DNA of 64,000 nucleotides from Aequorivita capsosiphonis DSM 23843 (GTDB lineage Bacteria; Bacteroidota; Bacteroidia; Flavobacteriales; Flavobacteriaceae): assembly GCF_000429125.1 (NCBI RefSeq), contig NZ_AUBG01000011.1, forward strand, positions 186,001 through 250,000. Reading direction: 5' to 3'. This document shows, piece by piece, positions 1 to 64,000 of this stretch; position 1 is the first letter of the stretch; the number at the start of each line of letters is the position of its first letter. Both the position numbers and the translations under genes were made by a program. The notes beneath the pieces were generated by a model. The model did no database searches and was not told the DNA's origin. It worked only from the letters and a program-made list of their open reading frames with translations.

Positions 1-1326
1 GGTGCTTATCCCTCCAATTAGATTTACACCAAATTTATTGTCAACAACGGCATATTTTAGCTCCAATGGCACTTCGTAATAATTTATATCCTGAATAAGC
101 CTAGCATTACCCATAGTGGATTTTGGGGTTATTTGACCAAAATCATTATTAGATGTTGCGCTTTCAAAAGTAGATCTATCTATTGCCGTAACAACGTTCT
201 GGCTCGATCCATAATCTACAGAACGCAAGGCAACGGCAACTGGACCGGTACCCACAACGATATCAGAAGTGCTATAGCTTAAATCCAGATTATTTATTCC
301 TGTTCGCACACTCAAACGTTTGTTCAAGGCGTAACTTACCTGTACTCCATAACTCATATTTACATCCCCTTTTTGAGGGTTATCCGTAAAACTTGGATCG
401 ATGGAAGAACCATTACCAAAACTACTATAGTAAACTGGCGCCACATTTGGAGCTACATTCCAGCGATGATCTGGCTTTTCTTTGACAATCTTTTTAGGCG
501 TTTTATCCTCATCTTTTTCGGAAATAGCTTCAAAAATTGATTTTTTGTTTTTAGAGTCCGTAGCAATAGCAGCTTCGGTTTTTACTGTATTTTGATCTAA
601 ACTATTCTCCTGTTTGTCGGTAGACACGGATTCAGTTTTACCGTTAACTGCGACATCCTCTTTTTTCAGATCGAAAACATCTTTCCCTTTATTTAGGTTG
701 TTCTCATTTATTTCTTGTTTCTCCTTCTTATCTGAAGTAGCTTTAGAAGAAGCCAATCCTTCCTTTATTTTATTTTTAGAAGTATTTTTCTGAATTGAAT
801 GATTCTGAGACTTCTCATGAATGTTATTTGCTTCGGAAGTAGTAGTTCTTTCGGAGTTACTGGAAGCGATAACAGTAGAAGCTGATTTTTTCGAGGAACT
901 AATAACTCCTTCATCGGAAGACTTAGACTCCTTTGTATTTTTTGAATTTGTATTGTCAGAAGCATTCAGATCCTGTGATGATTCATCAAAAAGCGTTTCG
1001 TTTTCTGAAGCAACTTTAGAATCATTTGATTCTGGAACTATATCTTCTTGATTGCTACGCGTTTTTTCATCAGTTTGGATAGTATCTTCATTGGTTATAT
1101 GATGCTGATCGATATCTGGAGTATAAAGCCAATTTCCAACCGTCAACAATAGCGCGAGCAAAGCAGCCACACCGCCAAGCCGTATCCACAATGGAATGAC
1201 TTTGCGTTCCTTTTTCTCCTTATTCAGGGCTGCTTTGATGTTTTCCCAAACGCGCGGCGAAGGAGTGGCCTCAAAATTCTTGAAACCATCTTGAAAAAGC
1301 TCGTCTATATTTTTCTTTTCTTTCAT
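1..1326 (-). CDS. Membrane-anchored protein with C-terminal beta-barrel-like domain, partial (C-terminus beyond window)
   Basis: The reading frame opens with ATG at 1326 and stays open for 442 codons to base 1, so the C-terminus lies outside the window. Residues 1-40 are a charged cytoplasmic segment, about 41-66 form one membrane helix, and about 70-290 are low-complexity Ser/Lys/Glu/Asn sequence that could span the periplasm. From about residue 300 the sequence resembles an outer-membrane beta-barrel, with alternating hydrophobic residues and phrases such as YGVQVSYALNKRLSVRTG. The gene follows an ECF sigma factor on the same strand with about 110 bp between them. Similar sigma factor plus barrel-protein pairs are common in Flavobacteriaceae, and the short N-terminal domain could bind the sigma factor. 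That role is inference; no anti-sigma motif is recognised. Confidence 0.75.
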   Translation of the reverse strand, partial: MKEKKNIDELFQDGFKNFEATPSPRVWENIKAALNKEKKERKVIPLWIRLGGVAALLALLLTVGNWLYTPDIDQHHITNEDTIQTDEKTRSNQEDIVPESNDSKVASENETLFDESSQDLNASDNTNSKNTKESKSSDEGVISSSKKSASTVIASSNSERTTTSEANNIHEKSQNHSIQKNTSKNKIKEGLASSKATSDKKEKQEINENNLNKGKDVFDLKKEDVAVNGKTESVSTDKQENSLDQNTVKTEAAIATDSKNKKSIFEAISEKDEDKTPKKIVKEKPDHRWNVAPNVAPVYYSSFGNGSSIDPSFTDNPQKGDVNMSYGVQVSYALNKRLSVRTGINNLDLSYSTSDIVVGTGPVAVALRSVDYGSSQNVVTAIDRSTFESATSNNDFGQITPKSTMGNARLIQDINYYEVPLELKYAVVDNKFGVNLIGGIST

Positions 1327-1383
1327 TTTTAAACCTTACAAAAACAGAGGTCTATATAATCTATATATTCAATCTTTAGTAAA

Positions 1384-1403
1384 ACCCCTACCCTTGCAGG
1401 GGT
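1384..1403 (-). terminator. Weak hairpin between sigma factor gene and membrane partner
   Basis: ACCCCT (1384-1389) and AGGGGT (1398-1403) form a 6-bp stem with an 8-nt loop. On the minus strand the stem is followed by TTTT. It lies between two same-strand genes, so it could attenuate rather than end transcription. Confidence 0.3.
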
Positions 1404-1437
1404 CTTTCAATCTAAACAATTCATAATGCCTTAAGTG

Positions 1438-1971
1438 TTATCGTTTTTTAGCATTATAATCTTCAATCTTGTTTTTTAAAATCATTCTAGCGCGTGCTAG
1501 ATTTGATTTAGACGTACCGTCGCTGATTCCTAACATTTCTGCTATCTCTTTATGTTGATAGCCGTCCATTACATACATTGTAAAAACCAGTCTGTACCTA
1601 TCTGGAAGTTCCTGCACGATTTTCAACAAAAAATCCAACGGAATTCCCTCGCTTTCTACTTCTTCCTCAGCATTATCTTCAATCTGTCCTTCATCAACAA
1701 TTTCAAAGGTGCGTTTCTTTCTATATTTCTGAAGTACTGTGTTAACGGTAACCCGTTTTATCCAGCCTTCAAAAGAACCTTTCCCTTTATACTGCTCAAC
1801 TTTTTTAAAGATGGTAATAAATGCATCTTGCAAATTATCTTCCGCTTCGGTATAGTTAGGCGAATAGCGAAGACAAATGGCAAATAGGACTCCGCTGTAC
1901 TGTTTGTACAATTCGCCCTGCGCCGTCGCATCCTGCTTTTTGCATTTTTGTATGAGCTCGTCTAATGTCAA
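1438..1971 (-). CDS. RNA polymerase ECF-type sigma factor
   Basis: The 177-residue product has the two-domain build of ECF sigma factors. Region 2 spans about residues 20-86 and includes EAEDNLQDAF and a GSFEGWIKRV segment. Region 4 spans about 118-168 with the helix-turn-helix HKEIAEMLGISDGTSKSNLARAR. It would direct RNA polymerase to a small regulon. The start is TTG at 1971: the frame has a stop (TAA) only six codons upstream and offers no ATG. The downstream membrane protein gene on the same strand is its most likely regulator or partner. No target promoters can be defined from this window. Confidence 0.9.
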   Translation of the reverse strand: MTLDELIQKCKKQDATAQGELYKQYSGVLFAICLRYSPNYTEAEDNLQDAFITIFKKVEQYKGKGSFEGWIKRVTVNTVLQKYRKKRTFEIVDEGQIEDNAEEEVESEGIPLDFLLKIVQELPDRYRLVFTMYVMDGYQHKEIAEMLGISDGTSKSNLARARMILKNKIEDYNAKKR

Positions 1972-2099
1972 ACGCGGTACCCTGAATTATTGTTCCGTTG
2001 TTAATACCTCTTTTATTTGTTAGAGGGCAACCTAATAATCAAAGTTCCTACATTCTGTAGATACCAGTATATCAAAAGGGTTGCGTGGTTCGCTACTAT

Positions 2100-3107
2100 T
2101 TATTGATTTATTGCGGCTATGGCGTCTTTTATTTTCTTTTCCAACTCATCCATTAATTCTGGATTATCTAAAAGTAAATTCTTCACGGCATCACGTCCCT
2201 GCCCTAGTTTGGTGTCATCATAACTAAACCAAGATCCAGCTTTTTTAACAATCTCAAAGTCAACACCAAGATCAATGATTTCGCCAACTTTAGAGATTCC
2301 TTCGCCATACATAATGTCGAATTCCACTTGTTTAAAAGGCGGCGCCACTTTGTTTTTCACAACTTTCACACGGGTTTTATTACCCATAGCGTTGCTGTTA
2401 GTATCTTTTATCTGTGTAGAACGGCGAATATCCAAACGAACCGAAGCGTAGAATTTTAAAGCGTTTCCTCCCGTAGTAGTTTCTGGGTTTCCGAACATCA
2501 CGCCAATTTTTTCACGCAATTGGTTAATGAAAATTACCGTACATTTTGTTTTACTGATGGAACCCGTAAGCTTTCGAAGTGCCTGACTCATCAATCGGGC
2601 ATGAAGCCCCATTTTGCTATCGCCCATTTCGCCTTCTATTTCGCTTTTTGGAGTTAATGCAGCTACAGAGTCAATAACGATAATATCTATGGCCCCACTT
2701 CTAATTAGGTTATCAGTAATTTCCAAAGCCTGTTCCCCATTATCTGGTTGCGAAATAATCAGGTTTTCAACATCAATCCCCAATTTTTCGGCATAGCCTC
2801 TATCAAAGGCATGTTCCGCATCTATAAAAGCAGCGATACCTCCTTGTTTTTGTGCTTCCGCTATAGCGTGAAGTGTCAATGTGGTCTTACCTGAAGATTC
2901 TGGTCCGTAGATTTCTATAACTCTACCCCGCGGATAACCGCCAACGCCAAGTGCTACATCTAAACCTAAGGAGCCTGTAGGGATTACCTCCACATCTATC
3001 ACGGGACTATCGCCCATTTTCATTACGGTTCCCTTTCCGTAGGTTTTGTCGAGTTTATCTAAAGTTAGCTTTAAAGCTTTCAGTTTTGCGTCTTTTTCAG
3101 TGCTCAT
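2100..3107 (-). CDS. recA: Recombinase RecA
   Basis: The 335-residue protein is a full-length RecA, which forms ATP-dependent filaments on single-stranded DNA for homologous recombination and SOS signalling. Walker A is GPESSGKT at residues 68-75, Walker B is the IDIIVIDS segment near 140-147, and the L2 loop carries [15 protein letters not shown]. The length fits the family. The start is ATG at 3107. A TACTTTTG box on the minus strand (3202-3209) is a plausible -7 element. No LexA-type operator was recognised. trhO is divergent. Confidence 0.98.
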
Positions 3108-3201
3108 TTTCAGTATTTTTTATAGTGGAATTTTAAGTTTCTTCCGCCAAAAATTGCATAGGCGAACGAGTTGCTAAGATACTATTTCTTTGCGCCAAGG
3201 A

Positions 3202-3209
3202 CAAAAGTA
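3202..3209 (-). promoter_or_regulatory. Candidate recA -7 promoter element
   Basis: The minus strand reads TACTTTTG, matching the Bacteroidota -7 consensus TAnnTTTG, about 95 bp upstream of the recA ATG. No TTG was found at the usual 17-23 bp spacing, so support is partial. Confidence 0.35.
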
Positions 3210-3230
3210 AAATGTATTGGCACTATATTT

Positions 3231-3261
3231 TTGTTAACAACGAAGCAAATGATTAATTTTG
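3231..3261 (+). promoter_or_regulatory. Candidate trhO promoter (TTG-20-TAATTTTG)
   Basis: TTG at 3231-3233 and TAATTTTG at 3254-3261 are separated by 20 bp, matching the Bacteroidota -33/-7 architecture. The trhO ATG lies 46 bp downstream. Confidence 0.55.
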
Positions 3262-3307
3262 CCGCAATTATCAAAAAATCAATTCTTTTCACCTAAAAAA
3301 GTATAGC

Positions 3308-4360
3308 ATGCAACTGTACAATAAATTAAGTGCAAAAGAAAGGGAAACTCTTTTGGAACAGGCCGGCGAGGAGCGGCTCACCCTTTCTTTTTATCAGTAC
3401 GCCAAAATTGGCAATCCACAACTTTTTAGAAATCATCTGTTTATCACTTGGCATGAACAAGATGTCCTGGGTCGTATTTATGTAGCTCACGAAGGAATCA
3501 ACGCCCAACTTTCCGTGCCCGCAAAACGCTTTAAAGAATTCAAGGAGTTTCTGGACGGAATTTATTTTCTCAAAGATGTCCGTTTAAACATCGCCATTGA
3601 ACAAGATTTAAAATCGTTTTTAAAACTGAAGGTAAAAGTTCGCGATAAAATTGTTGCCGATGGTTTAAACGACGAATCTTTCGATGTTACCAACAAAGGG
3701 ATTCACGTTGACGCTCTAAAATTTAACGAGCTTATTGAAGATCCAAACGTGGTTTTGGTAGATATGCGAAATCACTACGAGAGTGAAATAGGTCGCTTTA
3801 AAAATGCCGTCACCCCAGATGTCGACACGTTTCGGGATTCATTGGATATCATTGAAGAAGATTTAAAAGACCACAAAGAAGATAAAAAACTGGTTATGTA
3901 TTGCACGGGTGGAATTCGCTGTGAAAAAGCCAGTGCCTATTACAAACACAAAGGTTTTAAAAATGTGTTTCAGCTTGAAGGCGGTATTATTGAATATGCA
4001 CGCCAAGTTGAAAACCAAGGACTGGAAAATAAATTCGTCGGAAAAAATTTCGTTTTTGATCATCGTCGCGGCGAACGAATCACGGAAGATATAATCAGTC
4101 ATTGCCACCAATGTGGCGAAGCTTGCGATACACACACCAATTGCGCCAACGAAGCCTGCCACTTACTGTTTATTCAATGTGAAAAATGTGCGCTAACAAT
4201 GGAAAACTGCTGTAGTAAGGAATGTGTAGAAATAATCCATCTGCCGGTTGAGGAACAGAAAAGACTCCGCCAAGGCATTCCAAATAGCAACAAGATTTTT
4301 AAAAAGGGACGTTCAGAAAAGTTGAAGTTTATGCCCCCTAGCCCCCAAAGGGGGAATTAA
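3308..4360 (+). CDS. trhO: tRNA uridine(34) hydroxylase TrhO (rhodanese-like, YceA family)
   Basis: The 350-residue protein matches the TrhO/YceA family, which forms 5-hydroxyuridine at tRNA position 34 using oxygen. An N-terminal acylphosphatase-like domain (about 20-115) is followed by a rhodanese domain (about 125-230) with Cys199 in the YCTGGIRC loop. A Cys/His-rich tail at about 255-300 holds repeated CxxC pairs and probably binds metal. The last residues, PPSPQRGN, are encoded by a CCCCCTAGCCCCCAAAGGGGG-type intergenic repeat, so the natural C-terminus seems to have been extended by a repeat. The start is ATG at 3308 behind a good promoter. Confidence 0.93.
   Translation: MQLYNKLSAKERETLLEQAGEERLTLSFYQYAKIGNPQLFRNHLFITWHEQDVLGRIYVAHEGINAQLSVPAKRFKEFKEFLDGIYFLKDVRLNIAIEQDLKSFLKLKVKVRDKIVADGLNDESFDVTNKGIHVDALKFNELIEDPNVVLVDMRNHYESEIGRFKNAVTPDVDTFRDSLDIIEEDLKDHKEDKKLVMYCTGGIRCEKASAYYKHKGFKNVFQLEGGIIEYARQVENQGLENKFVGKNFVFDHRRGERITEDIISHCHQCGEACDTHTNCANEACHLLFIQCEKCALTMENCCSKECVEIIHLPVEEQKRLRQGIPNSNKIFKKGRSEKLKFMPPSPQRGN
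4334..4354. repeat. CCCCCTAGCCCCC..GGGGG repeat overlapping the end of trhO
   Basis: The C-rich run ends in a CCCCC-AAA-GGGGG hairpin. A related C-rich sequence covers the end of the ABC gene at about 10364-10378. Here it is translated and supplies the last residues of TrhO. Confidence 0.5.
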
Positions 4361-4634
4361 CAAGTTTCTGAATTGTGAGTCAAAACCTTTTGATTCTCTT
4401 TTAATTTTACTTCGTAGAAACAATCCTGTTTCCTTTCTGTCTTGTGTCTTGGCTCAAAGCGTTCCCGAAGTAGAATCGGGACAGGCTATGGCTCAAATCG
4501 CCATGTTTCTAAAAGTCATCTTAAAAAATTCTGAATTCTAAATTCTGAATTTTTTATTGGTATCTTTACCGATTAACAATTTTGTTTAATTTTCGTCCCT
4601 CTTCACTTGGAAAAGGGCTTTATATATAAAAAAT
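4361..4634. other. Intergenic region trhO-ricT with repeat fragments
   Basis: This 274-bp stretch holds a TCCCGA..TCGGGA hairpin (4463-4481), a tandem AATTCTGAATT-type repeat near 4530-4552 and a -7-like TATCTTTA at 4560-4567. No coding frame is supported. Confidence 0.5.
4463..4481. repeat. TCCCGA hairpin repeat
   Basis: TCCCGA and TCGGGA flank a 7-nt loop. Related hairpins occur at 8740-8757 and 40932-40945, which marks it as a dispersed element. Confidence 0.45.
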
Positions 4635-5888
4635 ATGGGCTGTACCAGCTGTGCCACGGGCGCCAACGGTCAGCCAAAGGGATGCAAGAACAACGGCACT
4701 TGCGGAACCGATGGCTGTAATAAACTAACGGTGTTCGATTGGCTTTCAAATATGCAACTTCCCGCCGATATGGAACCTTTCAATGCGGCCGAAGTTCGCT
4801 TTAAAAATGGAAGAAAAGAATTCTTCCAAAATTCAGAAAATCTTACACTTAGTATTGGCGATATTATAGCTACCGAAGCTTCGCCTGGACACGATATCGG
4901 CATTGTAACGCTTACCGGGGAACTGGTTCGCGTACAAATGAAGAAGAAAAAAGTTCCGGTTAAAGTAGAAGCTTTACCGAAAATATACCGAAAAGCATCC
5001 CAAAAAGATATTGATATTTGGCAAGGCGTTCGCGATAAAGAGGCAGATGTACAAAAACGTTCGCGTCAAATCGCTATCCGTCTCGGACTTCAAATGAAGA
5101 TAAGCGATGTAGAGTTTCAGGGCGATGCATCTAAAGTTATCTTTTATTACACTGCCGAGGAACGAGTAGATTTTCGGGAATTGATTAAGGAATTCGCTCG
5201 TACTTTCCATACACGTATTGAAATGAAACAAGTAGGGTTTCGGCAAGAAGCAGCTCGCTTGGGTGGAATTGGTAGTTGTGGCCGCGAACTCTGTTGTTCA
5301 ACTTGGTTAACGGACTTTCGCTCCGTAAATACTTCCGCAGCGCGTTATCAACAACTTTCACTTAATCCACAAAAACTAGCTGGGCAATGTGGTAAACTGA
5401 AATGTTGTTTGAATTATGAATTAGACACCTATTTGGAAGCTTTGGATTCCTTTCCAAATACAGAAACTAGATTACAGACTGAAAAAGGAAGTGCGTCCTG
5501 CCAAAAAATCGATATTTTTAAAGGCTTGCTTTGGTATGCCTATGAAAAAGACGGCATGAACTGGCATGAACTAACTGCCGAAAAGGCGAACGAAATAATA
5601 GAGTTAAACAAAAACGGTAAAAAGCCACTAGCGCTTGAAGAGTTTATAATTGAAGTTAAAGCTCCAGAAAAAGAGCCCTATGGTAATGTGGTTGGGCAAG
5701 ATAGTTTGACTCGTTTTGACAAACCTAAAACTATCAAAAAGAGAAACAAAAAAAGAAGTAAGCCTAAAGCAAAAGCTGGCGCAACTACTGGAAACGCTCC
5801 ACGAAGCAAGCCTAAAAAATCTGGTGACAAACCAAGAAACAAGTCTGGAAATCAAAACAGAAATCGCAAACCAACAAAAGATGAATAA
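4635..5888 (+). CDS. ricT: RicT-like PSP1-domain protein (Fe-S complex subunit family)
   Basis: The 417-residue protein carries the PSP1 C-terminal domain of the RicT/YaaT family, which in Bacillus forms an iron-sulfur-containing complex that helps RNA maturation. Cysteines cluster at the N-terminus (MGCTSCATG, CKNNGTCGTDGC) and again in RELCCSTWL and CGKLKCCLNYE, which fits Fe-S ligation. The C-terminal 55 residues are very basic (Lys/Arg/Asn-rich) and may bind RNA. The gene overlaps the start of gldH by 8 bp, so the two are translationally linked. The family assignment is firm; the function in Bacteroidota is inferred. Confidence 0.88.
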   Translation: MGCTSCATGANGQPKGCKNNGTCGTDGCNKLTVFDWLSNMQLPADMEPFNAAEVRFKNGRKEFFQNSENLTLSIGDIIATEASPGHDIGIVTLTGELVRVQMKKKKVPVKVEALPKIYRKASQKDIDIWQGVRDKEADVQKRSRQIAIRLGLQMKISDVEFQGDASKVIFYYTAEERVDFRELIKEFARTFHTRIEMKQVGFRQEAARLGGIGSCGRELCCSTWLTDFRSVNTSAARYQQLSLNPQKLAGQCGKLKCCLNYELDTYLEALDSFPNTETRLQTEKGSASCQKIDIFKGLLWYAYEKDGMNWHELTAEKANEIIELNKNGKKPLALEEFIIEVKAPEKEPYGNVVGQDSLTRFDKPKTIKKRNKKRSKPKAKAGATTGNAPRSKPKKSGDKPRNKSGNQNRNRKPTKDE

Positions 5889-6366
5889 ACTGGTAGTGCT
5901 TTTTATTGTTGCAGTGACTTTCACTTCCTGCGAGTCTGATATAGTTTTCAGCGATACAAAATCTATGGATGGGCATTGGGGTGCAACCGAAGTGGCAGAA
6001 TTTAAGCTACCAGAAATGGATTCACTCAAAAGATACAATCTGTTCTTAAATATTAGAAACACTAACGAATACAAGTTCAACAATATATTTTTGATAGTTT
6101 CAATGAATTTTCCACACGGAAAAACCGTTACCGATACGCTTGAGTATCGAATGGCAAATCCTGATGGTACATGGCTGGGTCAAGGAATTGGAGATGTAAA
6201 AGAGAATAAACTCTGGTATAAAGAACACGTTCAATTTTCTGAAGATGGAAATTACACTGTAGACATCACCCAAGCAATGCGCAATAATGGTGACGTAGAA
6301 GGCGTTACAAAACTCGAAGGCATTACAGACGTTGGTTTCAGTATTGAAGAAGCTACCAAACAGTAA
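5881..6366 (+). CDS. gldH: Gliding motility lipoprotein GldH
   Basis: I place the start at ATG 5881, which gives a 161-residue lipoprotein with a short hydrophobic signal and lipobox FTSC (Cys17). A longer in-frame reading from 5716 would run through the coding region of the upstream gene and would bury the signal peptide. The sequence after the Cys (VFSDTKSMDGHWG) and the order ricT-gldH-PBP are typical of Flavobacteriaceae. GldH is required for gliding and for T9SS function in Flavobacterium johnsoniae; it sits in the envelope, but its biochemical role is not settled. It overlaps ricT by 8 bp and ends 6 bp before the PBP gene, so the three look co-transcribed. Confidence 0.93.
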   Translation: MNKLVVLFIVAVTFTSCESDIVFSDTKSMDGHWGATEVAEFKLPEMDSLKRYNLFLNIRNTNEYKFNNIFLIVSMNFPHGKTVTDTLEYRMANPDGTWLGQGIGDVKENKLWYKEHVQFSEDGNYTVDITQAMRNNGDVEGVTKLEGITDVGFSIEEATKQ

Positions 6367-6372
6367 AAAAAT

Positions 6373-8685
6373 ATGGCAACAAAGAAAACTAGCCCTAAAA
6401 AGAAAAAACAAAATGATGTTTCACGTCATATACGTACATTCTGGAAATTATTTGGAGGCTTTATCCTATTGATTATTTTATTTTTCCTCTTGGCTTCTTG
6501 GGGAGCATTTGGGAGTCTACCCGATGAGACAGCTCTTGAAAACCCAGAGAAAAACCTAGCTACAGAAATCATTTCTTCAGATGGAAACACCATTGGTAAG
6601 TTCTATAAAGAGAACAGAACTCCCGTTTCTTATGAAGCCTTGCCAGATCATTTAGTAAATGCTTTGATCGCCACCGAAGATGCTCGCTTTTATGATCATT
6701 CTGGAATTGACGGAAAGGGAACGCTTAGAGCTGTTGCCTTTTTGGGCAGCCGTGGCGGTGCAAGTACTATTACGCAACAGTTGGCGAAATTGTTTTTTAC
6801 TGATCAAAGGGCCTCAAACAAACTAGAGCGTGTTCTTCAAAAAGTAAAAGAGTGGGTTATCGCCACACGTTTGGAACGTCGCTATACCAAAGAGGAAATT
6901 ATCACTATGTATTTTAATGAATACGATTTTCTTAACCAAGCTGTAGGTATAGAATCTGCCGCCCATATTTATTTTGACAAACCACCTGCTGAATTGACCA
7001 CTGCAGAAGCTGCCATGCTGGTTGGAATGTTCAAAAATTCATCTCTTTTTAACCCAAACCGAAGACCAGAACTTGTCCTCGAAAGAAGGAACGTGGTCTT
7101 GGCCCAAATGGAAAAATATGATTATATTTCGGAAAAAGTGATGGATTCTTTACAGGCTCTTCCTTTAAATGTGAAGTTTACACCACAGGGCCATGATGAG
7201 GGAAGCGCCACCTATTTCCGTGAATACGCCCGTCGTTTTATGGAAGATTGGATTAAGGAAAATCCGAAGTCTGACGGCAGCAAATACAACATCTATGAAG
7301 ATGGTTTAAAGGTTTTTGTTACTATTGATAGCAAAATGCAAGAATATGCAGAAGAAGCCGTAAAAAAACATATGGCGCATCTACAAGAAACTTTTGACGA
7401 TCAGAACAAAAACAACAAAACGGCACCTTTTAGAGATATTACAGAAAAAGAAACCGAAGGAATTTTAAATTCCGCTATGCGAAAAAGTGATCGTTGGCGC
7501 GAAATGAAGAAACAAGGGAAAGACGAAGACGAAATAATCGCTAGTTTTAAAAAGAAAGTCCAAATGCGTGTTTTTTCTTGGAAGGGTGACATCGATACCT
7601 TAATGACCCCAATGGATTCCATTCGGTATCACAAATCTTTTTTACAGGCGGCAATGATGTCTATGACTCCGCAAACAGGTGAAGTAAAAGCCTGGGTTGG
7701 TGGAATTGACTACAAGCACTATAAATATGATATGGTTAAAAAAGGAAAACGCCAAGTAGGTTCTACCTTTAAGCCATTCGTCTATGCTACGGCTATAGAC
7801 CAAATGCATATGTCGCCCTGCGATACCTTACCAAACACTTTGTACACTATTCCCGAAGGAAGACACCATTTACTAAAACCGTGGACTCCAAAAAATGCCG
7901 GAAACAGTTATGGTGGAATGGTTACCCTAAAATACGCCCTCGCAAACTCCATAAATACCATTACGGCAAGATTAATAGATAGAGTTGGACCGGAACCCGT
8001 AATAGATTTAATAAAAAAGATGGGAGTTGACACAAAAGATATTCCTGCCGCTCCATCTATTGCACTAGGTACAGCAGATATTTCGGTTTACGATATGGTT
8101 GGCGCATACAGCACTTTTGCAAATCAAGGTGTTTATGTCGAGCCTATTTTAATACAACGCATTGAAGATAAAAATGGAACGGTATTGTTTCAAAATGTCC
8201 CGAAAACCAAAGATGTTATCAGTAATGAAACGGCTTATGTAACAGTAAGTTTACTGGAAGGTGTTACCCAATCAGGTTCTGGTGCTCGTTTAAGAGGTAC
8301 TTGGGCTACAGGCTCTCCTATCTATAAAAAAGCAGTTACTGGATATCCATACGATTTCAAGAATCCAATTGCAGGAAAAACAGGAACTACACAAAACCAA
8401 AGTGATGGCTGGTTTATGGGCATGGTTCCAAACTTAGTTACTGGCGTTTGGGTTGGAGGTGATGACCGAGCAACACACTTTAGGTCTATCGCCTATGGGC
8501 AGGGAGCAACCATGGCACTACCTATTTGGGGAATGTATATGAAAAGCTGCTACGCCGATGAAGATCTAAACATTTCTACTGGAAATTTTGAACGACCAGC
8601 TAATTTGTCTATTGAAACGGATTGCGCAAAGTGGGGCGAAAAAGACACCAATGAAGAGCAAATTTCAGATGAGTTTGACTTTTAA
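6373..8685 (+). CDS. Class A penicillin-binding protein (PBP1A type)
   Basis: The 770-residue bifunctional enzyme polymerises and crosslinks peptidoglycan at the outer face of the inner membrane. A Lys-rich cytoplasmic tail is followed by a membrane helix at about 24-46. The glycosyltransferase domain has the catalytic ATEDARFYDHSG motif (Glu102) and GGASTITQQLAK. The transpeptidase domain has STFK (Ser464, Lys467), SIN in LANSINTIT and KTG at 669-671. All expected catalytic residues are present. It follows gldH after 6 bp, linking a cell-wall gene with a gliding/T9SS gene. Confidence 0.95.
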   Translation: MATKKTSPKKKKQNDVSRHIRTFWKLFGGFILLIILFFLLASWGAFGSLPDETALENPEKNLATEIISSDGNTIGKFYKENRTPVSYEALPDHLVNALIATEDARFYDHSGIDGKGTLRAVAFLGSRGGASTITQQLAKLFFTDQRASNKLERVLQKVKEWVIATRLERRYTKEEIITMYFNEYDFLNQAVGIESAAHIYFDKPPAELTTAEAAMLVGMFKNSSLFNPNRRPELVLERRNVVLAQMEKYDYISEKVMDSLQALPLNVKFTPQGHDEGSATYFREYARRFMEDWIKENPKSDGSKYNIYEDGLKVFVTIDSKMQEYAEEAVKKHMAHLQETFDDQNKNNKTAPFRDITEKETEGILNSAMRKSDRWREMKKQGKDEDEIIASFKKKVQMRVFSWKGDIDTLMTPMDSIRYHKSFLQAAMMSMTPQTGEVKAWVGGIDYKHYKYDMVKKGKRQVGSTFKPFVYATAIDQMHMSPCDTLPNTLYTIPEGRHHLLKPWTPKNAGNSYGGMVTLKYALANSINTITARLIDRVGPEPVIDLIKKMGVDTKDIPAAPSIALGTADISVYDMVGAYSTFANQGVYVEPILIQRIEDKNGTVLFQNVPKTKDVISNETAYVTVSLLEGVTQSGSGARLRGTWATGSPIYKKAVTGYPYDFKNPIAGKTGTTQNQSDGWFMGMVPNLVTGVWVGGDDRATHFRSIAYGQGATMALPIWGMYMKSCYADEDLNISTGNFERPANLSIETDCAKWGEKDTNEEQISDEFDF

Positions 8686-8718
8686 TCATTACATTCTTCC
8701 CAATTAAAGGGAAGTAAC

Positions 8719-8776
8719 CCTCATAGGTGAGATTGCTTCTCCCGATAGCTTTCGGGATCCCAATGAAACTATGAGG
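8719..8776. repeat. Composite palindromic repeat after the PBP gene
   Basis: CCTCATAG (8719-8726) and CTATGAGG (8769-8776) form an outer stem around an inner TCCCGA..TCGGGA hairpin (8740-8757) and a GAGATTGCTTC piece typical of Bacteroidota REP-like repeats. It probably ends transcription of the upstream operon. Confidence 0.45.
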
Positions 8777-8821
8777 TTTTGTAATAGATTGAAATTTTGT
8801 AATTTTAAGAAAAATTAAAAC

Positions 8822-9520
8822 ATGATAAAAAAGACAGTAGCAAACGTTAAAGAAGCTTGTGAAGGCATTGAGGACGGAATGACTTTTATGCTCGGTGGCT
8901 TTGGTCTCTGCGGTATTCCTGAGAATATCATCAACGAATTAGTTCGAAAAAATATTCAAAACGTAACCTGTATTTCAAATAATGCTGGTGTTGATGATTT
9001 TGGACTCGGACTTTTACTGAAGAAACATCAAATAAAGAAAATGATCTCTTCCTATGTAGGAGAAAACGCTGAATTTGAGCGGCAAATGCTCAGTGGTGAA
9101 ATGGAGGTTGAATTGGTACCTCAAGGTACTTTGGCACAACGTTGCGAATCTGCAAGAACCGGGATTCCAGCATTCTTTACTCCGGCGGGTTACGGAACCG
9201 AAGTAGCCGAAGGAAAAGAAACTCGCGAATTCGACGGGAAAATGTATGTGATGGAAGAAGCTTTTAAAGCAGATTTTTCCTTCGTAAAAGCTTGGAAAGG
9301 AGACGAAGCAGGTAACCTTATTTTTAAAGGAACTGCTAGAAACTTCAACCCAGCCATGTGCGGAGCTGGAAAAATAACCGTTGCCGAAGTAGAAGAATTG
9401 GTTCCCGCAGGCGAATTGGATCCAAACCAAATTCATATTCCAGGAATCTTTGTTCAACGAATCTTTCAAGGAGAGAAATATGAAAAACGAATTGAGCAAC
9501 TAACTGTTAGAAAAAAATAA
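8822..9520 (+). CDS. CoA transferase subunit A (SCOT/AtoD-like)
   Basis: The 232-residue protein is the alpha subunit of a family I CoA transferase, which moves CoA between a CoA ester and an acid such as acetoacetate. The glycine-rich [13 protein letters not shown] motif lies near residues 23-35 and the family length is right. The beta subunit gene follows 90 bp later on the same strand, separated by a palindromic repeat. The substrate is most likely 3-oxoacid/succinyl-CoA, but sequence alone does not settle it. Confidence 0.92.
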
Positions 9521-9583
9521 CTCTGTGTCCTCTGTGCCTCTGTGGTGAAAATTTAAAACCACAAAGCCACAGAGATCACAGAG
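9521..9583. repeat. CTCTGTG-type long inverted repeat between CoA transferase genes
   Basis: A 26-bp left arm (9521-9546, CTCTGTGTCC...) pairs imperfectly with a 26-bp right arm (9558-9583, ...ATCACAGAG) around an 11-nt loop. A related copy is at 51514-51574 and a degenerate one at 46111-46200. This copy sits inside an operon. Confidence 0.7.
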
Positions 9584-9610
9584 GAAATAAACACATCTTC
9601 AAATTAAATT

Positions 9611-10267
9611 ATGGCACTTTCAAAAGAACAAATAGCACAACGTATAGCAAAAGAAGTAAAGGACGGATACTACGTTAACTTAGGTATTGGGATTCCAACT
9701 TTAGTAGCCAACTTTGTGAATGACGATATAGACGTTGAATTTCAAAGTGAAAATGGAATTCTGGGGATGGGACCTTTCCCTTTTGAAGGGGAAGAAGATC
9801 CAGATTTAATTAACGCCGGAAAGCAAACTATAACTGCGCTACCTGGAGCTTCGTTTTTTGACTCAGCGTTGAGTTTTGGAATGATTCGCGGGCAACACGT
9901 AGATTTAACTATTTTGGGTGCTATGGAAGTTGCTCAAAATGGAAATATTGCCAACTGGAAAATTCCAGGTAAAATGGTAAAAGGTATGGGCGGCGCCATG
10001 GATTTGGTAGCCTCCGCAGAAAATATTATTGTGGCTATGATGCACACCAATCGCGCAGGCGAATCTAAACTTCTTAAGGAATGTAGCCTACCATTAACTG
10101 GTGTAGAATGCGTTAAAAAAATTGTCACAAATTTAGCCGTGTTAGAAATTAGGGATGGAAAATTTCATCTTTTAGAACGTGCACCCGGAGTTTCAGTGGA
10201 AGAAATTCAAAAAGCTACCGAAGGTGATTTGATTATTGATGGCGAAATTCCCGAAATGAAGTTTTAA
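9611..10267 (+). CDS. CoA transferase subunit B (SCOT/AtoA-like)
   Basis: The 218-residue beta subunit contains the catalytic glutamate motif SENGILGMGP, with Glu47 expected to form the glutamyl-CoA thioester intermediate. YVNLGIGIPT lies just before it. It pairs with the alpha subunit upstream. The gene starts with ATG at 9611 and is followed by a clear hairpin with a T-run, so the operon ends here. Confidence 0.93.
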   Translation: MALSKEQIAQRIAKEVKDGYYVNLGIGIPTLVANFVNDDIDVEFQSENGILGMGPFPFEGEEDPDLINAGKQTITALPGASFFDSALSFGMIRGQHVDLTILGAMEVAQNGNIANWKIPGKMVKGMGGAMDLVASAENIIVAMMHTNRAGESKLLKECSLPLTGVECVKKIVTNLAVLEIRDGKFHLLERAPGVSVEEIQKATEGDLIIDGEIPEMKF

Positions 10268-10315
10268 AAAAGTCTGCTCAACTTAAAGCAACTATCCTAA
10301 ATATAAATAATTATA

Positions 10316-10353
10316 AACCCGTTTTTGCTAAGGCTTGAACGGGTTCTATTTTT
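10316..10353 (+). terminator. Intrinsic terminator after CoA transferase operon
   Basis: AACCCGTT (10316-10323) pairs with AACGGGTT (10338-10345) and a T-rich run follows. It separates the operon from the convergent ABC gene. Confidence 0.7.
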
Positions 10354-10366
10354 TAGATATCAACCC

Positions 10367-12055
10367 CTAAACCCCCTTAGGAATCGCTTCAATAAGTCTT
10401 TTTGAATATTCTGTTTGTGGATTTTCATAAATTTCATCTGCATCTCCCAATTCCTCAATTTTCCCTTTGTTCATAACTAAAAGCTGATCAGACATATATT
10501 TAACCACCGCCAAATCGTGTGATATAAATATATAGGTGAAACCAAAATCATTCTTCAGTTCATTGAGTAAGTTCAATACCTGTGCCTGCACCGAAATATC
10601 CAGTGCAGAAACCGATTCGTCACATATCACCAGTTTTGGTTCTACTGCAATAGTCCGCGCTATCCCTACTCTTTGTCGCTGCCCTCCTGAAAGTTCGTGC
10701 GGATAGCGATAAAAATAGCTCTCGTCCAAGCCTACCCTATCTAAGAGTGTCAAAGCACGTTCCTTTCTATCTTTTTTCGATTTCCCCAGATTATGAACTT
10801 CCATAGGTTCCATAAGCGCTGGGCCAATCATCAATCGTGGATTTAATGATGAATATGGATCTTGAAAAATAATCTGAATTTCCTTCCGCAAACCTCTGAT
10901 TTCTTGTTTCGACAGTTTAGTAAGTTCTTTACCCCGATATTTTATGCTTCCACTATTGGCTTTTTCCAATTGAAGAATGGTCCTTCCCAAAGTAGATTTT
11001 CCACAACCAGATTCACCTACTAGTCCCAAAGTCTCCCCTTCAAAAACCGAAAAACTAATATTGTCAACCGCCTTTACAACCTCCTTTTTAACAAAGATCC
11101 CAACGTTGCTTAAATAATATTTTGCCAGGTTCTCAACTTCCAAAATGGGTTGCCGCGTATAAATCTGTTTATGTCTTTTAGCGCGTTCTGCAGGCTTAAC
11201 AATTCTTGGTTTAAAACTGTCATCGGCAATAGAAGCAATAGTTGGCAATTTTGCTAAACGAACATTTAACGAGGGGCGAGATGCCAAAAGTGCTTTGGTA
11301 TATTCCGCTTTCGGGTTTTTAAATATTTCTTCCGTTGTAGCAGTTTCAACAATATCACCCTTATACATTACCACCACTCTATCCGCTATTTCGGAAATAA
11401 GACTTAGATCGTGGGAAATAAACAGCATAGCCATTTTTGTTTCCTGTTGAATAGATTTCAACAGTGAAATAATTTCTTTTTGAACCGTTACATCTAGCGC
11501 CGTGGTTGGTTCATCTGCAATAAGAAGTTTTGGTTTGCAGGCAATAGCCATCGCGATCATAACGCGCTGCATCTGGCCACCGCTTATTTGATGCGGATAC
11601 GTGTTGTAAATCTCATTTGGGCGAGGCAACTTTACTTTTTCGAATAAAGAAATAGTTTCCTTTTTTGCTTCGGAAGAACTCATCTTTAAGTGAAGTTGAA
11701 GTATTTCCGAAACCTGAAAGCCGCATTTTAAAGAAGGATTCAGCGCACTCATCGGCTCCTGAAAAATCATCGCTATTTCCTTTCCCCGGATTTTTCGAAA
11801 TTTTTCCTCTTCGGTTTTAAGTAAATCTTTTTCTTCAAATAAAATACTACCAGACAAATGCGCTTGTTTCTTAGGAAGCAACCCCATAATAGAAAGAGAA
11901 GTAACTGACTTCCCTGAACCGGATTCACCAACTATTCCCACAATTTCATTTTGGAAAACTTCAAAGGAAATTTTGTGCAAAACTTCAATCGAACTATTTC
12001 TCTTTCCAAAGGAAACAGCGAGATCTTGAACGGATAATAGAGGAAGATTCTTCAT
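10367..12055 (-). CDS. Dipeptide/oligopeptide-type ABC transporter, fused dual ATPase
   Basis: The protein (562 residues from ATG 12055) contains two complete ABC ATPase domains in tandem, like DppD and DppF fused. Domain 1 has Walker A GESGSGKS (43-50) and signature ISGGQMQR. Domain 2 has GESGCGKST near 345-353 and LSGGQRQR. It should energise peptide uptake at the inner membrane. A frame reaching TTG 12079 exists, but a minus-strand TATCTTTG box (12061-12068) falls between the two candidates and favours ATG 12055 with almost no leader. No permease or binding-protein gene is adjacent, so partners must be elsewhere. The last codons overlap a C-rich repeat. Confidence 0.92.
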   Translation of the reverse strand: MKNLPLLSVQDLAVSFGKRNSSIEVLHKISFEVFQNEIVGIVGESGSGKSVTSLSIMGLLPKKQAHLSGSILFEEKDLLKTEEEKFRKIRGKEIAMIFQEPMSALNPSLKCGFQVSEILQLHLKMSSSEAKKETISLFEKVKLPRPNEIYNTYPHQISGGQMQRVMIAMAIACKPKLLIADEPTTALDVTVQKEIISLLKSIQQETKMAMLFISHDLSLISEIADRVVVMYKGDIVETATTEEIFKNPKAEYTKALLASRPSLNVRLAKLPTIASIADDSFKPRIVKPAERAKRHKQIYTRQPILEVENLAKYYLSNVGIFVKKEVVKAVDNISFSVFEGETLGLVGESGCGKSTLGRTILQLEKANSGSIKYRGKELTKLSKQEIRGLRKEIQIIFQDPYSSLNPRLMIGPALMEPMEVHNLGKSKKDRKERALTLLDRVGLDESYFYRYPHELSGGQRQRVGIARTIAVEPKLVICDESVSALDISVQAQVLNLLNELKNDFGFTYIFISHDLAVVKYMSDQLLVMNKGKIEELGDADEIYENPQTEYSKRLIEAIPKGV

Positions 12056-12060
12056 TGTTT

Positions 12061-12068
12061 CAAAGATA
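12061..12068 (-). promoter_or_regulatory. Candidate -7 box for the dual-ATPase gene
   Basis: The minus strand reads TATCTTTG, an exact TAnnTTTG match, only 5 bp before the ATG at 12055. It implies a leaderless or nearly leaderless mRNA. No -33 TTG at normal spacing was found. Confidence 0.4.
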
Positions 12069-12198
12069 AAACAATCCAACCAAAATGAAATTTTAACAAC
12101 CGTTTATCGAAAAAATAATGTTTTCAATAATTAAAGTTGTTATTTTATATGTTTTTAATAAAACATCAAACCTATTTACTCACTTAATTTTAATTATT

Positions 12199-15100
12199 AT
12201 GAAAAAAATTAACAAAAGTGTTTTCTTCTTTTTGTTGAGCATTTTTATTTTTTCCGCAGTTTCTTCTGCTCAAAATAAAAATGATGAAAAGAGAAACATT
12301 AAGCAACCACCGAGGCTAGTAATTTTTGATGCTTCACAATCGTATTCGCTTCAAAATTCCTCTCAAATTTTTAAAGAAGTTTTAAATCCTTCCCCTCACA
12401 CTTCTTTTTCAACGCTAAAACAAGAACAAGATCCACTAGGATTTACCCATCAAAAAATGCAACAGTATTTTAATGGTGTAAAAGTAGAATTTGCAACGCT
12501 CACACTTAGCAGTAAAGATGGAATGGTGCAAACATTAAATTCTGCATATTCTCCAATAGCAGATGATTTCGTCACAACGCCATCTATTAGCAAATCTCAA
12601 GCTTTAAACAGTGCAATCGCTCACGTGGGCGCTACTAAATATATGTGGCAAAATCCAGCCGAAGCAAATTTGGCAGATAATTACAAAAAACCAACTGGGG
12701 AATTAGTAATTTTTCCAGCACTAGACAACATTTCAGAAACAAACCGACTTGCCTATAAATTTGACATCTATGCCACAGCGCCTCTTTACAGAGCTGACGT
12801 GTATATAGACGCCACAACCGGGCAATTCATTATGGAAAACAAAAGAATCCATCACGCCAATGTCCCCGCAACGGGAACGAGCCTTTATAATGGCAATGTT
12901 TCCTTTACCGCAGATAATTCTGCAGGACCTTATCGCTTACGTCAAACAGCAGACGGGGGTGGAATCCAAACTTTTGATTTGAACAACGGCACAAACTACA
13001 ATAGTGCAGTTGATATTACTAGTAGCTCAACCAATTTCACTTCAAACAACACAGGGGTTCAAGCACATTTTGGCGCGGAACGTACCTATAAGTACTTTTC
13101 GCAGAAATACGGTAGAAATTCCTACAACAACACTGGTGGCGTTATTAAATCTTATGTTAGCTATTCCTCCAATTACGTAAATGCTTTTTGGGATGGAAGC
13201 CGAATGACCTACGGCGACGGTGATGGCGTTAATTACGGACCTTTGGTTTCCTTGGACATCTGCGGTCACGAGATTACCCACGGGGTTACTGAATATTCCG
13301 CAAATCTTGTTTACAGCTATCAATCTGGTGCTTTAAATGAATCGTTCTCTGATATATTTGGGGAATCTATTGAAAAGTTTGCTTCGGGAACCAACGATTG
13401 GCTAATGGGAGATGATATTGGTGCTGGCGGAAGCGGTGGTGCTTTGCGTTCTATGAGCAATCCAAATGCATATAACAATCCAGATACCTATCAGGGAACC
13501 TATTGGTATGGCGGATCTGGAGATTCTGGTGGTGTACACACGAACTCCGGAGTTCAAAACTTCTGGTTCTACGTTTTAAGCGTGGGTAAAAGCGGTACAA
13601 ACGATAAAGGAAACAGCTATAATGTTTCTGGAATAGGGATGGACAAAGCTGGTGCCATTGCCTATAGAAACCTTACAGTTTATCTAAATGCAAACTCTCA
13701 ATATAGCGATGCGCGAAATGGAGCAATCCAAGCTGCAAAAGATTTATACGGCGCTGGTAGTGCCGAAGAAATTGCAACCACAAACGCTTGGTACGCTGTT
13801 GGCGTTGGTGCGGCATACGACGGAGGCGGCGGTGGCGGAAGTGATTATTGCACTTCGCAAGGAAATAATGTAAATGACGAATACATTGGTCGGGTACAGT
13901 TAAACACGATCAACAAGACTTCTGGTGCACAGAAATATTCAGACTTTACAAGTATTACAACAACATTAAATGAGGGAGCGACTTATACCGTTACCGTTAC
14001 TCCAACTTGGACCGGCACAAAATATAACGAAGGTGTCGCAGTTTGGATCGATTATAACGGAGATAGTGATTTTACAGATGCCGGAGAACTGGTTTTTTCA
14101 AAATCTGCTTCAAAAAGTAGTCCGGTGAGCGGATCATTTACAGTGCCTTCGGGAACGGTAGGTAGCTCAACAAGAATGCGAGTTTCGATGAAATACAACG
14201 GAATTCCAACCTCTTGCGAAACTTTCAGTTATGGGGAAGTGGAAGATTACACGATCGATTTGGCCGGAGGCGGAACCGACACCCAAGCTCCAACAGCCCC
14301 TTCAAACTTGGTTGCATCTAATTTAACTCAGACCTCAGTTAGCCTTGCTTGGAATGCCTCCACCGACAATGTAGGCGTTACCGGTTATGATATTTTCCAA
14401 GGAACGACTAATTTGGGAAGTGTTGCGGGAACCACAGCAAACATTACTGGCTTAGCAACTGCTACAACATATTCATTTAAAGTTCGTGCACATGATGCAG
14501 CTGGTAATAATTCGCCTTTTAGTAATTCAGTAAGTGTAACTACCCCAGGAGGTGGTTCTGTTTCTTATTGTACTTCTAAAGGGAATACTTCTAGTTATGA
14601 ATGGATCGATTATGTTCAGTTAAACAACCTCACTAAATCATCAGGAAATGATGGCGGTTATAAAGACAATACAAATTTAGCAGCCAATTTACCTTATGGT
14701 GCAAATACTATTAGAATAAGTGCGGGTTATAGCGGCAGCGCTTACAAAGAGTACTGGAAAATTTGGATCGATTATAACCAAAACGGAACCTTTGACAGCA
14801 ATGAGTTGGTAGTGAGCGGTTCGGCCACTAGTAGCGGTATTTTAAGAGCAAATTTCAATGTTCCAACTTCTGCACTTGGCGGTCCAACAAGAATGCGAGT
14901 TTCAATGAAATACAATTCAGGGCAAACTGCTTGTGAAACCTTTAGTTATGGTGAAGTAGAAGACTATACTGTTATAGTTGGAAGCGGTGTTGCACCACAA
15001 GGATTTATGGAAGGAAATAGTTTAGCAACTGCACAAATGACCCTTTATCCAAACCCTGTAAAATATACATTGAATATTGACTTGCTTGATGCCTCAGGCA

Positions 15101-15252
15101 AAGATTATGTAATCTATAATATTATGGGCCAAATTGTTGGCAAGGGGACATTTTCTGAAAATATAGACGTATCATCCCTACAAAGTGGTGTTTATATGAT
15201 GGAAGTAAATACCGATGGAGAAAAATTAATGAAACGATTTGTAAAAGAATAA
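12199..15252 (+). CDS. Secreted M4 (thermolysin-type) metallopeptidase with GEVED, FN3 and T9SS sorting domains
   Basis: I choose ATG 12199, giving 1017 residues that begin with a clean signal peptide (MKKINKSVFFFLLS); an upstream ATG at 12118 would only add unrelated residues. A propeptide of about 220 residues is followed by the M4 catalytic domain with zinc motif HEITH (His357-His361), third ligand region NESFSD (about 380-385) and active-site His near 447 (GGVHTNSG). Then come a GEVED domain (about 548-690), a fibronectin type III domain (about 695-785), a second GEVED domain (about 789-925) and a T9SS type A sorting domain (about 945-1017) with YPNP and GVYMMEV. It is an exported, probably cell-surface or released protease. 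A strong terminator follows. Confidence 0.93.
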   Translation: MKKINKSVFFFLLSIFIFSAVSSAQNKNDEKRNIKQPPRLVIFDASQSYSLQNSSQIFKEVLNPSPHTSFSTLKQEQDPLGFTHQKMQQYFNGVKVEFATLTLSSKDGMVQTLNSAYSPIADDFVTTPSISKSQALNSAIAHVGATKYMWQNPAEANLADNYKKPTGELVIFPALDNISETNRLAYKFDIYATAPLYRADVYIDATTGQFIMENKRIHHANVPATGTSLYNGNVSFTADNSAGPYRLRQTADGGGIQTFDLNNGTNYNSAVDITSSSTNFTSNNTGVQAHFGAERTYKYFSQKYGRNSYNNTGGVIKSYVSYSSNYVNAFWDGSRMTYGDGDGVNYGPLVSLDICGHEITHGVTEYSANLVYSYQSGALNESFSDIFGESIEKFASGTNDWLMGDDIGAGGSGGALRSMSNPNAYNNPDTYQGTYWYGGSGDSGGVHTNSGVQNFWFYVLSVGKSGTNDKGNSYNVSGIGMDKAGAIAYRNLTVYLNANSQYSDARNGAIQAAKDLYGAGSAEEIATTNAWYAVGVGAAYDGGGGGGSDYCTSQGNNVNDEYIGRVQLNTINKTSGAQKYSDFTSITTTLNEGATYTVTVTPTWTGTKYNEGVAVWIDYNGDSDFTDAGELVFSKSASKSSPVSGSFTVPSGTVGSSTRMRVSMKYNGIPTSCETFSYGEVEDYTIDLAGGGTDTQAPTAPSNLVASNLTQTSVSLAWNASTDNVGVTGYDIFQGTTNLGSVAGTTANITGLATATTYSFKVRAHDAAGNNSPFSNSVSVTTPGGGSVSYCTSKGNTSSYEWIDYVQLNNLTKSSGNDGGYKDNTNLAANLPYGANTIRISAGYSGSAYKEYWKIWIDYNQNGTFDSNELVVSGSATSSGILRANFNVPTSALGGPTRMRVSMKYNSGQTACETFSYGEVEDYTVIVGSGVAPQGFMEGNSLATAQMTLYPNPVKYTLNIDLLDASGKDYVIYNIMGQIVGKGTFSENIDVSSLQSGVYMMEVNTDGEKLMKRFVKE

Positions 15253-15271
15253 TTTATTAATGTTCAGAATG

Positions 15272-15305
15272 AATAGGCCCGTTTCAATTTTGAAACGGGC
15301 CTATT
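15272..15305. terminator. Strong bidirectional hairpin terminator after M4 peptidase
   Basis: AATAGGCCCGTTTCA (15272-15286) and its exact complement (15291-15305) form a 15-bp perfect stem with a 4-nt loop, followed by a T-rich run. Confidence 0.85.
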
Positions 15306-15405
15306 ATCTTTTATAATTATTTTTAAATATGACTGAACAACAAAGTAGAATAGGTAAAATATTAAAATTAACAATACAGTCTTAGGTCCTACGTCATTTT
15401 GAAAT

Positions 15406-15813
15406 TTATAGTGGCTCTCCCACTTGGATATCGCATCTATGTCCAGGTTGCCCGTGTGGCGGGTTAATTCCTGAACCAGAAGCTGGCGTTGCATTGGTTT
15501 TGTTCATATCCATTTTAATTGGAGATGCCTTGGTAGATCCAGTGCCGTTCAAGGGTGCGCCCACAGGAATTTTGCAACTATGGCCTGGTTGTCCGTGTGC
15601 TGGATTTAGTGCCATGTCACCTGTTGAGCTGGCATTATTTGAAGTTGGAGCAACATTCTGAAGCGCCTGTTTTTTCTGTTCAAGCGTTGCTTCTTGAGGT
15701 GTATTTGTTTCTATATCTGTTCTCTGCTCATTGTCTTTACAAGAAGTAAGCACAGCAGCAGAAATAAAAAGAAAGGCTAAAATTGATTTAAAATTGAATT
15801 TGGGAAGAGTCAT
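15406..15813 (-). CDS. Small lipoprotein with two HGQPGH repeats
   Basis: From ATG 15813 the product is a 135-residue lipoprotein: hydrophobic signal, lipobox LTSC (Cys25), then a Gln/Thr/Asn-rich linker. Two 19-residue repeats follow, NPAHGQPGHSCKIPVGAPL in the middle and NPPHGQPGHRCDIQVGEPL at the C-terminus. Each has two His and one Cys and could bind a metal. Upstream in-frame codons would break the signal peptide, so the shorter start is preferred. The repeat type is familiar from Bacteroidota lipoproteins, but I know of no assigned function. Confidence 0.75.
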   Translation of the reverse strand: MTLPKFNFKSILAFLFISAAVLTSCKDNEQRTDIETNTPQEATLEQKKQALQNVAPTSNNASSTGDMALNPAHGQPGHSCKIPVGAPLNGTGSTKASPIKMDMNKTNATPASGSGINPPHGQPGHRCDIQVGEPL

Positions 15814-15898
15814 ACAAGTGTTTATTTTATAATGACCGGTAAATCTAAGGAATTTTAAACAGAATTCCATATTTGAAGCTTTGTTTCCAAGAGTTTAG

Positions 15899-16615
15899 CT
15901 ACACCGAAAGGATTTCATCATCGTCCAAAATAGGTTCATTTCGAAGTCGCAAGAGAATTTGGGCCACTGTAACCGTATCTTTTTCGCAATAAATAACGAT
16001 TCTATCAATATCCTTTTCCTCATAAAAAACGTTGTGCACTTGGCTGCCATCAATATCGTCTTTTGGAGAAGGAATTCCTAAAACGTGCGCCATTAATTTA
16101 AGTGAAGTATAGGTTTTATAATCACCGAATTTCCATAATTCGAGCGTATCTAAATGTGGAACTTCCCAAGGTTTTTTTCCGAAGAGATCGAGCTTAAAAG
16201 GAATATCGATCCCTTTAATAATCATCCGTCTTGCAATATATGGAAAGTCAAATTCCTTCCCGTTATGGGCACAGAGTAGATGATGTGGTTTATTGAAGTG
16301 TGTTTCAAGCAAAGCTTTGAAATCTTTCAAAATCTTAACCTCATCGCCGTGGAAGCTGGTTACACGAAAATTACGAACATCTTCTTTAAAGACGAAATAA
16401 CCCACAGAAATACAAACAATCATTCCAAATTCCGCCCAGATACCGGCGCGGTCATAAAATTCTTCAGCGGTAAAATCGTTTTTCCGTTGATAATGACTTT
16501 TTGACTCCCATAACACTCTGGTTGTATCGTCCAGCTCATAAAAATTTTCTTGCTGCGGCACCGTTTCAATATCCAAAAAGAGGATGTGCTCTAAGTTTAT
16601 ACGCTTTATCATCAT
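15899..16615 (-). CDS. 3'-5' exonuclease of the DnaQ-like fold (DNA polymerase B exonuclease-like)
   Basis: The 238-residue protein is a stand-alone DEDD-type exonuclease. Exo I is FLDIETVP (Asp15, Glu17), Exo II is in the AHNGKEFDFPY segment, and Exo III is in IYCEKDTVTV near the C-terminus. It should remove nucleotides from 3' ends using two metal ions; DNA or RNA preference is unknown. Two ATG codons (16615 and 16612) are possible starts. It is preceded by the toxin-antitoxin pair with a 151-bp gap and probably has its own promoter. Confidence 0.85.
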   Translation of the reverse strand: MMIKRINLEHILFLDIETVPQQENFYELDDTTRVLWESKSHYQRKNDFTAEEFYDRAGIWAEFGMIVCISVGYFVFKEDVRNFRVTSFHGDEVKILKDFKALLETHFNKPHHLLCAHNGKEFDFPYIARRMIIKGIDIPFKLDLFGKKPWEVPHLDTLELWKFGDYKTYTSLKLMAHVLGIPSPKDDIDGSQVHNVFYEEKDIDRIVIYCEKDTVTVAQILLRLRNEPILDDDEILSV

Positions 16616-16766
16616 TTAAGAATTTCAACTGGGGAGGAGAAAGTTAAAGCTACGAAAAATTATTGAATGTTATTTTTTAAGGCTCACGTTCCAATTCATT
16701 TTAGTTTAAACTTTGCTAGGAGCAACACCTAATCTTGTTCAGAGCCATCAACTTACATTTCTATAG

Positions 16767-17087
16767 TTAATAGACTAATTTTTCGTTATTCATTTCAACA
16801 TTAAAATTCACTTTGGCCCCCAAAGCTTCGAATACTTTCAAGATCGTTTCAAATCGGGCATTCTTGACACTGTTCTCTATTTTTGAAATTTGAGCTTTTT
16901 GAACTCCTACAAGTTTGCCCAATTGTTCTTGTGTTAAGTTTCGTTCTTTGCGAGCTTGTCTAATTGCTTCTCCCAACAAATCGATTCTCAATTCATTCTC
17001 AAAAACATCACGATTCGAAGTTCCACGCTTGCCAATGTGTTTATCAATCATCGAGTCAATTGAAACGGTTTTAAAATCGTTTTTCAT
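16767..17087 (-). CDS. HigA-type antitoxin (XRE helix-turn-helix)
   Basis: The 106-residue protein has an XRE helix-turn-helix (LTQEQLGKLVGVQKAQISKI) at about 50-72. It follows the toxin gene by 5 bp on the same strand, the toxin-first order typical of HigBA. It should neutralise the toxin and repress the shared promoter, where a palindrome lies in the promoter spacer. Start is ATG 17087. Confidence 0.85.
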   Translation of the reverse strand: MKNDFKTVSIDSMIDKHIGKRGTSNRDVFENELRIDLLGEAIRQARKERNLTQEQLGKLVGVQKAQISKIENSVKNARFETILKVFEALGAKVNFNVEMNNEKLVY

Positions 17088-17092
17088 AATTA

Positions 17093-17437
17093 TTACATTT
17101 TTGTTTTATTCTCAAAATATTTACTTCTAATACTTTCAGCCTTTTTAATTTCCTTTGGTGGTGTTTTCTGTGCTTTCTTTAATATTAAATGTGTTCCAAT
17201 TACGATGGTTTTTTCATCCCCAGTTTTGTCCCAGAATGAAAAAAGTCGATAGATTTTTCCATTATACAGCGTTCTAAACTCCCAGATGAATTCATTAAGT
17301 TTTTTGAAAAGCTCTTTATTATTAGTGTATTGCACCTTCTTTAAGTTGTAATAAATTTTGTTCCGTGCTTTACTATCAAGATTATTCAAAAACTCAACTG
17401 CTTCTGGCAACAATTGAATATCAAAGTTTTGCTTCAT
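17093..17437 (-). CDS. HigB/RelE-superfamily toxin (phage Gp49-like)
   Basis: Starting at ATG 17437 the toxin has 114 residues. It shows the compact RelE/HigB build, with WEFRTLYNGKIYRLFSFWD and a Lys-rich tail (KTPPKEIKKA). Members of this family cleave mRNA at the ribosome. An upstream in-frame codon at 17503 would start before the predicted promoter, so the shorter start is preferred. The antitoxin follows 5 bp later. Confidence 0.85.
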   Translation of the reverse strand: MKQNFDIQLLPEAVEFLNNLDSKARNKIYYNLKKVQYTNNKELFKKLNEFIWEFRTLYNGKIYRLFSFWDKTGDEKTIVIGTHLILKKAQKTPPKEIKKAESIRSKYFENKTKM

Positions 17438-17451
17438 CCAAAAAGTTTTAT

Positions 17452-17482
17452 CAAATATAAATATTTCCCGAATGGGAAACAA
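17452..17482 (-). promoter_or_regulatory. higBA promoter with operator-like palindrome in the spacer
   Basis: On the minus strand TTG (17480-17482) and TATATTTG (17452-17459) are 20 bp apart, matching the -33/-7 consensus. A perfect palindrome TTTCCC-n4-GGGAAA (17464-17479) fills the spacer, the expected place for antitoxin autorepression. The toxin ATG is 14 bp downstream of the -7 box. Confidence 0.65.
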
Positions 17483-17584
17483 TAGATTCAGAACTATTAT
17501 CAATGTTCATTTTGAGTAGCCCGCGCAATACGGCGCCGCCAACACATAAATATACAACAAAAGAAATAATGGGTTTACAAAGCC

Positions 17585-18727
17585 CTATTTTCCAAGCATC
17601 TCATACGCCTCCTCAATATAAACATAAAAATCTGAGCTAAAAGGTAATTCTGTTTTCTCACCAATATGATGCCCTAGACGAACAATAATTAAATCATCTT
17701 CAGGGATTACTATTACATACTGTCCCAAAATGCCTCGCATTGCGAAAATCTCTTTTCCCATAAAATCACTCAGCCAAAAACCATAACCGTATTCTGGGCT
17801 TGTCTCAAAACGAGGTTTTATTGATTTTGCCACAAAAGCAGGATCCAGCAATTGCTTGCCATTCCATTTTCCGTGATCTTTGTAGAGTTTTCCAAAACGG
17901 GCGAAATCTCTCGCGTTACTACCAATACAGCAATAGGCTTTTACTAATCTGTTTTCCGTATCATCCACTTGCCACAGCGCAGGGTTTTCTGCACCCATCG
18001 GATTCCAAAAACTATTATACAAATAATCTGACAAGGGCATTTTTGTAGCTTTTTGAAGCACCATTGCCAAGAGTTCTGTGTTTCCGCTTAAATATTTAAA
18101 ATTTAATCCCGGAAAATCAACAACTTTCAGCTTTAAAATAGTTTTGGATAAATCACTGGCATAATACGCTCTCGCCGTCATTCCAAACGGATTGGTATAA
18201 GATTCATCCCAATCCAATCCCGAAGACATCGAAGCAAGATCGCCAACAGTCATTCCAGAATCAGCATACTGTGGATAGAAATCTCCAACGGATTGATTAA
18301 GGCTTTTTATAAATCCATCATCAATCGCCTTTCCCAGTAAGGCGGAAGTAATACTTTTCGCCATTGAAAATGAATTGGTTTGGGAGTCTTTTCCGAAGTC
18401 TTCAAAATACTTTTCATACCAAATACTATCATTTTTAATAATCAAAAAAGCAATCGTTCCCAATTCAGTGTTGGTTTTGGAGAGTTTTTTAGTGGCTGCT
18501 ACGGTATTGTAATCTTTATGGATTGGCCAAGGCTGCGGATTTTTACTTGCAGGTATTTCGTCATTTTCGAAATATTTAAAATCATCAATATAAGCGGTGG
18601 TGTGCCCGTGAAGATAAACTACCCAAATACCTTTCAAAATATATGCGTTGCCAGTAAAATAAAGACCTATTACTATCGCAAACAGGATTACAAAAATCCA
18701 TTTAAAAAACTTCTTGATTATTTTCAT
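17585..18727 (-). CDS. Serine hydrolase of the beta-lactamase/esterase (class C) family
   Basis: From ATG 18727 the product has 380 residues. A single N-terminal membrane helix (about 5-25) acts as signal anchor, so the catalytic domain faces the periplasm. The nucleophile motif is SMAK (Ser about 121, Lys about 124). GDLASMSSGLDWDE and the YLSGNTELLAMVL segment match class C beta-lactamase-like hydrolases. It is more likely an esterase or peptidase acting on cell-wall or ester substrates than a true beta-lactamase. It begins 1 bp after the ogt stop, so the two are co-transcribed. Confidence 0.85.
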   Translation of the reverse strand: MKIIKKFFKWIFVILFAIVIGLYFTGNAYILKGIWVVYLHGHTTAYIDDFKYFENDEIPASKNPQPWPIHKDYNTVAATKKLSKTNTELGTIAFLIIKNDSIWYEKYFEDFGKDSQTNSFSMAKSITSALLGKAIDDGFIKSLNQSVGDFYPQYADSGMTVGDLASMSSGLDWDESYTNPFGMTARAYYASDLSKTILKLKVVDFPGLNFKYLSGNTELLAMVLQKATKMPLSDYLYNSFWNPMGAENPALWQVDDTENRLVKAYCCIGSNARDFARFGKLYKDHGKWNGKQLLDPAFVAKSIKPRFETSPEYGYGFWLSDFMGKEIFAMRGILGQYVIVIPEDDLIIVRLGHHIGEKTELPFSSDFYVYIEEAYEMLGK

Positions 18728-18728
18728 T

Positions 18729-19205
18729 CTAAAATAAAGATTGCTGTAGCGAAGAGCTCTCGTGTTCCAATAACCATTTTTTTCTATGCAGTCCACCAGC
18801 ATAACCAGTAAGCGAGCCATCACTGCCAACTACACGATGACAAGGAATTATAATTGAAATAGGATTTTTTCCATTTGCAGAAGCTGCGGCTCTAATCACT
18901 TTTGGATCACCTAGCTTATTGGCCATTTGCAGATATGACGAGGTTTTTCCAAAAGGAATGTTTAAAAGTTCGTTCCAAACCCGTTTTTGAAAATCAGTGC
19001 CTTCTGGGGAAAGTTTTAGATTGAATTCCTTCCGTTCACCTTCAAAATACTCCTGAAGCTGAAGAACTGCATCTTTCAATTCCTCTGGAACTTTTTCAGA
19101 AATAGTTGACGTTTCCGCATCTTTAAAAAGTACCGCCGAAAGTCCTTCCAAATTTCCTATAATTTCTAAAACTCCCATTGGAGTTTGTATAAAAACCGTT
19201 TTCAT
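18729..19205 (-). CDS. ogt: Methylated-DNA--protein-cysteine methyltransferase (Ogt type)
   Basis: The 158-residue suicide enzyme removes alkyl groups from O6-alkylguanine. The active-site motif IPCHRV lies near residue 124, followed by GSLTGYAGG; the helix-turn-helix region FQKRVWNELLNIPFG precedes it. It lies between the CNNM/CorC-type gene (1 bp overlap at 19205) and the serine hydrolase gene (1 bp gap), forming a tight three-gene unit. Confidence 0.93.
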   Translation of the reverse strand: MKTVFIQTPMGVLEIIGNLEGLSAVLFKDAETSTISEKVPEELKDAVLQLQEYFEGERKEFNLKLSPEGTDFQKRVWNELLNIPFGKTSSYLQMANKLGDPKVIRAAASANGKNPISIIIPCHRVVGSDGSLTGYAGGLHRKKWLLEHESSSLQQSLF

Positions 19206-20305
19206 TATTCATCCTTTTTTTTTGGTTCGCCATCTTCATTTAATTGAATTCCCATTCGTTTGGCACGTACTTCCCAGTTTTTTCTTGCCTGGAGTTGCAT
19301 ATCCTCAATGTTATCGCTTTCATCCATAATTTCCAGACCAAGCAGGGTTTCAATAATGTCTTCCATAGTAACAACACCGATGGTATTGCCAAATTCATCC
19401 ACCACTTGAGCAATATGCATTCTTTGTTTTATAAAGACTTCAAACAAATCCGGAATCGGTTTTTTGGCATCCACTACGGTTATCTCACGCTTAATATCAG
19501 CCAGCATTTTGTTCCCATGTTCGTCCACTATCCCTTCCAAAACATCATCCCGAAGAACAAAGCCCGTTATATTATGCGTTTTCTCCTTGTAAATTGGAAT
19601 CCGTGAAAAACGCAGGCTTTTATGTTTTTTATGGAAGGTTTTAAGACTCATTTCTTCGTTTTCTAGAGTAACAACAGGGAATGGCGTCATTACATCCTTC
19701 GCCTGAACAGATTTAAAAACCAGTAGATTCTTGATAACTGTGGTTTCATTTTCCTCAAAAACGCCCTCCTCTTCTGCTGCATCCGTAATAGCAAGGAATT
19801 CTTCACGGCTCATGGTACTTACGTGAGCAGATTTGCCTACCATCTTTGTTACAAACATTAAGAGCCAAAGAATACCAGTATATTTCAGTGGGAAGATAAT
19901 TACCTTTAAAAACGTTGCGGTAAAAGGACCTAATTTTTTCCAGTAAGTAGCACCTATTGTTTTCGGGATTATTTCAGAAACTACTAAAATAAGAATCGTC
20001 ATGATTGCGGAGACAACGCCAACGATATTCATTCCCAAAAATTCAACCTTAAAGGGTAGTTTCTCGGCTTCTACTCCAACCAAAATGGCTCCAACGGTAT
20101 GTGCTATGGTATTTAGTGTAAGTATAGCGATCAATGGTTTGTCGATATCCTTCTTGAAATTGGTCAAAGTAACGGCATACTTTTTAGCCTCCTGGACCTT
20201 CATCCGTAGATAAGTAGGCGTAAAACTCAACAAGGAGGCCTCCAGAATGGAACATAAAAAAGAAAAGAAAATAGATAGTACTGCATATACTATGAGTAAA
20301 GTCAT
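19205..20305 (-). CDS. CNNM/CorC-type membrane protein (hemolysin family, DUF21-CBS)
   Basis: Starting at ATG 20305 the protein has 366 residues. A DUF21 membrane domain with four hydrophobic segments covers about 1-190, and a CBS pair follows at about 200-330 (for example VKDVMTPFPVV-like and VVDEFGNTIGVVTMEDIIETLLG). CNNM/CorC proteins take part in magnesium or cobalt efflux. A frame from 20395 adds residues with no signal or domain. The downstream gene ogt overlaps by one base. Confidence 0.88.
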   Translation of the reverse strand: MTLLIVYAVLSIFFSFLCSILEASLLSFTPTYLRMKVQEAKKYAVTLTNFKKDIDKPLIAILTLNTIAHTVGAILVGVEAEKLPFKVEFLGMNIVGVVSAIMTILILVVSEIIPKTIGATYWKKLGPFTATFLKVIIFPLKYTGILWLLMFVTKMVGKSAHVSTMSREEFLAITDAAEEEGVFEENETTVIKNLLVFKSVQAKDVMTPFPVVTLENEEMSLKTFHKKHKSLRFSRIPIYKEKTHNITGFVLRDDVLEGIVDEHGNKMLADIKREITVVDAKKPIPDLFEVFIKQRMHIAQVVDEFGNTIGVVTMEDIIETLLGLEIMDESDNIEDMQLQARKNWEVRAKRMGIQLNEDGEPKKKDE

Positions 20306-20380
20306 ACGGGATGTTTTAATTTTTTTAAAAATAAAGAAATTATAACGCCTTTTAACGCAAGGTCTTGTTAATTGCGCAAA

Positions 20381-20403
20381 AAAAAACCGCCACATTGGGC
20401 GGT
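20381..20403 (-). terminator. Intrinsic terminator downstream of the 156-residue protein gene
   Basis: On the minus strand ACCGCC-n6-GGCGGT (20386-20403) is followed by a run of eight or more T. It ends transcription of the gene at 20422-20892. Confidence 0.8.
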
Positions 20404-20421
20404 CTTTCTACAAAAATATCT

Positions 20422-20892
20422 TTAAGAAGCTTTCAATAGTGGTCTTAATGTACCTTCCCAACGTTTTGCGTCTTGAAGGCAAACAAAAGGGTCTTTGCTA
20501 AACTCATCATCAGCGCGCTCGTCATAAAAGACGATTTCCTTTTTCCCAGTCTTTTCTATAAATTCAAGACCTACCCAATCCAGGGTTTTATCAGATTGCT
20601 TGATTGTCTTGGCGTGACAGTCCTTTACATCCTCCATATCAACAATTTTAAAATCGTCTGATGGATTCTTTTTAGATGTATATACCAGTTTTCTGGAAAT
20701 GGCATCCACACCAATTACCAAATTACCGATAATATCTATATCCTTCAATTGTATGCCATTGCTCTGTGAAAGTTGAACAACAGATTTCTTTACTTTTTTG
20801 TTGACGCCGCCCGCGCTTATAATCATATAGCCCACAGGTACAGCTATTAACAACAATATTATAACCCCAATAAGGGATGCACTTATTTCCAT
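20422..20892 (-). CDS. Single-pass membrane protein of unknown function
   Basis: The 156-residue product starts with one membrane helix (about 5-27, SLIGVIILLLIAVPVGYMII) and continues as a soluble alpha/beta-like domain with many Asp and Lys residues. The end, CLQDAKRWEGTLRPLLKAS, is not assigned to a family I know. ATG 20892 is the start and a terminator follows. The function is unknown. Confidence 0.75.
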   Translation of the reverse strand: MEISASLIGVIILLLIAVPVGYMIISAGGVNKKVKKSVVQLSQSNGIQLKDIDIIGNLVIGVDAISRKLVYTSKKNPSDDFKIVDMEDVKDCHAKTIKQSDKTLDWVGLEFIEKTGKKEIVFYDERADDEFSKDPFVCLQDAKRWEGTLRPLLKAS

Positions 20893-20975
20893 AATGAATA
20901 ATTTTTAAGATGAATAATTGGAATAAAAAATGGTTTGAAAGTCAATTCAAACACTTCGAAAAAATCATCAAAAAA

Positions 20976-21335
20976 TTACCAAAAAAAGTGGAAAGGAAAC
21001 AGATACTGAAAGATCAACTCCCGTTTGTCTGTTGCGGAATATGAACAGGTAAATAAAGAAGAAACCTGAACGTTTGAAAAATTCTTGCTGGAATAGAGCA
21101 TTCCAACAAATCCAGTACCCAAGGATTCATTTTGCGAAAGCGTTGGAGAAAATTTGCCGATGGAAAGTTCATCAAAAACATAAGGTTTTGGATTATCGTC
21201 GGCCTGAAAATTAGAAACCGCTGCTGATTTGACCTTATCGGAAAAAGAAACATTGGCGAAAGCTATATTCCCAAAAATCAAGAAGATGGCCATCGAGACC
21301 AAGAATGTACCTATATGTTTTTCAGCAAGTTTCAC
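20976..21335 (-). CDS. Small secreted protein of unknown function
   Basis: The frame encodes a signal peptide (KLAEKHIGTFLVSMAIFLIF...AFA) followed by about 90 residues with no recognised domain. No ATG precedes the signal; GTG at 21335 gives a normal signal peptide and is preferred over TTG 21353. A TAAATTTG box (21351-21358, minus) lies just upstream. It sits 45 bp after hemB. Whether it is translated is uncertain. Confidence 0.45.
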   Translation of the reverse strand: MKLAEKHIGTFLVSMAIFLIFGNIAFANVSFSDKVKSAAVSNFQADDNPKPYVFDELSIGKFSPTLSQNESLGTGFVGMLYSSKNFSNVQVSSLFTCSYSATDKRELIFQYLFPFHFFW

Positions 21336-21380
21336 TTGACAAATGTAGGTCAAATTTAGATTCGGAATGAAAAATTTTTC

Positions 21381-22370
21381 TTAATTAATCAATTTAGCTA
21401 CATCTTTGGCAAAATAGCTCGCAATCATAGAAGCACCTGAACGTTTTATGGCTGTCAGTTGTTCCATCATAACTGCATCGTGATCCAACCATCCTCTTTC
21501 CGCAGCTGCTTTCAACATAGCATATTCACCACTAACCTGATAAACTGCAACAGGAACGTTTACAGTATTCTTAATCTCACGAACGATATCTAAATAACAA
21601 AGTCCCGGCTTTACCATTACAATGTCTGCTCCTTCCTCAATATCCATAAGCGTTTCCTTTATGGCTTCGTCGCGATTGCCATAATCCATTTGATAGGTTC
21701 TTTTGTCTTTCGGTATATTCTTAACGTCTACCGGAGCAGAATCCAACGCATCTCTAAACGGCCCATAAAACGCCGAAGCATATTTGGCGCTGTAGGCCAT
21801 AATTGCGATATCAACAAAACCTTCGTCTTCTAATAAAGTTCGAATCTCAAAAATACGACCGTCCATCATATCACTTGGCGCAACTACATCTGCGCCAGCT
21901 TTTGCGTGGCTCAGTGACATTTCGGCCAAGACGGCGCTACTGTCATCATTTAATATTTTTCCTTCAGATACTATTCCGTCATGACCGTACATTGAAAAAG
22001 GATCCAAAGCCACATCGGTCATAACCAGCATTTCCGGTACGGCATTTTTAACCGTTTTTATGGCACGTTGCATCAAGCCATCTGGATTTAGCGCTTCTTT
22101 TCCTGTGTTATCTTTCAGTTTATCATCAATTTTTACGAAAAGTAAAACTGACTTCAGACCGAGTTTCCAAAGCTCTTTTACTTCCTTTTCTAACAGATCT
22201 AAACTCAATCTGTAATAATTGGGCATCGAGGCAATTTCCTCTTTTACGCCTTTTCCCTCCACCACAAAAAGTGGTGCGATAAAGTCTTTCGGACTTAAAA
22301 TAGTTTCACGAACCAAACTTCTCATACTTTCACTAGTTCGCAATCTTCGGTTTCTTCTTAATGGATACAT
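21381..22370 (-). CDS. hemB: Delta-aminolevulinic acid dehydratase (porphobilinogen synthase)
   Basis: The 329-residue enzyme condenses two aminolevulinate molecules to porphobilinogen. Both active-site lysine regions are present: MAYSAKYASAFYGPFRDA and the Schiff-base lysine in VMVKPGLCYLD. The N-terminal RRNRRLR segment and the family length fit. It is separated from the other hem genes by the helicase and rraB genes. Confidence 0.97.
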   Translation of the reverse strand: MYPLRRNRRLRTSESMRSLVRETILSPKDFIAPLFVVEGKGVKEEIASMPNYYRLSLDLLEKEVKELWKLGLKSVLLFVKIDDKLKDNTGKEALNPDGLMQRAIKTVKNAVPEMLVMTDVALDPFSMYGHDGIVSEGKILNDDSSAVLAEMSLSHAKAGADVVAPSDMMDGRIFEIRTLLEDEGFVDIAIMAYSAKYASAFYGPFRDALDSAPVDVKNIPKDKRTYQMDYGNRDEAIKETLMDIEEGADIVMVKPGLCYLDIVREIKNTVNVPVAVYQVSGEYAMLKAAAERGWLDHDAVMMEQLTAIKRSGASMIASYFAKDVAKLIN

Positions 22371-22559
22371 ATCTATTTAGATTTTAGACTTGAGATTTTA
22401 GATTTTAGATTTTTTGATAAATCTGAAATCGTAAATTCAAAAATCAATTTAGTAATATATTTAAACCATAAACCAGATTTTCAACGAAATTTTAAACTCG
22501 TTAAAATACCTTATTTTTAGCGTTGCAAATTTACTACTATAATCTGAGCCTTCGTTAAA

Positions 22560-25214
22560 TTGAACACCCTAACCTCTTCACTTCTTTTCAAATTTACTTG
22601 GCGTAGCTACCAACAGCGTTTCTTGGACGGTTTTGAAAACCACAATGAAGATAATCACCTGCACGTAGTGGCACCACCAGGCTCTGGAAAAACAATTCTC
22701 GGATTGGAAATGGTGCGCCGAATAAACAAAAAAACACTAATACTTTCGCCCACTTTAACCATTCGAAATCAATGGAATGAGCGTATGTTAGAGTGTTTTG
22801 TCAACGATGAGGATTCATTTCCCATTTCCTTCGACTTAAAAAATCCGGAAACACTCACCTTTTCGACGTATCAATCTTTACATTCCTTTTATAAGAATGA
22901 AATGGAAAGTTCGGATAATAAATTACTGAATTTCTTTAAGAAAGCAGGAATTGAAAACCTTGTTTTAGACGAAGCGCATCACCTAAAAAACGAATGGTGG
23001 AAACCTCTTTTCAGTTTAAAACAAATTCCCGATTGTACTGTAATTTCACTGACTGCAACGCCGCCTTATGATAGCGAACCAAGTGAAATCGCAAAGTATT
23101 TTGAATTATGTGGCCTCATTGATATGGAAATCGGTCTACCAGAATTGGTAAAGGAAGGCAATCTATGTCCGCATCAGGATTATATCTACTTTTCGAAACC
23201 AGAGCAGAAACAAATTCTGTATATCATCAAATATCGCGAGCAGTTATTAGCCTTTGTTTCGGAATTAAAAACCAATGTAGATTTCAAAGATTTTATTCTG
23301 AAACACCCATTTTATGCCAATACGGAAAATTCGCTGGAAGCCATTTACGAGCATCCAGATTTCTATTCGGCGATTCTAATATATTTAAATTCGATTGATT
23401 TTGAAATTCCTTCGGAAAAGATTGAATTGTTGGGAGTCAAGTCAAAAAATATCACTTTTCCTTCTTTTAATTATGAATGGGTTGAAGCTCTGTTGCAGCC
23501 TATTTTGGTTGATGATAGGGAGGATTATATTGAAGATGAAATCCTGATAGAAGCAATTGAAAGAAACTTACGGAAAATCGGGGCTTTTGATAAACAACGC
23601 GTCAATCTTGTAGGTGAAAGCAATCTTTACCGTTCCCTTTCCCAAAGTACCACGAAGCTAAAGAGCATTGTAGAAATAGCGAAAATCGAATCCACCAATC
23701 TTGGAAGTTCACTGCGAATGGTTGTTCTTTCAGACTATATTCGAAAGGAATTTCTCGATTTTAAATATGGTGATTCACTTTCGGAAATAAACAAGCTAGG
23801 CGTGGTTCCTATCTTCCAATATCTTCGTCACACCATAAAAAGTGAAACTGGTTTAAATCTTCAGAAAAGTAAATTGGCGGTGCTTACTGGATCCTTAATT
23901 TTAATTCACAATTCCTTGGTCGATGAACTGACTGCCAAAATTTCTTTAGATGCTTTTACCCAATCTATCTTGTGGGATACAGAATACATTATTATCACCC
24001 CAACTCTAAATGGAAAGAAGGAAATGGTCAGTGCGATGACGCAACTTTTTGAGGAAGGATTTATTGAGGTTCTCATCGGGACCAAATCCCTTTTGGGAGA
24101 AGGCTGGGATGCACCGGCTATCAACACGCTAGTCTTGGCTTCATTTGTCGGTTCTTTTGTAACCTCCAACCAAATGCGTGGACGGGCACTTCGCATAAAC
24201 CCATTTAAACCTGAGAAAGTCGCAAACATATGGCATCTCGCCTGCGTGGATCCTACGAGTGAAATTGGAGGTGCTGATGTGGAAACATTGACACGAAGAT
24301 TTGATGCTTTCTGCGGAATTTCCCTAGAAGGAAAACCTTATATACAAAATGGTATTTCAAGTTTAGGAATAACTAACGAAACACCAAAAGTGGAAGTTTT
24401 CAATGAGAAAATGCATTCTCTTTCATTAAATCGTAAAAATATAAGGGGAAGATGGAATACAGCCTTAGAGAAAGGAAATATCTTGATTCGAGAATTAAAG
24501 ATGGACTTTCCCGCCAAAAAAGCTGCTGCCAAACCGAAGAAACTATATTATCGAGACTTGGTGAAATATACGTTTATCGAACTTTTAGCCTTACTACTGA
24601 TTACCATACCTGAGCTTTTTCTACAGAATCTTTTCACCTTAATCTCACGAGGATTTCTTTATTTCTTCTATGCCATTGCAAGTGGCATTCTTTTAATATT
24701 CGTTCCAAAAACTTTCAAGGCACTCAAACTATATTTTAAATACGGAAGAAGAGATAAACAGTTATGTAATATTGCCAATGCGTTGAAAGCAACGATGATT
24801 GAAAAAGGAATTATACAAACTCCCGATGTTCAATTAGATGTTATAATTGAAGAATTTCGCCCTGGTGAAATAAGTTGCTTTTTACAAGGTTCAACAGTAA
24901 AGGAAAGTCTTCTTTTTATTGATTATTTAGAAGAAATTATCGAGCCCGTTGAAAATCCACGTTATATAATTACACAAGCTGGCTGGTTTAGAAATTTATT
25001 AGGACTTTCCAATTATTACAGTGTTCCAAAATTATTTGCCGAACGAAGAAAAGATGCAGATGTATTTTTCGAGTATTGGGAAAAATTCAATGGAAAAGCA
25101 GGTTTAAGCTTTACAAGAAATCTAAAGGGGCGGAAATTATTGCTAAAAGCACGCTTCCATTATTTCCAGGATGATAACAGAGTAAGGTCGAAAAAGGCTT
25201 TGATTTGGAAATAA
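22560..25214 (+). CDS. DEAH-box SF2 helicase-like protein with an internal membrane segment
   Basis: The 884-residue protein has SF2 helicase motifs: Walker A PPGSGKT (39-45), DEAH (137-140), SLTATPP (about 165) and the motif V/VI region with GEGWDAP and QMRGRALR (about 535). After the helicase core, about residues 669-715 are strongly hydrophobic (FIELLALLLITIPELF and SGILLIFVP), which suggests two membrane helices; a 160-residue C-terminal domain follows. Such a membrane-embedded helicase is unusual. TTG 22560 is the only plausible start, since a stop lies 5 codons upstream and the first ATG would remove the Walker A motif. Its stop codon abuts the stop of the convergent rraB-like gene. Confidence 0.85.
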   Translation: MNTLTSSLLFKFTWRSYQQRFLDGFENHNEDNHLHVVAPPGSGKTILGLEMVRRINKKTLILSPTLTIRNQWNERMLECFVNDEDSFPISFDLKNPETLTFSTYQSLHSFYKNEMESSDNKLLNFFKKAGIENLVLDEAHHLKNEWWKPLFSLKQIPDCTVISLTATPPYDSEPSEIAKYFELCGLIDMEIGLPELVKEGNLCPHQDYIYFSKPEQKQILYIIKYREQLLAFVSELKTNVDFKDFILKHPFYANTENSLEAIYEHPDFYSAILIYLNSIDFEIPSEKIELLGVKSKNITFPSFNYEWVEALLQPILVDDREDYIEDEILIEAIERNLRKIGAFDKQRVNLVGESNLYRSLSQSTTKLKSIVEIAKIESTNLGSSLRMVVLSDYIRKEFLDFKYGDSLSEINKLGVVPIFQYLRHTIKSETGLNLQKSKLAVLTGSLILIHNSLVDELTAKISLDAFTQSILWDTEYIIITPTLNGKKEMVSAMTQLFEEGFIEVLIGTKSLLGEGWDAPAINTLVLASFVGSFVTSNQMRGRALRINPFKPEKVANIWHLACVDPTSEIGGADVETLTRRFDAFCGISLEGKPYIQNGISSLGITNETPKVEVFNEKMHSLSLNRKNIRGRWNTALEKGNILIRELKMDFPAKKAAAKPKKLYYRDLVKYTFIELLALLLITIPELFLQNLFTLISRGFLYFFYAIASGILLIFVPKTFKALKLYFKYGRRDKQLCNIANALKATMIEKGIIQTPDVQLDVIIEEFRPGEISCFLQGSTVKESLLFIDYLEEIIEPVENPRYIITQAGWFRNLLGLSNYYSVPKLFAERRKDADVFFEYWEKFNGKAGLSFTRNLKGRKLLLKARFHYFQDDNRVRSKKALIWK

Positions 25215-25550
25215 TTATTCGTCAAATTCGATTGAAGTTTCCCAACCATCATACTCACCATTATATTTTGTTGCAAGTTCAAAAAATTCCATAGTATCAA
25301 AATCGATAGAACTTTCATTTATACTTTCAACTCTATAAATAATCAGCAAAAGCTTTTGATATCCCTTTCTTTTCCGAAGGTGTTTAAACGAGGTTTGGAA
25401 CCCAATATCCCAAGTATAACTTTCAAAAATTTCAAGATCCTTTCTTTTTTCAAAATAAAACCAATGGGTAACAGGACGCTTTTCTCTCCCGTCGTCACCG
25501 AAAGCGTCAAGTATTTCGAAAATTTTTTTATTCGTTCTATTTCTTGACAT
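25215..25550 (-). CDS. RraB-family ribonuclease E inhibitor-like protein
   Basis: The 111-residue acidic protein resembles RraB: VTHWFYFEKRKDLEIFE at about 27-43 and the C-terminal GEYDGWETSIEFDE are typical. RraB binds RNase E and changes mRNA decay in Escherichia coli. Its partner in Bacteroidota is not established. The gene is convergent with the helicase gene with no gap. The family call is from motif memory and moderately sure. Confidence 0.7.
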   Translation of the reverse strand: MSRNRTNKKIFEILDAFGDDGREKRPVTHWFYFEKRKDLEIFESYTWDIGFQTSFKHLRKRKGYQKLLLIIYRVESINESSIDFDTMEFFELATKYNGEYDGWETSIEFDE

Positions 25551-25889
25551 TGGAATACTTGATTTAAGCTGATTTGTTTTAAAGGTTCACATTATTCCTT
25601 CCACAAGATCACTTGGCAAACGAGGAAGGAATGCCTTAAAGATATTGAAGGAACTATAAAGATAGGATTTTCTTCATTAAAGTAATCTCCGGCAAGACCG
25701 AAACTTGTCCGCTGCAGGAAGAGAGCCTTGTAAGTATGCTCCTTTTACTGAAACAGATTTTTTTGAGAAACTGTGGTTACGCAATTAACATTGGGAAATT
25801 GAAATACCTACAAGGAGCCCGCCGAAAAGGCGGGAACACCTTGCAAGAATATCGATAGCTTCAGGCGAAATAAAAAAATATCTTACAGA
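25551..25889. other. Structured 339-bp intergenic region, candidate ncRNA
   Basis: No ORF is supported here. The stretch has nested inverted repeats: ATTCCTTCC/GGAAGGAAT (25594-25602 with 25624-25632) enclosing CAAG/CTTG; CGGCAAG/CTTGTCCG near 25690-25712; CTTGTAAG/CTTGCAAG (about 25728 and 25840) enclosing GCTCCTTTTA/TACAAGGAGC and a CCCGCC-GAAAA-GGCGGG hairpin. The arrangement resembles a branched RNA. The strand and family are unknown; it matches none of tmRNA, SRP RNA or RNase P as far as I can tell. Confidence 0.35.
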
Positions 25890-26825
25890 TTAAACCCACT
25901 CTTTGGGATTTCTTAAAACTTCAACAAGTTGTTCTTCTTCACTTCCAACTTCTGGATGATGATCATAAACCCATTGTACGTGTGGCGGTAAACTCATTAA
26001 AATACTTTCAATTCGGCCATTGGTTTTTAAGCCGAACAGCGTTCCCTTATCGTGAACTAGATTAAATTCTACATAGCGACCACGACGGATTTCTTGCCAA
26101 GTTCTATTTTCTTCGGCATAAGGAAGATTTTTTCGTTTTTCCACAATGGGAACATAACATTCCAAAAAGCTATCGCCAACTTCGGTTACAAAATTGTACC
26201 AATCTTCCATCGACATATCCTTCGCCATATTTTTATCGTCCTTCGCCAAGGCTTCGGACGACTTAAGGTAATCGAAAAACAATCCGCCTATTCCACGAGC
26301 TTCTTCTCTATGTGAATTCCAGAAATATTCATCGCACCGTTTTTTGTAGGTATCATAAAACTCAGGGCTGTGTTTGTCGCAAGCGGTTTTACATACTTGA
26401 TGAAAATGCTTTGCATCTTCTTCAAATAAATAATAAGGCGTTAAATCTTGTCCACCGCCAAACCAACTGTCTACGATATTTCCTTCAGCATCATACATTT
26501 CAAAATAGCGCCAATTCGCGTGGACTGTTGGCACCATTGGACTTTTTGGATGGAGCACTAAGCTCAAACCACAAGCAAAAAAATCAGCGTCTTTTACACC
26601 GAAATATGCTTGCATACTTTCGGGCAATTTCCCGTGAACTTCACTGATATTTACACCCCCCTTTTCAAAAACGTCCCCGTTTTTAATTACGCGGGTTTGT
26701 CCGCCGCCACCTTCTTTGCGGATCCATTTATCTTCTTGGAACTTTGCCTTTCCGTCAATTTCCTCCAATGCGGAGGTGATTTCGTTTTGCAAGTTTTTTA
26801 TGTATGCTACAAATTTTTCTTTCAT
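25890..26825 (-). CDS. hemF: Oxygen-dependent coproporphyrinogen III oxidase
   Basis: The 311-residue enzyme decarboxylates coproporphyrinogen III to protoporphyrinogen IX using oxygen. Family motifs include the GGGGQTRV segment, FGGGQDLTPYY, and RRGRYVEFNLVHDKGT near the C-terminus. It overlaps the upstream EI24-domain gene by 4 bp (ATGA), so both belong to one operon with hemE. Confidence 0.97.
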   Translation of the reverse strand: MKEKFVAYIKNLQNEITSALEEIDGKAKFQEDKWIRKEGGGGQTRVIKNGDVFEKGGVNISEVHGKLPESMQAYFGVKDADFFACGLSLVLHPKSPMVPTVHANWRYFEMYDAEGNIVDSWFGGGQDLTPYYLFEEDAKHFHQVCKTACDKHSPEFYDTYKKRCDEYFWNSHREEARGIGGLFFDYLKSSEALAKDDKNMAKDMSMEDWYNFVTEVGDSFLECYVPIVEKRKNLPYAEENRTWQEIRRGRYVEFNLVHDKGTLFGLKTNGRIESILMSLPPHVQWVYDHHPEVGSEEEQLVEVLRNPKEWV

Positions 26826-27589
26826 TGAAAATCCTTTTTTAGTGTTTTTGAGCTCTCTAAAACCCTCAAAGTTTCCGTACTCGCGGCAGTAACCGAAAGC
26901 GGTAAAACCAAAATAATCCCCACAACTGGAATCAATAATACAAGCATAAAAACGATACCATTTCCAATAGCCAAACCTCGATTCCTTTTTACAAATTGAA
27001 TGCTTTCGGAATATTTATAATGTCGTTCCAATGTGTAATCCATATTCCCGAAGCCCGCGTAATAGCTTTGCACCAAAAACAAAAGTATGGTGGAAATTAT
27101 TCCAACCACCGGAATGAATCCAATTAAAATAATTGGAATGGTAAATAGCAACTCCAACAAAAGATTCCGAACGTTTATCCGTATACCTCGCCAAAGTTGC
27201 GCAGCATTGGTGGTATTTCTGTGGGAATGCCTTGTGTGATCTATTCCGTATAAATGCTTTTCAATTTTTTCCGAAACCGGACTCATAAACGGAGCACTTA
27301 AAGCCATTACAATATGACGATAAAGAATAAGCCCTAAAGCAAGAATTATTAACGCTCCTATAAAATCGCTAATTGCCCTAAAGGTTTCGAAGCCCCATTC
27401 CCAAAACCAAGCTTTTGAGATAAAAGCACCCAGATTATCACCTAATCCCCAAGCAGAAAAACCGATTAAAACCGCCGTTAGAAAACTAATCGCCATTGGC
27501 ACACCGAAGTATTTCCAAAGCCCAAGTTTGTTGATGAGCTTGAAAGTTCCTGCGTATGCTTTTATGCCTTTTAGGATGTTTTTTATCAT
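26822..27589 (-). CDS. EI24-domain (CysZ-like) membrane protein
   Basis: From ATG 27589 the product has 255 residues with at least four hydrophobic segments (for example VPMAISFLTAVLIGFSAWG, IGALIILALGLILY and IVFMLVLLIPVVGIILVLP). The pattern fits the EI24/CysZ family, some of whose members carry sulfate. Its place between hemE and hemF suggests a membrane role linked to heme synthesis, but that is only context. It overlaps hemF by 4 bp. Confidence 0.78.
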   Translation of the reverse strand: MIKNILKGIKAYAGTFKLINKLGLWKYFGVPMAISFLTAVLIGFSAWGLGDNLGAFISKAWFWEWGFETFRAISDFIGALIILALGLILYRHIVMALSAPFMSPVSEKIEKHLYGIDHTRHSHRNTTNAAQLWRGIRINVRNLLLELLFTIPIILIGFIPVVGIISTILLFLVQSYYAGFGNMDYTLERHYKYSESIQFVKRNRGLAIGNGIVFMLVLLIPVVGIILVLPLSVTAASTETLRVLESSKTLKKDFQ

Positions 27590-27609
27590 TTCTTGAACTT
27601 CAAACATAC

Positions 27610-27655
27610 CAGGTGTCATTGCGAGGGACGAAGCAATCTACCACCTGTTAGGTTT
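27610..27655. repeat. REP-like GTCATTGCGAGG element beside a palindrome half-site
   Basis: GTCATTGCGAGGGACGAAGC is a repeat seen widely in Bacteroidota intergenic DNA. It is flanked by CAGGTG (27610-27615) and CACCTG (27642-27647), the latter inside ACCTGTTAGGTTT, which is the right arm of the 33-bp palindrome at 29187-29219. Confidence 0.45.
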
Positions 27656-27658
27656 TTC

Positions 27659-28144
27659 TCAATCGTCTATATAAACCAATACTTTCTGAAAATTTTCAAT
27701 CTCATCAACAGCTTTAATCTTTTCAGCTTCCAAAGCTTTCTGCTTCAAAAACGAAACGATATCTTCTTGGTTTTTGTCTTTTAATTCTTCATATAAAGCA
27801 ATTCCCACTTGATTGTTGTGCAAATCCATCGCTCGTTCCAATGCTTCGTTTGGTGAAAAATCCTCGTGCCAATCGGTAAAACTTTTAGCCCAAGCAATTG
27901 CCTTTTCCTCATTATTCTTCCACTTTAAGCATTTCTTGGTTATCAAAATAACCCAAAGCGCATGCCTAAAAGCATTTGCAGGATTGCTTAAATGGTGTTT
28001 ACCTCCATACTCCTGCTGGGCAATATTCATACAATCCTTGGTTGCAAAAATTGTAGGTATGGTGTATAACGGATTTCTAAGAAAAAGGCCAAGCAACCCG
28101 AAAAGTTGCTTGTAATCTAGGTTCTTTAAAATCCGCCAAAGCAT
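27659..28144 (-). CDS. DUF6973-type conserved protein
   Basis: The 161-residue protein has conserved His/Asn/Asp patches NAFRHALW, FTDWHED and MDLHNNQVG, which look like a metal or catalytic site and match a conserved Bacteroidota family I recall as DUF6973. The stop of hemE (28145) directly abuts its start, so it is in the hem operon. The function is unknown. Confidence 0.68.
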   Translation of the reverse strand: MLWRILKNLDYKQLFGLLGLFLRNPLYTIPTIFATKDCMNIAQQEYGGKHHLSNPANAFRHALWVILITKKCLKWKNNEEKAIAWAKSFTDWHEDFSPNEALERAMDLHNNQVGIALYEELKDKNQEDIVSFLKQKALEAEKIKAVDEIENFQKVLVYIDD

Positions 28145-29173
28145 TTAATCTTGTTTGTATTCCTTCACGGCGTCAATAAAAGCGCCTGCGTTTTCCAAAG
28201 GAATATTTGGTAAAATTCCGTGGCCCAAGTTGACGATATACCGGTCTTTTCCGAATTCATCGATCATCTGCTTAACCATCTTTCTTATTTCTGATGGAGG
28301 GCTAAAAAGTCTTGTTGGATCAAAATTCCCCTGTAATGTAATTTTCCCTCCAGTTAAATAGCGAGCGTTTTTAGGAGAACAAGTCCAATCTATTCCTAAA
28401 GCGGAAGCGCCACTTTTCGCCATTTCGTCCAAAGCAAACCAACATCCTTTTCCAAAAGCGATTACTGGAGCTTCATCTTTTAAGGCGTCAATAATCTGCT
28501 GCATATACTGCCAGCTAAATTCCTGATAATCGGTTGGGGAAAGCATACCACCCCAGCTATCAAAAACCTGAACTGCATCAACACCAGCTTTTACTTTTTC
28601 CTTTAAATATAAAATCGTGGTATCAGTTATTTTCTGAAGTAATTGGTGTGCTGCAAGAGGTTGTGTAAAACAGAATTCCTTTGCTTTATCGAAATTTTTA
28701 CTGCCTTGACCTTGCACGCAGTAACATAGAATTGTCCACGGACTGCCAGCAAAACCAATTAATGGCACTTCGTCATTCAGTTTTTCCTTGGTCATTTTTA
28801 TGGCTTCCATTACGTAGCCTAGGGTTTCATTAATGTCTGGAACAATAACACGCTCCAAATCTTTCATAGAACGAATTGGGTCTGGCACCCATGGACCAAT
28901 TCCTGGTTTCATCTCTACGTGAATATTCATGGCCTGCGGAATCACCAAAATATCACTAAATAAAATCGCAGCGTCCATTCCGTATCTTCGGATTGGTTGC
29001 ACAGTGATTTCACTAGCTAATTCTGGTGTTTGGCAACGGGTAAAAAAGTCGTATTTCGCCTTTATTTCCATAAATTCTGGCAAATACCTTCCTGCTTGGC
29101 GCATCATCCAAACCGGAGGTCGCTCCACGGTTTCTCCGCGAAGGGCTTTTAAGAATAGATCGTTTTTTATCAT
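28145..29173 (-). CDS. hemE: Uroporphyrinogen decarboxylase
   Basis: The 342-residue enzyme converts uroporphyrinogen III to coproporphyrinogen III. The signature [17 protein letters not shown] is at residues 18-34 and the conserved Asp of LFSDILVIP near 84 is present. Length is normal. A 33-bp palindrome lies between hemD and hemE, which may reduce read-through. Confidence 0.97.
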
Positions 29174-29186
29174 AAGTTCTAGTTCA

Positions 29187-29219
29187 AAACCTAACAGGTT
29201 TTGAAAACCTGTTAGGTTA
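29187..29219. repeat. 33-bp palindrome between hemD and hemE
   Basis: Arms AAACCTAACAGGTTT and AAACCTGTTAGGTTA surround a TGA loop (15-3-15, last pair mismatched). It belongs to the same family as 29341-29373 and 54934-54966 and overlaps the last codons of hemD. Confidence 0.65.
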
Positions 29220-29880
29220 ATATTTTAACTGCTTTGGCAATCACACTTTCCACCGTTGTGGAATTTGAAACCGCCACATTTTCTGTGTAATTTCTTGCTT
29301 CTTGAGCGGTTGTTGTTCCGATACAAATGGCTGTCGATTCAAATCTTCCGGGGTTTTGAACCCTGGAAGATTTATTCTTTTCGAAATAGCTTCTTACTCC
29401 ACTCGGACTGAAAAATAAAATTGCATCAAATTGCCTTTCAAATTTCTTCGGGTTAAGCATCGTTTTGTACACTTCAATTTCTTCAAAAGAAACATTATTT
29501 TCTTTCAGTTTTGATGGAATTACGTCGCTTCGAATATTTCCACAGAAAAAATTAAAATGATCGTTTTTATGGTTTTCAACTAAATAAGGCGCTAATTCTG
29601 AAGCATATTCCGTCATTTTAACCACCTTTTGACCGTTTTTCTCCAAAAACGCTTTTGTCTTTTCTCCAACACAAAAACATTGTGCAATTTTCACCTTGCC
29701 ACTCATTACCGTCTCCACGGAATTTTGACTGGTGAAAATGGCGTTTTCAATATTTGAGTGAGTCTCAAAAGGCACGAATTCAATTTTAATAGCATTGTAA
29801 TCTACCAAAGAGACTCCAGCGTTTATCAACAATTCCCTTTGTGAAGGACTCAGTTTTTTGGTGGAGAGAATGCTTTTCAT
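29212..29880 (-). CDS. hemD: Uroporphyrinogen-III synthase, with a palindrome-encoded 11-residue insert
   Basis: The 222-residue enzyme closes and inverts ring D of hydroxymethylbilane to give uroporphyrinogen III. The family pattern is loose, but [21 protein letters not shown] and the position between hemC and hemE fix the identity. Codons 170-180 ([11 protein letters not shown]) coincide exactly with a 33-bp palindromic repeat (29341-29373), inserted in phase between SPSGVRSYF and CIGTTTA. The C-terminal end is also overlapped by a second palindrome. The protein is otherwise intact, so the insert probably forms a surface loop. Confidence 0.93.
29341..29373. repeat. 33-bp palindrome inside hemD, in frame
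   Basis: AAATCTTCCGGGGTT and AACCCTGGAAGATTT pair around a TTG loop with one G-T wobble. The element is 33 bp, exactly 11 codons, and begins on a codon boundary (codon 170). Confidence 0.75.
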
Positions 29881-29899
29881 AGCAATACCATTTAGCGGC

Positions 29900-30850
29900 T
29901 TATTTACCCGTAAGTTTTTTAATCTTTGCCATCAGTTCCTTTCCGCCATTCTTTAGAATGTATGTGGCACATTCCTTTCCAAAACCTTTATAATCAACAG
30001 TATTAACACTCCTTTCAATTTCAAGCATTTCTTTACCATCTAAAGAAAATAAGCATCCTTTAAATAAGATTTTATCTTTTACTATTTCTGCAAGAGCTCC
30101 AATAGGCGCGGTACAACCACCTTCCAAGGTATTTAAAAACTCTCTTTCAATGTGGGTACAAATTTCGGAAGAAAAGTGATTCAATTTTGAAGTGGCTTCA
30201 ATAGAAAAAGCATCATTTTCCATTGCCACAATTACCATTGCGCCTTGGGCTGGTGCGGGAATCATCCAATCTAAATCCTCCCCAAACCCAGCAAAGGAGG
30301 TGTTTTTTATGTTTGCTTCGCTCACAAACCCTAATCGTTCTAGTCCTGCTTTAGCAAAAATAGCACCTTGCCATTGATTATCTTTCAGTTTTTGAAGACG
30401 GGTATTTACATTGCCACGTAAATCTACGTGTTTGTGATTTGGATATCTGTGCAACCATTGCGCTTGTCTACGAAGGCTTCCTGTAGCAATGGTGCATACT
30501 TTTTCAAAATCAATTTCAGTATCGGCTTCTGTTACTAGAATATCTTGTGATGTAGCGCGTTCCAACACTGCTGTTTGAACAATTCCCCGAGGTAAAAGTG
30601 TAGGCACATCTTTCATACTGTGCACGGCAATATCCACCATCCCGTTGATCATCGCAATGTCTAAGGTTTTGGTGAAAATACCCGTAATACCCATTTCGTA
30701 AAGAGGTTTGTCCAAGATTAAATCTCCCTGGGCTTTTACAGGAACGAGTTCGGTACTGTAACCTAAAGTTTCGAGTTTAGATTTTACGGTGTTAGCTTGC
30801 CAAAGCGCAAGTTCACTATCGCGGGTTCCAATTCGGATTGTTTTTTTCAA
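29900..30850 (-). CDS. hemC: Hydroxymethylbilane synthase (porphobilinogen deaminase)
   Basis: The 316-residue enzyme joins four porphobilinogen units. The dipyrromethane-cofactor cysteine is Cys246 in LEGGCTAPIGA, and the N-terminal IGTRDSELALWQA matches the family. The start is TTG 30850, two bases after the hemA stop; no ATG is available. It is followed by hemD 19 bp later. Confidence 0.97.
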   Translation of the reverse strand: MKKTIRIGTRDSELALWQANTVKSKLETLGYSTELVPVKAQGDLILDKPLYEMGITGIFTKTLDIAMINGMVDIAVHSMKDVPTLLPRGIVQTAVLERATSQDILVTEADTEIDFEKVCTIATGSLRRQAQWLHRYPNHKHVDLRGNVNTRLQKLKDNQWQGAIFAKAGLERLGFVSEANIKNTSFAGFGEDLDWMIPAPAQGAMVIVAMENDAFSIEATSKLNHFSSEICTHIEREFLNTLEGGCTAPIGALAEIVKDKILFKGCLFSLDGKEMLEIERSVNTVDYKGFGKECATYILKNGGKELMAKIKKLTGK

Positions 30851-30852
30851 GA

Positions 30853-32115
30853 CTAGGCAGTTTCAAGTTGAAAAACTCTTCGTATAAGTTCAATGCTTTC
30901 GGCTGAACCTTCTTCGCCTTTTAAATGGTTGACGAAATGGGTAGTGATTTTTTGAATAAGACGATCGCTAATTATTTCGGCCTGTTCTTCATTAAAGCCA
31001 TCTATTTTTTTGCTCTGATAATCTATTTCGCCAGTTTTAAGTTCAGCAAGTTTAATTTTTAGAGCGCGAATGGTAGGAGCAAATTTTCGCTCATCTGCCC
31101 ATTTTCTAAAATCTTTCTCAATTTCAGCAATAATTTTCTTCGCCATTGGCACTTGCGATGCGCGTTGTTCTAAAGTTTCATCGGTTAAGGCTGCAAGATC
31201 ATCTAGATGTAGCAAAGTTACGAATTCACTTTCCAAAACATCTTCGGAAACATTCTTAGGTATTGAAAGATCAAGTATTAAAAGCGGTCTTTTTAAATAT
31301 AAAAGTTCCTTGGATATTGTAGGTTGCTGTGCGCCCGTAGCTACAATAAGCACATCGGCCTGTGCAACTTCACTCTGAATATCCACATAATCCTTTACCA
31401 CGAGATTAAATTTTCCAGCCACTTTTTCAGCTGTTTCCTTGGTGCGGTTTATAAGGGTTATATGTTCGTTATTAGTATGTTTTATAAGGTTTTCACAAGT
31501 ATTTCTACCTATTTTCCCGGTTCCAAATAGCAAAATATTCTTTTCTGAAACTTGTGGCACCCGATTCATAATATAACGCACCGCAGCAAAACTTACAGAA
31601 GTAGCTCCAGATGAGATTTGAGTTTCATTTTTAATACGTTTACTGGCTTGAATCACCGCATTGGCTAGACGCTCCATAAACGGATTGAAAATATCGTGTT
31701 TTTTTGATTCACGAAATGCGCTGCGCAGTTGACTGATAATCTCGAAATCACCTAAAATCTGACTGTCAAGGCCGGTACCCACATTAAAAAGATGTGAGAC
31801 TGCATCGTGGTTCTTATAGATATAGGCCACTTTTTCAAAAGCTTCAACGGTACCATTGGTATGTTGACATAATAATTTTATAAGTTGAAAAGGGTGTTGG
31901 GCAAAACCGTAGAGTTCTGTACGGTTACACGTGGAGATTACTGAAAGTGAAGGAATACCTTCTTCCTTAGCCTGAACAAGAATTTTTTGTTTAGCTGAAT
32001 CGTCTATACTAAAATGTCCTCTTATTTCGGCATCTGCTTTTTTATAATTAAGACCAATAGCATAAAAATGACCCTCAAGGCTCTCACCAGAATATGTCTT
32101 TAAATTATTTTTCAT
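30853..32115 (-). CDS. hemA: Glutamyl-tRNA reductase
   Basis: From ATG 32115 the enzyme has 420 residues and reduces glutamyl-tRNA to glutamate-1-semialdehyde, the first step of C5 heme synthesis. The catalytic Cys63 lies in STCNRTELYG, the NADP-binding segment is LLFGTGKIG, and the tRNA-binding helical C-terminus is complete. The frame could start at TTG 32121, but ATG is preferred. hemA leads the hemACDE operon and diverges from the AraC gene. Confidence 0.96.
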   Translation of the reverse strand: MKNNLKTYSGESLEGHFYAIGLNYKKADAEIRGHFSIDDSAKQKILVQAKEEGIPSLSVISTCNRTELYGFAQHPFQLIKLLCQHTNGTVEAFEKVAYIYKNHDAVSHLFNVGTGLDSQILGDFEIISQLRSAFRESKKHDIFNPFMERLANAVIQASKRIKNETQISSGATSVSFAAVRYIMNRVPQVSEKNILLFGTGKIGRNTCENLIKHTNNEHITLINRTKETAEKVAGKFNLVVKDYVDIQSEVAQADVLIVATGAQQPTISKELLYLKRPLLILDLSIPKNVSEDVLESEFVTLLHLDDLAALTDETLEQRASQVPMAKKIIAEIEKDFRKWADERKFAPTIRALKIKLAELKTGEIDYQSKKIDGFNEEQAEIISDRLIQKITTHFVNHLKGEEGSAESIELIRRVFQLETA

Positions 32116-32214
32116 CCACAAAGTATATTTGAGAAATAGATAGAAGAAATATTCAGATTATTCATTATAGTAGAATTGCAAAGGCTTTAAAAGCGTTTAA
32201 AATAAAAACAGAAG

Positions 32215-32222
32215 CAAATGTA
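32215..32222 (-). promoter_or_regulatory. Candidate hemA -7 box
   Basis: The minus strand reads TACATTTG (TAnnTTTG) about 100 bp before the hemA ATG. The nearest upstream TTG gives a 14-bp spacer, shorter than usual. Confidence 0.3.
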
Positions 32223-32290
32223 CGGGCATAGTTTTTCAAAAAGTAACGCTAGCGGTATCTTTTATATCGCTCCCTGTTAAAATTGATATA

Positions 32291-32310
32291 AATATGATAC
32301 TTATCATATT
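32291..32310. promoter_or_regulatory. Perfect 20-bp palindrome between hemA and the AraC gene
   Basis: AATATGATA-CT-TATCATATT is perfectly symmetrical (9-2-9). The core TGAT-n4-ATCA resembles CRP/FNR-type sites. It could serve either divergent gene; the binding protein is unknown. Confidence 0.5.
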
Positions 32311-32356
32311 ATAACGCACTAAATTCGGGGTTTCACATCAAATTTAATTAAATCTA

Positions 32357-32375
32357 ATTTAGAACTATTCTAAAT
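32357..32375. promoter_or_regulatory. 19-bp Fur/PerR-like palindrome upstream of the AraC gene
   Basis: ATTTAGAA-CTA-TTCTAAAT is a perfect 8-3-8 palindrome, 19 bp before the AraC ATG. Its core TTAGAAnnnTTCTAA is close to Fur/PerR-family boxes of 7-1-7 type. Iron or peroxide control is inferred. Confidence 0.5.
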
Positions 32376-32394
32376 AAAATTAATCATATTTACC

Positions 32395-33306
32395 ATGGAT
32401 TTTCAAAAAAATACCGCTCAAAGTTTACCTGCCAATATGGTAGGATTTTATGAAGAAATAGCAATTGAACCCGGTTTTTTCATTTTAAAGTTTAACAATG
32501 AAACCGATGAAAATCAAACTTTTAAGCGGGAAGTGAGTGCTAATTTTATCCAGTTTCATTTCTGTATTAAGGGTTCCGCTTCTTTTTCTTTTAATGAAGG
32601 TAATTATAAGTTGCCCATACAGGAAGATCATTCGCTATTACTTTACAATCCTCAGCGAGATTTACCGCTAGATCTTCACTTATCTGCGCATTCCTGGGTT
32701 ATTTCGGTATTGCTACCCATCACTAAGTTTCACGGTCTTTTTTCAACCGAGGCGAATTATATTACCTTTCTAAACGACGAAAATAAAGATCGTAAATATT
32801 ACAAGGATGGTCTTACCAATCCATCTATGACTATTGTGCTAAACCAATTAATGAATTACAACTTGCATCCCAGTATTAAACCGCTGTATTTTAAAGGGAA
32901 AGCATACGAATTACTGAGCCTTTTTTTTAATCGCCCAGCAGATGCAGATGTGGAGCAATGTCCATTTTTAGCAGATGAAGTTAATGTTTCGAAAATAAAG
33001 AAAGCGAAGCAGATTATGATTTCCAGAATGGCTGAACCTCCAACCTTACAACAACTTGCGGACGAGATTAACCTTCCTATAAATAGATTGAAAGAAGGTT
33101 TTAAACAAATCTATGGCGATTCCGTTTTCAGTTTTCTTTTTGATTATAAAATGGAAGTAGCACGTCAACTTTTGGCAACAGGATCCCATAATGTAAATGA
33201 AGTGGGATTGAAAGTAGGCTATAGTACCTCTAGCCATTTTATTTCAGCCTTTAAAAAGAAATTTGGCACTACACCTAAGAAGTTTTTGATGGGACTTAAC
33301 GCATAG
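32395..33306 (+). CDS. AraC-family transcriptional regulator in the heme locus
   Basis: The 303-residue protein has an N-terminal sensing domain (about 1-190) and a C-terminal pair of helix-turn-helix motifs: PTLQQLADEINLPINRLK and VNEVGLKVGYSTSSHF followed by KKFGTTPKKF. The layout recalls PchR-like AraC proteins that sense iron chelates. It sits between divergent hemA and co-directional hemH, and two perfect palindromes lie upstream. Its likely role is control of heme or iron genes; the ligand is unknown. Confidence 0.88.
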   Translation: MDFQKNTAQSLPANMVGFYEEIAIEPGFFILKFNNETDENQTFKREVSANFIQFHFCIKGSASFSFNEGNYKLPIQEDHSLLLYNPQRDLPLDLHLSAHSWVISVLLPITKFHGLFSTEANYITFLNDENKDRKYYKDGLTNPSMTIVLNQLMNYNLHPSIKPLYFKGKAYELLSLFFNRPADADVEQCPFLADEVNVSKIKKAKQIMISRMAEPPTLQQLADEINLPINRLKEGFKQIYGDSVFSFLFDYKMEVARQLLATGSHNVNEVGLKVGYSTSSHFISAFKKKFGTTPKKFLMGLNA

Positions 33307-33424
33307 GCATAAGTAACAAACTCCAAAACATACATTCCTTAGACGACTTTAAAGAATTTGAACAGTCCCCAGAATTTACCTCTATTTGTAGTTAAACCTA
33401 GAGGGTCTTTAACAGCAGACTTGT

Positions 33425-33432
33425 TACCTTTG
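33425..33432 (+). promoter_or_regulatory. Candidate hemH -7 box
   Basis: TACCTTTG matches TAnnTTTG and lies 17 bp before the hemH ATG. No -33 TTG with normal spacing is seen. Confidence 0.45.
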
Positions 33433-33449
33433 CAAATTAAATTTAGAAA

Positions 33450-34490
33450 ATGAAAAAAGGAGTTCTCCTTGTAAATCTCGGTTCACCAGACAGCACCGAC
33501 CCAAAAGACGTAAAAAAATATCTCGATGAGTTCTTGATGGATCCACGTGTGATTGACGTTCCGTTCTGGCTTCGATCTTTTATTGTTCGCGGGATTATTT
33601 TAAATACGCGGCCTAAGAAATCAGCTGAAGCCTATCAAAAAATTTGGTGGGAGGAAGGATCTCCGTTAATTGTACTTTCCGAAAGACTTCAGAAAAAAAT
33701 TCAGGAAAAAACAACTGTTCCCATTGCTTTAGCCATGCGTTACGGAAGCATGACATTAAAAAAAGGATTACAGGAGCTTGTGGATCAAGGCGTAGATGAA
33801 ATTTTAACCATTCCTTTATATCCACAATTCGCAATGGCCACCACAGAAACTATTGATGTGAGGGTGGAAGAACTAAAAAAGGAATTCTTCCCTCAACTTC
33901 AGATTACTTCCTTACCAGCATTCTACAATAAGCCAGAATATATTGAGGTTCTTTCTAAAAGTATCTCAGAAAAACTGGAAGGGCTGGATTATGAGCATTT
34001 ATTATTCAGCTATCACGGAGTTCCGGAACGGCATATCTATAAACGAGATATTACCAAAAGCCACTGCAAAATAGATGGTAGTTGCTGCGTTACTGATTCT
34101 CCAGCTCACGAGTTCTGCTATCGCCATCAGTGCTTTAAAACAACCGCTCTTGTTGCCGAAAAATTGAATCTAACACCCGGAACGTATTCTAATTGCTTCC
34201 AATCGCGTTTAGGTTTTGATCCTTGGTTAAAACCACCAACGGACAGAACCATAGAACGGTTAGGCTTAGAGGGAACCAAGAAAATTGCAATTGTCACTCC
34301 GGCTTTTGTGAGTGATTGCTTGGAAACTTTGGAAGAAATAGCAATGGAAGGTCAAGAGATTTTCCACGAAGCTGGCGGAAAAGAATTTACTGTTATTCCT
34401 TGCTTAAACGATCGTGATGATTGGGCGGAGATTTTGACAGGCTGGATTGACACTTGGCGAATTGTGGATGTTAAAACAGCGATCGCTTAA
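33450..34490 (+). CDS. hemH: Ferrochelatase
   Basis: The 346-residue enzyme inserts ferrous iron into protoporphyrin IX. The N-terminal GVLLVNLGSPDS, the active-site FSYHGVPERH histidine and the late SDCLETLEEI segment are conserved. A Cys-rich insert (KIDGSCC...HQCF) is common in bacterial ferrochelatases. The gene completes the pathway formed by the nearby hem genes. Confidence 0.97.
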   Translation: MKKGVLLVNLGSPDSTDPKDVKKYLDEFLMDPRVIDVPFWLRSFIVRGIILNTRPKKSAEAYQKIWWEEGSPLIVLSERLQKKIQEKTTVPIALAMRYGSMTLKKGLQELVDQGVDEILTIPLYPQFAMATTETIDVRVEELKKEFFPQLQITSLPAFYNKPEYIEVLSKSISEKLEGLDYEHLLFSYHGVPERHIYKRDITKSHCKIDGSCCVTDSPAHEFCYRHQCFKTTALVAEKLNLTPGTYSNCFQSRLGFDPWLKPPTDRTIERLGLEGTKKIAIVTPAFVSDCLETLEEIAMEGQEIFHEAGGKEFTVIPCLNDRDDWAEILTGWIDTWRIVDVKTAIA

Positions 34491-34594
34491 ATTATTCATT
34501 ATTTTCTATTACTATTTTTTATTATTTCAGCATTAATTCGGGGTAATAGATATAGTAGATGTTAGAGGAAAAAAATAAGTAATAGTAATAAAGA

Positions 34595-35932
34595 ATGAAT
34601 AATTCTACGGCTCTCGGCACCGAACCCATTGGAAGTTTACTGATAAAACAAGCTGTTCCAGCTTCCATTGGGATTTTAGTGATGTCGCTGAACATTTTGG
34701 TAGACACCATTTTTGTGGGGAATTGGATAGGTTCCATCGCCATTGCGGCAATCAATGTTGTATTACCTATTTCATTTTTTATCTCGGCACTTGGGATGGC
34801 TATCGGAATTGGTGGCTCTTCCATAATTTCACGCGCTTTAGGCTCTAACACTAAACCACGAGCGTTAAAAACTTTTGGAAATCAGATAACCTTAACGCTT
34901 TTGCTGACCACCGCCATGGTAGTTTTTGGCTTAGTATTTATAAATGAACTAATCCCGGCCTTCGGTGGAAAAGGCGACATTTTTGATCCGGCCAAAATCT
35001 ATTACCGGATTGTCCTTTATGGAGTGCCATTATTAGCACTGTGCATGATGGGCAACAGCGTGATTAGAGCCGAAGGAAAACCGAAGTTCGCAATGATTGC
35101 AATGATTATTCCTTCGGTTGGAAATCTAGTTCTCGATTATGTTTTTATCAATCTGATGGATATGGGAATGGCGGGAGCCGCTTGGGCAACGACCCTCTCT
35201 TATGGCTTGTGTTTTCTCTATGTTCTTTATTTTTTCTTAAGCGGAAAATCAGAACTCAAAATAAGTATACCCCATTTAGGATTGAATTTATCGGTACTTA
35301 AGGAAATGTCGGCATTGGGGGGTGTAACCTTGGCGAGGCAAGCGGTGGTTAGTGTTACTTACCTTTTAATGAACAACATCCTTTTCGACATTGGCGGAGA
35401 AGCATCCATTGCATCCTACGGAATTATCGCGCGAATGTTGATGTTTGCCCTCTTTCCTGTTCTTGGGGTAACGCAAGGATTTTTACCTATTGCAGGATAC
35501 AATTACGGCGCACATAAATTTGAAAGAGTTCGCGAAAGCATCAACAAAGCAATCTTATATGCCGGCGCCTTAGCATTCATCATTTTTGTATTAATAATGA
35601 TATTTCCAGCGGCAATTGTTTCCGTTTTCACAGACGATCCCGAAATACTCTCAAAAACCCCACAGTATATGCGCTGGGTTTTTGCGGCAATACCTGTTAT
35701 AGCAATACAATTGATAGGTTCGGCGTATTTTCAAGCCATCGGAAAAGCTGTCCCTGCATTATTGCTGACATTAACCAGACAAGGATTTTTCTTTATTCCC
35801 TTGATATTTATTCTTCCGCATTATTTTGGCGAATTGGGCGTCTGGATCTCCTTTCCCGCCGCAGATATTCTTTCAACCATTGTAACGGGTTATTTTTTGA
35901 ACAGAGAGATACGAAAAACAATAAAAGGTTAA
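34595..35932 (+). CDS. MATE-family efflux transporter
   Basis: The 445-residue protein has about twelve hydrophobic segments arranged as two homologous halves. PIGSLLIKQAVPASIGILV starts the first and GVTLARQAVVSVTYLL the second. MATE proteins export cationic drugs or metabolites with Na+ or H+. It follows hemH by about 100 bp on the same strand. The substrate is unknown. Confidence 0.9.
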   Translation: MNNSTALGTEPIGSLLIKQAVPASIGILVMSLNILVDTIFVGNWIGSIAIAAINVVLPISFFISALGMAIGIGGSSIISRALGSNTKPRALKTFGNQITLTLLLTTAMVVFGLVFINELIPAFGGKGDIFDPAKIYYRIVLYGVPLLALCMMGNSVIRAEGKPKFAMIAMIIPSVGNLVLDYVFINLMDMGMAGAAWATTLSYGLCFLYVLYFFLSGKSELKISIPHLGLNLSVLKEMSALGGVTLARQAVVSVTYLLMNNILFDIGGEASIASYGIIARMLMFALFPVLGVTQGFLPIAGYNYGAHKFERVRESINKAILYAGALAFIIFVLIMIFPAAIVSVFTDDPEILSKTPQYMRWVFAAIPVIAIQLIGSAYFQAIGKAVPALLLTLTRQGFFFIPLIFILPHYFGELGVWISFPAADILSTIVTGYFLNREIRKTIKG

Positions 35933-35972
35933 AGCTGATTTTTTTGTATATTTAACTACTAATCCATCAGTT

Positions 35973-37055
35973 ATGAAAAAACTTATACTTCTTGTTGTCA
36001 CATCTTTTTCAATCTTCTCTGCATTTGCGCAACCTGTTGGAATGTTGAATGAGACTTTCAATTTAAAATCTATTGAAACGAACGATTGGTTTTTAACTCC
36101 AAATGGAGAAAATCCAAGTGTGGCTTTTTACCCGCTTCCCGGAAGTCATGTTTTAGATGCCGATGGTATCTTTAACACCTTGACTGCTGGTGCAAATTTT
36201 AGCGGCAATTCAGTAACGCTTCATTCTATTAGCGTCACATTACACGATTGTATAGAGCCCAATTGCTATTATGAAGATCTCTATTTTTATGAAATTTTAA
36301 CCAACCATAACCTGGAATCTAAAATCTTGACTTATAATTATAATGAAAGAAACGGTTATAAATACCTGTCGTTAAGGGATTCAGACTATAATTTAGCTTT
36401 ATATAGTACAGAACCAGCTCCGGTACCAGATGCCATGTTATTTCAAACTTGGTATTTGTATATGACCGAAGCGGATCTTGGTGATCCCGTTTTTTATCCG
36501 GGGCCCAATCCACCACAATTTACAATAAACCCAGATTTCACATATACTGGTATTGAGGATTGTGCCATAATAAGCGGAGATTTAATTTTGGGAAATGGTG
36601 GAGACTATGAATTTAAATTGCAATCACAAAACTATCAGCAAGATGAAAGCAATTGTCCGCCAGGACCAGTGGAGTATACCTTATATGATTTAATGTACCA
36701 AAATCCAACGATGGGTTGTACTTTATATACAGGAAGTGACGGAATAGACTATTTACAATACGAAACCTATGCTGGTTTTATTTCCTATTTCTCGAATCAA
36801 TTATTGTCTGTCAATGAAAATAATTTATCTGATTTAGTTATTTTCCCAAATCCTACGCAGAACAAATTGATTATTCAATCTGCAACAAACAATTTCCATT
36901 CTGTTATCATCACAGATATTCATGGCAGAATTGTGATTTCTATAAAAGATGTGGTTTCAAATGAAATAGATGTTTCGGATTTAAAACTAGGGATGTATTT
37001 TATAAGGATTGAATCTTCCGAAGGAAATAATACCAAGAAATTTATTAAGGAATAA
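35973..37055 (+). CDS. Secreted protein with T9SS type A sorting domain (copy 1)
   Basis: The 360-residue protein has a signal peptide (MKKLILLVVTSFSIFSAFAQ), a central region of about 260 residues rich in Tyr, Asn and paired Cys with no known domain, and a T9SS type A sorting domain at about 285-360 (VIFPNPTQNK, DLKLGMYFIRI). It should be exported through the outer membrane. The last 75 codons are nearly identical to those of the next gene, at both DNA and protein level. Confidence 0.85.
   Translation: MKKLILLVVTSFSIFSAFAQPVGMLNETFNLKSIETNDWFLTPNGENPSVAFYPLPGSHVLDADGIFNTLTAGANFSGNSVTLHSISVTLHDCIEPNCYYEDLYFYEILTNHNLESKILTYNYNERNGYKYLSLRDSDYNLALYSTEPAPVPDAMLFQTWYLYMTEADLGDPVFYPGPNPPQFTINPDFTYTGIEDCAIISGDLILGNGGDYEFKLQSQNYQQDESNCPPGPVEYTLYDLMYQNPTMGCTLYTGSDGIDYLQYETYAGFISYFSNQLLSVNENNLSDLVIFPNPTQNKLIIQSATNNFHSVIITDIHGRIVISIKDVVSNEIDVSDLKLGMYFIRIESSEGNNTKKFIKE
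36831..37052 (+). repeat. Duplicated sorting-domain segment, copy 1
   Basis: The segment starting GATTTAGTTATTTTCCC is repeated with a few substitutions at 37587-37811. It encodes the T9SS sorting domain. Confidence 0.75.
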
Positions 37056-37070
37056 TAAAAACCACGCAAT

Positions 37071-37814
37071 TTGTCTCTGCACACTAAAAAAAATCTCAAA
37101 ATTAAAAAAATACTGCTTTTTATATCGCTTTTTCTCACTATGCAAGTATTGGTGGCGCAACCTCCGGAATATATTGTTGACCATTGGTATTTGCACAGTT
37201 TTACATATATCGACGAAGTGGTGTCTATCAGCGATTTACCAATAAGCGAGGGGCCAACCCTAGTTATTGATGCCGATTACACGCTCCACGGTGTCGGTTT
37301 CTGCAATGATTATACTGGCGAATACGAATATATAAGCAACGAACCCTTTGGAGTTGACGATAATTTTATACCGAGAAATGTTGTTATTGAAACCGAAAAT
37401 TGTAGCGATTATGAAGCCATGGAAAACTATTTTTTTATTCCCTTTGTTGAAGAAAAAACGGCCGATATCTTTGAAGTTAATCTCCCGGGAGATGACAAGC
37501 AGATAGTACTTCAATATGATTTTAGTTATGGCTATCAGGTTTACAAAAATTTTCCCGCTCTAGACATAGAAGATATTTCAATTAACGATTTAGTTATTTT
37601 CCCAAATCCTACGCAGAACAAATTGATTCTTCAATCTGCAACCAACAACTTCGATTCTGTTATCATCACAGACATTCATGGTAGAATTATGATTTCTATA
37701 AAAGATATGGTTTCAAATGAAATAGACGTTTCAGCCTTAAACTCTGGAATGTATTTTATAAGTATTCAATTTTCCACAGGAAATAGTACGAAGAAGAAAT
37801 TTATTAAACATTGA
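37071..37814 (+). CDS. Secreted protein with T9SS type A sorting domain (copy 2)
   Basis: The 247-residue protein is secreted (signal KIKKILLFISLFLTMQVLVAQ) and ends in a sorting domain nearly the same as in the preceding gene. The middle is shorter and acidic. The preceding gene ends 15 bp upstream. The start is TTG 37071, because no ATG precedes the signal peptide. The function is unknown. Confidence 0.78.
   Translation: MSLHTKKNLKIKKILLFISLFLTMQVLVAQPPEYIVDHWYLHSFTYIDEVVSISDLPISEGPTLVIDADYTLHGVGFCNDYTGEYEYISNEPFGVDDNFIPRNVVIETENCSDYEAMENYFFIPFVEEKTADIFEVNLPGDDKQIVLQYDFSYGYQVYKNFPALDIEDISINDLVIFPNPTQNKLILQSATNNFDSVIITDIHGRIMISIKDMVSNEIDVSALNSGMYFISIQFSTGNSTKKKFIKH
37587..37811 (+). repeat. 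Duplicated sorting-domain segment, copy 2
   Basis: This is the partner of 36831-37052. The two share long identical runs while the upstream parts of the genes differ, which suggests duplication of the module or gene conversion. Confidence 0.75.
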
Positions 37815-37858
37815 TTTTATCCGTTTAGCAGACACCAATACTTATTTTATTAATTCGG

Positions 37859-37866
37859 TATCTTTG
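37859..37866 (+). promoter_or_regulatory. Candidate hemJ -7 box
   Basis: TATCTTTG is an exact TAnnTTTG match 30 bp before the ATG at 37897. No clear -33 TTG is present. Confidence 0.5.
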
Positions 37867-37896
37867 CAGACTAGTTTTTAGAAAACCTAGTTTTTA

Positions 37897-38442
37897 ATGG
37901 AACAATATTACCCCTATATAAAATCCCTTCATCTAATATTTATTATCACTTGGTTCGCGGGGCTTTTTTATATTGTCCGTTTGTTTGTGTATCAAATTGA
38001 AGCTTCACAAAAACCTTCGCCAGAAAAAGAAATCTTGGGAAAACAGCTCAAAATAATGGCCTTCCGCTTGTGGAATATTATCACTTGGCCATCTATGATT
38101 CTGGCACTGTTCTTCGGAATTTGGCTTATTTATATGCGCATGTTTTTTTTGAGCGATGCTTGGATGCAAGTAAAATTAGCCTTCGTGGTGATTTTGGTAA
38201 TCTATCAATTTAAATGTCATCAAATTTTTAAACAACTGCAAAATGACGTGGTAAAACATTCCTCAAACTATATGCGTCTTTTTAATGAAGTACCCACAAT
38301 CATTCTATTTGCAGTAGTTTTTCTGGTTATTCTGAAAAGCGCCGTCAACTGGATATATGGAACCGCAGGAATTATAATTTTTGCTATTTTATTGATGATG
38401 GGCTATAAAATCTATAAACGAATCAGAGAAAGCAAAAATTGA
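37897..38442 (+). CDS. hemJ: Protoporphyrinogen IX oxidase HemJ (CopD/UPF0093 family)
   Basis: The 181-residue membrane protein has four or five hydrophobic helices. It carries the HemJ N-terminal pattern SLHLIFIITWFAGLFYIVRL (His12 is the expected heme ligand), a Lys in MQVKLAFVV (Lys93) and RLFNEVPTI near 127. HemJ oxidises protoporphyrinogen IX to protoporphyrin IX, the step between HemF and HemH. Gln replaces the usual His in VYQIEA. With the other genes of this region, this leaves only hemL missing. Confidence 0.88.
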   Translation: MEQYYPYIKSLHLIFIITWFAGLFYIVRLFVYQIEASQKPSPEKEILGKQLKIMAFRLWNIITWPSMILALFFGIWLIYMRMFFLSDAWMQVKLAFVVILVIYQFKCHQIFKQLQNDVVKHSSNYMRLFNEVPTIILFAVVFLVILKSAVNWIYGTAGIIIFAILLMMGYKIYKRIRESKN

Positions 38443-38537
38443 TTTTAGAATTTATCTTGAAGTTGAAATTGAGAATTTTAAAGTTTTGGTGCTTTCCAGT
38501 ATGGTTTTTGCTATCTTTCTTTCCCAAAAAAATGTAA

Positions 38538-39995
38538 GTGTACTTTTACAAAAAATCCCTCCGTACTCGCATCTTCCTATCCATGATTCTTTTGGTTATT
38601 GGGGCTTCTATACTTATTGCCATCGTTACCGTATATCAATATAAAGAAGAAGCACAGGATTATCACCGTGATCGCTTATTACGTAAAGAAGCAGCCATCC
38701 GCGAGAACATAAACTATATTCTAAAAACCACCACGTATCCTGTAGAAACTGCTCAGATTCCGCTCATTTTTAAAGATAAAATCTACGAAATAAAGGACAT
38801 TCACAGTCTTGAGATTTTTCTTTACGATCTACACGGAAATCTTTTAAAATCATCAAAGCCTTCTTTTTTTAAAGATACCGTTTCCCCAAAAATGCCGGAA
38901 TATGCGCTTGAAAAGCTTCAGAACTCACCCACAAAAAGTTATATAAAAGAATTTGAGGAAGGTGGCCAAAAGTATCAGTCTTCTTATACTTATATCACAG
39001 ATAGTTATTTTAAACCACTGGCAATTTTAAACTTGCCTTATATAGAAGATGACGGTTTTATTACCAAAGAACTAACAGAATATCTTTATAGGTTGGGTGT
39101 GGCCTACTTTATTATGCTTTTGGTGGCAATTGCCCTAGCGTATTTCCTTTCAAAATATATTACTCGTTCCCTAAAAGAAATTAGTGAAAAACTTACTGCA
39201 ACTCGTTTTGATAAACGCAATAAAAAAATTCATTTAAGTGATACGCCTTCTGAAATTTCCACAATAGTAAACGCATATAACGGGATGATTGACGAATTGG
39301 AAAACAGCGCCGCTCAACTCGCCGCCAGTGAACGCGAAACCGCTTGGCGCGAAATGGCAAAACAGGTGGCACACGAAATTAAAAATCCGTTAACGCCTAT
39401 GCGACTTACGGTTCAAAGTTTTCAACGTAGATTTGATTGTAATGATGCTGATATTGACAATAAAATGACGGAATATACCGATACATTATTACAGCAAATT
39501 GACACATTAAGTTCCATCTCATCAGCATTTTCTACGTATGCAAAAATGCCCGCGCAACAAGATGAAACCTTGGATGTAGTAAAAATCACAAAATTGGCGC
39601 TGGATATTTTTAATGAAGATTATATCTTCCTGTTTTCCGAAGAAGAAGATGTCCGCGCACGTTTTGACCGAACCCAACTCATTCGTGTAATCACAAACTT
39701 GGTTAAAAATAGTATTCAATCTATAGAGCAGAAGAACCCTGAAGAACCTAGAATTGATGTTTTAATTGAAACCGAAGGCACATTTGTAAACATATCGGTT
39801 ACTGATAATGGAATTGGTGTTTCCGAAGAAAACCGAACCTTTATTTTTGAACCACAGTTTACAACCAAAACTAGCGGAATGGGCTTAGGTTTGGGAATGG
39901 TAAAGAATATTGTTGAGACTTATGGCGGTACCATAACACTGGATTCTTCCGAAGAAAAAACCACTTTTAAAGTATCGTTTCTGGCAATACTATAG
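38538..39995 (+). CDS. Sensor histidine kinase with HAMP domain, orphan
   Basis: The 485-residue kinase has a first membrane helix (about 10-32), a periplasmic sensor of about 155 residues, a second helix (about 190-210), a HAMP domain, and a HisKA/HATPase core. The phosphorylated His is His279 in AHEIKNPLTP; the N box is TNLVKNSIQS, the G1 box VTDNGIGV and the last box GMGLGLGMVK. The NtrY/NtrB-like H box suggests a nitrogen- or envelope-type sensor, but no response regulator lies nearby. The start is GTG 38538; the only nearby ATG runs into TAA. Confidence 0.9.
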   Translation: MYFYKKSLRTRIFLSMILLVIGASILIAIVTVYQYKEEAQDYHRDRLLRKEAAIRENINYILKTTTYPVETAQIPLIFKDKIYEIKDIHSLEIFLYDLHGNLLKSSKPSFFKDTVSPKMPEYALEKLQNSPTKSYIKEFEEGGQKYQSSYTYITDSYFKPLAILNLPYIEDDGFITKELTEYLYRLGVAYFIMLLVAIALAYFLSKYITRSLKEISEKLTATRFDKRNKKIHLSDTPSEISTIVNAYNGMIDELENSAAQLAASERETAWREMAKQVAHEIKNPLTPMRLTVQSFQRRFDCNDADIDNKMTEYTDTLLQQIDTLSSISSAFSTYAKMPAQQDETLDVVKITKLALDIFNEDYIFLFSEEEDVRARFDRTQLIRVITNLVKNSIQSIEQKNPEEPRIDVLIETEGTFVNISVTDNGIGVSEENRTFIFEPQFTTKTSGMGLGLGMVKNIVETYGGTITLDSSEEKTTFKVSFLAIL

Positions 39996-40020
39996 GCTTT
40001 TTAGTAGCTTTGTGAAAGAG

Positions 40021-40066
40021 CCACGAATGCACGAATATTATTAAAATCACCTTAGTGTATTCGTGG
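40021..40066. repeat. CCACGAATGCAC inverted repeat
   Basis: CCACGAATGCAC (40021-40032) pairs with GTGTATTCGTGG (40055-40066) with one G-T pair. It follows the kinase gene and may act as a terminator. Confidence 0.5.
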
Positions 40067-40104
40067 TAAAAAACTTATTTATCTCAAAATAAAATACACT
40101 ATAA

Positions 40105-40887
40105 ATGAAATATCAAAATATTCTTTCCGCAACTGATAACAGCATCACAACCATAACTATCAACCGTCCTTCAAAATTAAACGCGCTGAACCGTGAAACT
40201 ATTCAGGAATTACGCGATGCTTTCGAAGTAGCTGATAATTCAGTTAAAACGAAAGTAATAATCATTACCGGAAGCGGTGAAAAAGCTTTTGTTGCTGGCG
40301 CAGATATTAGCGAATTTGCCGATTTTTCAGAAGAAGAAGGTGCAAAACTAGCAGCTAAAGGACAAGAGGTGTTGTTCGATTTTGTTGCAAACCTTTCTAC
40401 GCCTGTAATTGCAGCGGTAAATGGTTTTGCACTTGGTGGCGGACTGGAATTGGCTATGGCGGCACATTTCCGTATAGCTTCCGATAACGCAAAAATGGGA
40501 CTGCCAGAAGTTTCGCTTGGTGTGATTCCTGGCTATGGCGGCACGCAGCGTTTACCTCAATTAGTGGGAAAAGGCCGTGCTATGGAAATGATTATGACTG
40601 CTGGAATGATCGATGCCAATCAAGCCCTGCAATACGGTTTGGTAAACCACGTAACCACTTCGGAAGAATTATTGGAGTTTACTGAAAAGATCGCCTCAAA
40701 AATCATGAAAAACTCTTCGGTTGCAATTGCTTCGGCTATAAATGCCATTAATGCAAACTTCGAAGATGGCCAAAATGGTTTTGAAGTGGAAATTGAAGAA
40801 TTCGGCAATTGTTTCGGCACGGAAGATTTTAAAGAAGGTACGCAAGCATTTCTTCAAAAGAGAAAGGCAAATTTTCCCGGGAAATAG
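40105..40887 (+). CDS. Enoyl-CoA hydratase/isomerase family protein (crotonase)
   Basis: The 260-residue protein has the oxyanion-hole segments AFVAGADISEFA (about 65-76) and NGFALGGGLELAMA, and a catalytic Glu in GLPEVSLGVIPGYGGTQRL. It should hydrate 2-enoyl-CoA esters in fatty-acid oxidation or a related pathway. The exact substrate is not fixed by sequence. Confidence 0.93.
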   Translation: MKYQNILSATDNSITTITINRPSKLNALNRETIQELRDAFEVADNSVKTKVIIITGSGEKAFVAGADISEFADFSEEEGAKLAAKGQEVLFDFVANLSTPVIAAVNGFALGGGLELAMAAHFRIASDNAKMGLPEVSLGVIPGYGGTQRLPQLVGKGRAMEMIMTAGMIDANQALQYGLVNHVTTSEELLEFTEKIASKIMKNSSVAIASAINAINANFEDGQNGFEVEIEEFGNCFGTEDFKEGTQAFLQKRKANFPGK

Positions 40888-40931
40888 AACTTTTATTTTT
40901 TCTTTGTACAACTTCGTGCTTCTCTGTGATA

Positions 40932-40945
40932 CCGATAACTATCGG
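40932..40945. repeat. CCGATA-AC-TATCGG hairpin
   Basis: A perfect 6-2-6 palindrome after the crotonase gene, related to the TCCCGA hairpins elsewhere in the window. Confidence 0.4.
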
Positions 40946-41054
40946 GATTGTGGTATAGTGCAATACTAAAGCTTAAAAACATAGATTTTCACCTAGAACC
41001 TATCATAAATATCGCGAGCGAATACAACAAAATAGTGCCTAAAATTTATTACTT

Positions 41055-42896
41055 ATGAAAAGATACCTTCTAATAATTTTCGTTTTGGCTTTTACATTTT
41101 CAGTAACAGCCCAAGAAAAAGCCGAACCTTGGTTTAAAGACGGCGAGGCACAAATTGTCCCCGCGTTCGAAAACCCCAGCGACTGGATTCGCACCGATTT
41201 ATGGGTAGAAACAACTTTTGACACCGATGGCGACGGAAAACCAGACCGTATGCACGTGGATGTAACCAGGCCCAAACAAACAGAAATAAATGGCTTAAAA
41301 CTTCCTGTGGTATATGAATCAAGTCCTTATTTTGCCGGTGTCGCTCCAGAAACTGAAGGTGCTTTTCACGATGTTTATCACGAATTGGGCGCTCCAGGAA
41401 AAGGAATAGTGCATCCTTCAGTAACAAGACGTGGCGAGCGGCCTATCATTTCCAACACCCAGATACACACATGGGTGCCGCGTGGTTATATTGTTATTCA
41501 TTCGTCATCCCCAGGAACTGGACTTTCACAAGGTTCGCCAACTGTAGGCGGCGACAACGAATCTTTGGCCCCAAAAGCAGTTATTGATTGGCTTAACGGT
41601 CGCGCAAAAGGCTATACAACGCCAGATGGAAACAAAGAAGTAAAAGCATATTGGGCCACGGGAAAAGTTGGAATGACGGGCACATCATATAACGGTACAA
41701 TTCCGTTGGCGGCTGCAACGACTGGTGTGGAAGGACTTGAAGCAATTATTCCCATCGCTCCAAATACATCATATTACAATTATTACAGATCAAACGGACT
41801 GGTTCGCTCCCCAGGAGGATATTTAGGGGAAGATGTCGATGTGCTTTACGATTTTATCCACAGTGGCGCTGAGTCTAAACGTGCCTATGGCGATTCAATT
41901 TATCGCGATGACGAAATAAAAAATGGTATCGATCGCATTACAGGAGACTATAATGATTTTTGGGCGGGTCGTGACTATTTAAACGATATGAAGCCGATGA
42001 AAGCAGCATTGTTTATGTCGCATGGTTTTAATGACTGGAACGTAATGCCAGATCATAGCTATAGAATTTATAAAAAAGCTGCAGAAATGGGACTTCCGGT
42101 AAAAATCTATTACCATCAAAAGGGACACGGCGGACCACCACCACTATCCATGATGAACAAATGGTTTACGAAATATCTCTTCGGAATTGATAATGATATT
42201 GAGAAAGGACCAAAAGCGTGGATTGTTCGAGAAAACGACGCGAATAACAATCCAACTCCTTACGCTGATTATCCAAATCCTGATGCTAAAAAAGTTGAAC
42301 TTCACTTGAAATCAACATCAAAAAACGAAGGTGTTTTAACGCTGGAAAAGAATAAAAAACAAGGAAAGCAAACCTTGGTTGACGACTATCATTTTTCGGG
42401 AGATTCTTTAGCGCAGCTCGCAACATCAAAGCACAGATTATTGTTTGTAACTCCAGTTTTAAAAGAAGACCTTCATCTATCAGGACTTTCCACATTAAAA
42501 ATAAAATTGGATAGTAGCAAACCTGCCGCGAACCTTTCGGTATGGATGGTTTCCTTACCGTGGAACAAGCATCCTGACGCGAAAATAACCGACAATATTA
42601 TCACTAGAGGTTGGGCCGATCCACAGAATTACAAATCTATTACCGAGAGCGAACCTTTAAAGCCAGGCAAGTTTTATGAAATGTCGTTTGACTTAATCCC
42701 AGATGATCAGGTAATTCCAGCAGGACAGCAAATTGGTTTAATGATTTTTTCGAGCGATAGCAAATTCACTCTTTTGCCAAAACCGGGAACTGAATTAACA
42801 GTTGATCTTGATGGAACTAGTATCGAAATTCCAGTAGTTGGAGGGAAGAAAGCTTTTGAAAAATCAATAAAAAAAATAGGAATATTTCCATATTAA
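41055..42896 (+). CDS. Secreted Xaa-Pro dipeptidyl-peptidase-like hydrolase (CocE/NonD, PepX family)
   Basis: The 613-residue protein begins with a signal peptide (MKRYLLIIFVLAFTFSVTAQ). The alpha/beta-hydrolase core has the nucleophile Ser211 in GMTGTSYNG and a late His in YHQKGHGGPP. A C-terminal jelly-roll domain (about 410-600) is typical of PepX/CocE proteins. It likely cleaves X-Pro dipeptides or esters in the periplasm. An 11-bp stem with a T-run terminates the gene. Confidence 0.88.
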   Translation: MKRYLLIIFVLAFTFSVTAQEKAEPWFKDGEAQIVPAFENPSDWIRTDLWVETTFDTDGDGKPDRMHVDVTRPKQTEINGLKLPVVYESSPYFAGVAPETEGAFHDVYHELGAPGKGIVHPSVTRRGERPIISNTQIHTWVPRGYIVIHSSSPGTGLSQGSPTVGGDNESLAPKAVIDWLNGRAKGYTTPDGNKEVKAYWATGKVGMTGTSYNGTIPLAAATTGVEGLEAIIPIAPNTSYYNYYRSNGLVRSPGGYLGEDVDVLYDFIHSGAESKRAYGDSIYRDDEIKNGIDRITGDYNDFWAGRDYLNDMKPMKAALFMSHGFNDWNVMPDHSYRIYKKAAEMGLPVKIYYHQKGHGGPPPLSMMNKWFTKYLFGIDNDIEKGPKAWIVRENDANNNPTPYADYPNPDAKKVELHLKSTSKNEGVLTLEKNKKQGKQTLVDDYHFSGDSLAQLATSKHRLLFVTPVLKEDLHLSGLSTLKIKLDSSKPAANLSVWMVSLPWNKHPDAKITDNIITRGWADPQNYKSITESEPLKPGKFYEMSFDLIPDDQVIPAGQQIGLMIFSSDSKFTLLPKPGTELTVDLDGTSIEIPVVGGKKAFEKSIKKIGIFPY

Positions 42897-42921
42897 AAAG
42901 GATTTCTTCCAAATAATAATT

Positions 42922-42955
42922 AACTTTGAAGATACCCATTCTTCAAAGTTTTTTT
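42922..42955 (+). terminator. Terminator directly upstream of the radical SAM gene
   Basis: AACTTTGAAGA (42922-42932) and TCTTCAAAGTT (42940-42950) form a perfect 11-bp stem followed by seven T residues, and the next ATG follows immediately at 42956. Confidence 0.8.
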
Positions 42956-44026
42956 ATGTCTGATAATGTTCTAAAAGGTCGTGGCGCCCAGAAAAATGTA
43001 CACAATCGTTTCTTCGAAAATAGTCACGAAGTCTTGGATGAGTATTTAAATTTCTGTGAAGCCGAAGGCGAAGAAGCTGATAGAAATAAAACAACCTACA
43101 TTGAAGTTTTTCCGAAGACATTTGTAAATAAGGTTAAAAGTCCTGATGTTGGAATGAGTTATTCCGCAAATCCGTATCAAGGTTGCGAACACGGTTGTGT
43201 GTATTGCTATGCCAGAAATACCCACGAATATTGGGGTTATGGAGCCGGCTTGGATTTTGAACGAAAAATTCTCTTTAAAAGAAATGCACCTCAGCTTTTG
43301 GAAGAAAAGATAACTTCAAAGAATTGGCAGGGCGAAACCATTATATTTTCAGGAAATACAGATTGCTATCAACCATTGGAACGCAAAATGGAAATCACCC
43401 GAAAATGTTTGGAGGTGATGCTAAAATGGAAACATCCCACGGGAATCATCACAAAAAACTCATTGATTCTTCGCGATCTAGATATTTTAAAGGAAATGGC
43501 CAAACTGAATATTATTTCAGTAAATGTTTCCATCACTTCCCTTTCCGAAGATACCCGCAGATTATTAGAGCCGCGAACGGCAAGTATTAAACAACGGCTT
43601 AAAGTTGTTGAAATACTTTCAGCAAACGGAATTCCTGTTCGCGTAATGATGGCGCCGATTATTCCTTCCTTAAACAGCCACGAAATCCTTCCTCTGGTAA
43701 AAAAAGTAGCAGAACTTGGCGCAAAAGATGTTGGCTACACCATTGTTCGTTTAAACGGCCAGATTGCTGAAATATTTAAGGATTGGGCCTATAAAACCAT
43801 TCCGGATAAAGCGGAACGCATTTTAAACCAAATTGCAGAGTGTCACGGCGGCAACCTCAACGACAGCAATTACGGAAGAAGAATGCGAGGCGAAGGCACT
43901 ATTAGCGAACATGTAAAAAGTACTATGGCAATCGCCAAGAAAAGATATTTAAAGGATCGCAAAACTGAAACCTTGGATACCTCGCATTTTCTTCAATTAA
44001 AAAATCCGCAGCTAAATCTATTCTAA
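42956..44026 (+). CDS. PA0069-family radical SAM protein (SplB-like)
   Basis: From ATG 42956 the protein has 356 residues. The Fe-S motif CEHGCVYC (a CxxxCxxC motif) lies near residues 79-86 and is preceded by NPYQG. Related proteins are annotated as SplB-like repair enzymes, but the PA0069 group has no proven substrate. A longer frame to TTG 42926 would lie inside the terminator stem and is rejected. The rest of the protein fits a TIM-barrel. Confidence 0.9.
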   Translation: MSDNVLKGRGAQKNVHNRFFENSHEVLDEYLNFCEAEGEEADRNKTTYIEVFPKTFVNKVKSPDVGMSYSANPYQGCEHGCVYCYARNTHEYWGYGAGLDFERKILFKRNAPQLLEEKITSKNWQGETIIFSGNTDCYQPLERKMEITRKCLEVMLKWKHPTGIITKNSLILRDLDILKEMAKLNIISVNVSITSLSEDTRRLLEPRTASIKQRLKVVEILSANGIPVRVMMAPIIPSLNSHEILPLVKKVAELGAKDVGYTIVRLNGQIAEIFKDWAYKTIPDKAERILNQIAECHGGNLNDSNYGRRMRGEGTISEHVKSTMAIAKKRYLKDRKTETLDTSHFLQLKNPQLNLF

Positions 44027-44038
44027 ATTTCTCTGTAT

Positions 44039-44046
44039 TATCTTTG
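44039..44046 (+). promoter_or_regulatory. Candidate -7 box (TATCTTTG) for the ClC gene
   Basis: TATCTTTG matches TAnnTTTG. The ClC start is 207 bp downstream, which implies a long leader; no small ORF is supported in between. Confidence 0.35.
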
Positions 44047-44252
44047 CAGTGCTCTGGGGAAAATTTAGTCTTCCGATGAATTGCTAGTTTTTTAAACAAA
44101 ACCCTAATTTCACTATAAATTTAAGAAAAGACCGATGTTTTTATTAAAGCCTATATTTAATCAAGAATCGATAGCTTTAAAACGAAAGTAACAGGGCATT
44201 TACTATAAATTGCATAATTAACTTTAAAAGTCAAAACAGAATATGACGTCCA

Positions 44253-46100
44253 ATGGTTTATAAAATAAAAAAAATGATAGTCGGCTTTTTAAAGTTCAAA
44301 AGAGCCTTCGTAAACTATCCATTTAGGAAGTTCAATGTTGTAGAAATACTTCTATTTTATATTAGGGAACGGGTTACGCGTATTCAATTTCTAATTCTCT
44401 CGGGTATCCTGGTTGGTTTGAGCGCCGGTTTGGCCGGAGTTCTTCTTAAGGTCTTGGTCCACCATATACAACTTTTCGTCAATAATGATGTACCGCTCAC
44501 GGAGCGGCTATTTGTATTTGCTATATTTCCGATGCTGGGAATTGTGTTGACCTCCTTAATCGTGAAATACCTTTTTAAAGGAGATGAAGACAAGGAGCTT
44601 TCATTTATATTAAAAGATATTTCACAAAATGGCAGCAAGGTGAAATCCAGCAAAATGTACTCCCAAATTATCCAAAGTGCGGTAACTGTTGGGTTTGGAG
44701 GTTCGGTTGGTTTGGAAACCCCAATTGCAGTTACGGGATCAGCTTTTGGTTCTAATTATGCACAACGTTATAGTTTAGGTTTTAAAGAACGTACTCTTTT
44801 ACTCGCATCTGGTGCAGCTGCAGGTATAGCCGCCGCTTTTGATGCTCCCATTGCGGGCGTGATGTTCGCCTTCGAAATTTTACTCACCGGCCTAGTATTT
44901 ACAGATTTTATTCCCTTGGTAATCGCTGCCATTTGCGGTAGTTTGCTATCAACTATTATCTTAAAGGAAGACGTGCTTTTCAATTTACAGTCCCGTGAAG
45001 TTTTTTACTATGGCAACACATTATATTTTCTTGGTTTAGGAGTCTTAACTGGATTGTACGCGCGTTATTTTTTAGTTGTAGGGCAAAGAGTGCATCAATT
45101 TTTTGAACGTTTTAAAAGAAAAATCCTGCTCCGGGCAATAATTGGTGGGTCGCTGCTTTCTTTATTATGTGTTCTCTTTCCTCCTCTTTTTGGTGAAGGC
45201 TATTTAAATATAAAAACCCTACACCGAGGCGATGTGGAACATTTAATACACGAAAGCCTCTTCAGTTATTTTGGAACCTCCCAATTAATCATTATCGCCT
45301 TTCTAGGCTTAACAATTATGATGAAGGCCTTTGCCACCAGTATTACGCTGAGTTCGGGTGGGAATGGAGGAAATTTTGCACCCTCTTTGGTCGCTGGTGG
45401 ACTTTTAGGTTATCTTTTTGGTTTCGTATTGGAAATGATGGGAATGCCAAATGTACCAACTACCAACCTCATGCTAGTGGGAATGGCCGGCGTGATGTCT
45501 GGCGCATTATACGCACCCTTAACTGCAATCTTTCTTATCGCCGAAACCAGTAGTGGCTACGATCTTTTTATCCCGTTGATGATAGTTTCTGTAATGGCTT
45601 ATGCCATTAACCGTTTCTTTTCAACTATAAATCCGGCTTATAAAAAACTCGCGGACGCAGGAGAAATATTTACTACCCGCCAAGACCAAAATATTCTTTC
45701 ACACATCCATCTTCAAGATTGTCTGAATACCGCGTCACTGATAATCAATACAACGGAAAGCATGGAAGAGATTATGGAAAAATTTAGAAATAGCAATCAG
45801 AATACGATGGCCGTAGTAGATGCGGAAAATAAATTCTGGGGGATTCTAAACCGGGAGAGACTTCGACCCTATTTACTTGGAAAGGAATCTACGGAAGATA
45901 TAAACGTAAGCCAATTGGCTTCAAATCCTTCTTTCATAGTTTCTGATAAAGATAGTGTTATGGAGGTAATCAAAATGTTTGACGAAGCAGATGTTTGGCA
46001 GTTGCCAATGCTTGATGAAGACCGAAATTTTCAAGGGTTTATAAGCCGTTCCGCAATTTTAAATAATTATAGATTGTTGTTGCGGGAGTATTCTGAATAA
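44253..46100 (+). CDS. ClC-family chloride channel/transporter with CBS domains
   Basis: The 615-residue protein has ten or more membrane segments with ClC selectivity motifs GGSVGLETP and GGNGGNFAPSL, and two C-terminal CBS domains (about 485-615) for nucleotide control. Both channel and H+/Cl- exchanger types exist, and the transport mode cannot be told here. ATG 44253 and 44274 are both possible starts. Confidence 0.9.
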   Translation: MVYKIKKMIVGFLKFKRAFVNYPFRKFNVVEILLFYIRERVTRIQFLILSGILVGLSAGLAGVLLKVLVHHIQLFVNNDVPLTERLFVFAIFPMLGIVLTSLIVKYLFKGDEDKELSFILKDISQNGSKVKSSKMYSQIIQSAVTVGFGGSVGLETPIAVTGSAFGSNYAQRYSLGFKERTLLLASGAAAGIAAAFDAPIAGVMFAFEILLTGLVFTDFIPLVIAAICGSLLSTIILKEDVLFNLQSREVFYYGNTLYFLGLGVLTGLYARYFLVVGQRVHQFFERFKRKILLRAIIGGSLLSLLCVLFPPLFGEGYLNIKTLHRGDVEHLIHESLFSYFGTSQLIIIAFLGLTIMMKAFATSITLSSGGNGGNFAPSLVAGGLLGYLFGFVLEMMGMPNVPTTNLMLVGMAGVMSGALYAPLTAIFLIAETSSGYDLFIPLMIVSVMAYAINRFFSTINPAYKKLADAGEIFTTRQDQNILSHIHLQDCLNTASLIINTTESMEEIMEKFRNSNQNTMAVVDAENKFWGILNRERLRPYLLGKESTEDINVSQLASNPSFIVSDKDSVMEVIKMFDEADVWQLPMLDEDRNFQGFISRSAILNNYRLLLREYSE

Positions 46101-46110
46101 AGGATTGTTT

Positions 46111-46200
46111 TCTCTGCAAACCTCAGCGTTAGCTCTGCGCCACTCTACGTGAAAGCTATTTCGCAGAGTTACACAAAGGACCACAGAGGTACACAGAGGG
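46111..46200. repeat. Degenerate CTCTGTG-type inverted repeat
   Basis: TCTCTGC.. CTCTGCG on the left and CGCAGAGTTACACAAAGG..ACACAGAGG on the right form an imperfect fold-back between the ClC gene and the TPR regulator gene. Confidence 0.5.
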
Positions 46201-46241
46201 TTTAAAGTCCATAATCCCAAAACTCCAATTATTTTAATTAG

Positions 46242-46249
46242 TAACTTTG
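46242..46249 (+). promoter_or_regulatory. Candidate -7 box for the TPR/AraC regulator
   Basis: TAACTTTG matches TAnnTTTG and lies 44 bp before the ATG at 46294. Confidence 0.45.
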
Positions 46250-46293
46250 ACCGTTTCATCCTTATATTGAAAAAACTTGCTGGCTCAAATTAT

Positions 46294-48006
46294 ATGAAAT
46301 ATCTCTTCAATTTTTTTTTAGTATTCTTATTTGCTTTTCCAACATATATTTTCGCGCAAAAAGATACTTTGGCAGGTAAGGATTATATCGAGCTCACTAA
46401 ATTAATAAAAGCACAATCAAAAGATACTACACAGGGATTTGCACTGTTGAAATACTATCAAACCAAGGCTCAAAAAGAACAGAATTTAGAACGCGAGTTT
46501 GAAGCTTTGATAACATATTCTGCTATATATTTTGAAAATGAATTATTTGAAAAAGCTGCTGAAAAAATGGATCAAGTGCTTCTTTTTAGATCAAGGAACG
46601 ATCTAATTGCCCAAAAAGAGCGCACTTATAAAACAGCTATGCTTGTATACCTCAGGTCAGGGCACATAAAAAAAACATATGCTGCAATAGATAGCACGCT
46701 CGTAATAGCAGATAAAACCAATGATTTAAAATTAAGACTTTCCGCCAACCAAATGATGGAGCTTTTAGATGGTATGGGCGGAAATTATAGATTAACTATT
46801 ACAAGAACGAAGCAAAATTTAAAGAATTTAAATAATCCAGATCTAAAACAGCTAAGTTCAGAAAGTAAAAATCAACAATTGCTTCTAAACCAATCGATAC
46901 TAGCCAATGCATATTTAAGATTAAAAATTGCAGATTCTAGTGTTATTTATTTAAATGAATTATTACAAAATCCAATTGTTAGAAATGATTCTTGTATTAT
47001 CAAAATTACATATCTCCAACTTGCTGAAGCTGAAATATTATTAAAAAACTATTCCACAGCAAATAAAAATGTGAGTAAGGCGAAACAATATTGCCAGCCT
47101 TTTTCAAAAATGGACAGTTTACTTTTGGGAGGTCTTTTAGGTAGAATGTATCTTCAACAGGAAGATTACGAAAAATCGATAGTAGCCTTAGAGAATGCAT
47201 TCAAAACCTATGAAATTAATGAACAAGAGGAAGCATTTACTTTAGATTATTACAAAATATTAGCTGAAGCATATAAAGGCAAAGACAATTTAGAGAAAGC
47301 AAATTTTTATTTCCAAAAATATGTAAACGCTTCGGAAAAGTTTGGAAGTGTAAGAGATACAATTCAAAGAGGAAAACAAATAAGAGAAATAAACCAGTTT
47401 AAAAATGTATTAGAATTCTTAAAGAAAGAAAAAGAGGGGAAGCAATCCAATTTTAACTACCTATTACTCGGCGGATCTATAGTTATCTTGATCCTTCTTT
47501 TCATTCTCCTAAAATTCTATCGAAACAAAAAAGCCAACGAAATCAAGTTTGACGCATTGCTTGCTAAAATTAAGGCTGCTGAAAATCCCGAAAATATTAT
47601 AGATACAAAAGACGAAGTTCTAGAAGAAACAAATTCCACCGATGTTTCTGAAGAGGTTACGAATCACATTCTAGACGGACTCAAAAAATTGGAGGAAAAG
47701 GAATATTTCTTAAAACAGGAATGCAACTCTTATAACGTTGCGAAGAAAATTGGTACTAATACCTCCTACCTTTCTAAAGTAATCAACTCACACTTCGGCA
47801 AAAATTTCAACACCTATATCAATGATCTCCGAATCAATTATGTCATTATTCGTTTAAAGAATGATGTAATTTTTAGATCGTATTCTATCCAATCCATCGC
47901 CGAGGAAGTAGGTTATAAATCTGCAGATTCTTTTACCAAATACTTCAAAAAAGATACTGGATTAAACCCTTCTTTCTACATTAAGGAGATTAAGAATGTC
48001 GCCTAA
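46294..48006 (+). CDS. Membrane-anchored TPR protein with C-terminal AraC-type helix-turn-helix
   Basis: From ATG 46294 the product has 570 residues. A signal peptide (MKYLFNFFLVFLFAF) leads a periplasmic region of about 350 residues with TPR-like helices, then a membrane helix near 395-415 (LLLGGSIVILILLFILLKF). The cytoplasmic part ends in an AraC-type DNA-binding domain with IAEEVGYKSADSFTKYFKKDTG. It looks like a one-component sensor that reads the periplasm and binds DNA directly. The small-membrane-protein genes downstream are natural targets. Confidence 0.85.
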   Translation: MKYLFNFFLVFLFAFPTYIFAQKDTLAGKDYIELTKLIKAQSKDTTQGFALLKYYQTKAQKEQNLEREFEALITYSAIYFENELFEKAAEKMDQVLLFRSRNDLIAQKERTYKTAMLVYLRSGHIKKTYAAIDSTLVIADKTNDLKLRLSANQMMELLDGMGGNYRLTITRTKQNLKNLNNPDLKQLSSESKNQQLLLNQSILANAYLRLKIADSSVIYLNELLQNPIVRNDSCIIKITYLQLAEAEILLKNYSTANKNVSKAKQYCQPFSKMDSLLLGGLLGRMYLQQEDYEKSIVALENAFKTYEINEQEEAFTLDYYKILAEAYKGKDNLEKANFYFQKYVNASEKFGSVRDTIQRGKQIREINQFKNVLEFLKKEKEGKQSNFNYLLLGGSIVILILLFILLKFYRNKKANEIKFDALLAKIKAAENPENIIDTKDEVLEETNSTDVSEEVTNHILDGLKKLEEKEYFLKQECNSYNVAKKIGTNTSYLSKVINSHFGKNFNTYINDLRINYVIIRLKNDVIFRSYSIQSIAEEVGYKSADSFTKYFKKDTGLNPSFYIKEIKNVA

Positions 48007-48018
48007 AACCACCGTTTT

Positions 48019-48044
48019 AACCCGAAATTTATAAATTTAGGGTT
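48019..48044. terminator. Hairpin after the TPR/AraC gene
   Basis: AACCC (48019-48023) pairs with GGGTT (48040-48044) around an AAATTT-rich inner stem. A second hairpin with CCCCA/TGGGG arms lies near 48137-48160. Both lie before the promoter region of the next operon; support as terminators is moderate. Confidence 0.4.
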
Positions 48045-48217
48045 GGCGGTTTCGTCATTTCTAAAAATTACTTCAATAACGAGCAATCCCACTGTTTTCA
48101 ATGGGTAACGTGTTTTTATTCCTTCCCCATTTTCCTAAAACTGGGGATGCTTCTCTTTTATATATGAGTTTTGTGTTGCAGATTTGTTTCAGAAATTAAC
48201 CACTAAAACAATTTATT

Positions 48218-48580
48218 ATGAACACACAAAAAACTTTAAATCGCAAACGTAAATTAATCGTAAAAGTAATCTTAGGTTTTATTATCGGTATTTCATTCGG
48301 CTTCGGAATAACTAAAATGATCAAATCAGATACTCGATTGACTTCCTCAATTAAACAAAGTATTCAAGAAAATTGTGACTGCGAATCGGTAAATAAAAAT
48401 ATTTCTTCAATAGGACTTCAATTTAGCAAAGATGGTATTACCAATAAAACAGTATCATTTGTGCTTAAAAATTGCAAGTATGAGGTTTCAGCAGCTGAAG
48501 AGGCCAAGAAAATAAATGAGCACTTAAAAGCTACTATTCCAAATTACGAAACAATAGATATTATTGAACTTTCTTTTTAA
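48218..48580 (+). CDS. Small membrane-anchored protein, unknown function
   Basis: The 120-residue protein has a basic N-terminus (RKRKLIVK), one membrane helix (about 14-32, VILGFIIGISFGFGI) and an outside domain of about 85 residues with a CDCES motif near residue 53 and another Cys. It starts a run of four short membrane proteins ahead of the S9 peptidase and follows the TPR/AraC regulator. No family is recognised. Confidence 0.7.
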   Translation: MNTQKTLNRKRKLIVKVILGFIIGISFGFGITKMIKSDTRLTSSIKQSIQENCDCESVNKNISSIGLQFSKDGITNKTVSFVLKNCKYEVSAAEEAKKINEHLKATIPNYETIDIIELSF

Positions 48581-48669
48581 TCCAATAGAGTAAAAGAGTT
48601 TGTAAAGATAAAAAACGGTACTGTCCTGTAATTTCAGTAATAGTTTAACGGAAATAAAAAATCAAAAGA

Positions 48670-48897
48670 ATGAAAACTCCAAAAAACCGAGAAACAACAA
48701 TCAAAAAGTTAATTATTTCAGCCATTGTAGCATTTGGAATATTCTTAATATCGCTATTCATTATTGGAACTTATGTAGGAGAAAAACTATATCATAAAAT
48801 GAACGCTAATATTGAAAAACCAATTGAAAAAATAAATTCCGAAGAGCTCAGCTTTCACTTTAATAAATATCAAAAACTTAACCTTCATTTAATCTAA
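48670..48897 (+). CDS. Small membrane protein (75 residues)
   Basis: The product is Lys-rich at the N-terminus and has one membrane helix (LIISAIVAFGIFLISLFIIG). A hydrophilic tail follows. It lies 89 bp after the 120-residue protein and 11 bp before the next tiny ORF. No family is recognised. Confidence 0.6.
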   Translation: MKTPKNRETTIKKLIISAIVAFGIFLISLFIIGTYVGEKLYHKMNANIEKPIEKINSEELSFHFNKYQKLNLHLI

Positions 48898-48908
48898 AAC
48901 ATACTATT

Positions 48909-49007
48909 ATGAAAAAATCAAAAACACAAAATATCTTTTCCGCTATATCCTGGGCAATATTTCTATATTTTTATTTAGCTCTGTATATTCACACACAATA
49001 TCACTAA
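48909..49007 (+). CDS. Tiny membrane protein (32 residues)
   Basis: The frame ATG 48909 to TAA 49007 encodes 32 residues: a short basic start (MKKSKTQN) and one hydrophobic segment (AISWAIFLYFYLALYI). It is 11 bp after the previous ORF and 1 bp before the next. The spacing and the shared basic-then-hydrophobic pattern support it as a real gene. Confidence 0.5.
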   Translation: MKKSKTQNIFSAISWAIFLYFYLALYIHTQYH

Positions 49008-49008
49008 T

Positions 49009-49107
49009 ATGAAAAGCAAAACATCTAAATACATTAAATTTATAAAATTCGCCATTGGTATCTTAATTGGCATAACAATTTATCTACTAATCACACTAAT
49101 CTATTAA
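49009..49107 (+). CDS. Tiny membrane protein (32 residues), second
   Basis: The frame ATG 49009 to TAA 49107 encodes 32 residues with the same layout: basic start (MKSKTSKYIK) and one membrane helix (FAIGILIGITIYLLITLIY). It follows the previous tiny ORF after 1 bp and precedes the S9 peptidase by 11 bp. Confidence 0.5.
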   Translation: MKSKTSKYIKFIKFAIGILIGITIYLLITLIY

Positions 49108-49118
49108 AACCAACTATC

Positions 49119-51389
49119 ATGAATATATTAATCAAATTATCAATAGCACTTACGTTGCTGTTTATGGCTGGGTCAATCCAAGCCCAAGAATTAAACGGTT
49201 CCTACAGTGGCAACCTTGAAGTACAAGGAATGCAAATGGAGTTAATCATTAACATTACACCAACTGAGGACGGTTATACCGCAACTCTCGATGTTCCTAT
49301 GCAAGGTGCAAGCGGAATAGAACTCGATTCTGTAGTTTTGCAGGATAAAACTGTTACCATTACTTCGGCCAAAATGGGATTGACCTATACAGGTTCAGTT
49401 TCGGGAGAAACTATAGAAGGAACTTACGAACAAATGGGACAAAAATACCCCCTAAACTTGAAGAAGACAATAAAAACAAAACCCGGAAATACAGATTTGC
49501 CCTCAACAGATGCCGAATTGGAAAAATTAGCCTCAAAAGCAAAAGGCAATTTTAAATATACTGTTGCCGATTATTTTAAAACTCCAGATGTTTTCTCCTT
49601 TAAACTTTCGCCTGACGGAAAATATCTCTCGTATATGAAGAGGAGAGAAACTGGGGAACGAGATGTTTATTTGAAGGAAACCGCAACACAAAAAGAAAGT
49701 TTGCTAATAAAGCAAGAAGAGGATTTAATTAGATCTTATTTTTGGGCCAATGACAACCGAATCCTATACCTTCAGGATAAAGGAGGAAATGAAAATTATC
49801 ACTTGTTCGGCGTTGATGTAGATGGTTCCAACAAAAAGGAACTAACTCCATACGAAGGTGTAAAAGTGGACGTACTTGAAATGGTAAAGGATGACGAAGA
49901 CAATATCATCGTGCAAATGAACAAGGACAATCTTCAGCAAGAAGAACCCTATCGCCTAAATATAAATACAGGAGAGGCCACAAAGTTATATACTGTAGAG
50001 GCTGGCAGTCCCCCAGTAGCTGGCTACGCTTTTGACCAAAAAGGAAATCTTCGGGGCATCGGGAGAATGGTGGATGGAGTAGATATAGAATATCTTTACA
50101 AAATTGATGGGGAGTTCAAACCAATGATGGTGGTTGAATTCGGTGATTCTTTTGGGATTAATGACTTTAATCCCCGTTCCGAAAATCCCGATGATGCCTA
50201 TGTGGTTTCGAATTTAGGAACCGATAAAGCCGAGATCCAACTTTATGATCTTAAAAAGAACGAAAAGATTAAAACCCTATTCAAGAACGATGATTTTGAT
50301 GTTACGGGACTTTCACTTTCCAGAAAACGTAATTACGAAATAGATTTTTACTATTATCAAGGTGAAAAAACCGAGGTGGTGCCGGTAAGCGAGACTTATA
50401 AGAAAATTCATGCCCGTCTAAAGAAAGAATTTGGTGATAAACAGTTTTTCACCCAAGGGAAAACCGATGACGAATCAAAGTATTTAGTAATTATTACCAG
50501 TGATAAAATTGTGGGAGAATATTACTTATACGATGTAGAAAAGAACACTGTCACATTGCTTTATAAGTTACTGCCAAATTTAAAGGCGGAAGATATGGCA
50601 ACTATGAAACCAATCACTTTTAAGAGTAGAGATGGGTTAACGCTTCACGGATATATCACCTTGCCACAAGGCTATAAAAAAGGACAAAAACTTCCATTAA
50701 TTGTAAATCCGCACGGTGGGCCACAAGGGATACGAGATAGCTGGGGCTTTAATCCAGAGGCGCAATTGTTTGCCAGTCGCGGTTATGCAACCCTTCAAGT
50801 GAACTTTAGGATTTCTGGCGGTTATGGAAAAGAATTCCTTAAAGCAGGTTTTGGACAAATAGGTAGAAAAGCAATGAACGACGTGGAAGATGGAATTGCC
50901 TATGTAATTAATGAAGGATGGGTAGATAAAGATAAGGTTGCCATTTATGGTGGAAGCCACGGCGGATATGCAGTACTTCGCGGAATGACCAAAACCCCAG
51001 ATTTGTATGCCTGTGGTGTAGATTATGTAGGCGTTAGCAACCTGCATACATTTATGGAAACTATACCTCCATATTGGGAAAAGTATAAGGAGCTGCTTTA
51101 CAAAATTTGGTACAATCCTACCATTCCAGAGGAAAAAGCAATTATGGATGAAATTTCTCCAGCTTTGCACGTTGATAAAATCAAAAAACCATTGTTCGTG
51201 GTTCAAGGTGCAAATGATCCACGTGTGAACATTGACGAAGCAGATCAAATAGTTGAAAGTCTACGGGAAAATGGTGTTGATGTTCCTTATATGGTAAAAT
51301 ATGACGAAGGTCACGGTTTCGGAAAAGAAGAAAACCGATTGGATTTTTATGCAGCGATGATGGGCTTCTTTGCGGAACACCTCAACTAG
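49119..51389 (+). CDS. Secreted S9 (prolyl oligopeptidase-like) peptidase with an N-terminal beta domain
   Basis: The 756-residue enzyme has a signal peptide (MNILIKLSIALTLLFMAGSIQAQ). Residues about 24-115 form an extra beta-rich domain (NGSYSGNLEVQG, then repeated DGYTATL and GTYEQMGQKY phrases) not usual in S9 peptidases. A propeller follows (about 150-510), then the hydrolase with Ser613 in GGSHGGY, Asp700 in GANDPRV and His732 in GHGFG. It should cleave short peptides in the periplasm. It is the last gene of the tightly spaced small-protein run. Confidence 0.9.
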   Translation: MNILIKLSIALTLLFMAGSIQAQELNGSYSGNLEVQGMQMELIINITPTEDGYTATLDVPMQGASGIELDSVVLQDKTVTITSAKMGLTYTGSVSGETIEGTYEQMGQKYPLNLKKTIKTKPGNTDLPSTDAELEKLASKAKGNFKYTVADYFKTPDVFSFKLSPDGKYLSYMKRRETGERDVYLKETATQKESLLIKQEEDLIRSYFWANDNRILYLQDKGGNENYHLFGVDVDGSNKKELTPYEGVKVDVLEMVKDDEDNIIVQMNKDNLQQEEPYRLNINTGEATKLYTVEAGSPPVAGYAFDQKGNLRGIGRMVDGVDIEYLYKIDGEFKPMMVVEFGDSFGINDFNPRSENPDDAYVVSNLGTDKAEIQLYDLKKNEKIKTLFKNDDFDVTGLSLSRKRNYEIDFYYYQGEKTEVVPVSETYKKIHARLKKEFGDKQFFTQGKTDDESKYLVIITSDKIVGEYYLYDVEKNTVTLLYKLLPNLKAEDMATMKPITFKSRDGLTLHGYITLPQGYKKGQKLPLIVNPHGGPQGIRDSWGFNPEAQLFASRGYATLQVNFRISGGYGKEFLKAGFGQIGRKAMNDVEDGIAYVINEGWVDKDKVAIYGGSHGGYAVLRGMTKTPDLYACGVDYVGVSNLHTFMETIPPYWEKYKELLYKIWYNPTIPEEKAIMDEISPALHVDKIKKPLFVVQGANDPRVNIDEADQIVESLRENGVDVPYMVKYDEGHGFGKEENRLDFYAAMMGFFAEHLN

Positions 51390-51482
51390 ACCTAAGACCG
51401 CTTGCTCCTCCGCTAAAGCTTTGGCGGCACGCGGACGCTGTAGGACTTAGGATATAAGACTAAAATTTTCTTTAACTGAAAT

Positions 51483-51511
51483 AACCTATCAAGCGTGAAG
51501 TTTGATAGGTT
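51483..51511. terminator. AACCTATCAA palindrome after the S9 peptidase
   Basis: AACCTATCAA (51483-51492) pairs with TTGATAGGTT (51502-51511), followed by TTTC. It resembles a degenerate member of the 33-bp palindrome family and probably terminates the operon. Confidence 0.55.
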
Positions 51512-51513
51512 TT

Positions 51514-51574
51514 CTCTGTGTCCTTTGTGGCTTTGTGGTAATAAATACACCACGGAGGCACAGAGGACACAGAG
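51514..51574. repeat. CTCTGTG-type long inverted repeat
   Basis: A 26-bp arm (51514-51539) pairs with 51549-51574 with few mismatches around a 9-nt loop. It is nearly the same element as 9521-9583. Confidence 0.7.
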
Positions 51575-51576
51575 TT

Positions 51577-52257
51577 TTATTTTTTACCTTCCCATTCCGC
51601 ATAGAACTGTTTCAGAAAAGTTTCCATAAACAAATGTCTTTCTTCCGCAATTCGCCTGCCGGTTTCAGTGTTCATTCTATCTTTCAATAGCAGTAATTTT
51701 TCGTAGAAATGATTGATTGTAGGAGCATCCGAAGCTTTGTATTCTGAAGGCGTCATATTCAATTTTGGCGCAATTTCGGGATCGTAAAGCTTTCGATTTT
51801 TAAAACCTCCATAATTAAATGCTCTTGCAATCCCAATGGCTCCAATGGCATCAAGTCTATCGGCATCCTGGACTACTTCCAATTCTGTTGAAGTAAAACT
51901 TTGGGTTTTGTTTCCTCCTTTAAAAGAAACGTTCTCAATTATTTTTATAATATGCTCCATTATTTCTTCGGAAACATTTTGGGTTTTTAAGAACTGTCGC
52001 GCTTTTTTGGGACCTACAGTTTCATCGCCATCGTGGAATTTTGAATCCGCTATATCGTGAAGCAGCGCTCCTAATGCGACAACCGTTTTATCAACTTCTT
52101 CCTCTTCTGAAATTAGCAATGCATTTTTATAAACGCGTTCAATATGAAACCAATCATGGCCTCCTTCGCCACCTTTCAATTCATTTTTTACGAAGTTGAT
52201 TGTATTCTTAATAATTTCTGAAGCTTGCGCGCCGTGGCGTGGAGAATATGAAGACAT
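51577..52257 (-). CDS. HD-domain phosphohydrolase
   Basis: The 226-residue protein has the metal-binding motif HDWFHIERV near residue 35 and LLHDIADSKFHDGDE near 70, characteristic of HD-type hydrolases such as YedJ. It likely hydrolyses a nucleotide or other phosphate ester. The substrate is unknown. Confidence 0.88.
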   Translation of the reverse strand: MSSYSPRHGAQASEIIKNTINFVKNELKGGEGGHDWFHIERVYKNALLISEEEEVDKTVVALGALLHDIADSKFHDGDETVGPKKARQFLKTQNVSEEIMEHIIKIIENVSFKGGNKTQSFTSTELEVVQDADRLDAIGAIGIARAFNYGGFKNRKLYDPEIAPKLNMTPSEYKASDAPTINHFYEKLLLLKDRMNTETGRRIAEERHLFMETFLKQFYAEWEGKK

Positions 52258-52417
52258 AGTTTATAGGTTTTGTGAAAGTAGTAATGATTTTCTTTAGCTA
52301 AGAGGTCGCACGCCAGACCCCCTTCCTTCGGCAGGCAAGCATATGGGAGAATTGAAGTTTGGTCAATATTTAAATTGATGGTGTAATCTAGCTCCCTTTA
52401 GGGCTGGGGTAAAGATT

Positions 52418-53164
52418 CTAATTATTATGTACTTTTGAAGTTACAGTTTCCTCTACCTTATCAATCAACGCTTCCACGTCAAAGTCTGAAATTTTAATGG
52501 CGGGATGCGTAGTCATTTCTAAACGCACACCCATCTGGATTGGAAACATTCCATACCGCTGCAATTTCCAAGAATTATTGATTGTAACCGGAATAACATA
52601 GCCATCTGGCACTTTTTTGAAAAGAGTTTGTAAGCCACTTCTTCTGAAAGGTTTTGGAACTCCCGTCTTACTACGTGTTCCTTCTGGGAAAATAACACCG
52701 CTCCGATTAAATTTCTGAAGGTATTTTGAAAACTTTACCAATTCAACTATCGCTTGTCTTGGATTTTTTCGATCGATTAATATAGAACCTCCGTGACGCA
52801 GATTAAAAGAGATAGAGGGAATCCCTTTTCCCAATTCAACTTTTGAAATAAACTTAGGGTGATATTTTCGGAGATACCAGCTTAACACGGAGATTTCCCA
52901 CATGCTCTGATGGTTGGATACAATTATGATAGGTACATCGTTAGGAACATTTAAGTCTATATCAATGTGATAGGTAGTTCCAACCGCATGCAGACATCGC
53001 AACAGCGTCCAGTTGAAAACATCAACTGTTTTTTTGTGAGCCGTATATCCAAACCAATTAAATGCTGCCCATTGTATAGGATGAAACACCAGAATTGTAA
53101 TACCGAAGAATAGGTAAAACAACACTGAGAACGGATAACTAATAATTTTTAGGAGTGCTTTCAT
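52418..53164 (-). CDS. 1-acyl-sn-glycerol-3-phosphate acyltransferase (PlsC family)
   Basis: The 248-residue protein has an N-terminal membrane helix and the acyltransferase motif NHQSMWE (about 83-89; the usual NHxxxxD ends in Glu here), then FPEGTRS near 160. It acylates lysophosphatidic acid or a related lipid in the inner membrane. The Glu in place of Asp in the first motif is a small departure from the consensus. Confidence 0.88.
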   Translation of the reverse strand: MKALLKIISYPFSVLFYLFFGITILVFHPIQWAAFNWFGYTAHKKTVDVFNWTLLRCLHAVGTTYHIDIDLNVPNDVPIIIVSNHQSMWEISVLSWYLRKYHPKFISKVELGKGIPSISFNLRHGGSILIDRKNPRQAIVELVKFSKYLQKFNRSGVIFPEGTRSKTGVPKPFRRSGLQTLFKKVPDGYVIPVTINNSWKLQRYGMFPIQMGVRLEMTTHPAIKISDFDVEALIDKVEETVTSKVHNN

Positions 53165-53184
53165 TAACTTTCAAAAATAAGAAA

Positions 53185-53205
53185 ACCGTCTTAAAAAAAG
53201 ACGGT
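53185..53205 (-). terminator. Terminator after the bacilliredoxin operon
   Basis: ACCGTCTT (53185-53192) pairs with AAGACGGT (53198-53205). On the minus strand it follows the 75-residue protein gene and is followed by TTTTC. Confidence 0.6.
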
Positions 53206-53241
53206 CTTCCGTTTGCTTAATTACATTTTATTCACTGAAGA

Positions 53242-53469
53242 TTAATGTTTCGATTTAGACTTCGACCTATTCTTCAATGTATTTCGGTCTATATGAATAT
53301 AGTTATAAACACAAAGGCCAATAACCACCAACCAAAAGGCCCTATAAAGCCAATCGTTTATTTCTTTTCCAAACAAATGAGAAACAGTCGGGTTGTCATA
53401 AATGTTATAACCCAAGGCTCCAAGGGCCAAAATTCCGATAATGATAGTAAATGGTTTGGTAATTTTCAT
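53242..53469 (-). CDS. Small two-helix membrane protein (75 residues)
   Basis: The protein has two hydrophobic segments (about 7-21 and 44-60) and a Lys/Ser/Arg-rich end (NRSKSKSKH). It follows the bacilliredoxin gene after 10 bp, so the two are co-transcribed. No family is recognised. Confidence 0.68.
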   Translation of the reverse strand: MKITKPFTIIIGILALGALGYNIYDNPTVSHLFGKEINDWLYRAFWLVVIGLCVYNYIHIDRNTLKNRSKSKSKH

Positions 53470-53479
53470 ACCCCTTTTT

Positions 53480-53890
53480 TTAGCAATATTCGTTATATGC
53501 GTCTTTTAGGTTTTCAGCGATCATCTGTGCTGGACGACCTTCAATATGATGACGTTCTAACATGTGAACCAATTCACCATCTTTAAACAAAGCCATTGAA
53601 GGCGAGCTTGGAGGAAATGGAACCATACTGGCACGTGCAGCATCAACAGCCTCACGGTCAACACCTGCGAAAACTGTTACTAAATTAGTAGGTTTTTTGT
53701 CATTTTGAAGTGACATAGCTGCGCCTGGACGTGCATTTGCAGCTGCGCATCCGCAAACCGAATTTACAATCACTAAAGTAGTTCCTTCTTTTTTCAATGC
53801 TTCTTCAACATCATTCGCTGTATGTAATTCTGTGAAACCTACTTTTGTAAGGTCCTCACGCATTGGTTTTACTAATTCTGCTGGGTACAT
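53480..53890 (-). CDS. BrxA/BrxB-family bacilliredoxin (YphP/YqiW)
   Basis: The 136-residue protein has the CGC motif in SVCGCAAANARPG near residues 54-56. Family members remove bacillithiol from proteins after oxidative stress. Whether bacillithiol exists here cannot be told from this window. A TATCTTTG promoter and a perfect palindrome lie upstream. Confidence 0.9.
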   Translation of the reverse strand: MYPAELVKPMREDLTKVGFTELHTANDVEEALKKEGTTLVIVNSVCGCAAANARPGAAMSLQNDKKPTNLVTVFAGVDREAVDAARASMVPFPPSSPSMALFKDGELVHMLERHHIEGRPAQMIAENLKDAYNEYC

Positions 53891-53925
53891 ATTATTTGTA
53901 TTTAAAGTGTATTAAAATTTTGTTG

Positions 53926-53961
53926 CAAAGATACAAAATTTGAAAACGAAATGTTTTCAAA
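53926..53961 (-). promoter_or_regulatory. Bacilliredoxin promoter with adjacent palindrome
   Basis: The minus strand has TATCTTTG (53926-53933). Upstream lies the perfect palindrome TTTGAAAAC-n5-GTTTTCAAA (53939-53961), which overlaps the place of the -33 element and could be an operator. Confidence 0.5.
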
Positions 53962-54074
53962 TAAATCCCAAATAACAGCGATGAAATTTCAAATTCCAAA
54001 ATTCCCAACTATTTACACAAACTACTTTTAGAATTTTGATATTGAGATTTGGTGCTTCCTTTTTTATTTGGAAT

Positions 54075-54106
54075 TTGAATTTTGGTTTTTAAAAACATTA
54101 CCTTTG
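54075..54106 (+). promoter_or_regulatory. Candidate promoter of the DnaJ-like gene
   Basis: TTG (54075-54077) and TACCTTTG (54099-54106) are 21 bp apart, matching the Bacteroidota -33/-7 consensus. The ATG is at 54138. Confidence 0.55.
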
Positions 54107-54137
54107 ACGGCTCTAATTCAGAAAAATTACAATTTTT

Positions 54138-54869
54138 ATGCTTCGTTGGCTATTGGCCGTTCTCGGTTATTTTTTTTATCGGTTTCCAGGTGCTATTGCA
54201 GGGTTTTTTATAGGAAGCCTTTTAGACAACGTTAACGTAAAAGGCAAAACATTTCAGACTTCCTTTGGAGGCTCACAACAACAGGTGACTCCTGCCGATT
54301 TTGAACTGAACTTACTTTCCTTGGCTTCCTTGGTTATTAAAGCGGATGGCAATGTGAGCCAGACTGAACTGGATTATGTGCGTCAATACTTTGTTCAGGC
54401 TTATGGGAAGGATCGTGCCAATGCAACTTTTAAGGTTTTTAATGAAGTAATAAAAAATAGAGAAATTTCTGCGCAAACTATTGGTGCGATGCTTCGTCAA
54501 AGAACGCGTTACGAAAGTAGGTTGCAAATTCTTCACTTTTTGTTTAGCATCGCGAATGCAGATGGCAGCGTTTCAACCGCAGAAGTTAATGAAATAAACA
54601 GAATCGCAGGTTTCTTGGGCGTTTATGCGCGTGATTTTGAAAGTATAAAAGCGATGTTCTTTAAAAATCCGGACAGCGCATATAAAATTCTAGAAATAGA
54701 CCGAAATGCCACCGCTGCCGAAATTAAAACGGCCTACCGCACTATGGTTAAAAAATACCATCCTGATAAACTACAGCATTTGGATGAAGCCCACCGAAAA
54801 GGTGGAGAGGAAAAGTTTAAAAAAGTTCAAGAAGCCTACGAACAAATTCAAAAGGAGCGGGGACTTTAG
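54138..54869 (+). CDS. TerB/DnaJ-domain protein (DjlA-like co-chaperone)
   Basis: The 243-residue protein has an N-terminal membrane helix, a TerB-like helical domain at about 50-165 and a C-terminal J domain at about 178-243 with the HPD motif in KKYHPDKL. The layout fits DjlA, which stimulates DnaK at the membrane. The stop is followed by a repeat-rich stretch. Confidence 0.88.
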
Positions 54870-54933
54870 CTTCGATACGTCTTGATGAAAAATCGAGACA
54901 CTCAGCTACCGATTATTTTGAAGACAATTAATA

Positions 54934-54966
54934 AAACCTCACAGGTCTTTGAGACCTGTGAGGTTT
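54934..54966. repeat. 33-bp palindrome after the DnaJ-like gene
   Basis: AAACCTCACAGGTCT and AGACCTGTGAGGTTT form a perfect 15-bp stem with a TTG loop, followed by a T-rich run on the plus strand. It can terminate transcription of both converging genes. Confidence 0.75.
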
Positions 54967-54971
54967 GTTTT

Positions 54972-55289
54972 TTAATCCTTTCTGTATTTCTTTCTCGTTA
55001 TTACTTTTTCAAGTTGTCTAGCAATTATCAATCGCGCCAAAGTTTGCCCTGAAGTTTCTTTCGAAGCATTTTCGGCAAGTGCAGCCACAGCTTTTTCTTG
55101 TGAAACATCAATTCTATATAAAATTGCTATTAGTTTATTATAATCCCTTACCAATAAATTGTCGAGATACTTAGCCAGATCGCTTTCCAATTCCTCATAA
55201 GTTTGTTTCTCAATAGGAACCGGTTTTTCTGAAGTGACTATTTTATAGCTCCACAGCAAGGCTTCAAATTTATCATCGTCTTTTTTCAA
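54972..55289 (-). CDS. Conserved small helical protein of unknown function
   Basis: The 105-residue product is mainly charged helices (YEELESDLAKYLDNLL, LARLIIARQLEKVI) ending in a Lys/Arg-rich tail. No domain is recognised. The start is TTG 55289 as no ATG is available. It is convergent with the DnaJ-like gene. Confidence 0.65.
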   Translation of the reverse strand: MKKDDDKFEALLWSYKIVTSEKPVPIEKQTYEELESDLAKYLDNLLVRDYNKLIAILYRIDVSQEKAVAALAENASKETSGQTLARLIIARQLEKVITRKKYRKD

Positions 55290-55351
55290 AGTATCAAAAT
55301 TTTATTGATCGAATAAATTACATATTACTTAAAGCCTAGAGTTTAAACAGT

Positions 55352-55445
55352 TTGGCTAAAGCCAGTATCAATGACTCAACTTTACGGGCTGAAGCCCGTG
55401 GCAATTGAAAAGTATCTTTTGTGACTGAAGCCAGTGGTAATTGAA
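55352..55445. repeat. Three tandem GGCTGAAGCC-type hairpins
   Basis: Three similar hairpins, with cores GGCTAAAGCC, ACGGGCT-GA-AGCCCGT and GACTGAAGCCAGT, are spaced about 35-40 bp apart; the last two are followed by GGCAATTGAAAA and GGTAATTGAAAA. Confidence 0.6.
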
Positions 55446-55516
55446 AATGAATTCCTTTTTTGGGTGTCCGTAAAGGGTCATAATATATAACTAAAATTTA
55501 AAGAATATTGATAAAC

Positions 55517-55730
55517 CAGCCCTGAAAGGGAGGTAATATCTTAACATCGGGCAACGCCCGGTAGGGATAAACCCGGGAAACACAAAGCCCTGAAAGGGCG
55601 CAATGATTAACTACATTATGGAACGGCTGCCATTTATGCCGCCCTTTCAGGGCTGGTCTTAGCCCGGTTTACGTGCTGATAGGGCGCTGCCCTATCTAAT
55701 GGTATGGTATGTTGCCTTTTCAGGGCATAT
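55517..55730. repeat. AGCCCTGAAAGGG inverted array
   Basis: Two direct copies (near 55518 and 55586) face two inverted copies (near 55640 and 55714), so the whole 210 bp can fold back. GGGCAACGCCC and AGGGCGCTGCCCT form inner hairpins. Confidence 0.65.
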
Positions 55731-55830
55731 TTCGTCATCTTCAAAAGATTTGTTTACGGATGTAAAAATCAACACACAATATGACAAAATCAATCATATT
55801 ACTGATTACGGATATACAAATTCCTTAATT

Positions 55831-57276
55831 CTAATTGGATTTTTCCACTCTTAATTTTATAAAATCATATAAAAGTCGCACGCCTATACCAGTTCCTCCT
55901 GAAGGATTCGATCCTTGAGCATCTTTTAAAAATGCAGGGCCGGCGATATCAAGGTGAATCCAATCGTAATCTGTAAAGTGTTCTAAGAATTTTCCTGCGG
56001 TACTTGCACCTCCAACGGGACCACCAATATTTTTTAGATCGGCTACGTCACTTTTTAAAAGTTCTTCAAATTCCTTCCAAAACGGCAGTTGAACAAGGCG
56101 CTCATAAGTAGTTTCGCCAGATCGCTTCAATTCATCCATTTTTTCTTGATGATTTCCAGCCATCGCAATCCCGAACGGTCCAGTAATCGCCGCTGCAGCG
56201 CCTGTTAATGTAGCCATATCAATAACAAGTTCAGGTTTGAATTGCTTGGCATAGATTAAGGCATCTGCCAATATAAGTCGGCCTTCGGCATCGGTGTTTT
56301 GAATCTCTACCGTGGTGCCATCCATCATGGTTATAACGTCATCTACCAACAGTGCTTTTCCATCAATTTTATTATCGGTTGCCGGAACCAGACCGATTAT
56401 GTGATATGGAAGTTCATTCATAGCCACGGCAGCCATAATTCCTACAACCGTAGCAGCTCCACCCATATCTGCTTTCATAGAGGACATATGTCCACCGGTT
56501 TTTAGGGAATATCCTCCGGTATCAAAAGTCACCCCTTTTCCAACCAAAACAAGCGGTTGCTTGTTGATTGCGTTTTTGGGCTTATAGGTCATAATATTAA
56601 AAGTTGGTGGCACTTCCGATCCTTGGTTTACTCCCAAAAGCCCGCCCATTCCTAGCGCAACAATCTTATCTTTCTGTAAAATTTCGGTTTCGAAACCATA
56701 TTTTTTTCCGGCCTCAACTATTCTTTCTGAAAACTTTACAGAATCCAGTTTATTAGGCGGTTCATTTACTAATGTACGTGTAAGTGCAACTCCATTAATT
56801 AAATTGGTTACTTTTTTTATTGTCGTTTCAGAAGAAGTTTCGTTTAAAATATAAACTTTTAGTTCTTTCCTGTCATTTTTCTTGTGATAAGAACTGAACT
56901 GATAGCTTCCCATAAGCAAGCCTTCTAAAAAGGAGTTTTTTTGAGAATTGGGCAAATCGTTCAGACCTTCCAAATATGAAATAGTGCAATTTTCCTTTTT
57001 TAAGGCTTTATATAAAGTAATACCCAATTTTCTATTTTGTTCAGAATCCTCAGAAGTTGCGACAACCCAAAAACTTTGTGAATCTCCAAAGGAGGTAATT
57101 ACCTCGTCTTTATCCTTCTCGAAAGCAGCGGCTATTTTTTTGGATAAGGACGTATTCAAGTCGTATTTCTCCAATTGTTTTTCTTCGGAAATAAAAACAA
57201 TTCTACAGGAGTTTTCTAGACTTTCACTCTTGGAATTATAGGATACTAGTTCAAGGTTTAGATAGGAATTTTTCAA
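55831..57276 (-). CDS. Leucyl aminopeptidase (M17 family)
   Basis: The 481-residue enzyme is a cytosolic M17 aminopeptidase with a two-metal site. NTDAEGRLILADAL is the M17 signature, and the metal and active-site lysine region VGKGVTFDTGGYSLK is present. The N-terminal domain of about 160 residues fits. The start is TTG 57276; no ATG is available. Confidence 0.93.
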   Translation of the reverse strand: MKNSYLNLELVSYNSKSESLENSCRIVFISEEKQLEKYDLNTSLSKKIAAAFEKDKDEVITSFGDSQSFWVVATSEDSEQNRKLGITLYKALKKENCTISYLEGLNDLPNSQKNSFLEGLLMGSYQFSSYHKKNDRKELKVYILNETSSETTIKKVTNLINGVALTRTLVNEPPNKLDSVKFSERIVEAGKKYGFETEILQKDKIVALGMGGLLGVNQGSEVPPTFNIMTYKPKNAINKQPLVLVGKGVTFDTGGYSLKTGGHMSSMKADMGGAATVVGIMAAVAMNELPYHIIGLVPATDNKIDGKALLVDDVITMMDGTTVEIQNTDAEGRLILADALIYAKQFKPELVIDMATLTGAAAAITGPFGIAMAGNHQEKMDELKRSGETTYERLVQLPFWKEFEELLKSDVADLKNIGGPVGGASTAGKFLEHFTDYDWIHLDIAGPAFLKDAQGSNPSGGTGIGVRLLYDFIKLRVEKSN

Positions 57277-57355
57277 ATTGATATAGTTAAAATTAGAAAA
57301 TCAATATACACTTTTTTGCGCTTTTGAATATTGGATTATGGAAGTAATTTCTCAG

Positions 57356-57523
57356 CTACTTTTTGTTGCTTAGTTTTAAAATTTTGATCGCTTTTTTTAG
57401 CTCACTGACTTTTGAAAGCTCGCGCGACGCAAGTGATATATCTTTCTGCATTAGATCATTGCTTTTTACATTTCGGTCAATTACTTTTTTATGTTCTTGA
57501 AGGAGGTTTATTGCGAATTCCAT
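57356..57523 (-). CDS. Small coiled-coil protein (55 residues)
   Basis: The frame ATG 57523 to TAG 57356 encodes 55 residues with a coiled-coil pattern of charged and Leu/Ile positions (for example LQEHKKVIDRNVKSNDL and ELSKVSELKKAIKILKL). Small proteins beginning MEFAI are familiar from Flavobacteriaceae. The function is unknown. Confidence 0.55.
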   Translation of the reverse strand: MEFAINLLQEHKKVIDRNVKSNDLMQKDISLASRELSKVSELKKAIKILKLSNKK

Positions 57524-57584
57524 TTGTCCTTTTTTAGTTTATTTTTATCTCAAAGGTAGAAAATTTAGGTCCTTTGAAAAAATA

Positions 57585-57600
57585 TTTAGGGCATCCTAAC
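57585..57600. promoter_or_regulatory. DtxR/MntR-type operator upstream of the first regulator
   Basis: TTTAGG-n4-CCTAAC closely fits the DtxR-family core TTAGGnnnnCCTAA and lies 52 bp before the regulator ATG. Autoregulation by metal is inferred. Confidence 0.55.
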
Positions 57601-57652
57601 TATTATTTTATGATAATATTAATCTTATATTTACACTTTACTTAATTGAGGT

Positions 57653-58309
57653 ATGTTTACACGATCAGAAGAAAACTATTTAAAAGCCATTTTTCACCTG
57701 CAACAAGATGCTAAAGATGGAGTTTCTACCAACAGCTTGGCAGAATCATTAGATACAAAAGCTGCGTCAGTAACGGAAATGGTCAAAAAATTGGCGGGTA
57801 AAAACCTAGTTTCTTATAAAAAATATTACGGCGCCACACTTACTGAAAAAGGTACTGAACAAGCTTTAAAAGTGATACGCAAGCATCGTTTGTGGGAATC
57901 ATTTTTAGTGGAACGCCTAGACTTCAACTGGGATGAGGTGCACGATGTAGCGGAACAACTGGAACACATTCAAAGTGAAAAACTAGTTGATGCCATTGAT
58001 AAACTATTGGATTACCCCAAAGCTGATCCGCACGGCGATCCCATTCCTTGTAAAGATGGCACATTTCCAAAGGAAAATAAGTCGGTACTTTCCGAATGTG
58101 AAATAGGTGCAAAAGGTGTGATTGTAGGTGTTAAAGATTCCTCGCCAATATTTCTAAAGTATTTGGATAAACTAGAAATCGGCATAAATTCCAATTTCAA
58201 AATAAATGATAAAGAGGCGTTTGATGCTGCGCTGGATATTGAGATTGATGGCAAGCCACTGCAACTTTCGGCTAAAATGGCGGCCAATCTGTTTGTGGAA
58301 TTTTTATAA
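57653..58309 (+). CDS. DtxR-family metal-dependent regulator (MntR-like), copy 1
   Basis: The 218-residue regulator has a winged helix at about 1-70 (EENYLKAIFHLQ, TNSLAESLDTKAASVTEMVKKL), a metal-binding dimer region with His and Glu/Asp residues (VIRKHRLWESFLVE, AEQLEHIQ) and a FeoA-like domain at about 145-218. It should repress metal uptake genes when Mn or Fe is plentiful. It is about 55% alike to the next regulator by eye, and an operator-like palindrome lies upstream. Confidence 0.92.
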   Translation: MFTRSEENYLKAIFHLQQDAKDGVSTNSLAESLDTKAASVTEMVKKLAGKNLVSYKKYYGATLTEKGTEQALKVIRKHRLWESFLVERLDFNWDEVHDVAEQLEHIQSEKLVDAIDKLLDYPKADPHGDPIPCKDGTFPKENKSVLSECEIGAKGVIVGVKDSSPIFLKYLDKLEIGINSNFKINDKEAFDAALDIEIDGKPLQLSAKMAANLFVEFL

Positions 58310-58695
58310 ATTACTTTTTAAAGCTATAATGGTTTCGCTTTAAGAGTTATTAAAGTTTTAGATAACTGTTCTGCATTCAAATATTGAAATAACGCGCCCT
58401 TGCATAATATTTATTTTTTATCAAAAAAGTAGGTGATAGCAATGAAGACGGCATAACTACTTCCTTCGCATTCATTAGTGTGATTTTATAAATTGCGCTT
58501 CTTCGGTTTAGTTTTTTCGTTTCTATACATTTTACTCCTCAAGTTAAATGGTCTCAGTACTTCCATAATATATTCTCACGGTGTGGAGCTATGCCCAAGG
58601 AAACAACTTAAACAAACTAAGTTTACATATTTAGACTAAGCTAAAAATATATTTCTTCCCAAAAAAATATATCTTTGCATATATAGAAATTTATA
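58310..58695. other. 386-bp intergenic region between the two regulators
   Basis: The first 300 bp show nothing recognisable. The last 70 bp hold a DtxR-type half-palindrome and a TATCTTTG box. No ORF is supported. Confidence 0.5.
58630..58677 (+). promoter_or_regulatory. Operator and -7 box of the second regulator
   Basis: TTTAG-n6-CTAAA (58630-58645) resembles a DtxR-type operator with both inner GG/CC pairs changed. TATCTTTG (58670-58677) is a perfect -7 match 18 bp before the ATG. Confidence 0.5.
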
Positions 58696-59349
58696 ATGAC
58701 CCTAGCCGAAGAAAATTATCTGAAAGCCATATTCCATTTGGATTTGGAAAGTGAAGACGAAGTTAGCACTAATGCTATTGCTGAGCGCATGGAAACCAAA
58801 CCGTCTTCGGTAACGGATATGGTAAAAAAATTAGCAGAAAAGAAAATGCTGATTTATAAGCGTTACAAAGGAGCGCAGCTCACGGAGAAAGGAAGAAAAA
58901 TAGCAGCTGGCGTAATAAGAAAGCATCGTCTTTGGGAGGTTTTCTTGGTAGAAAAACTCAATTTTCATTGGGATGAAGTTCACGAAATAGCCGAACAATT
59001 GGAACATATAAAATCTGATGAGTTAATAACGCGTCTGGATAATTTTTTAGGAAACCCAGATTTTGACCCTCACGGCGATCCCATCCCTGACAAAGACGGC
59101 GTTTTAAAACGAACGGAGAAAAAATTGCTTTCAGAATTAGAGAAAAACCACAGTGGTGTTTGTGTGGGCGTAAAAGAAAGCAGTGGCGGATTTTTACAAT
59201 ATTTGGATAAAAAGAAAATCGCCATCGGAACGAAAATAAATGTTTTGGGAAAAGAATTTTTCGACGGCTCTATGGTTATTTCAGTGGGAAACGAACAATT
59301 TTTTATTTCGAAACTAATTGCTGAAAATCTTTACGTTCAGACCATTTAA
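58696..59349 (+). CDS. DtxR-family metal-dependent regulator (MntR-like), copy 2
   Basis: The 217-residue regulator has the same layout as copy 1: winged helix (EENYLKAIFHLD, TNAIAERMETKPSSVTDMVKKL), metal region (VIRKHRLWEVFLVE, AEQLEHIK) and FeoA-like end. The two probably arose by tandem duplication and may sense different metals. The metal uptake genes follow directly. Confidence 0.92.
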   Translation: MTLAEENYLKAIFHLDLESEDEVSTNAIAERMETKPSSVTDMVKKLAEKKMLIYKRYKGAQLTEKGRKIAAGVIRKHRLWEVFLVEKLNFHWDEVHEIAEQLEHIKSDELITRLDNFLGNPDFDPHGDPIPDKDGVLKRTEKKLLSELEKNHSGVCVGVKESSGGFLQYLDKKKIAIGTKINVLGKEFFDGSMVISVGNEQFFISKLIAENLYVQTI

Positions 59350-59361
59350 ATCTTAAAATAA

Positions 59362-59378
59362 TAATTACTTGGTAATTA
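59362..59378. promoter_or_regulatory. Palindrome upstream of the metal-binding lipoprotein gene
   Basis: TAATTAC-TTG-GTAATTA is a perfect 7-3-7 palindrome between the second regulator and the binding-protein gene, 28 bp before the latter. It may be an operator. Confidence 0.45.
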
Positions 59379-59406
59379 AAAGCCAAGGAAAAAAGTTCAA
59401 AAACGA

Positions 59407-60324
59407 ATGCAAAGTATGAAGAAACTCCTAGTACTTAGTTTAATTACGATTTTTATTGGATGCAAAAATGCTTCCGAAGAAAATGGCAAGCTTAAAATAG
59501 TGACTACAACAACCATGCTCACCGATTTGGTAAAGAATATTGGTGGAGATGCCGTAGATGTTGAAGGTTTAATGGGAGCTGGTGTAGATCCACACTTGTA
59601 TAAAGCAAGCGAAGGAGATGTTTCAAAACTCTTTCATGCCGATATTATATTTTACAGCGGCTTACATTTAGAAGGAAAACTAGTAGATGTTTTTGAGAAA
59701 ATGGAAGCACGAGGTAAAAAAACCATTGGACTTGGCGAATCGCTCAATAAAGATGAACTGATTCCATCAAAATTGTTTGCTTCAAATTACGATCCACACG
59801 TTTGGTTTAATATTCAATTTTTTAAGCAATTCGCCCAAAAAGTAACGGAGGTTTTATCTGAAACTGATCCTGAAAATGCTGAAGTCTATAAAGAGAACTT
59901 CAATGTATATCAGGAGAAGCTAAGCGCTCTTGAACGTTCAGTAAGAGAAACCATTGAAACCCTTCCCAAAGAAAAACGAATCTTGGTAACGGCACATGAC
60001 GCATTTAATTACTTCGGAAATGAATACGGATTTGAGGTAGTTGGCCTGCAAGGAATTTCAACGGCAACGGAAGCAGGAGTTCAAGACGTACAACGACTAT
60101 CACAATTTATAATCACTAATAAAGTAAAGGCGATTTTTATAGAAAGTTCGGTTCCTAAAAGAACTATTGAAGCTTTGCGTGAGGCCGTACTTTCAAAAAA
60201 CCACGATGTTGCTATAGGCGGTTCATTATACAGCGATGCTTTAGGAAGTGCTGGCACAGAAGAAGGAACGTATATAGGTATGTTTAAGTATAATGTAAAA
60301 ACCATAATTACGGCACTGCAATAA
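59407..60324 (+). CDS. Mn/Zn/Fe ABC transporter substrate-binding lipoprotein (TroA/MntA-like)
   Basis: The 305-residue lipoprotein has a signal with lipobox FIGC near residue 19-22. Metal ligands of the TroA fold are visible: His in GVDPHLY, His in YDPHVW, His in TAHDAFNYF and Asp in SLYSDALG. It delivers metal to the permease. ATG 59407 or 59416 could be the start. The metal (Mn versus Zn) is not settled; lack of a His-rich loop argues against Zn. Confidence 0.92.
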   Translation: MQSMKKLLVLSLITIFIGCKNASEENGKLKIVTTTTMLTDLVKNIGGDAVDVEGLMGAGVDPHLYKASEGDVSKLFHADIIFYSGLHLEGKLVDVFEKMEARGKKTIGLGESLNKDELIPSKLFASNYDPHVWFNIQFFKQFAQKVTEVLSETDPENAEVYKENFNVYQEKLSALERSVRETIETLPKEKRILVTAHDAFNYFGNEYGFEVVGLQGISTATEAGVQDVQRLSQFIITNKVKAIFIESSVPKRTIEALREAVLSKNHDVAIGGSLYSDALGSAGTEEGTYIGMFKYNVKTIITALQ

Positions 60325-60326
60325 AG

Positions 60327-60488
60327 ATGAAATCGAAATCGAAACTGAAATCGAGATTAATACAAATGAATTTTGAAAGTAGAAAAAAAGCATTACAAGA
60401 ATTCCTGAAAGGTGACATGCTGAACTTGACGAAGTATCTTGCCGCAGGCTTCCATGTAGGTATTAATCTTAAAATCTCTGCTATATAA
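60327..60488 (+). CDS. Possible 53-residue peptide in the metal operon
   Basis: ATG 60327 to TAA 60488 gives 53 residues: a Lys/Ser-rich start (MKSKSKLKSR) and an amphipathic middle (RKKALQEFLKGDMLNL). It begins 2 bp after the binding-protein stop and ends 9 bp before the ATPase gene. An inner ATG at 60366 is also possible. The function, and even translation, are uncertain. Confidence 0.3.
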   Translation: MKSKSKLKSRLIQMNFESRKKALQEFLKGDMLNLTKYLAAGFHVGINLKISAI

Positions 60489-60497
60489 TAAAAAACC

Positions 60498-61235
60498 ATG
60501 AATGAAAAACTAGCCATCCAAGTAGACGACCTAACAGTTGCCTACAATTATAAACCCGTACTTTGGGATATCGATCTCGAAGTGCCCGAAGGCGTGTTAA
60601 TGGCTATTGTTGGACCCAATGGTGCAGGTAAATCCACATTAATAAAATCAATTCTGGGAATCATAAAACCAATAGCGGGTAGCGTATCAATCTTTGGAAA
60701 GCCCTATGAAAAGCAGCGTAAATTAGTGGCTTACGTTCCTCAAAAAGGAAGTGTAGATTGGGATTTTCCAACTACCGCTGCCGATGTGGTTTTAATGGGA
60801 ACCTACGGCAGTTTAGGATGGATAAAACGTCCCGGACAAAAAGAAAAGAAAGCCGCGTTGGAAGCTTTGGAAAAAGTGGGGATGCTCTCTTTTAAAAATA
60901 GACAGATAAGCCAACTTAGCGGCGGACAGCAACAACGTATTTTCCTAGCCCGAGCCTTGGTTCAGGATGCATCCATTTACTTTATGGATGAACCCTTTCA
61001 AGGTGTTGATGCAACTACAGAAATTGCAATTATCAATATTCTGAAGGAATTGAGAAAAGCAGGAAAAACCTTAGTCGTGGTACATCACGATTTACAAACC
61101 GTACCCGAATATTTTGATTGGGTTACTTTTTTAAATGTGAAGAAAATAGCAACTGGACCCGTGAAGGATATTTTTAATGATGACAATCTTACCAAAACTT
61201 ATGGGATTAATTATAAGGTGGCGGTTAATAAATAG
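60498..61235 (+). CDS. Metal ABC transporter ATPase (MntB-type)
   Basis: The 245-residue ATPase has Walker [10 protein letters not shown] (about 38-46), signature LSGGQQQR (about 141-148) and Walker B YFMDEP. It powers the TroA-type transporter with the flanking genes. Confidence 0.95.
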
Positions 61236-61294
61236 AGGTGAGAGGTGAGAAATTTGAATTATCGATTTATTGAAAACCTTGCTATCCTATAAAA

Positions 61295-61801
61295 ATGAAG
61301 AATAATAGAATGAATATTAATCTAAACCATCTTAGAACAGAAGTTTATGACAAGTGTGCTTTTGAAATTTCAGACTTTAAACTCGAGCAGGAAAGTAAGG
61401 AATATGATGCTTGCCGATTTAAGCTAAATGAAAGAAATATAATTAGCAGAAGTGCGAAAATAACACCTAAAAAAATTGGACAATTCGTAACATTCTGGAA
61501 AAGAAACGGAAATGGAATCATTGAGCCACTCGATGAAAATGACCAATTTGATTTTTATGTTGTGAATACACGAAGAGAAAACGACTTCGGACAATTTGTT
61601 TTTTCCAAATCCATATTGATTAAAAATGGAATAATCTCAACAAATAAAAAAGAAGGAAAAAGAGGGTTTCGAGTTTATCCGAATTGGGAAATAGCACAAA
61701 ATAAACAAGCAGAACAAACTCAAAAATGGCAGTTGGAATATTTCTATGAAATCAATGATTCAACCAATCTTAAAAAGGTTGCGAAACTATATAAAGCTTA
61801 A
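61295..61801 (+). CDS. MepB-family protein
   Basis: The 168-residue protein matches the MepB family (conserved TFWKRNGNGIIEPLDE and DFYVV segments; GKRGFRVYPNW near the end). MepB is encoded beside the MepA efflux pump in Staphylococcus, but its role is unknown. Here it lies between the ATPase and permease genes, an odd place. ATG 61295 or 61310 may be the start. Confidence 0.82.
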   Translation: MKNNRMNINLNHLRTEVYDKCAFEISDFKLEQESKEYDACRFKLNERNIISRSAKITPKKIGQFVTFWKRNGNGIIEPLDENDQFDFYVVNTRRENDFGQFVFSKSILIKNGIISTNKKEGKRGFRVYPNWEIAQNKQAEQTQKWQLEYFYEINDSTNLKKVAKLYKA

Positions 61802-61876
61802 TGATTAGCAAAAATGATAAATTAAATATAAGCCTAAAACAACTACTCTCTTACAACTAAAGACTACCGACTAAAT

Positions 61877-62998
61877 ATGTCAATAACTGATTACTTTACA
61901 TTGCTCTGGCACGATTACACCTTGCGAACCATAACTATGGGAACAGCGGTATTGGGTGCAATCTGTGGTATGTTGGGAAGTTTTGCTGTTTTGCGCAAGC
62001 AAAGTCTTTTAGGTGATGCTATTTCACACGCAGCCTTGCCAGGTATTGCAATTGCATTCCTAATCACGGGTGCAAAAGACACTCATATTTTAATGCTCGG
62101 CGCTCTTGTAGCTGGCTTGATTGGTACTTTCTGGATTCGTGGTATAACTTCAAAAACACATCTTAAAAGCGATACTGCACTTGGATTGATTTTATCTTTA
62201 TTCTTTGGTTTTGGTATGTTGCTGCTCACTTATATTCAAAAGCAACCCAACGCCAATCAAGCTGGATTGGACAAATATCTATTCGGACAAGCCGCAACTT
62301 TGGTGGAAAGCGATGTTTTTTTAATGATTGGGGTTACGGGGGTTTGTCTCGTGATTCTCCTATTGTTTTGGAAGGAGTTTAAAATCATGCTTTTTGATAT
62401 GGATTACACCAAAACTTTAGGCTTTAATGTTCGGTTTATCGATACGCTTATTACCTTTTTTATAGTATTGGCAATTGTTCTTGGGCTTCAAACGGTTGGT
62501 GTTGTTTTAATGAGTGCCATGCTTTTGGCTCCGGCCGCGGCTGCAAGGCAATGGACCAATAGTTTGGGAGTAATGGTAATTGTGGCAGCAATAATTGGTG
62601 CTTTGGCAGGAGTTTTTGGAACTGCAATAAGTGCGAGTCAAGACAATCTTTCAACAGGACCTGTAATTGTATTAGTAGCAGCCGTTTTCGTGCTGTTCTC
62701 GTTTATCTTTTCCCCCGGAAGAGGGATATTATTTAGGGAAATTCGATTTAGAAAAAACAGAAATGATCTTCAGTTAAAAAAGACACTTCAATTTATGTTT
62801 GGCATTGCAAAGACGCATGAAAACATTTCACATCCACACGCAATTCGGATTTTGAATAATTTCCACGGGTTTTCAAAAAGTTCCTTACAGAAAATGGAAG
62901 AGAAAAATTGGATTCAATTGAAACGTAACGAATGGTCATTGACAAAAGAAGGTTACGAAGAAGCCAAGAATCTTTATAATCAACAAAGCAATGAGTAG
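61877..62998 (+). CDS. Metal ABC transporter permease with C-terminal winged-helix-like extension
   Basis: The 373-residue protein has about eight membrane helices (about 15-290) of the MntC/TroC permease family. SHAALPGIAIAF and MSAMLLAPAAAARQW are typical. The last 75 residues, from about 300, are soluble and look like a winged helix: FMFGIAKTHENISHPHAIRI, LQKMEEKNWIQLKRNEWSLTKEGYEEAKNLY. Similar permease-repressor fusions exist in Chlamydia (YtgCR). The stop overlaps the next permease start by 3 bp. Confidence 0.9.
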   Translation: MSITDYFTLLWHDYTLRTITMGTAVLGAICGMLGSFAVLRKQSLLGDAISHAALPGIAIAFLITGAKDTHILMLGALVAGLIGTFWIRGITSKTHLKSDTALGLILSLFFGFGMLLLTYIQKQPNANQAGLDKYLFGQAATLVESDVFLMIGVTGVCLVILLLFWKEFKIMLFDMDYTKTLGFNVRFIDTLITFFIVLAIVLGLQTVGVVLMSAMLLAPAAAARQWTNSLGVMVIVAAIIGALAGVFGTAISASQDNLSTGPVIVLVAAVFVLFSFIFSPGRGILFREIRFRKNRNDLQLKKTLQFMFGIAKTHENISHPHAIRILNNFHGFSKSSLQKMEEKNWIQLKRNEWSLTKEGYEEAKNLYNQQSNE

Positions 62999-64000
62999 TG
63001 CACAATTAGAAATACAGTTGATTGCTTCGGTTGTTGCAATAGCCTGCGCCATTCCAGGAGTATTTTTAGTACTTCGGAAAATGGCACTTATCAGCGACGC
63101 CATTAGTCATTCTATTTTACCGGGAATTGTCATCGGCTTCTTTATAACCCAAGATTTAAATTCACCATTATTAATATTGTTAGCCGCTCTTACGGGAGTG
63201 ATTACCGTGATTATGGTTGAAATGATTCAAAAAACAGGATTGGTAAAAGAAGATACTGCCATTGGACTCGTTTTTCCCACACTTTTTAGTATTGGAGTAA
63301 TTCTAATTGCGAAAAACGCAAACGATGTCCATTTGGATGTTGATGCAGTTTTACTTGGAGAACTTGCCTTTGCCCCTTTTGACAGGGTATTGATCTCAGG
63401 AATGGATATGGGACCAAAATCGTTATGGGTTATGGGATCTATCTTGCTGATTTCAACAACTTTATTGATTCTCTTTTTCAAAGAATTAAAAGTCAGTACA
63501 TTTGATGTAGGACTCTCTTCAGCATTAGGCTTTTCACCCATGGTCCTGCATTATGGGCTTATGTCTGTATCATCAGTAACTATTGTAGGTGCCTTTGATG
63601 CTGTAGGTGCAATTTTAGTAGTGGCATTGATGATAGCGCCGGCAGCAACAGCATATCTCTTGACAACGAATCTTAAGAAAATGATTGTTCTGTCCATATT
63701 TTTTGGAGTTTTCTCAGCCGTGAGCGGCTATTGGTTGGCAAACATTCTTGATGCTTCAATTTCAGGATCTATGACCACCATGTTGGGTATTATCTTTTTA
63801 GTGGTTTATCTATTTGCACCAAAAAAAGGGCTGCTTTCAGTGCTATACAGACAAAAACAACAACGAACTGAAGTTTCTTTGATAACATTTTTACTTCACC
63901 TTAACAACCATTCCGAAAAGAGAGAACGCCACATTAATCATTTACAGGAACATATTAACTGGCAAAAAGTGCGTTCAAAATCCGTGGTAGATCTGGCACT
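62991..64000 (+). CDS. Second metal ABC transporter permease, partial (C-terminus beyond window)
   Basis: ATG 62991 overlaps the previous stop by a few bases. The visible 336 codons hold eight or so membrane helices with ISHSILPGIVIGF and ALMIAPAATAYLL, as in MntC/TroD permeases. From about residue 285 a soluble extension starts (RQKQQRTEVSLITFLLHLNN, then HINHLQEHINWQKVRSKS), which again looks like a DNA-binding winged helix. The end is cut by the window. Confidence 0.88.
   Translation, partial: MSSAQLEIQLIASVVAIACAIPGVFLVLRKMALISDAISHSILPGIVIGFFITQDLNSPLLILLAALTGVITVIMVEMIQKTGLVKEDTAIGLVFPTLFSIGVILIAKNANDVHLDVDAVLLGELAFAPFDRVLISGMDMGPKSLWVMGSILLISTTLLILFFKELKVSTFDVGLSSALGFSPMVLHYGLMSVSSVTIVGAFDAVGAILVVALMIAPAATAYLLTTNLKKMIVLSIFFGVFSAVSGYWLANILDASISGSMTTMLGIIFLVVYLFAPKKGLLSVLYRQKQQRTEVSLITFLLHLNNHSEKRERHINHLQEHINWQKVRSKSVVDLA

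Follow-up and report, generated by a model that had tools for sequence, protein, structure and literature searches.

What is the function of the very small open reading frames (ORFs) that lie between a membrane-anchored regulator gene and a peptidase gene in Aequorivita capsosiphonis DSM 23843, and which of them are genes at all? The locus was analysed within a window of 64,000 nucleotides, the term used here for the whole stretch of DNA. A first-pass annotation made from the sequence had described ORFs of 120, 75, 32 and 32 residues followed by an S9 peptidase, and the coordinates agree with this layout, the successive gaps being 89, 11, 1 and 11 bp. Between the regulator gene and the first small ORF lies a further gap of 211 bp, which contains two conserved boxes that the annotation did not mention. 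The features are as follows.

46294-48006, + strand, regulator with TPR part, single membrane helix and AraC-type helix-turn-helix (HTH), 570 aa, ATG at 46294
48021-48042, Box 1, near-palindrome CCCGAAATTTATAAATTTAGGG, candidate distal operator, 22 bp
48125-48146, Box 2, near-palindrome CCCCATTTTCCTAAAACTGGGG, candidate proximal operator, 22 bp
48147-48194, + strand, promoter-like conserved stretch, GCTTCTCTTTT close to the start, TTTG at positions 48183-48186
48218-48580, + strand, m120 ORF, 120 aa
48670-48897, + strand, m75 ORF, 75 aa
48909-49007, + strand, m32a ORF, 32 aa
49009-49107, + strand, m32b ORF, 32 aa
49119-51389, + strand, S9 peptidase ORF, 756 aa

The small open reading frames

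Inspection by eye bore out a basic N terminus and a single hydrophobic, membrane-helix-like segment for each of the four small ORFs. As many as 107 ORFs of at least 25 aa overlap positions 44000-56000, so that a lone 32-aa ORF is not above chance, and the two 32-residue ORFs stand out because they are conserved. The core of m32b, [IV]KFxIGxxxGxxI[YF]L, recurs in 10 of 28 genus genomes and, across genera, in 12 of 397 Flavobacteriaceae genomes, counted at E<=3.1e-9 with the next match at 2.9e-4 (206 of the 397 match at E<=1); at the two weaker places that were read, L126 and L127, neither regulator nor cassette was present. For the core anchored at KF, dN/dS was about 0.15, with differences by codon position of 41/15/77, and none of 1000 shuffles gave a value as low. 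Conservation and dN/dS together rule out a chance ORF, and by this codon-level record m32b is a real gene under clear purifying selection. Searches with it gave no Pfam match that passed the cut-off and none in NCBIfam. The selection check that had been proposed for both 32-residue ORFs came out less firmly for m32a, whose relatives end in Y-x-H-x-x-[YHF]-H after a single helix (by eye): clear HMM matches were found in 4 of 28 genus genomes, and pN/pS was 0.62 over four pairs, a value without shuffle control, so that a chance ORF is rejected with less confidence than for m32b. Its presence at 8 of 20 m32b loci makes m32a optional. The string AAATTTATAAATTTAGGG was not found in the literature searched.

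The 120-residue ORF belongs to a family of single-helix proteins (helix by eye) with a CxC...C arrangement after the helix, CxC being kept in 17 of 18 copies and the third cysteine in 16, while G002 has neither. In the window this gene is cut by an in-frame TAA at 48578-48580. The same frame continues to 48631, the search match spans this one TAA, 16 of the 17 other copies are longer (129-142 aa), and the 89-bp gap contains the remainder of the gene. No Pfam match above cut-off was obtained among the 15 aligned members (G002, which has no Cys stretch, L117 and L124 were left out), and m120 thus adds a CxC membrane protein family outside these Pfam assignments. It occurs in the same 15 regulator genomes as the double box plus three others, and lies downstream of the regulator at 18 of 23 box loci, on the same strand in the window; L118 and L132 carry an extra ORF between the two. 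Since m120 is absent from five cassette-bearing Aequorivita (G009, G011, G015, G021 and G024), Cys-less in G002 and truncated in the window, it is not needed everywhere. In three other genomes, m120 relatives precede a histidine kinase and LytTR pair by no more than about 130 nt, which by gene order is a second signalling context.

Residues 1-54 of m75 align with the m120 family (hhalign E 3.9e-6, prob 87), and a Pfam match to Sigma_reg_N stays below cut-off (E 2.1e-4, 21.9 bits vs 26.3). A tblastn search over 24 loci gave partial matches and no full-length relative. We regard m75 as a probable truncated paralogue of the N-terminal part of m120, as far as the alignment indicates, and keep open that it is a decayed paralogue or a chance ORF. 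An alignment was also obtained between m32b and the m120 N terminus (hhalign E 3.6e-5, prob 71), but its 21 columns are too short and hydrophobic for common descent to be claimed. The four small membrane protein genes of the first-pass annotation therefore stand in part: m32b is real and m32a more weakly so, while m120 is stop-truncated and m75 is probably a truncated paralogue.

The regulator and the paired boxes

As annotated, the upstream gene encodes a signal-anchored TPR/AraC regulator. Its N terminus is signal-like (by eye), the AraC-type domain HTH_18 (PF12833) is matched at 54.3 bits vs a cut-off of 33.6 (1.7e-14), TPR matches remain below the Pfam cut-off, and a structure model with a mean pLDDT of 78 displays a TPR-like solenoid of helices, then a long helix from residue 388 in which the membrane stretch lies, and an HTH at the C terminus. 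Each of the 12 m32b-bearing family genomes is among the 16 that carry the regulator at E<=1e-60, and the two genes lie in one cassette, which upholds the proposed tie between sensor-regulator and tiny membrane proteins; G021 keeps only regulator and m32b. The locus thus adds a 32-residue protein family under purifying selection that is inherited with one membrane-bound regulator. The comparison of ORF order in Flavobacteriaceae was borne out for this regulator-m32b pairing and not for the remainder, as m32a and m120 come and go and the next gene varies. Across 21 regulator sequences from m32b genomes, mean pairwise identity was 0.92 for the HTH, 0.66 for the membrane helix and 0.35 for the TPR part. 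The regulator relative of G205, a genome with none of the other cassette parts and thereby a point against the circuit proposed below, was left out of the identity comparison by a motif filter. Membrane-helix identity to the window's regulator was 0.19-0.33 in three regulators from cassettes without m32b and 0.44-0.85 in the others, a contrast confounded by phylogeny, as these three are also the most distant. The TPR model matched Rap of pLS20 (Z 22.1, rmsd 4.0, 295 aligned), NprR (Z 21.3, rmsd 5.0, 305 aligned) and eukaryotic LGN (Z 23.1, rmsd 5.7, 313 aligned); these matches are generic, and therefore no ligand class can be deduced. Titles and abstract openings in the literature on TPR-AraC regulators in Bacteroidota and on small proteins in Aequorivita contained nothing on such an arrangement.

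Box 1 and Box 2 are both found in all 23 cassette leaders at fixed spacing, the distance from the start of Box 1 to the AAA of Box 2 being 117-120 nt in each, although the 23 leaders are not independent because close relatives are among them. In the window the boxes are 104 bp apart, approximately ten helical turns. Box 1 carries 1.77 bits per column vs 0.54 between the boxes. Each box occurs at a single place in its own genome when up to 3 mismatches are allowed, and across the window a joint pattern for both hits these 2 sites only, against a mean of 0.32 matches in shuffled sequence. The double box is present in 15 of the 16 genomes with the regulator at E<=1e-60 and in 6 further genomes, the pattern having been derived from the same loci as were counted. 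This two-site operator candidate is co-inherited with the regulator, and with a single box pair in the genome of the window, the circuit proposed below becomes testable with one promoter fusion. In the leader alignment (22 of 23 leaders, L124 left out), TTTG is invariant in 22/22, 37 nt past the end of Box 2, and may correspond to the Bacteroidetes -7 element TAnnTTTG. An E. coli-type promoter scan gave no + strand promoter at the leader, its 3 sites, vs 7.4 expected, all being on the - strand.

A candidate membrane-bound circuit

We propose that the region forms a one-component cassette, self-contained and bound to the membrane, in which the regulator acts via the boxes on the small-protein operon and the products feed back, a reading in which our confidence is evenly balanced. 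The fast-evolving TPR domain, presumably outside the inner membrane, would sense something, and the near-invariant HTH would bind Box 1 and Box 2 beside a promoter. From there the downstream small-membrane-protein genes would be activated rather than repressed, together with S9 in Aequorivita via the tight junction. Where kept, m120 may be an outside co-sensor, while the conserved helix of m32b may modulate the conserved membrane helix of the regulator. By analogy with ToxR/ToxS or PhoQ/MgrB, the small-protein products probably act back on the regulator. AraC-type regulators usually bind direct repeats, and the near-palindromic form of the boxes is a point against this proposal. Taken as a whole, the cassette suggests that marine flavobacteria have an envelope-sensing circuit of a previously undescribed form.

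Co-component systems such as ToxR/ToxS, VtrA/VtrC and PsaE/PsaF have a regulator with an N-terminal CadC/VtrA-like HTH, one TM helix and a C-terminal periplasmic domain (PMC9214523). Its partner, encoded by the adjacent downstream gene on the same strand, is membrane-tethered and forms an obligate heterodimer with the regulator through a lipocalin-like domain (PMC9214523). The cassette likewise joins a membrane-tethered one-component factor to a small single-helix protein predicted outside the inner membrane, with fast-evolving outer parts and a conserved HTH, and in the window m120 is such an adjacent downstream same-strand neighbour, its tether assessed by eye. The cassette differs in that the HTH is C-terminal and of AraC type, the sensor is a TPR domain, the partner has CxC...C, additional 32-aa proteins and two boxes are present, and the window's regulator and m120 genes do not overlap. 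For m120, no PDB match was found at E<=1, and a single-sequence structure model (mean pLDDT 44.5) is too poor to judge a lipocalin-like fold. MgrB, a 47-aa membrane peptide that exerts negative feedback on PhoQ/PhoP (PMC2789325), resembles m32b as a tiny single-helix protein beside a membrane sensor and, in the case of m32b, probably under its control, but the cassette sensor is not a kinase. The locus therefore bears on whether Bacteroidota tune one-component membrane regulators by tiny helices, as enterobacteria do with MgrB on PhoQ.

The gene after the cassette and other readings

The S9 peptidase (prolyl oligopeptidase family) matches PF00326 at 159.2 bits vs a cut-off of 22.6 (1.3e-46) and 57 PDB sequences with S9-type names at E<=1e-10. 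Its extra N-terminal domain, as annotated, spans about 95 aa unnamed by Pfam, and the alignment with some relatives starts no earlier than about residue 112-118. The first-pass annotation had the tiny proteins modulate or receive this peptidase under a stress- or peptide-responsive regulator. S9 is indeed present in all 10 genus genomes with m32b, and the m32b-S9 junction measures 10-13 nt at 12 of 13 S9 cassette loci, which suggests, from gene spacing, shared expression in Aequorivita and some relatives. Nevertheless, seven of the 12 genomes with m32b have a TraB/PrgY/GumN gene next and no S9 at E<=1e-120, 29 of the 32 family genomes (among 239) with S9 relatives at that threshold are without m32b, and G008, G022 and G149 have S9 at the same locus with the cassette absent. 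A role as accessories of S9 is thus very unlikely, and S9 as an obligate cassette partner is rejected, because TraB alternates with it and S9 often occurs without the cassette; it is a locus neighbour and probable operon passenger, an exchangeable extra.

An effector operon, by which the regulator turns on m120, m32a and m32b, whose targets would be the membrane or other envelope proteins (with metal or redox handling) and not the regulator, appears possible but doubtful. The conserved cysteines of m120 and the H-x-x-[YHF]-H end of m32a would suit such handling, and the operator and promoter data fit it as well as they fit the feedback cassette. Against this, m32b, judged by eye, lacks residues that would obviously serve catalysis or ligand binding, its retention alone with the regulator in G021 better fits a regulator partner, and the Cys stretch is gone in G002 and m120 itself in five Aequorivita. 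It is also unlikely that the boxes, instead of being DNA operators, are RNA hairpins that terminate or attenuate the regulator's transcript. Each box is an inverted repeat, the pairing extends into the Box 2 flanks in some leaders, and a T-rich run follows Box 2; yet the flank pairs of alignment columns 105-132, 106-131, 107-130 and 104-133 form in only 18, 15, 14 and 8 of 22 leaders, and the consensus folding (energy -2.88 kcal/mol) had a covariation term of -0.02, giving the pairing no support and appearing operator-like rather than RNA-like. Rfam returned three matches, all far below gathering scores, the region scan found no terminator-like site, and exact spacing around free intervening sequence would be odd for RNA.

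Returning to the feedback cassette, the gene in the slot after it is S9, TraB/PrgY-like, Rce1-like or another S9, and one of these three types occupies the slot in 14 of 15 family-level cassettes. Among 24 chosen genomes that lack a TraB cassette, a non-random selection with six Aequorivita in it, the cassette-type TraB subtype occurred in one, G059, where it lies at another place in the genome. TraB so looks tied to the cassette, and within this selection TraB as an ancestral neighbour retained without the cassette is rejected. In a far more speculative version, to which we give little credence, the regulator's TPR domain outside the membrane would read a peptide that the tiny hydrophobic proteins release, and the peptidase-type protein encoded next would end or shape the signal, as a Gram-negative envelope counterpart of RRNPP/pheromone systems, which would explain the alternation after the cassette. 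In RRNPP systems such as Rap/Phr and NprR, TPR regulators bind peptides, and PrgY/TraB proteins degrade pheromone (PMC7117660). The modelled regulator would share the TPR fold with the RRNPP regulators, a resemblance common to other TPR proteins; it is equally like eukaryotic LGN, and its TPR part would lie outside the inner membrane. The setting is shared in the seven genomes in which a TraB/PrgY-family gene follows the cassette.

The cassette and its conservation

Reading of the ORFs between the regulator gene and the S9 peptidase gene bore out the set, lengths and gaps of the first-pass annotation, namely m120 (a CxC membrane protein of 120 residues), m75 (75 residues), and m32a and m32b (32 residues each). 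The object of interest is the cassette of the regulator, a pair of boxes in the leader behind its gene and the tiny proteins. In the domain search the AraC-type HTH of the regulator was matched, with TPR matches below the cut-off. The principal features are:

46294-48006 (+), regulator gene (TPR, membrane helix, AraC-type HTH)
48021-48042, Box 1, in the 211-bp gap after the regulator gene
48125-48146, Box 2, in the same gap
49119-51389 (+), S9 peptidase gene (S9), next after m32b

A regulator search at E ≤ 1e-60, with three candidates scored per genome, returned 16 of the 397 Flavobacteriaceae genomes, including all 12 that carry m32b. The fullest gene order is regulator, m120, m32a, m32b. Three genomes (G284, G362, G168) hold the regulator and m120 without m32a and m32b, and G205 lacks all three small genes. 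m120 is absent from five cassette-bearing Aequorivita genomes: in G021 just the regulator and m32b are left, G011 retains both 32-residue genes, m32a and m32b, while G009, G015 and G024 carry an ORF of the 39-aa class in which a helix is not evident. Cochleicola gelatinilyticus (L049 2803-6417) has two tandem regulators, and the box pattern finds one pair, after the second.

Conservation of both tiny ORFs in relatives had been anticipated; this held for m32b, which was found in 10/28 genus genomes and in 12/397 family genomes at E ≤ 3.1e-9 (next match 2.9e-4), while m32a gave clear matches in only 4/28 genus genomes and is present at 8 of 20 m32b loci. The proposed check for purifying selection was positive for m32b: over eight pairs (sixteen sequences) dN/dS was 0.15, codon positions 1/2/3 differed 41/15/77 times, and none of 1000 column shuffles produced so low a ratio. 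The dN/dS value is rough, since synonymous sites approach saturation in some of the pairs. For m32a, pN/pS was 0.62, without shuffle control.

Near the cassette, Pfam identifies a ClC-type chloride channel gene (44253-46100) whose product carries CBS domains. Before it lies a gene (42926-44026) that, from a CxxxCxxC motif noted by eye, looks like one for a radical SAM enzyme; relatives of this second gene neighbour the cassette again and again.

Paired boxes in the leader

Both boxes were present in all 23 cassette leaders examined, with 117-120 nt from the start of Box 1 to the AAA of Box 2. Box 2 of G002 was picked by hand after the script had put the spacing at 111; by an independent pattern this leader measures 115 nt overall, the same as most others. 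Information per column reaches 1.77 and 1.36 bits in the boxes versus 0.54 between them, and a TTTG 37 nt past Box 2 is invariant in 22/22 aligned leaders. Each box occurs at one place in the window's genome (≤3 mismatches). When the leaders were folded, covariation did not support an RNA; we read the boxes as candidate operator sites.

The double-box pattern matched 21/397 genomes, 15 of them cassette genomes; as it was drawn from cassette loci, only its near-absence elsewhere is informative. The matches in the other six (G076, G200, G234, G240, G297, G306) look like chance or local repeats; a backwards control pattern gives scattered single matches there, and a few chance matches are therefore expected. 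Contig C1 of G297 (e.g. L141) holds 13 matches with common sequence, which look like an unrelated repeat family.

Regulator evolution and proposed mechanism

Compared pairwise, 21 regulators from m32b genomes have a mean identity of 0.35 in the TPR, 0.66 in both the membrane helix and the stretch after it, and 0.92 in the HTH. With reading head and boxes fixed and the sensor changing quickly, the pattern fits a circuit whose input varies while its output stays the same. Identity of the membrane helix to that of the window is 0.19-0.33 in three regulators without m32b versus 0.44-0.85 in the others, which agrees with contact between m32b and this helix, but is no proof, because these three are also the most distant regulators.

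The genes, the boxes, their joint inheritance and the selection on m32b are established. From the co-inheritance we infer that the regulator binds the boxes; it may control the small genes, and m120 and m32b may in turn feed back on it. As working analogies, co-component pairs of the ToxR/ToxS type (PMC9214523) and the feedback of MgrB on PhoQ (PMC2789325) come closest. The regulator falls outside the former class by the type and the position of its HTH. Rap and NprR are structural matches to the TPR model, but so, at similar Z, is LGN; peptide sensing by the TPR is therefore only a bold reading, to which PrgY/TraB offers a suggestive link (PMC7117660).

m120 and the gene after the cassette

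Eighteen m120 copies were collected, of which 16 besides that of the window measure 129-142 aa. An in-frame TAA (48578-48580) shortens the window copy relative to 16 of the 17 others, and the frame runs on to 48631, within the 89-bp gap; this could reflect either true loss or a fault in the assembly. The G002 copy (L031, minus strand, near 4550-4850; 103 aa) has lost the Cys-containing stretch and kept both ends. m75 aligns to the N-terminal part alone of the m120 family, and no full-length counterpart was found in the loci searched; L119 and L121 carry other small extra ORFs at similar places.

By profile search m120 occurs in 18/397 genomes: the 15 that have the boxes, and also G162, G105 and G394. 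In these last three a relative lies at most ~130 nt upstream of a histidine kinase gene (PF06580), followed by a LytTR response regulator:

L174 4001-6250, m120 relative with kinase and LytTR genes
L175 (minus strand), the same arrangement
L176 4001-6206, the same arrangement

A 166-167-aa unnamed protein is encoded upstream in two of these three loci.

The first-pass annotation had pictured tiny membrane proteins modulating or receiving the peptidase. This is partly right: conserved m32b and the co-inherited regulator stand, but S9 is not the constant target of the cassette. The next gene in 15 family-level cassettes is an S9 orthologue in five, TraB_PrgY_gumN in seven, and once each an Rce1-like gene (G284), a different S9 (G362) or no peptidase (G168). 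At E ≤ 1e-120, S9 is found in 32/239 family genomes, 29 of them without m32b, and G008, G022 and G149 have it at the same locus with the cassette absent. S9 is thus a locus neighbour. It occurs in 12/28 genus genomes, including all 10 with m32b, and the cassette probably co-expresses it; the m32b-to-S9 gap is 10-13 nt in 12 of 13 loci, Cochleicola being the exception at 96 nt, and the m32b-to-TraB gap is 82-104 nt.

The N-terminal domain of S9 (49176-49469, ~95 aa) has no Pfam name and is unmatched in several relatives, whose alignments begin near residue 112-118. A second place where S9 and a CxC protein are neighbours is found in G394: an S9 relative with this domain (L176 7-2286, 52% identity) lies ~1.7 kb upstream of the m120 relative (4001-4417) and the kinase pair.
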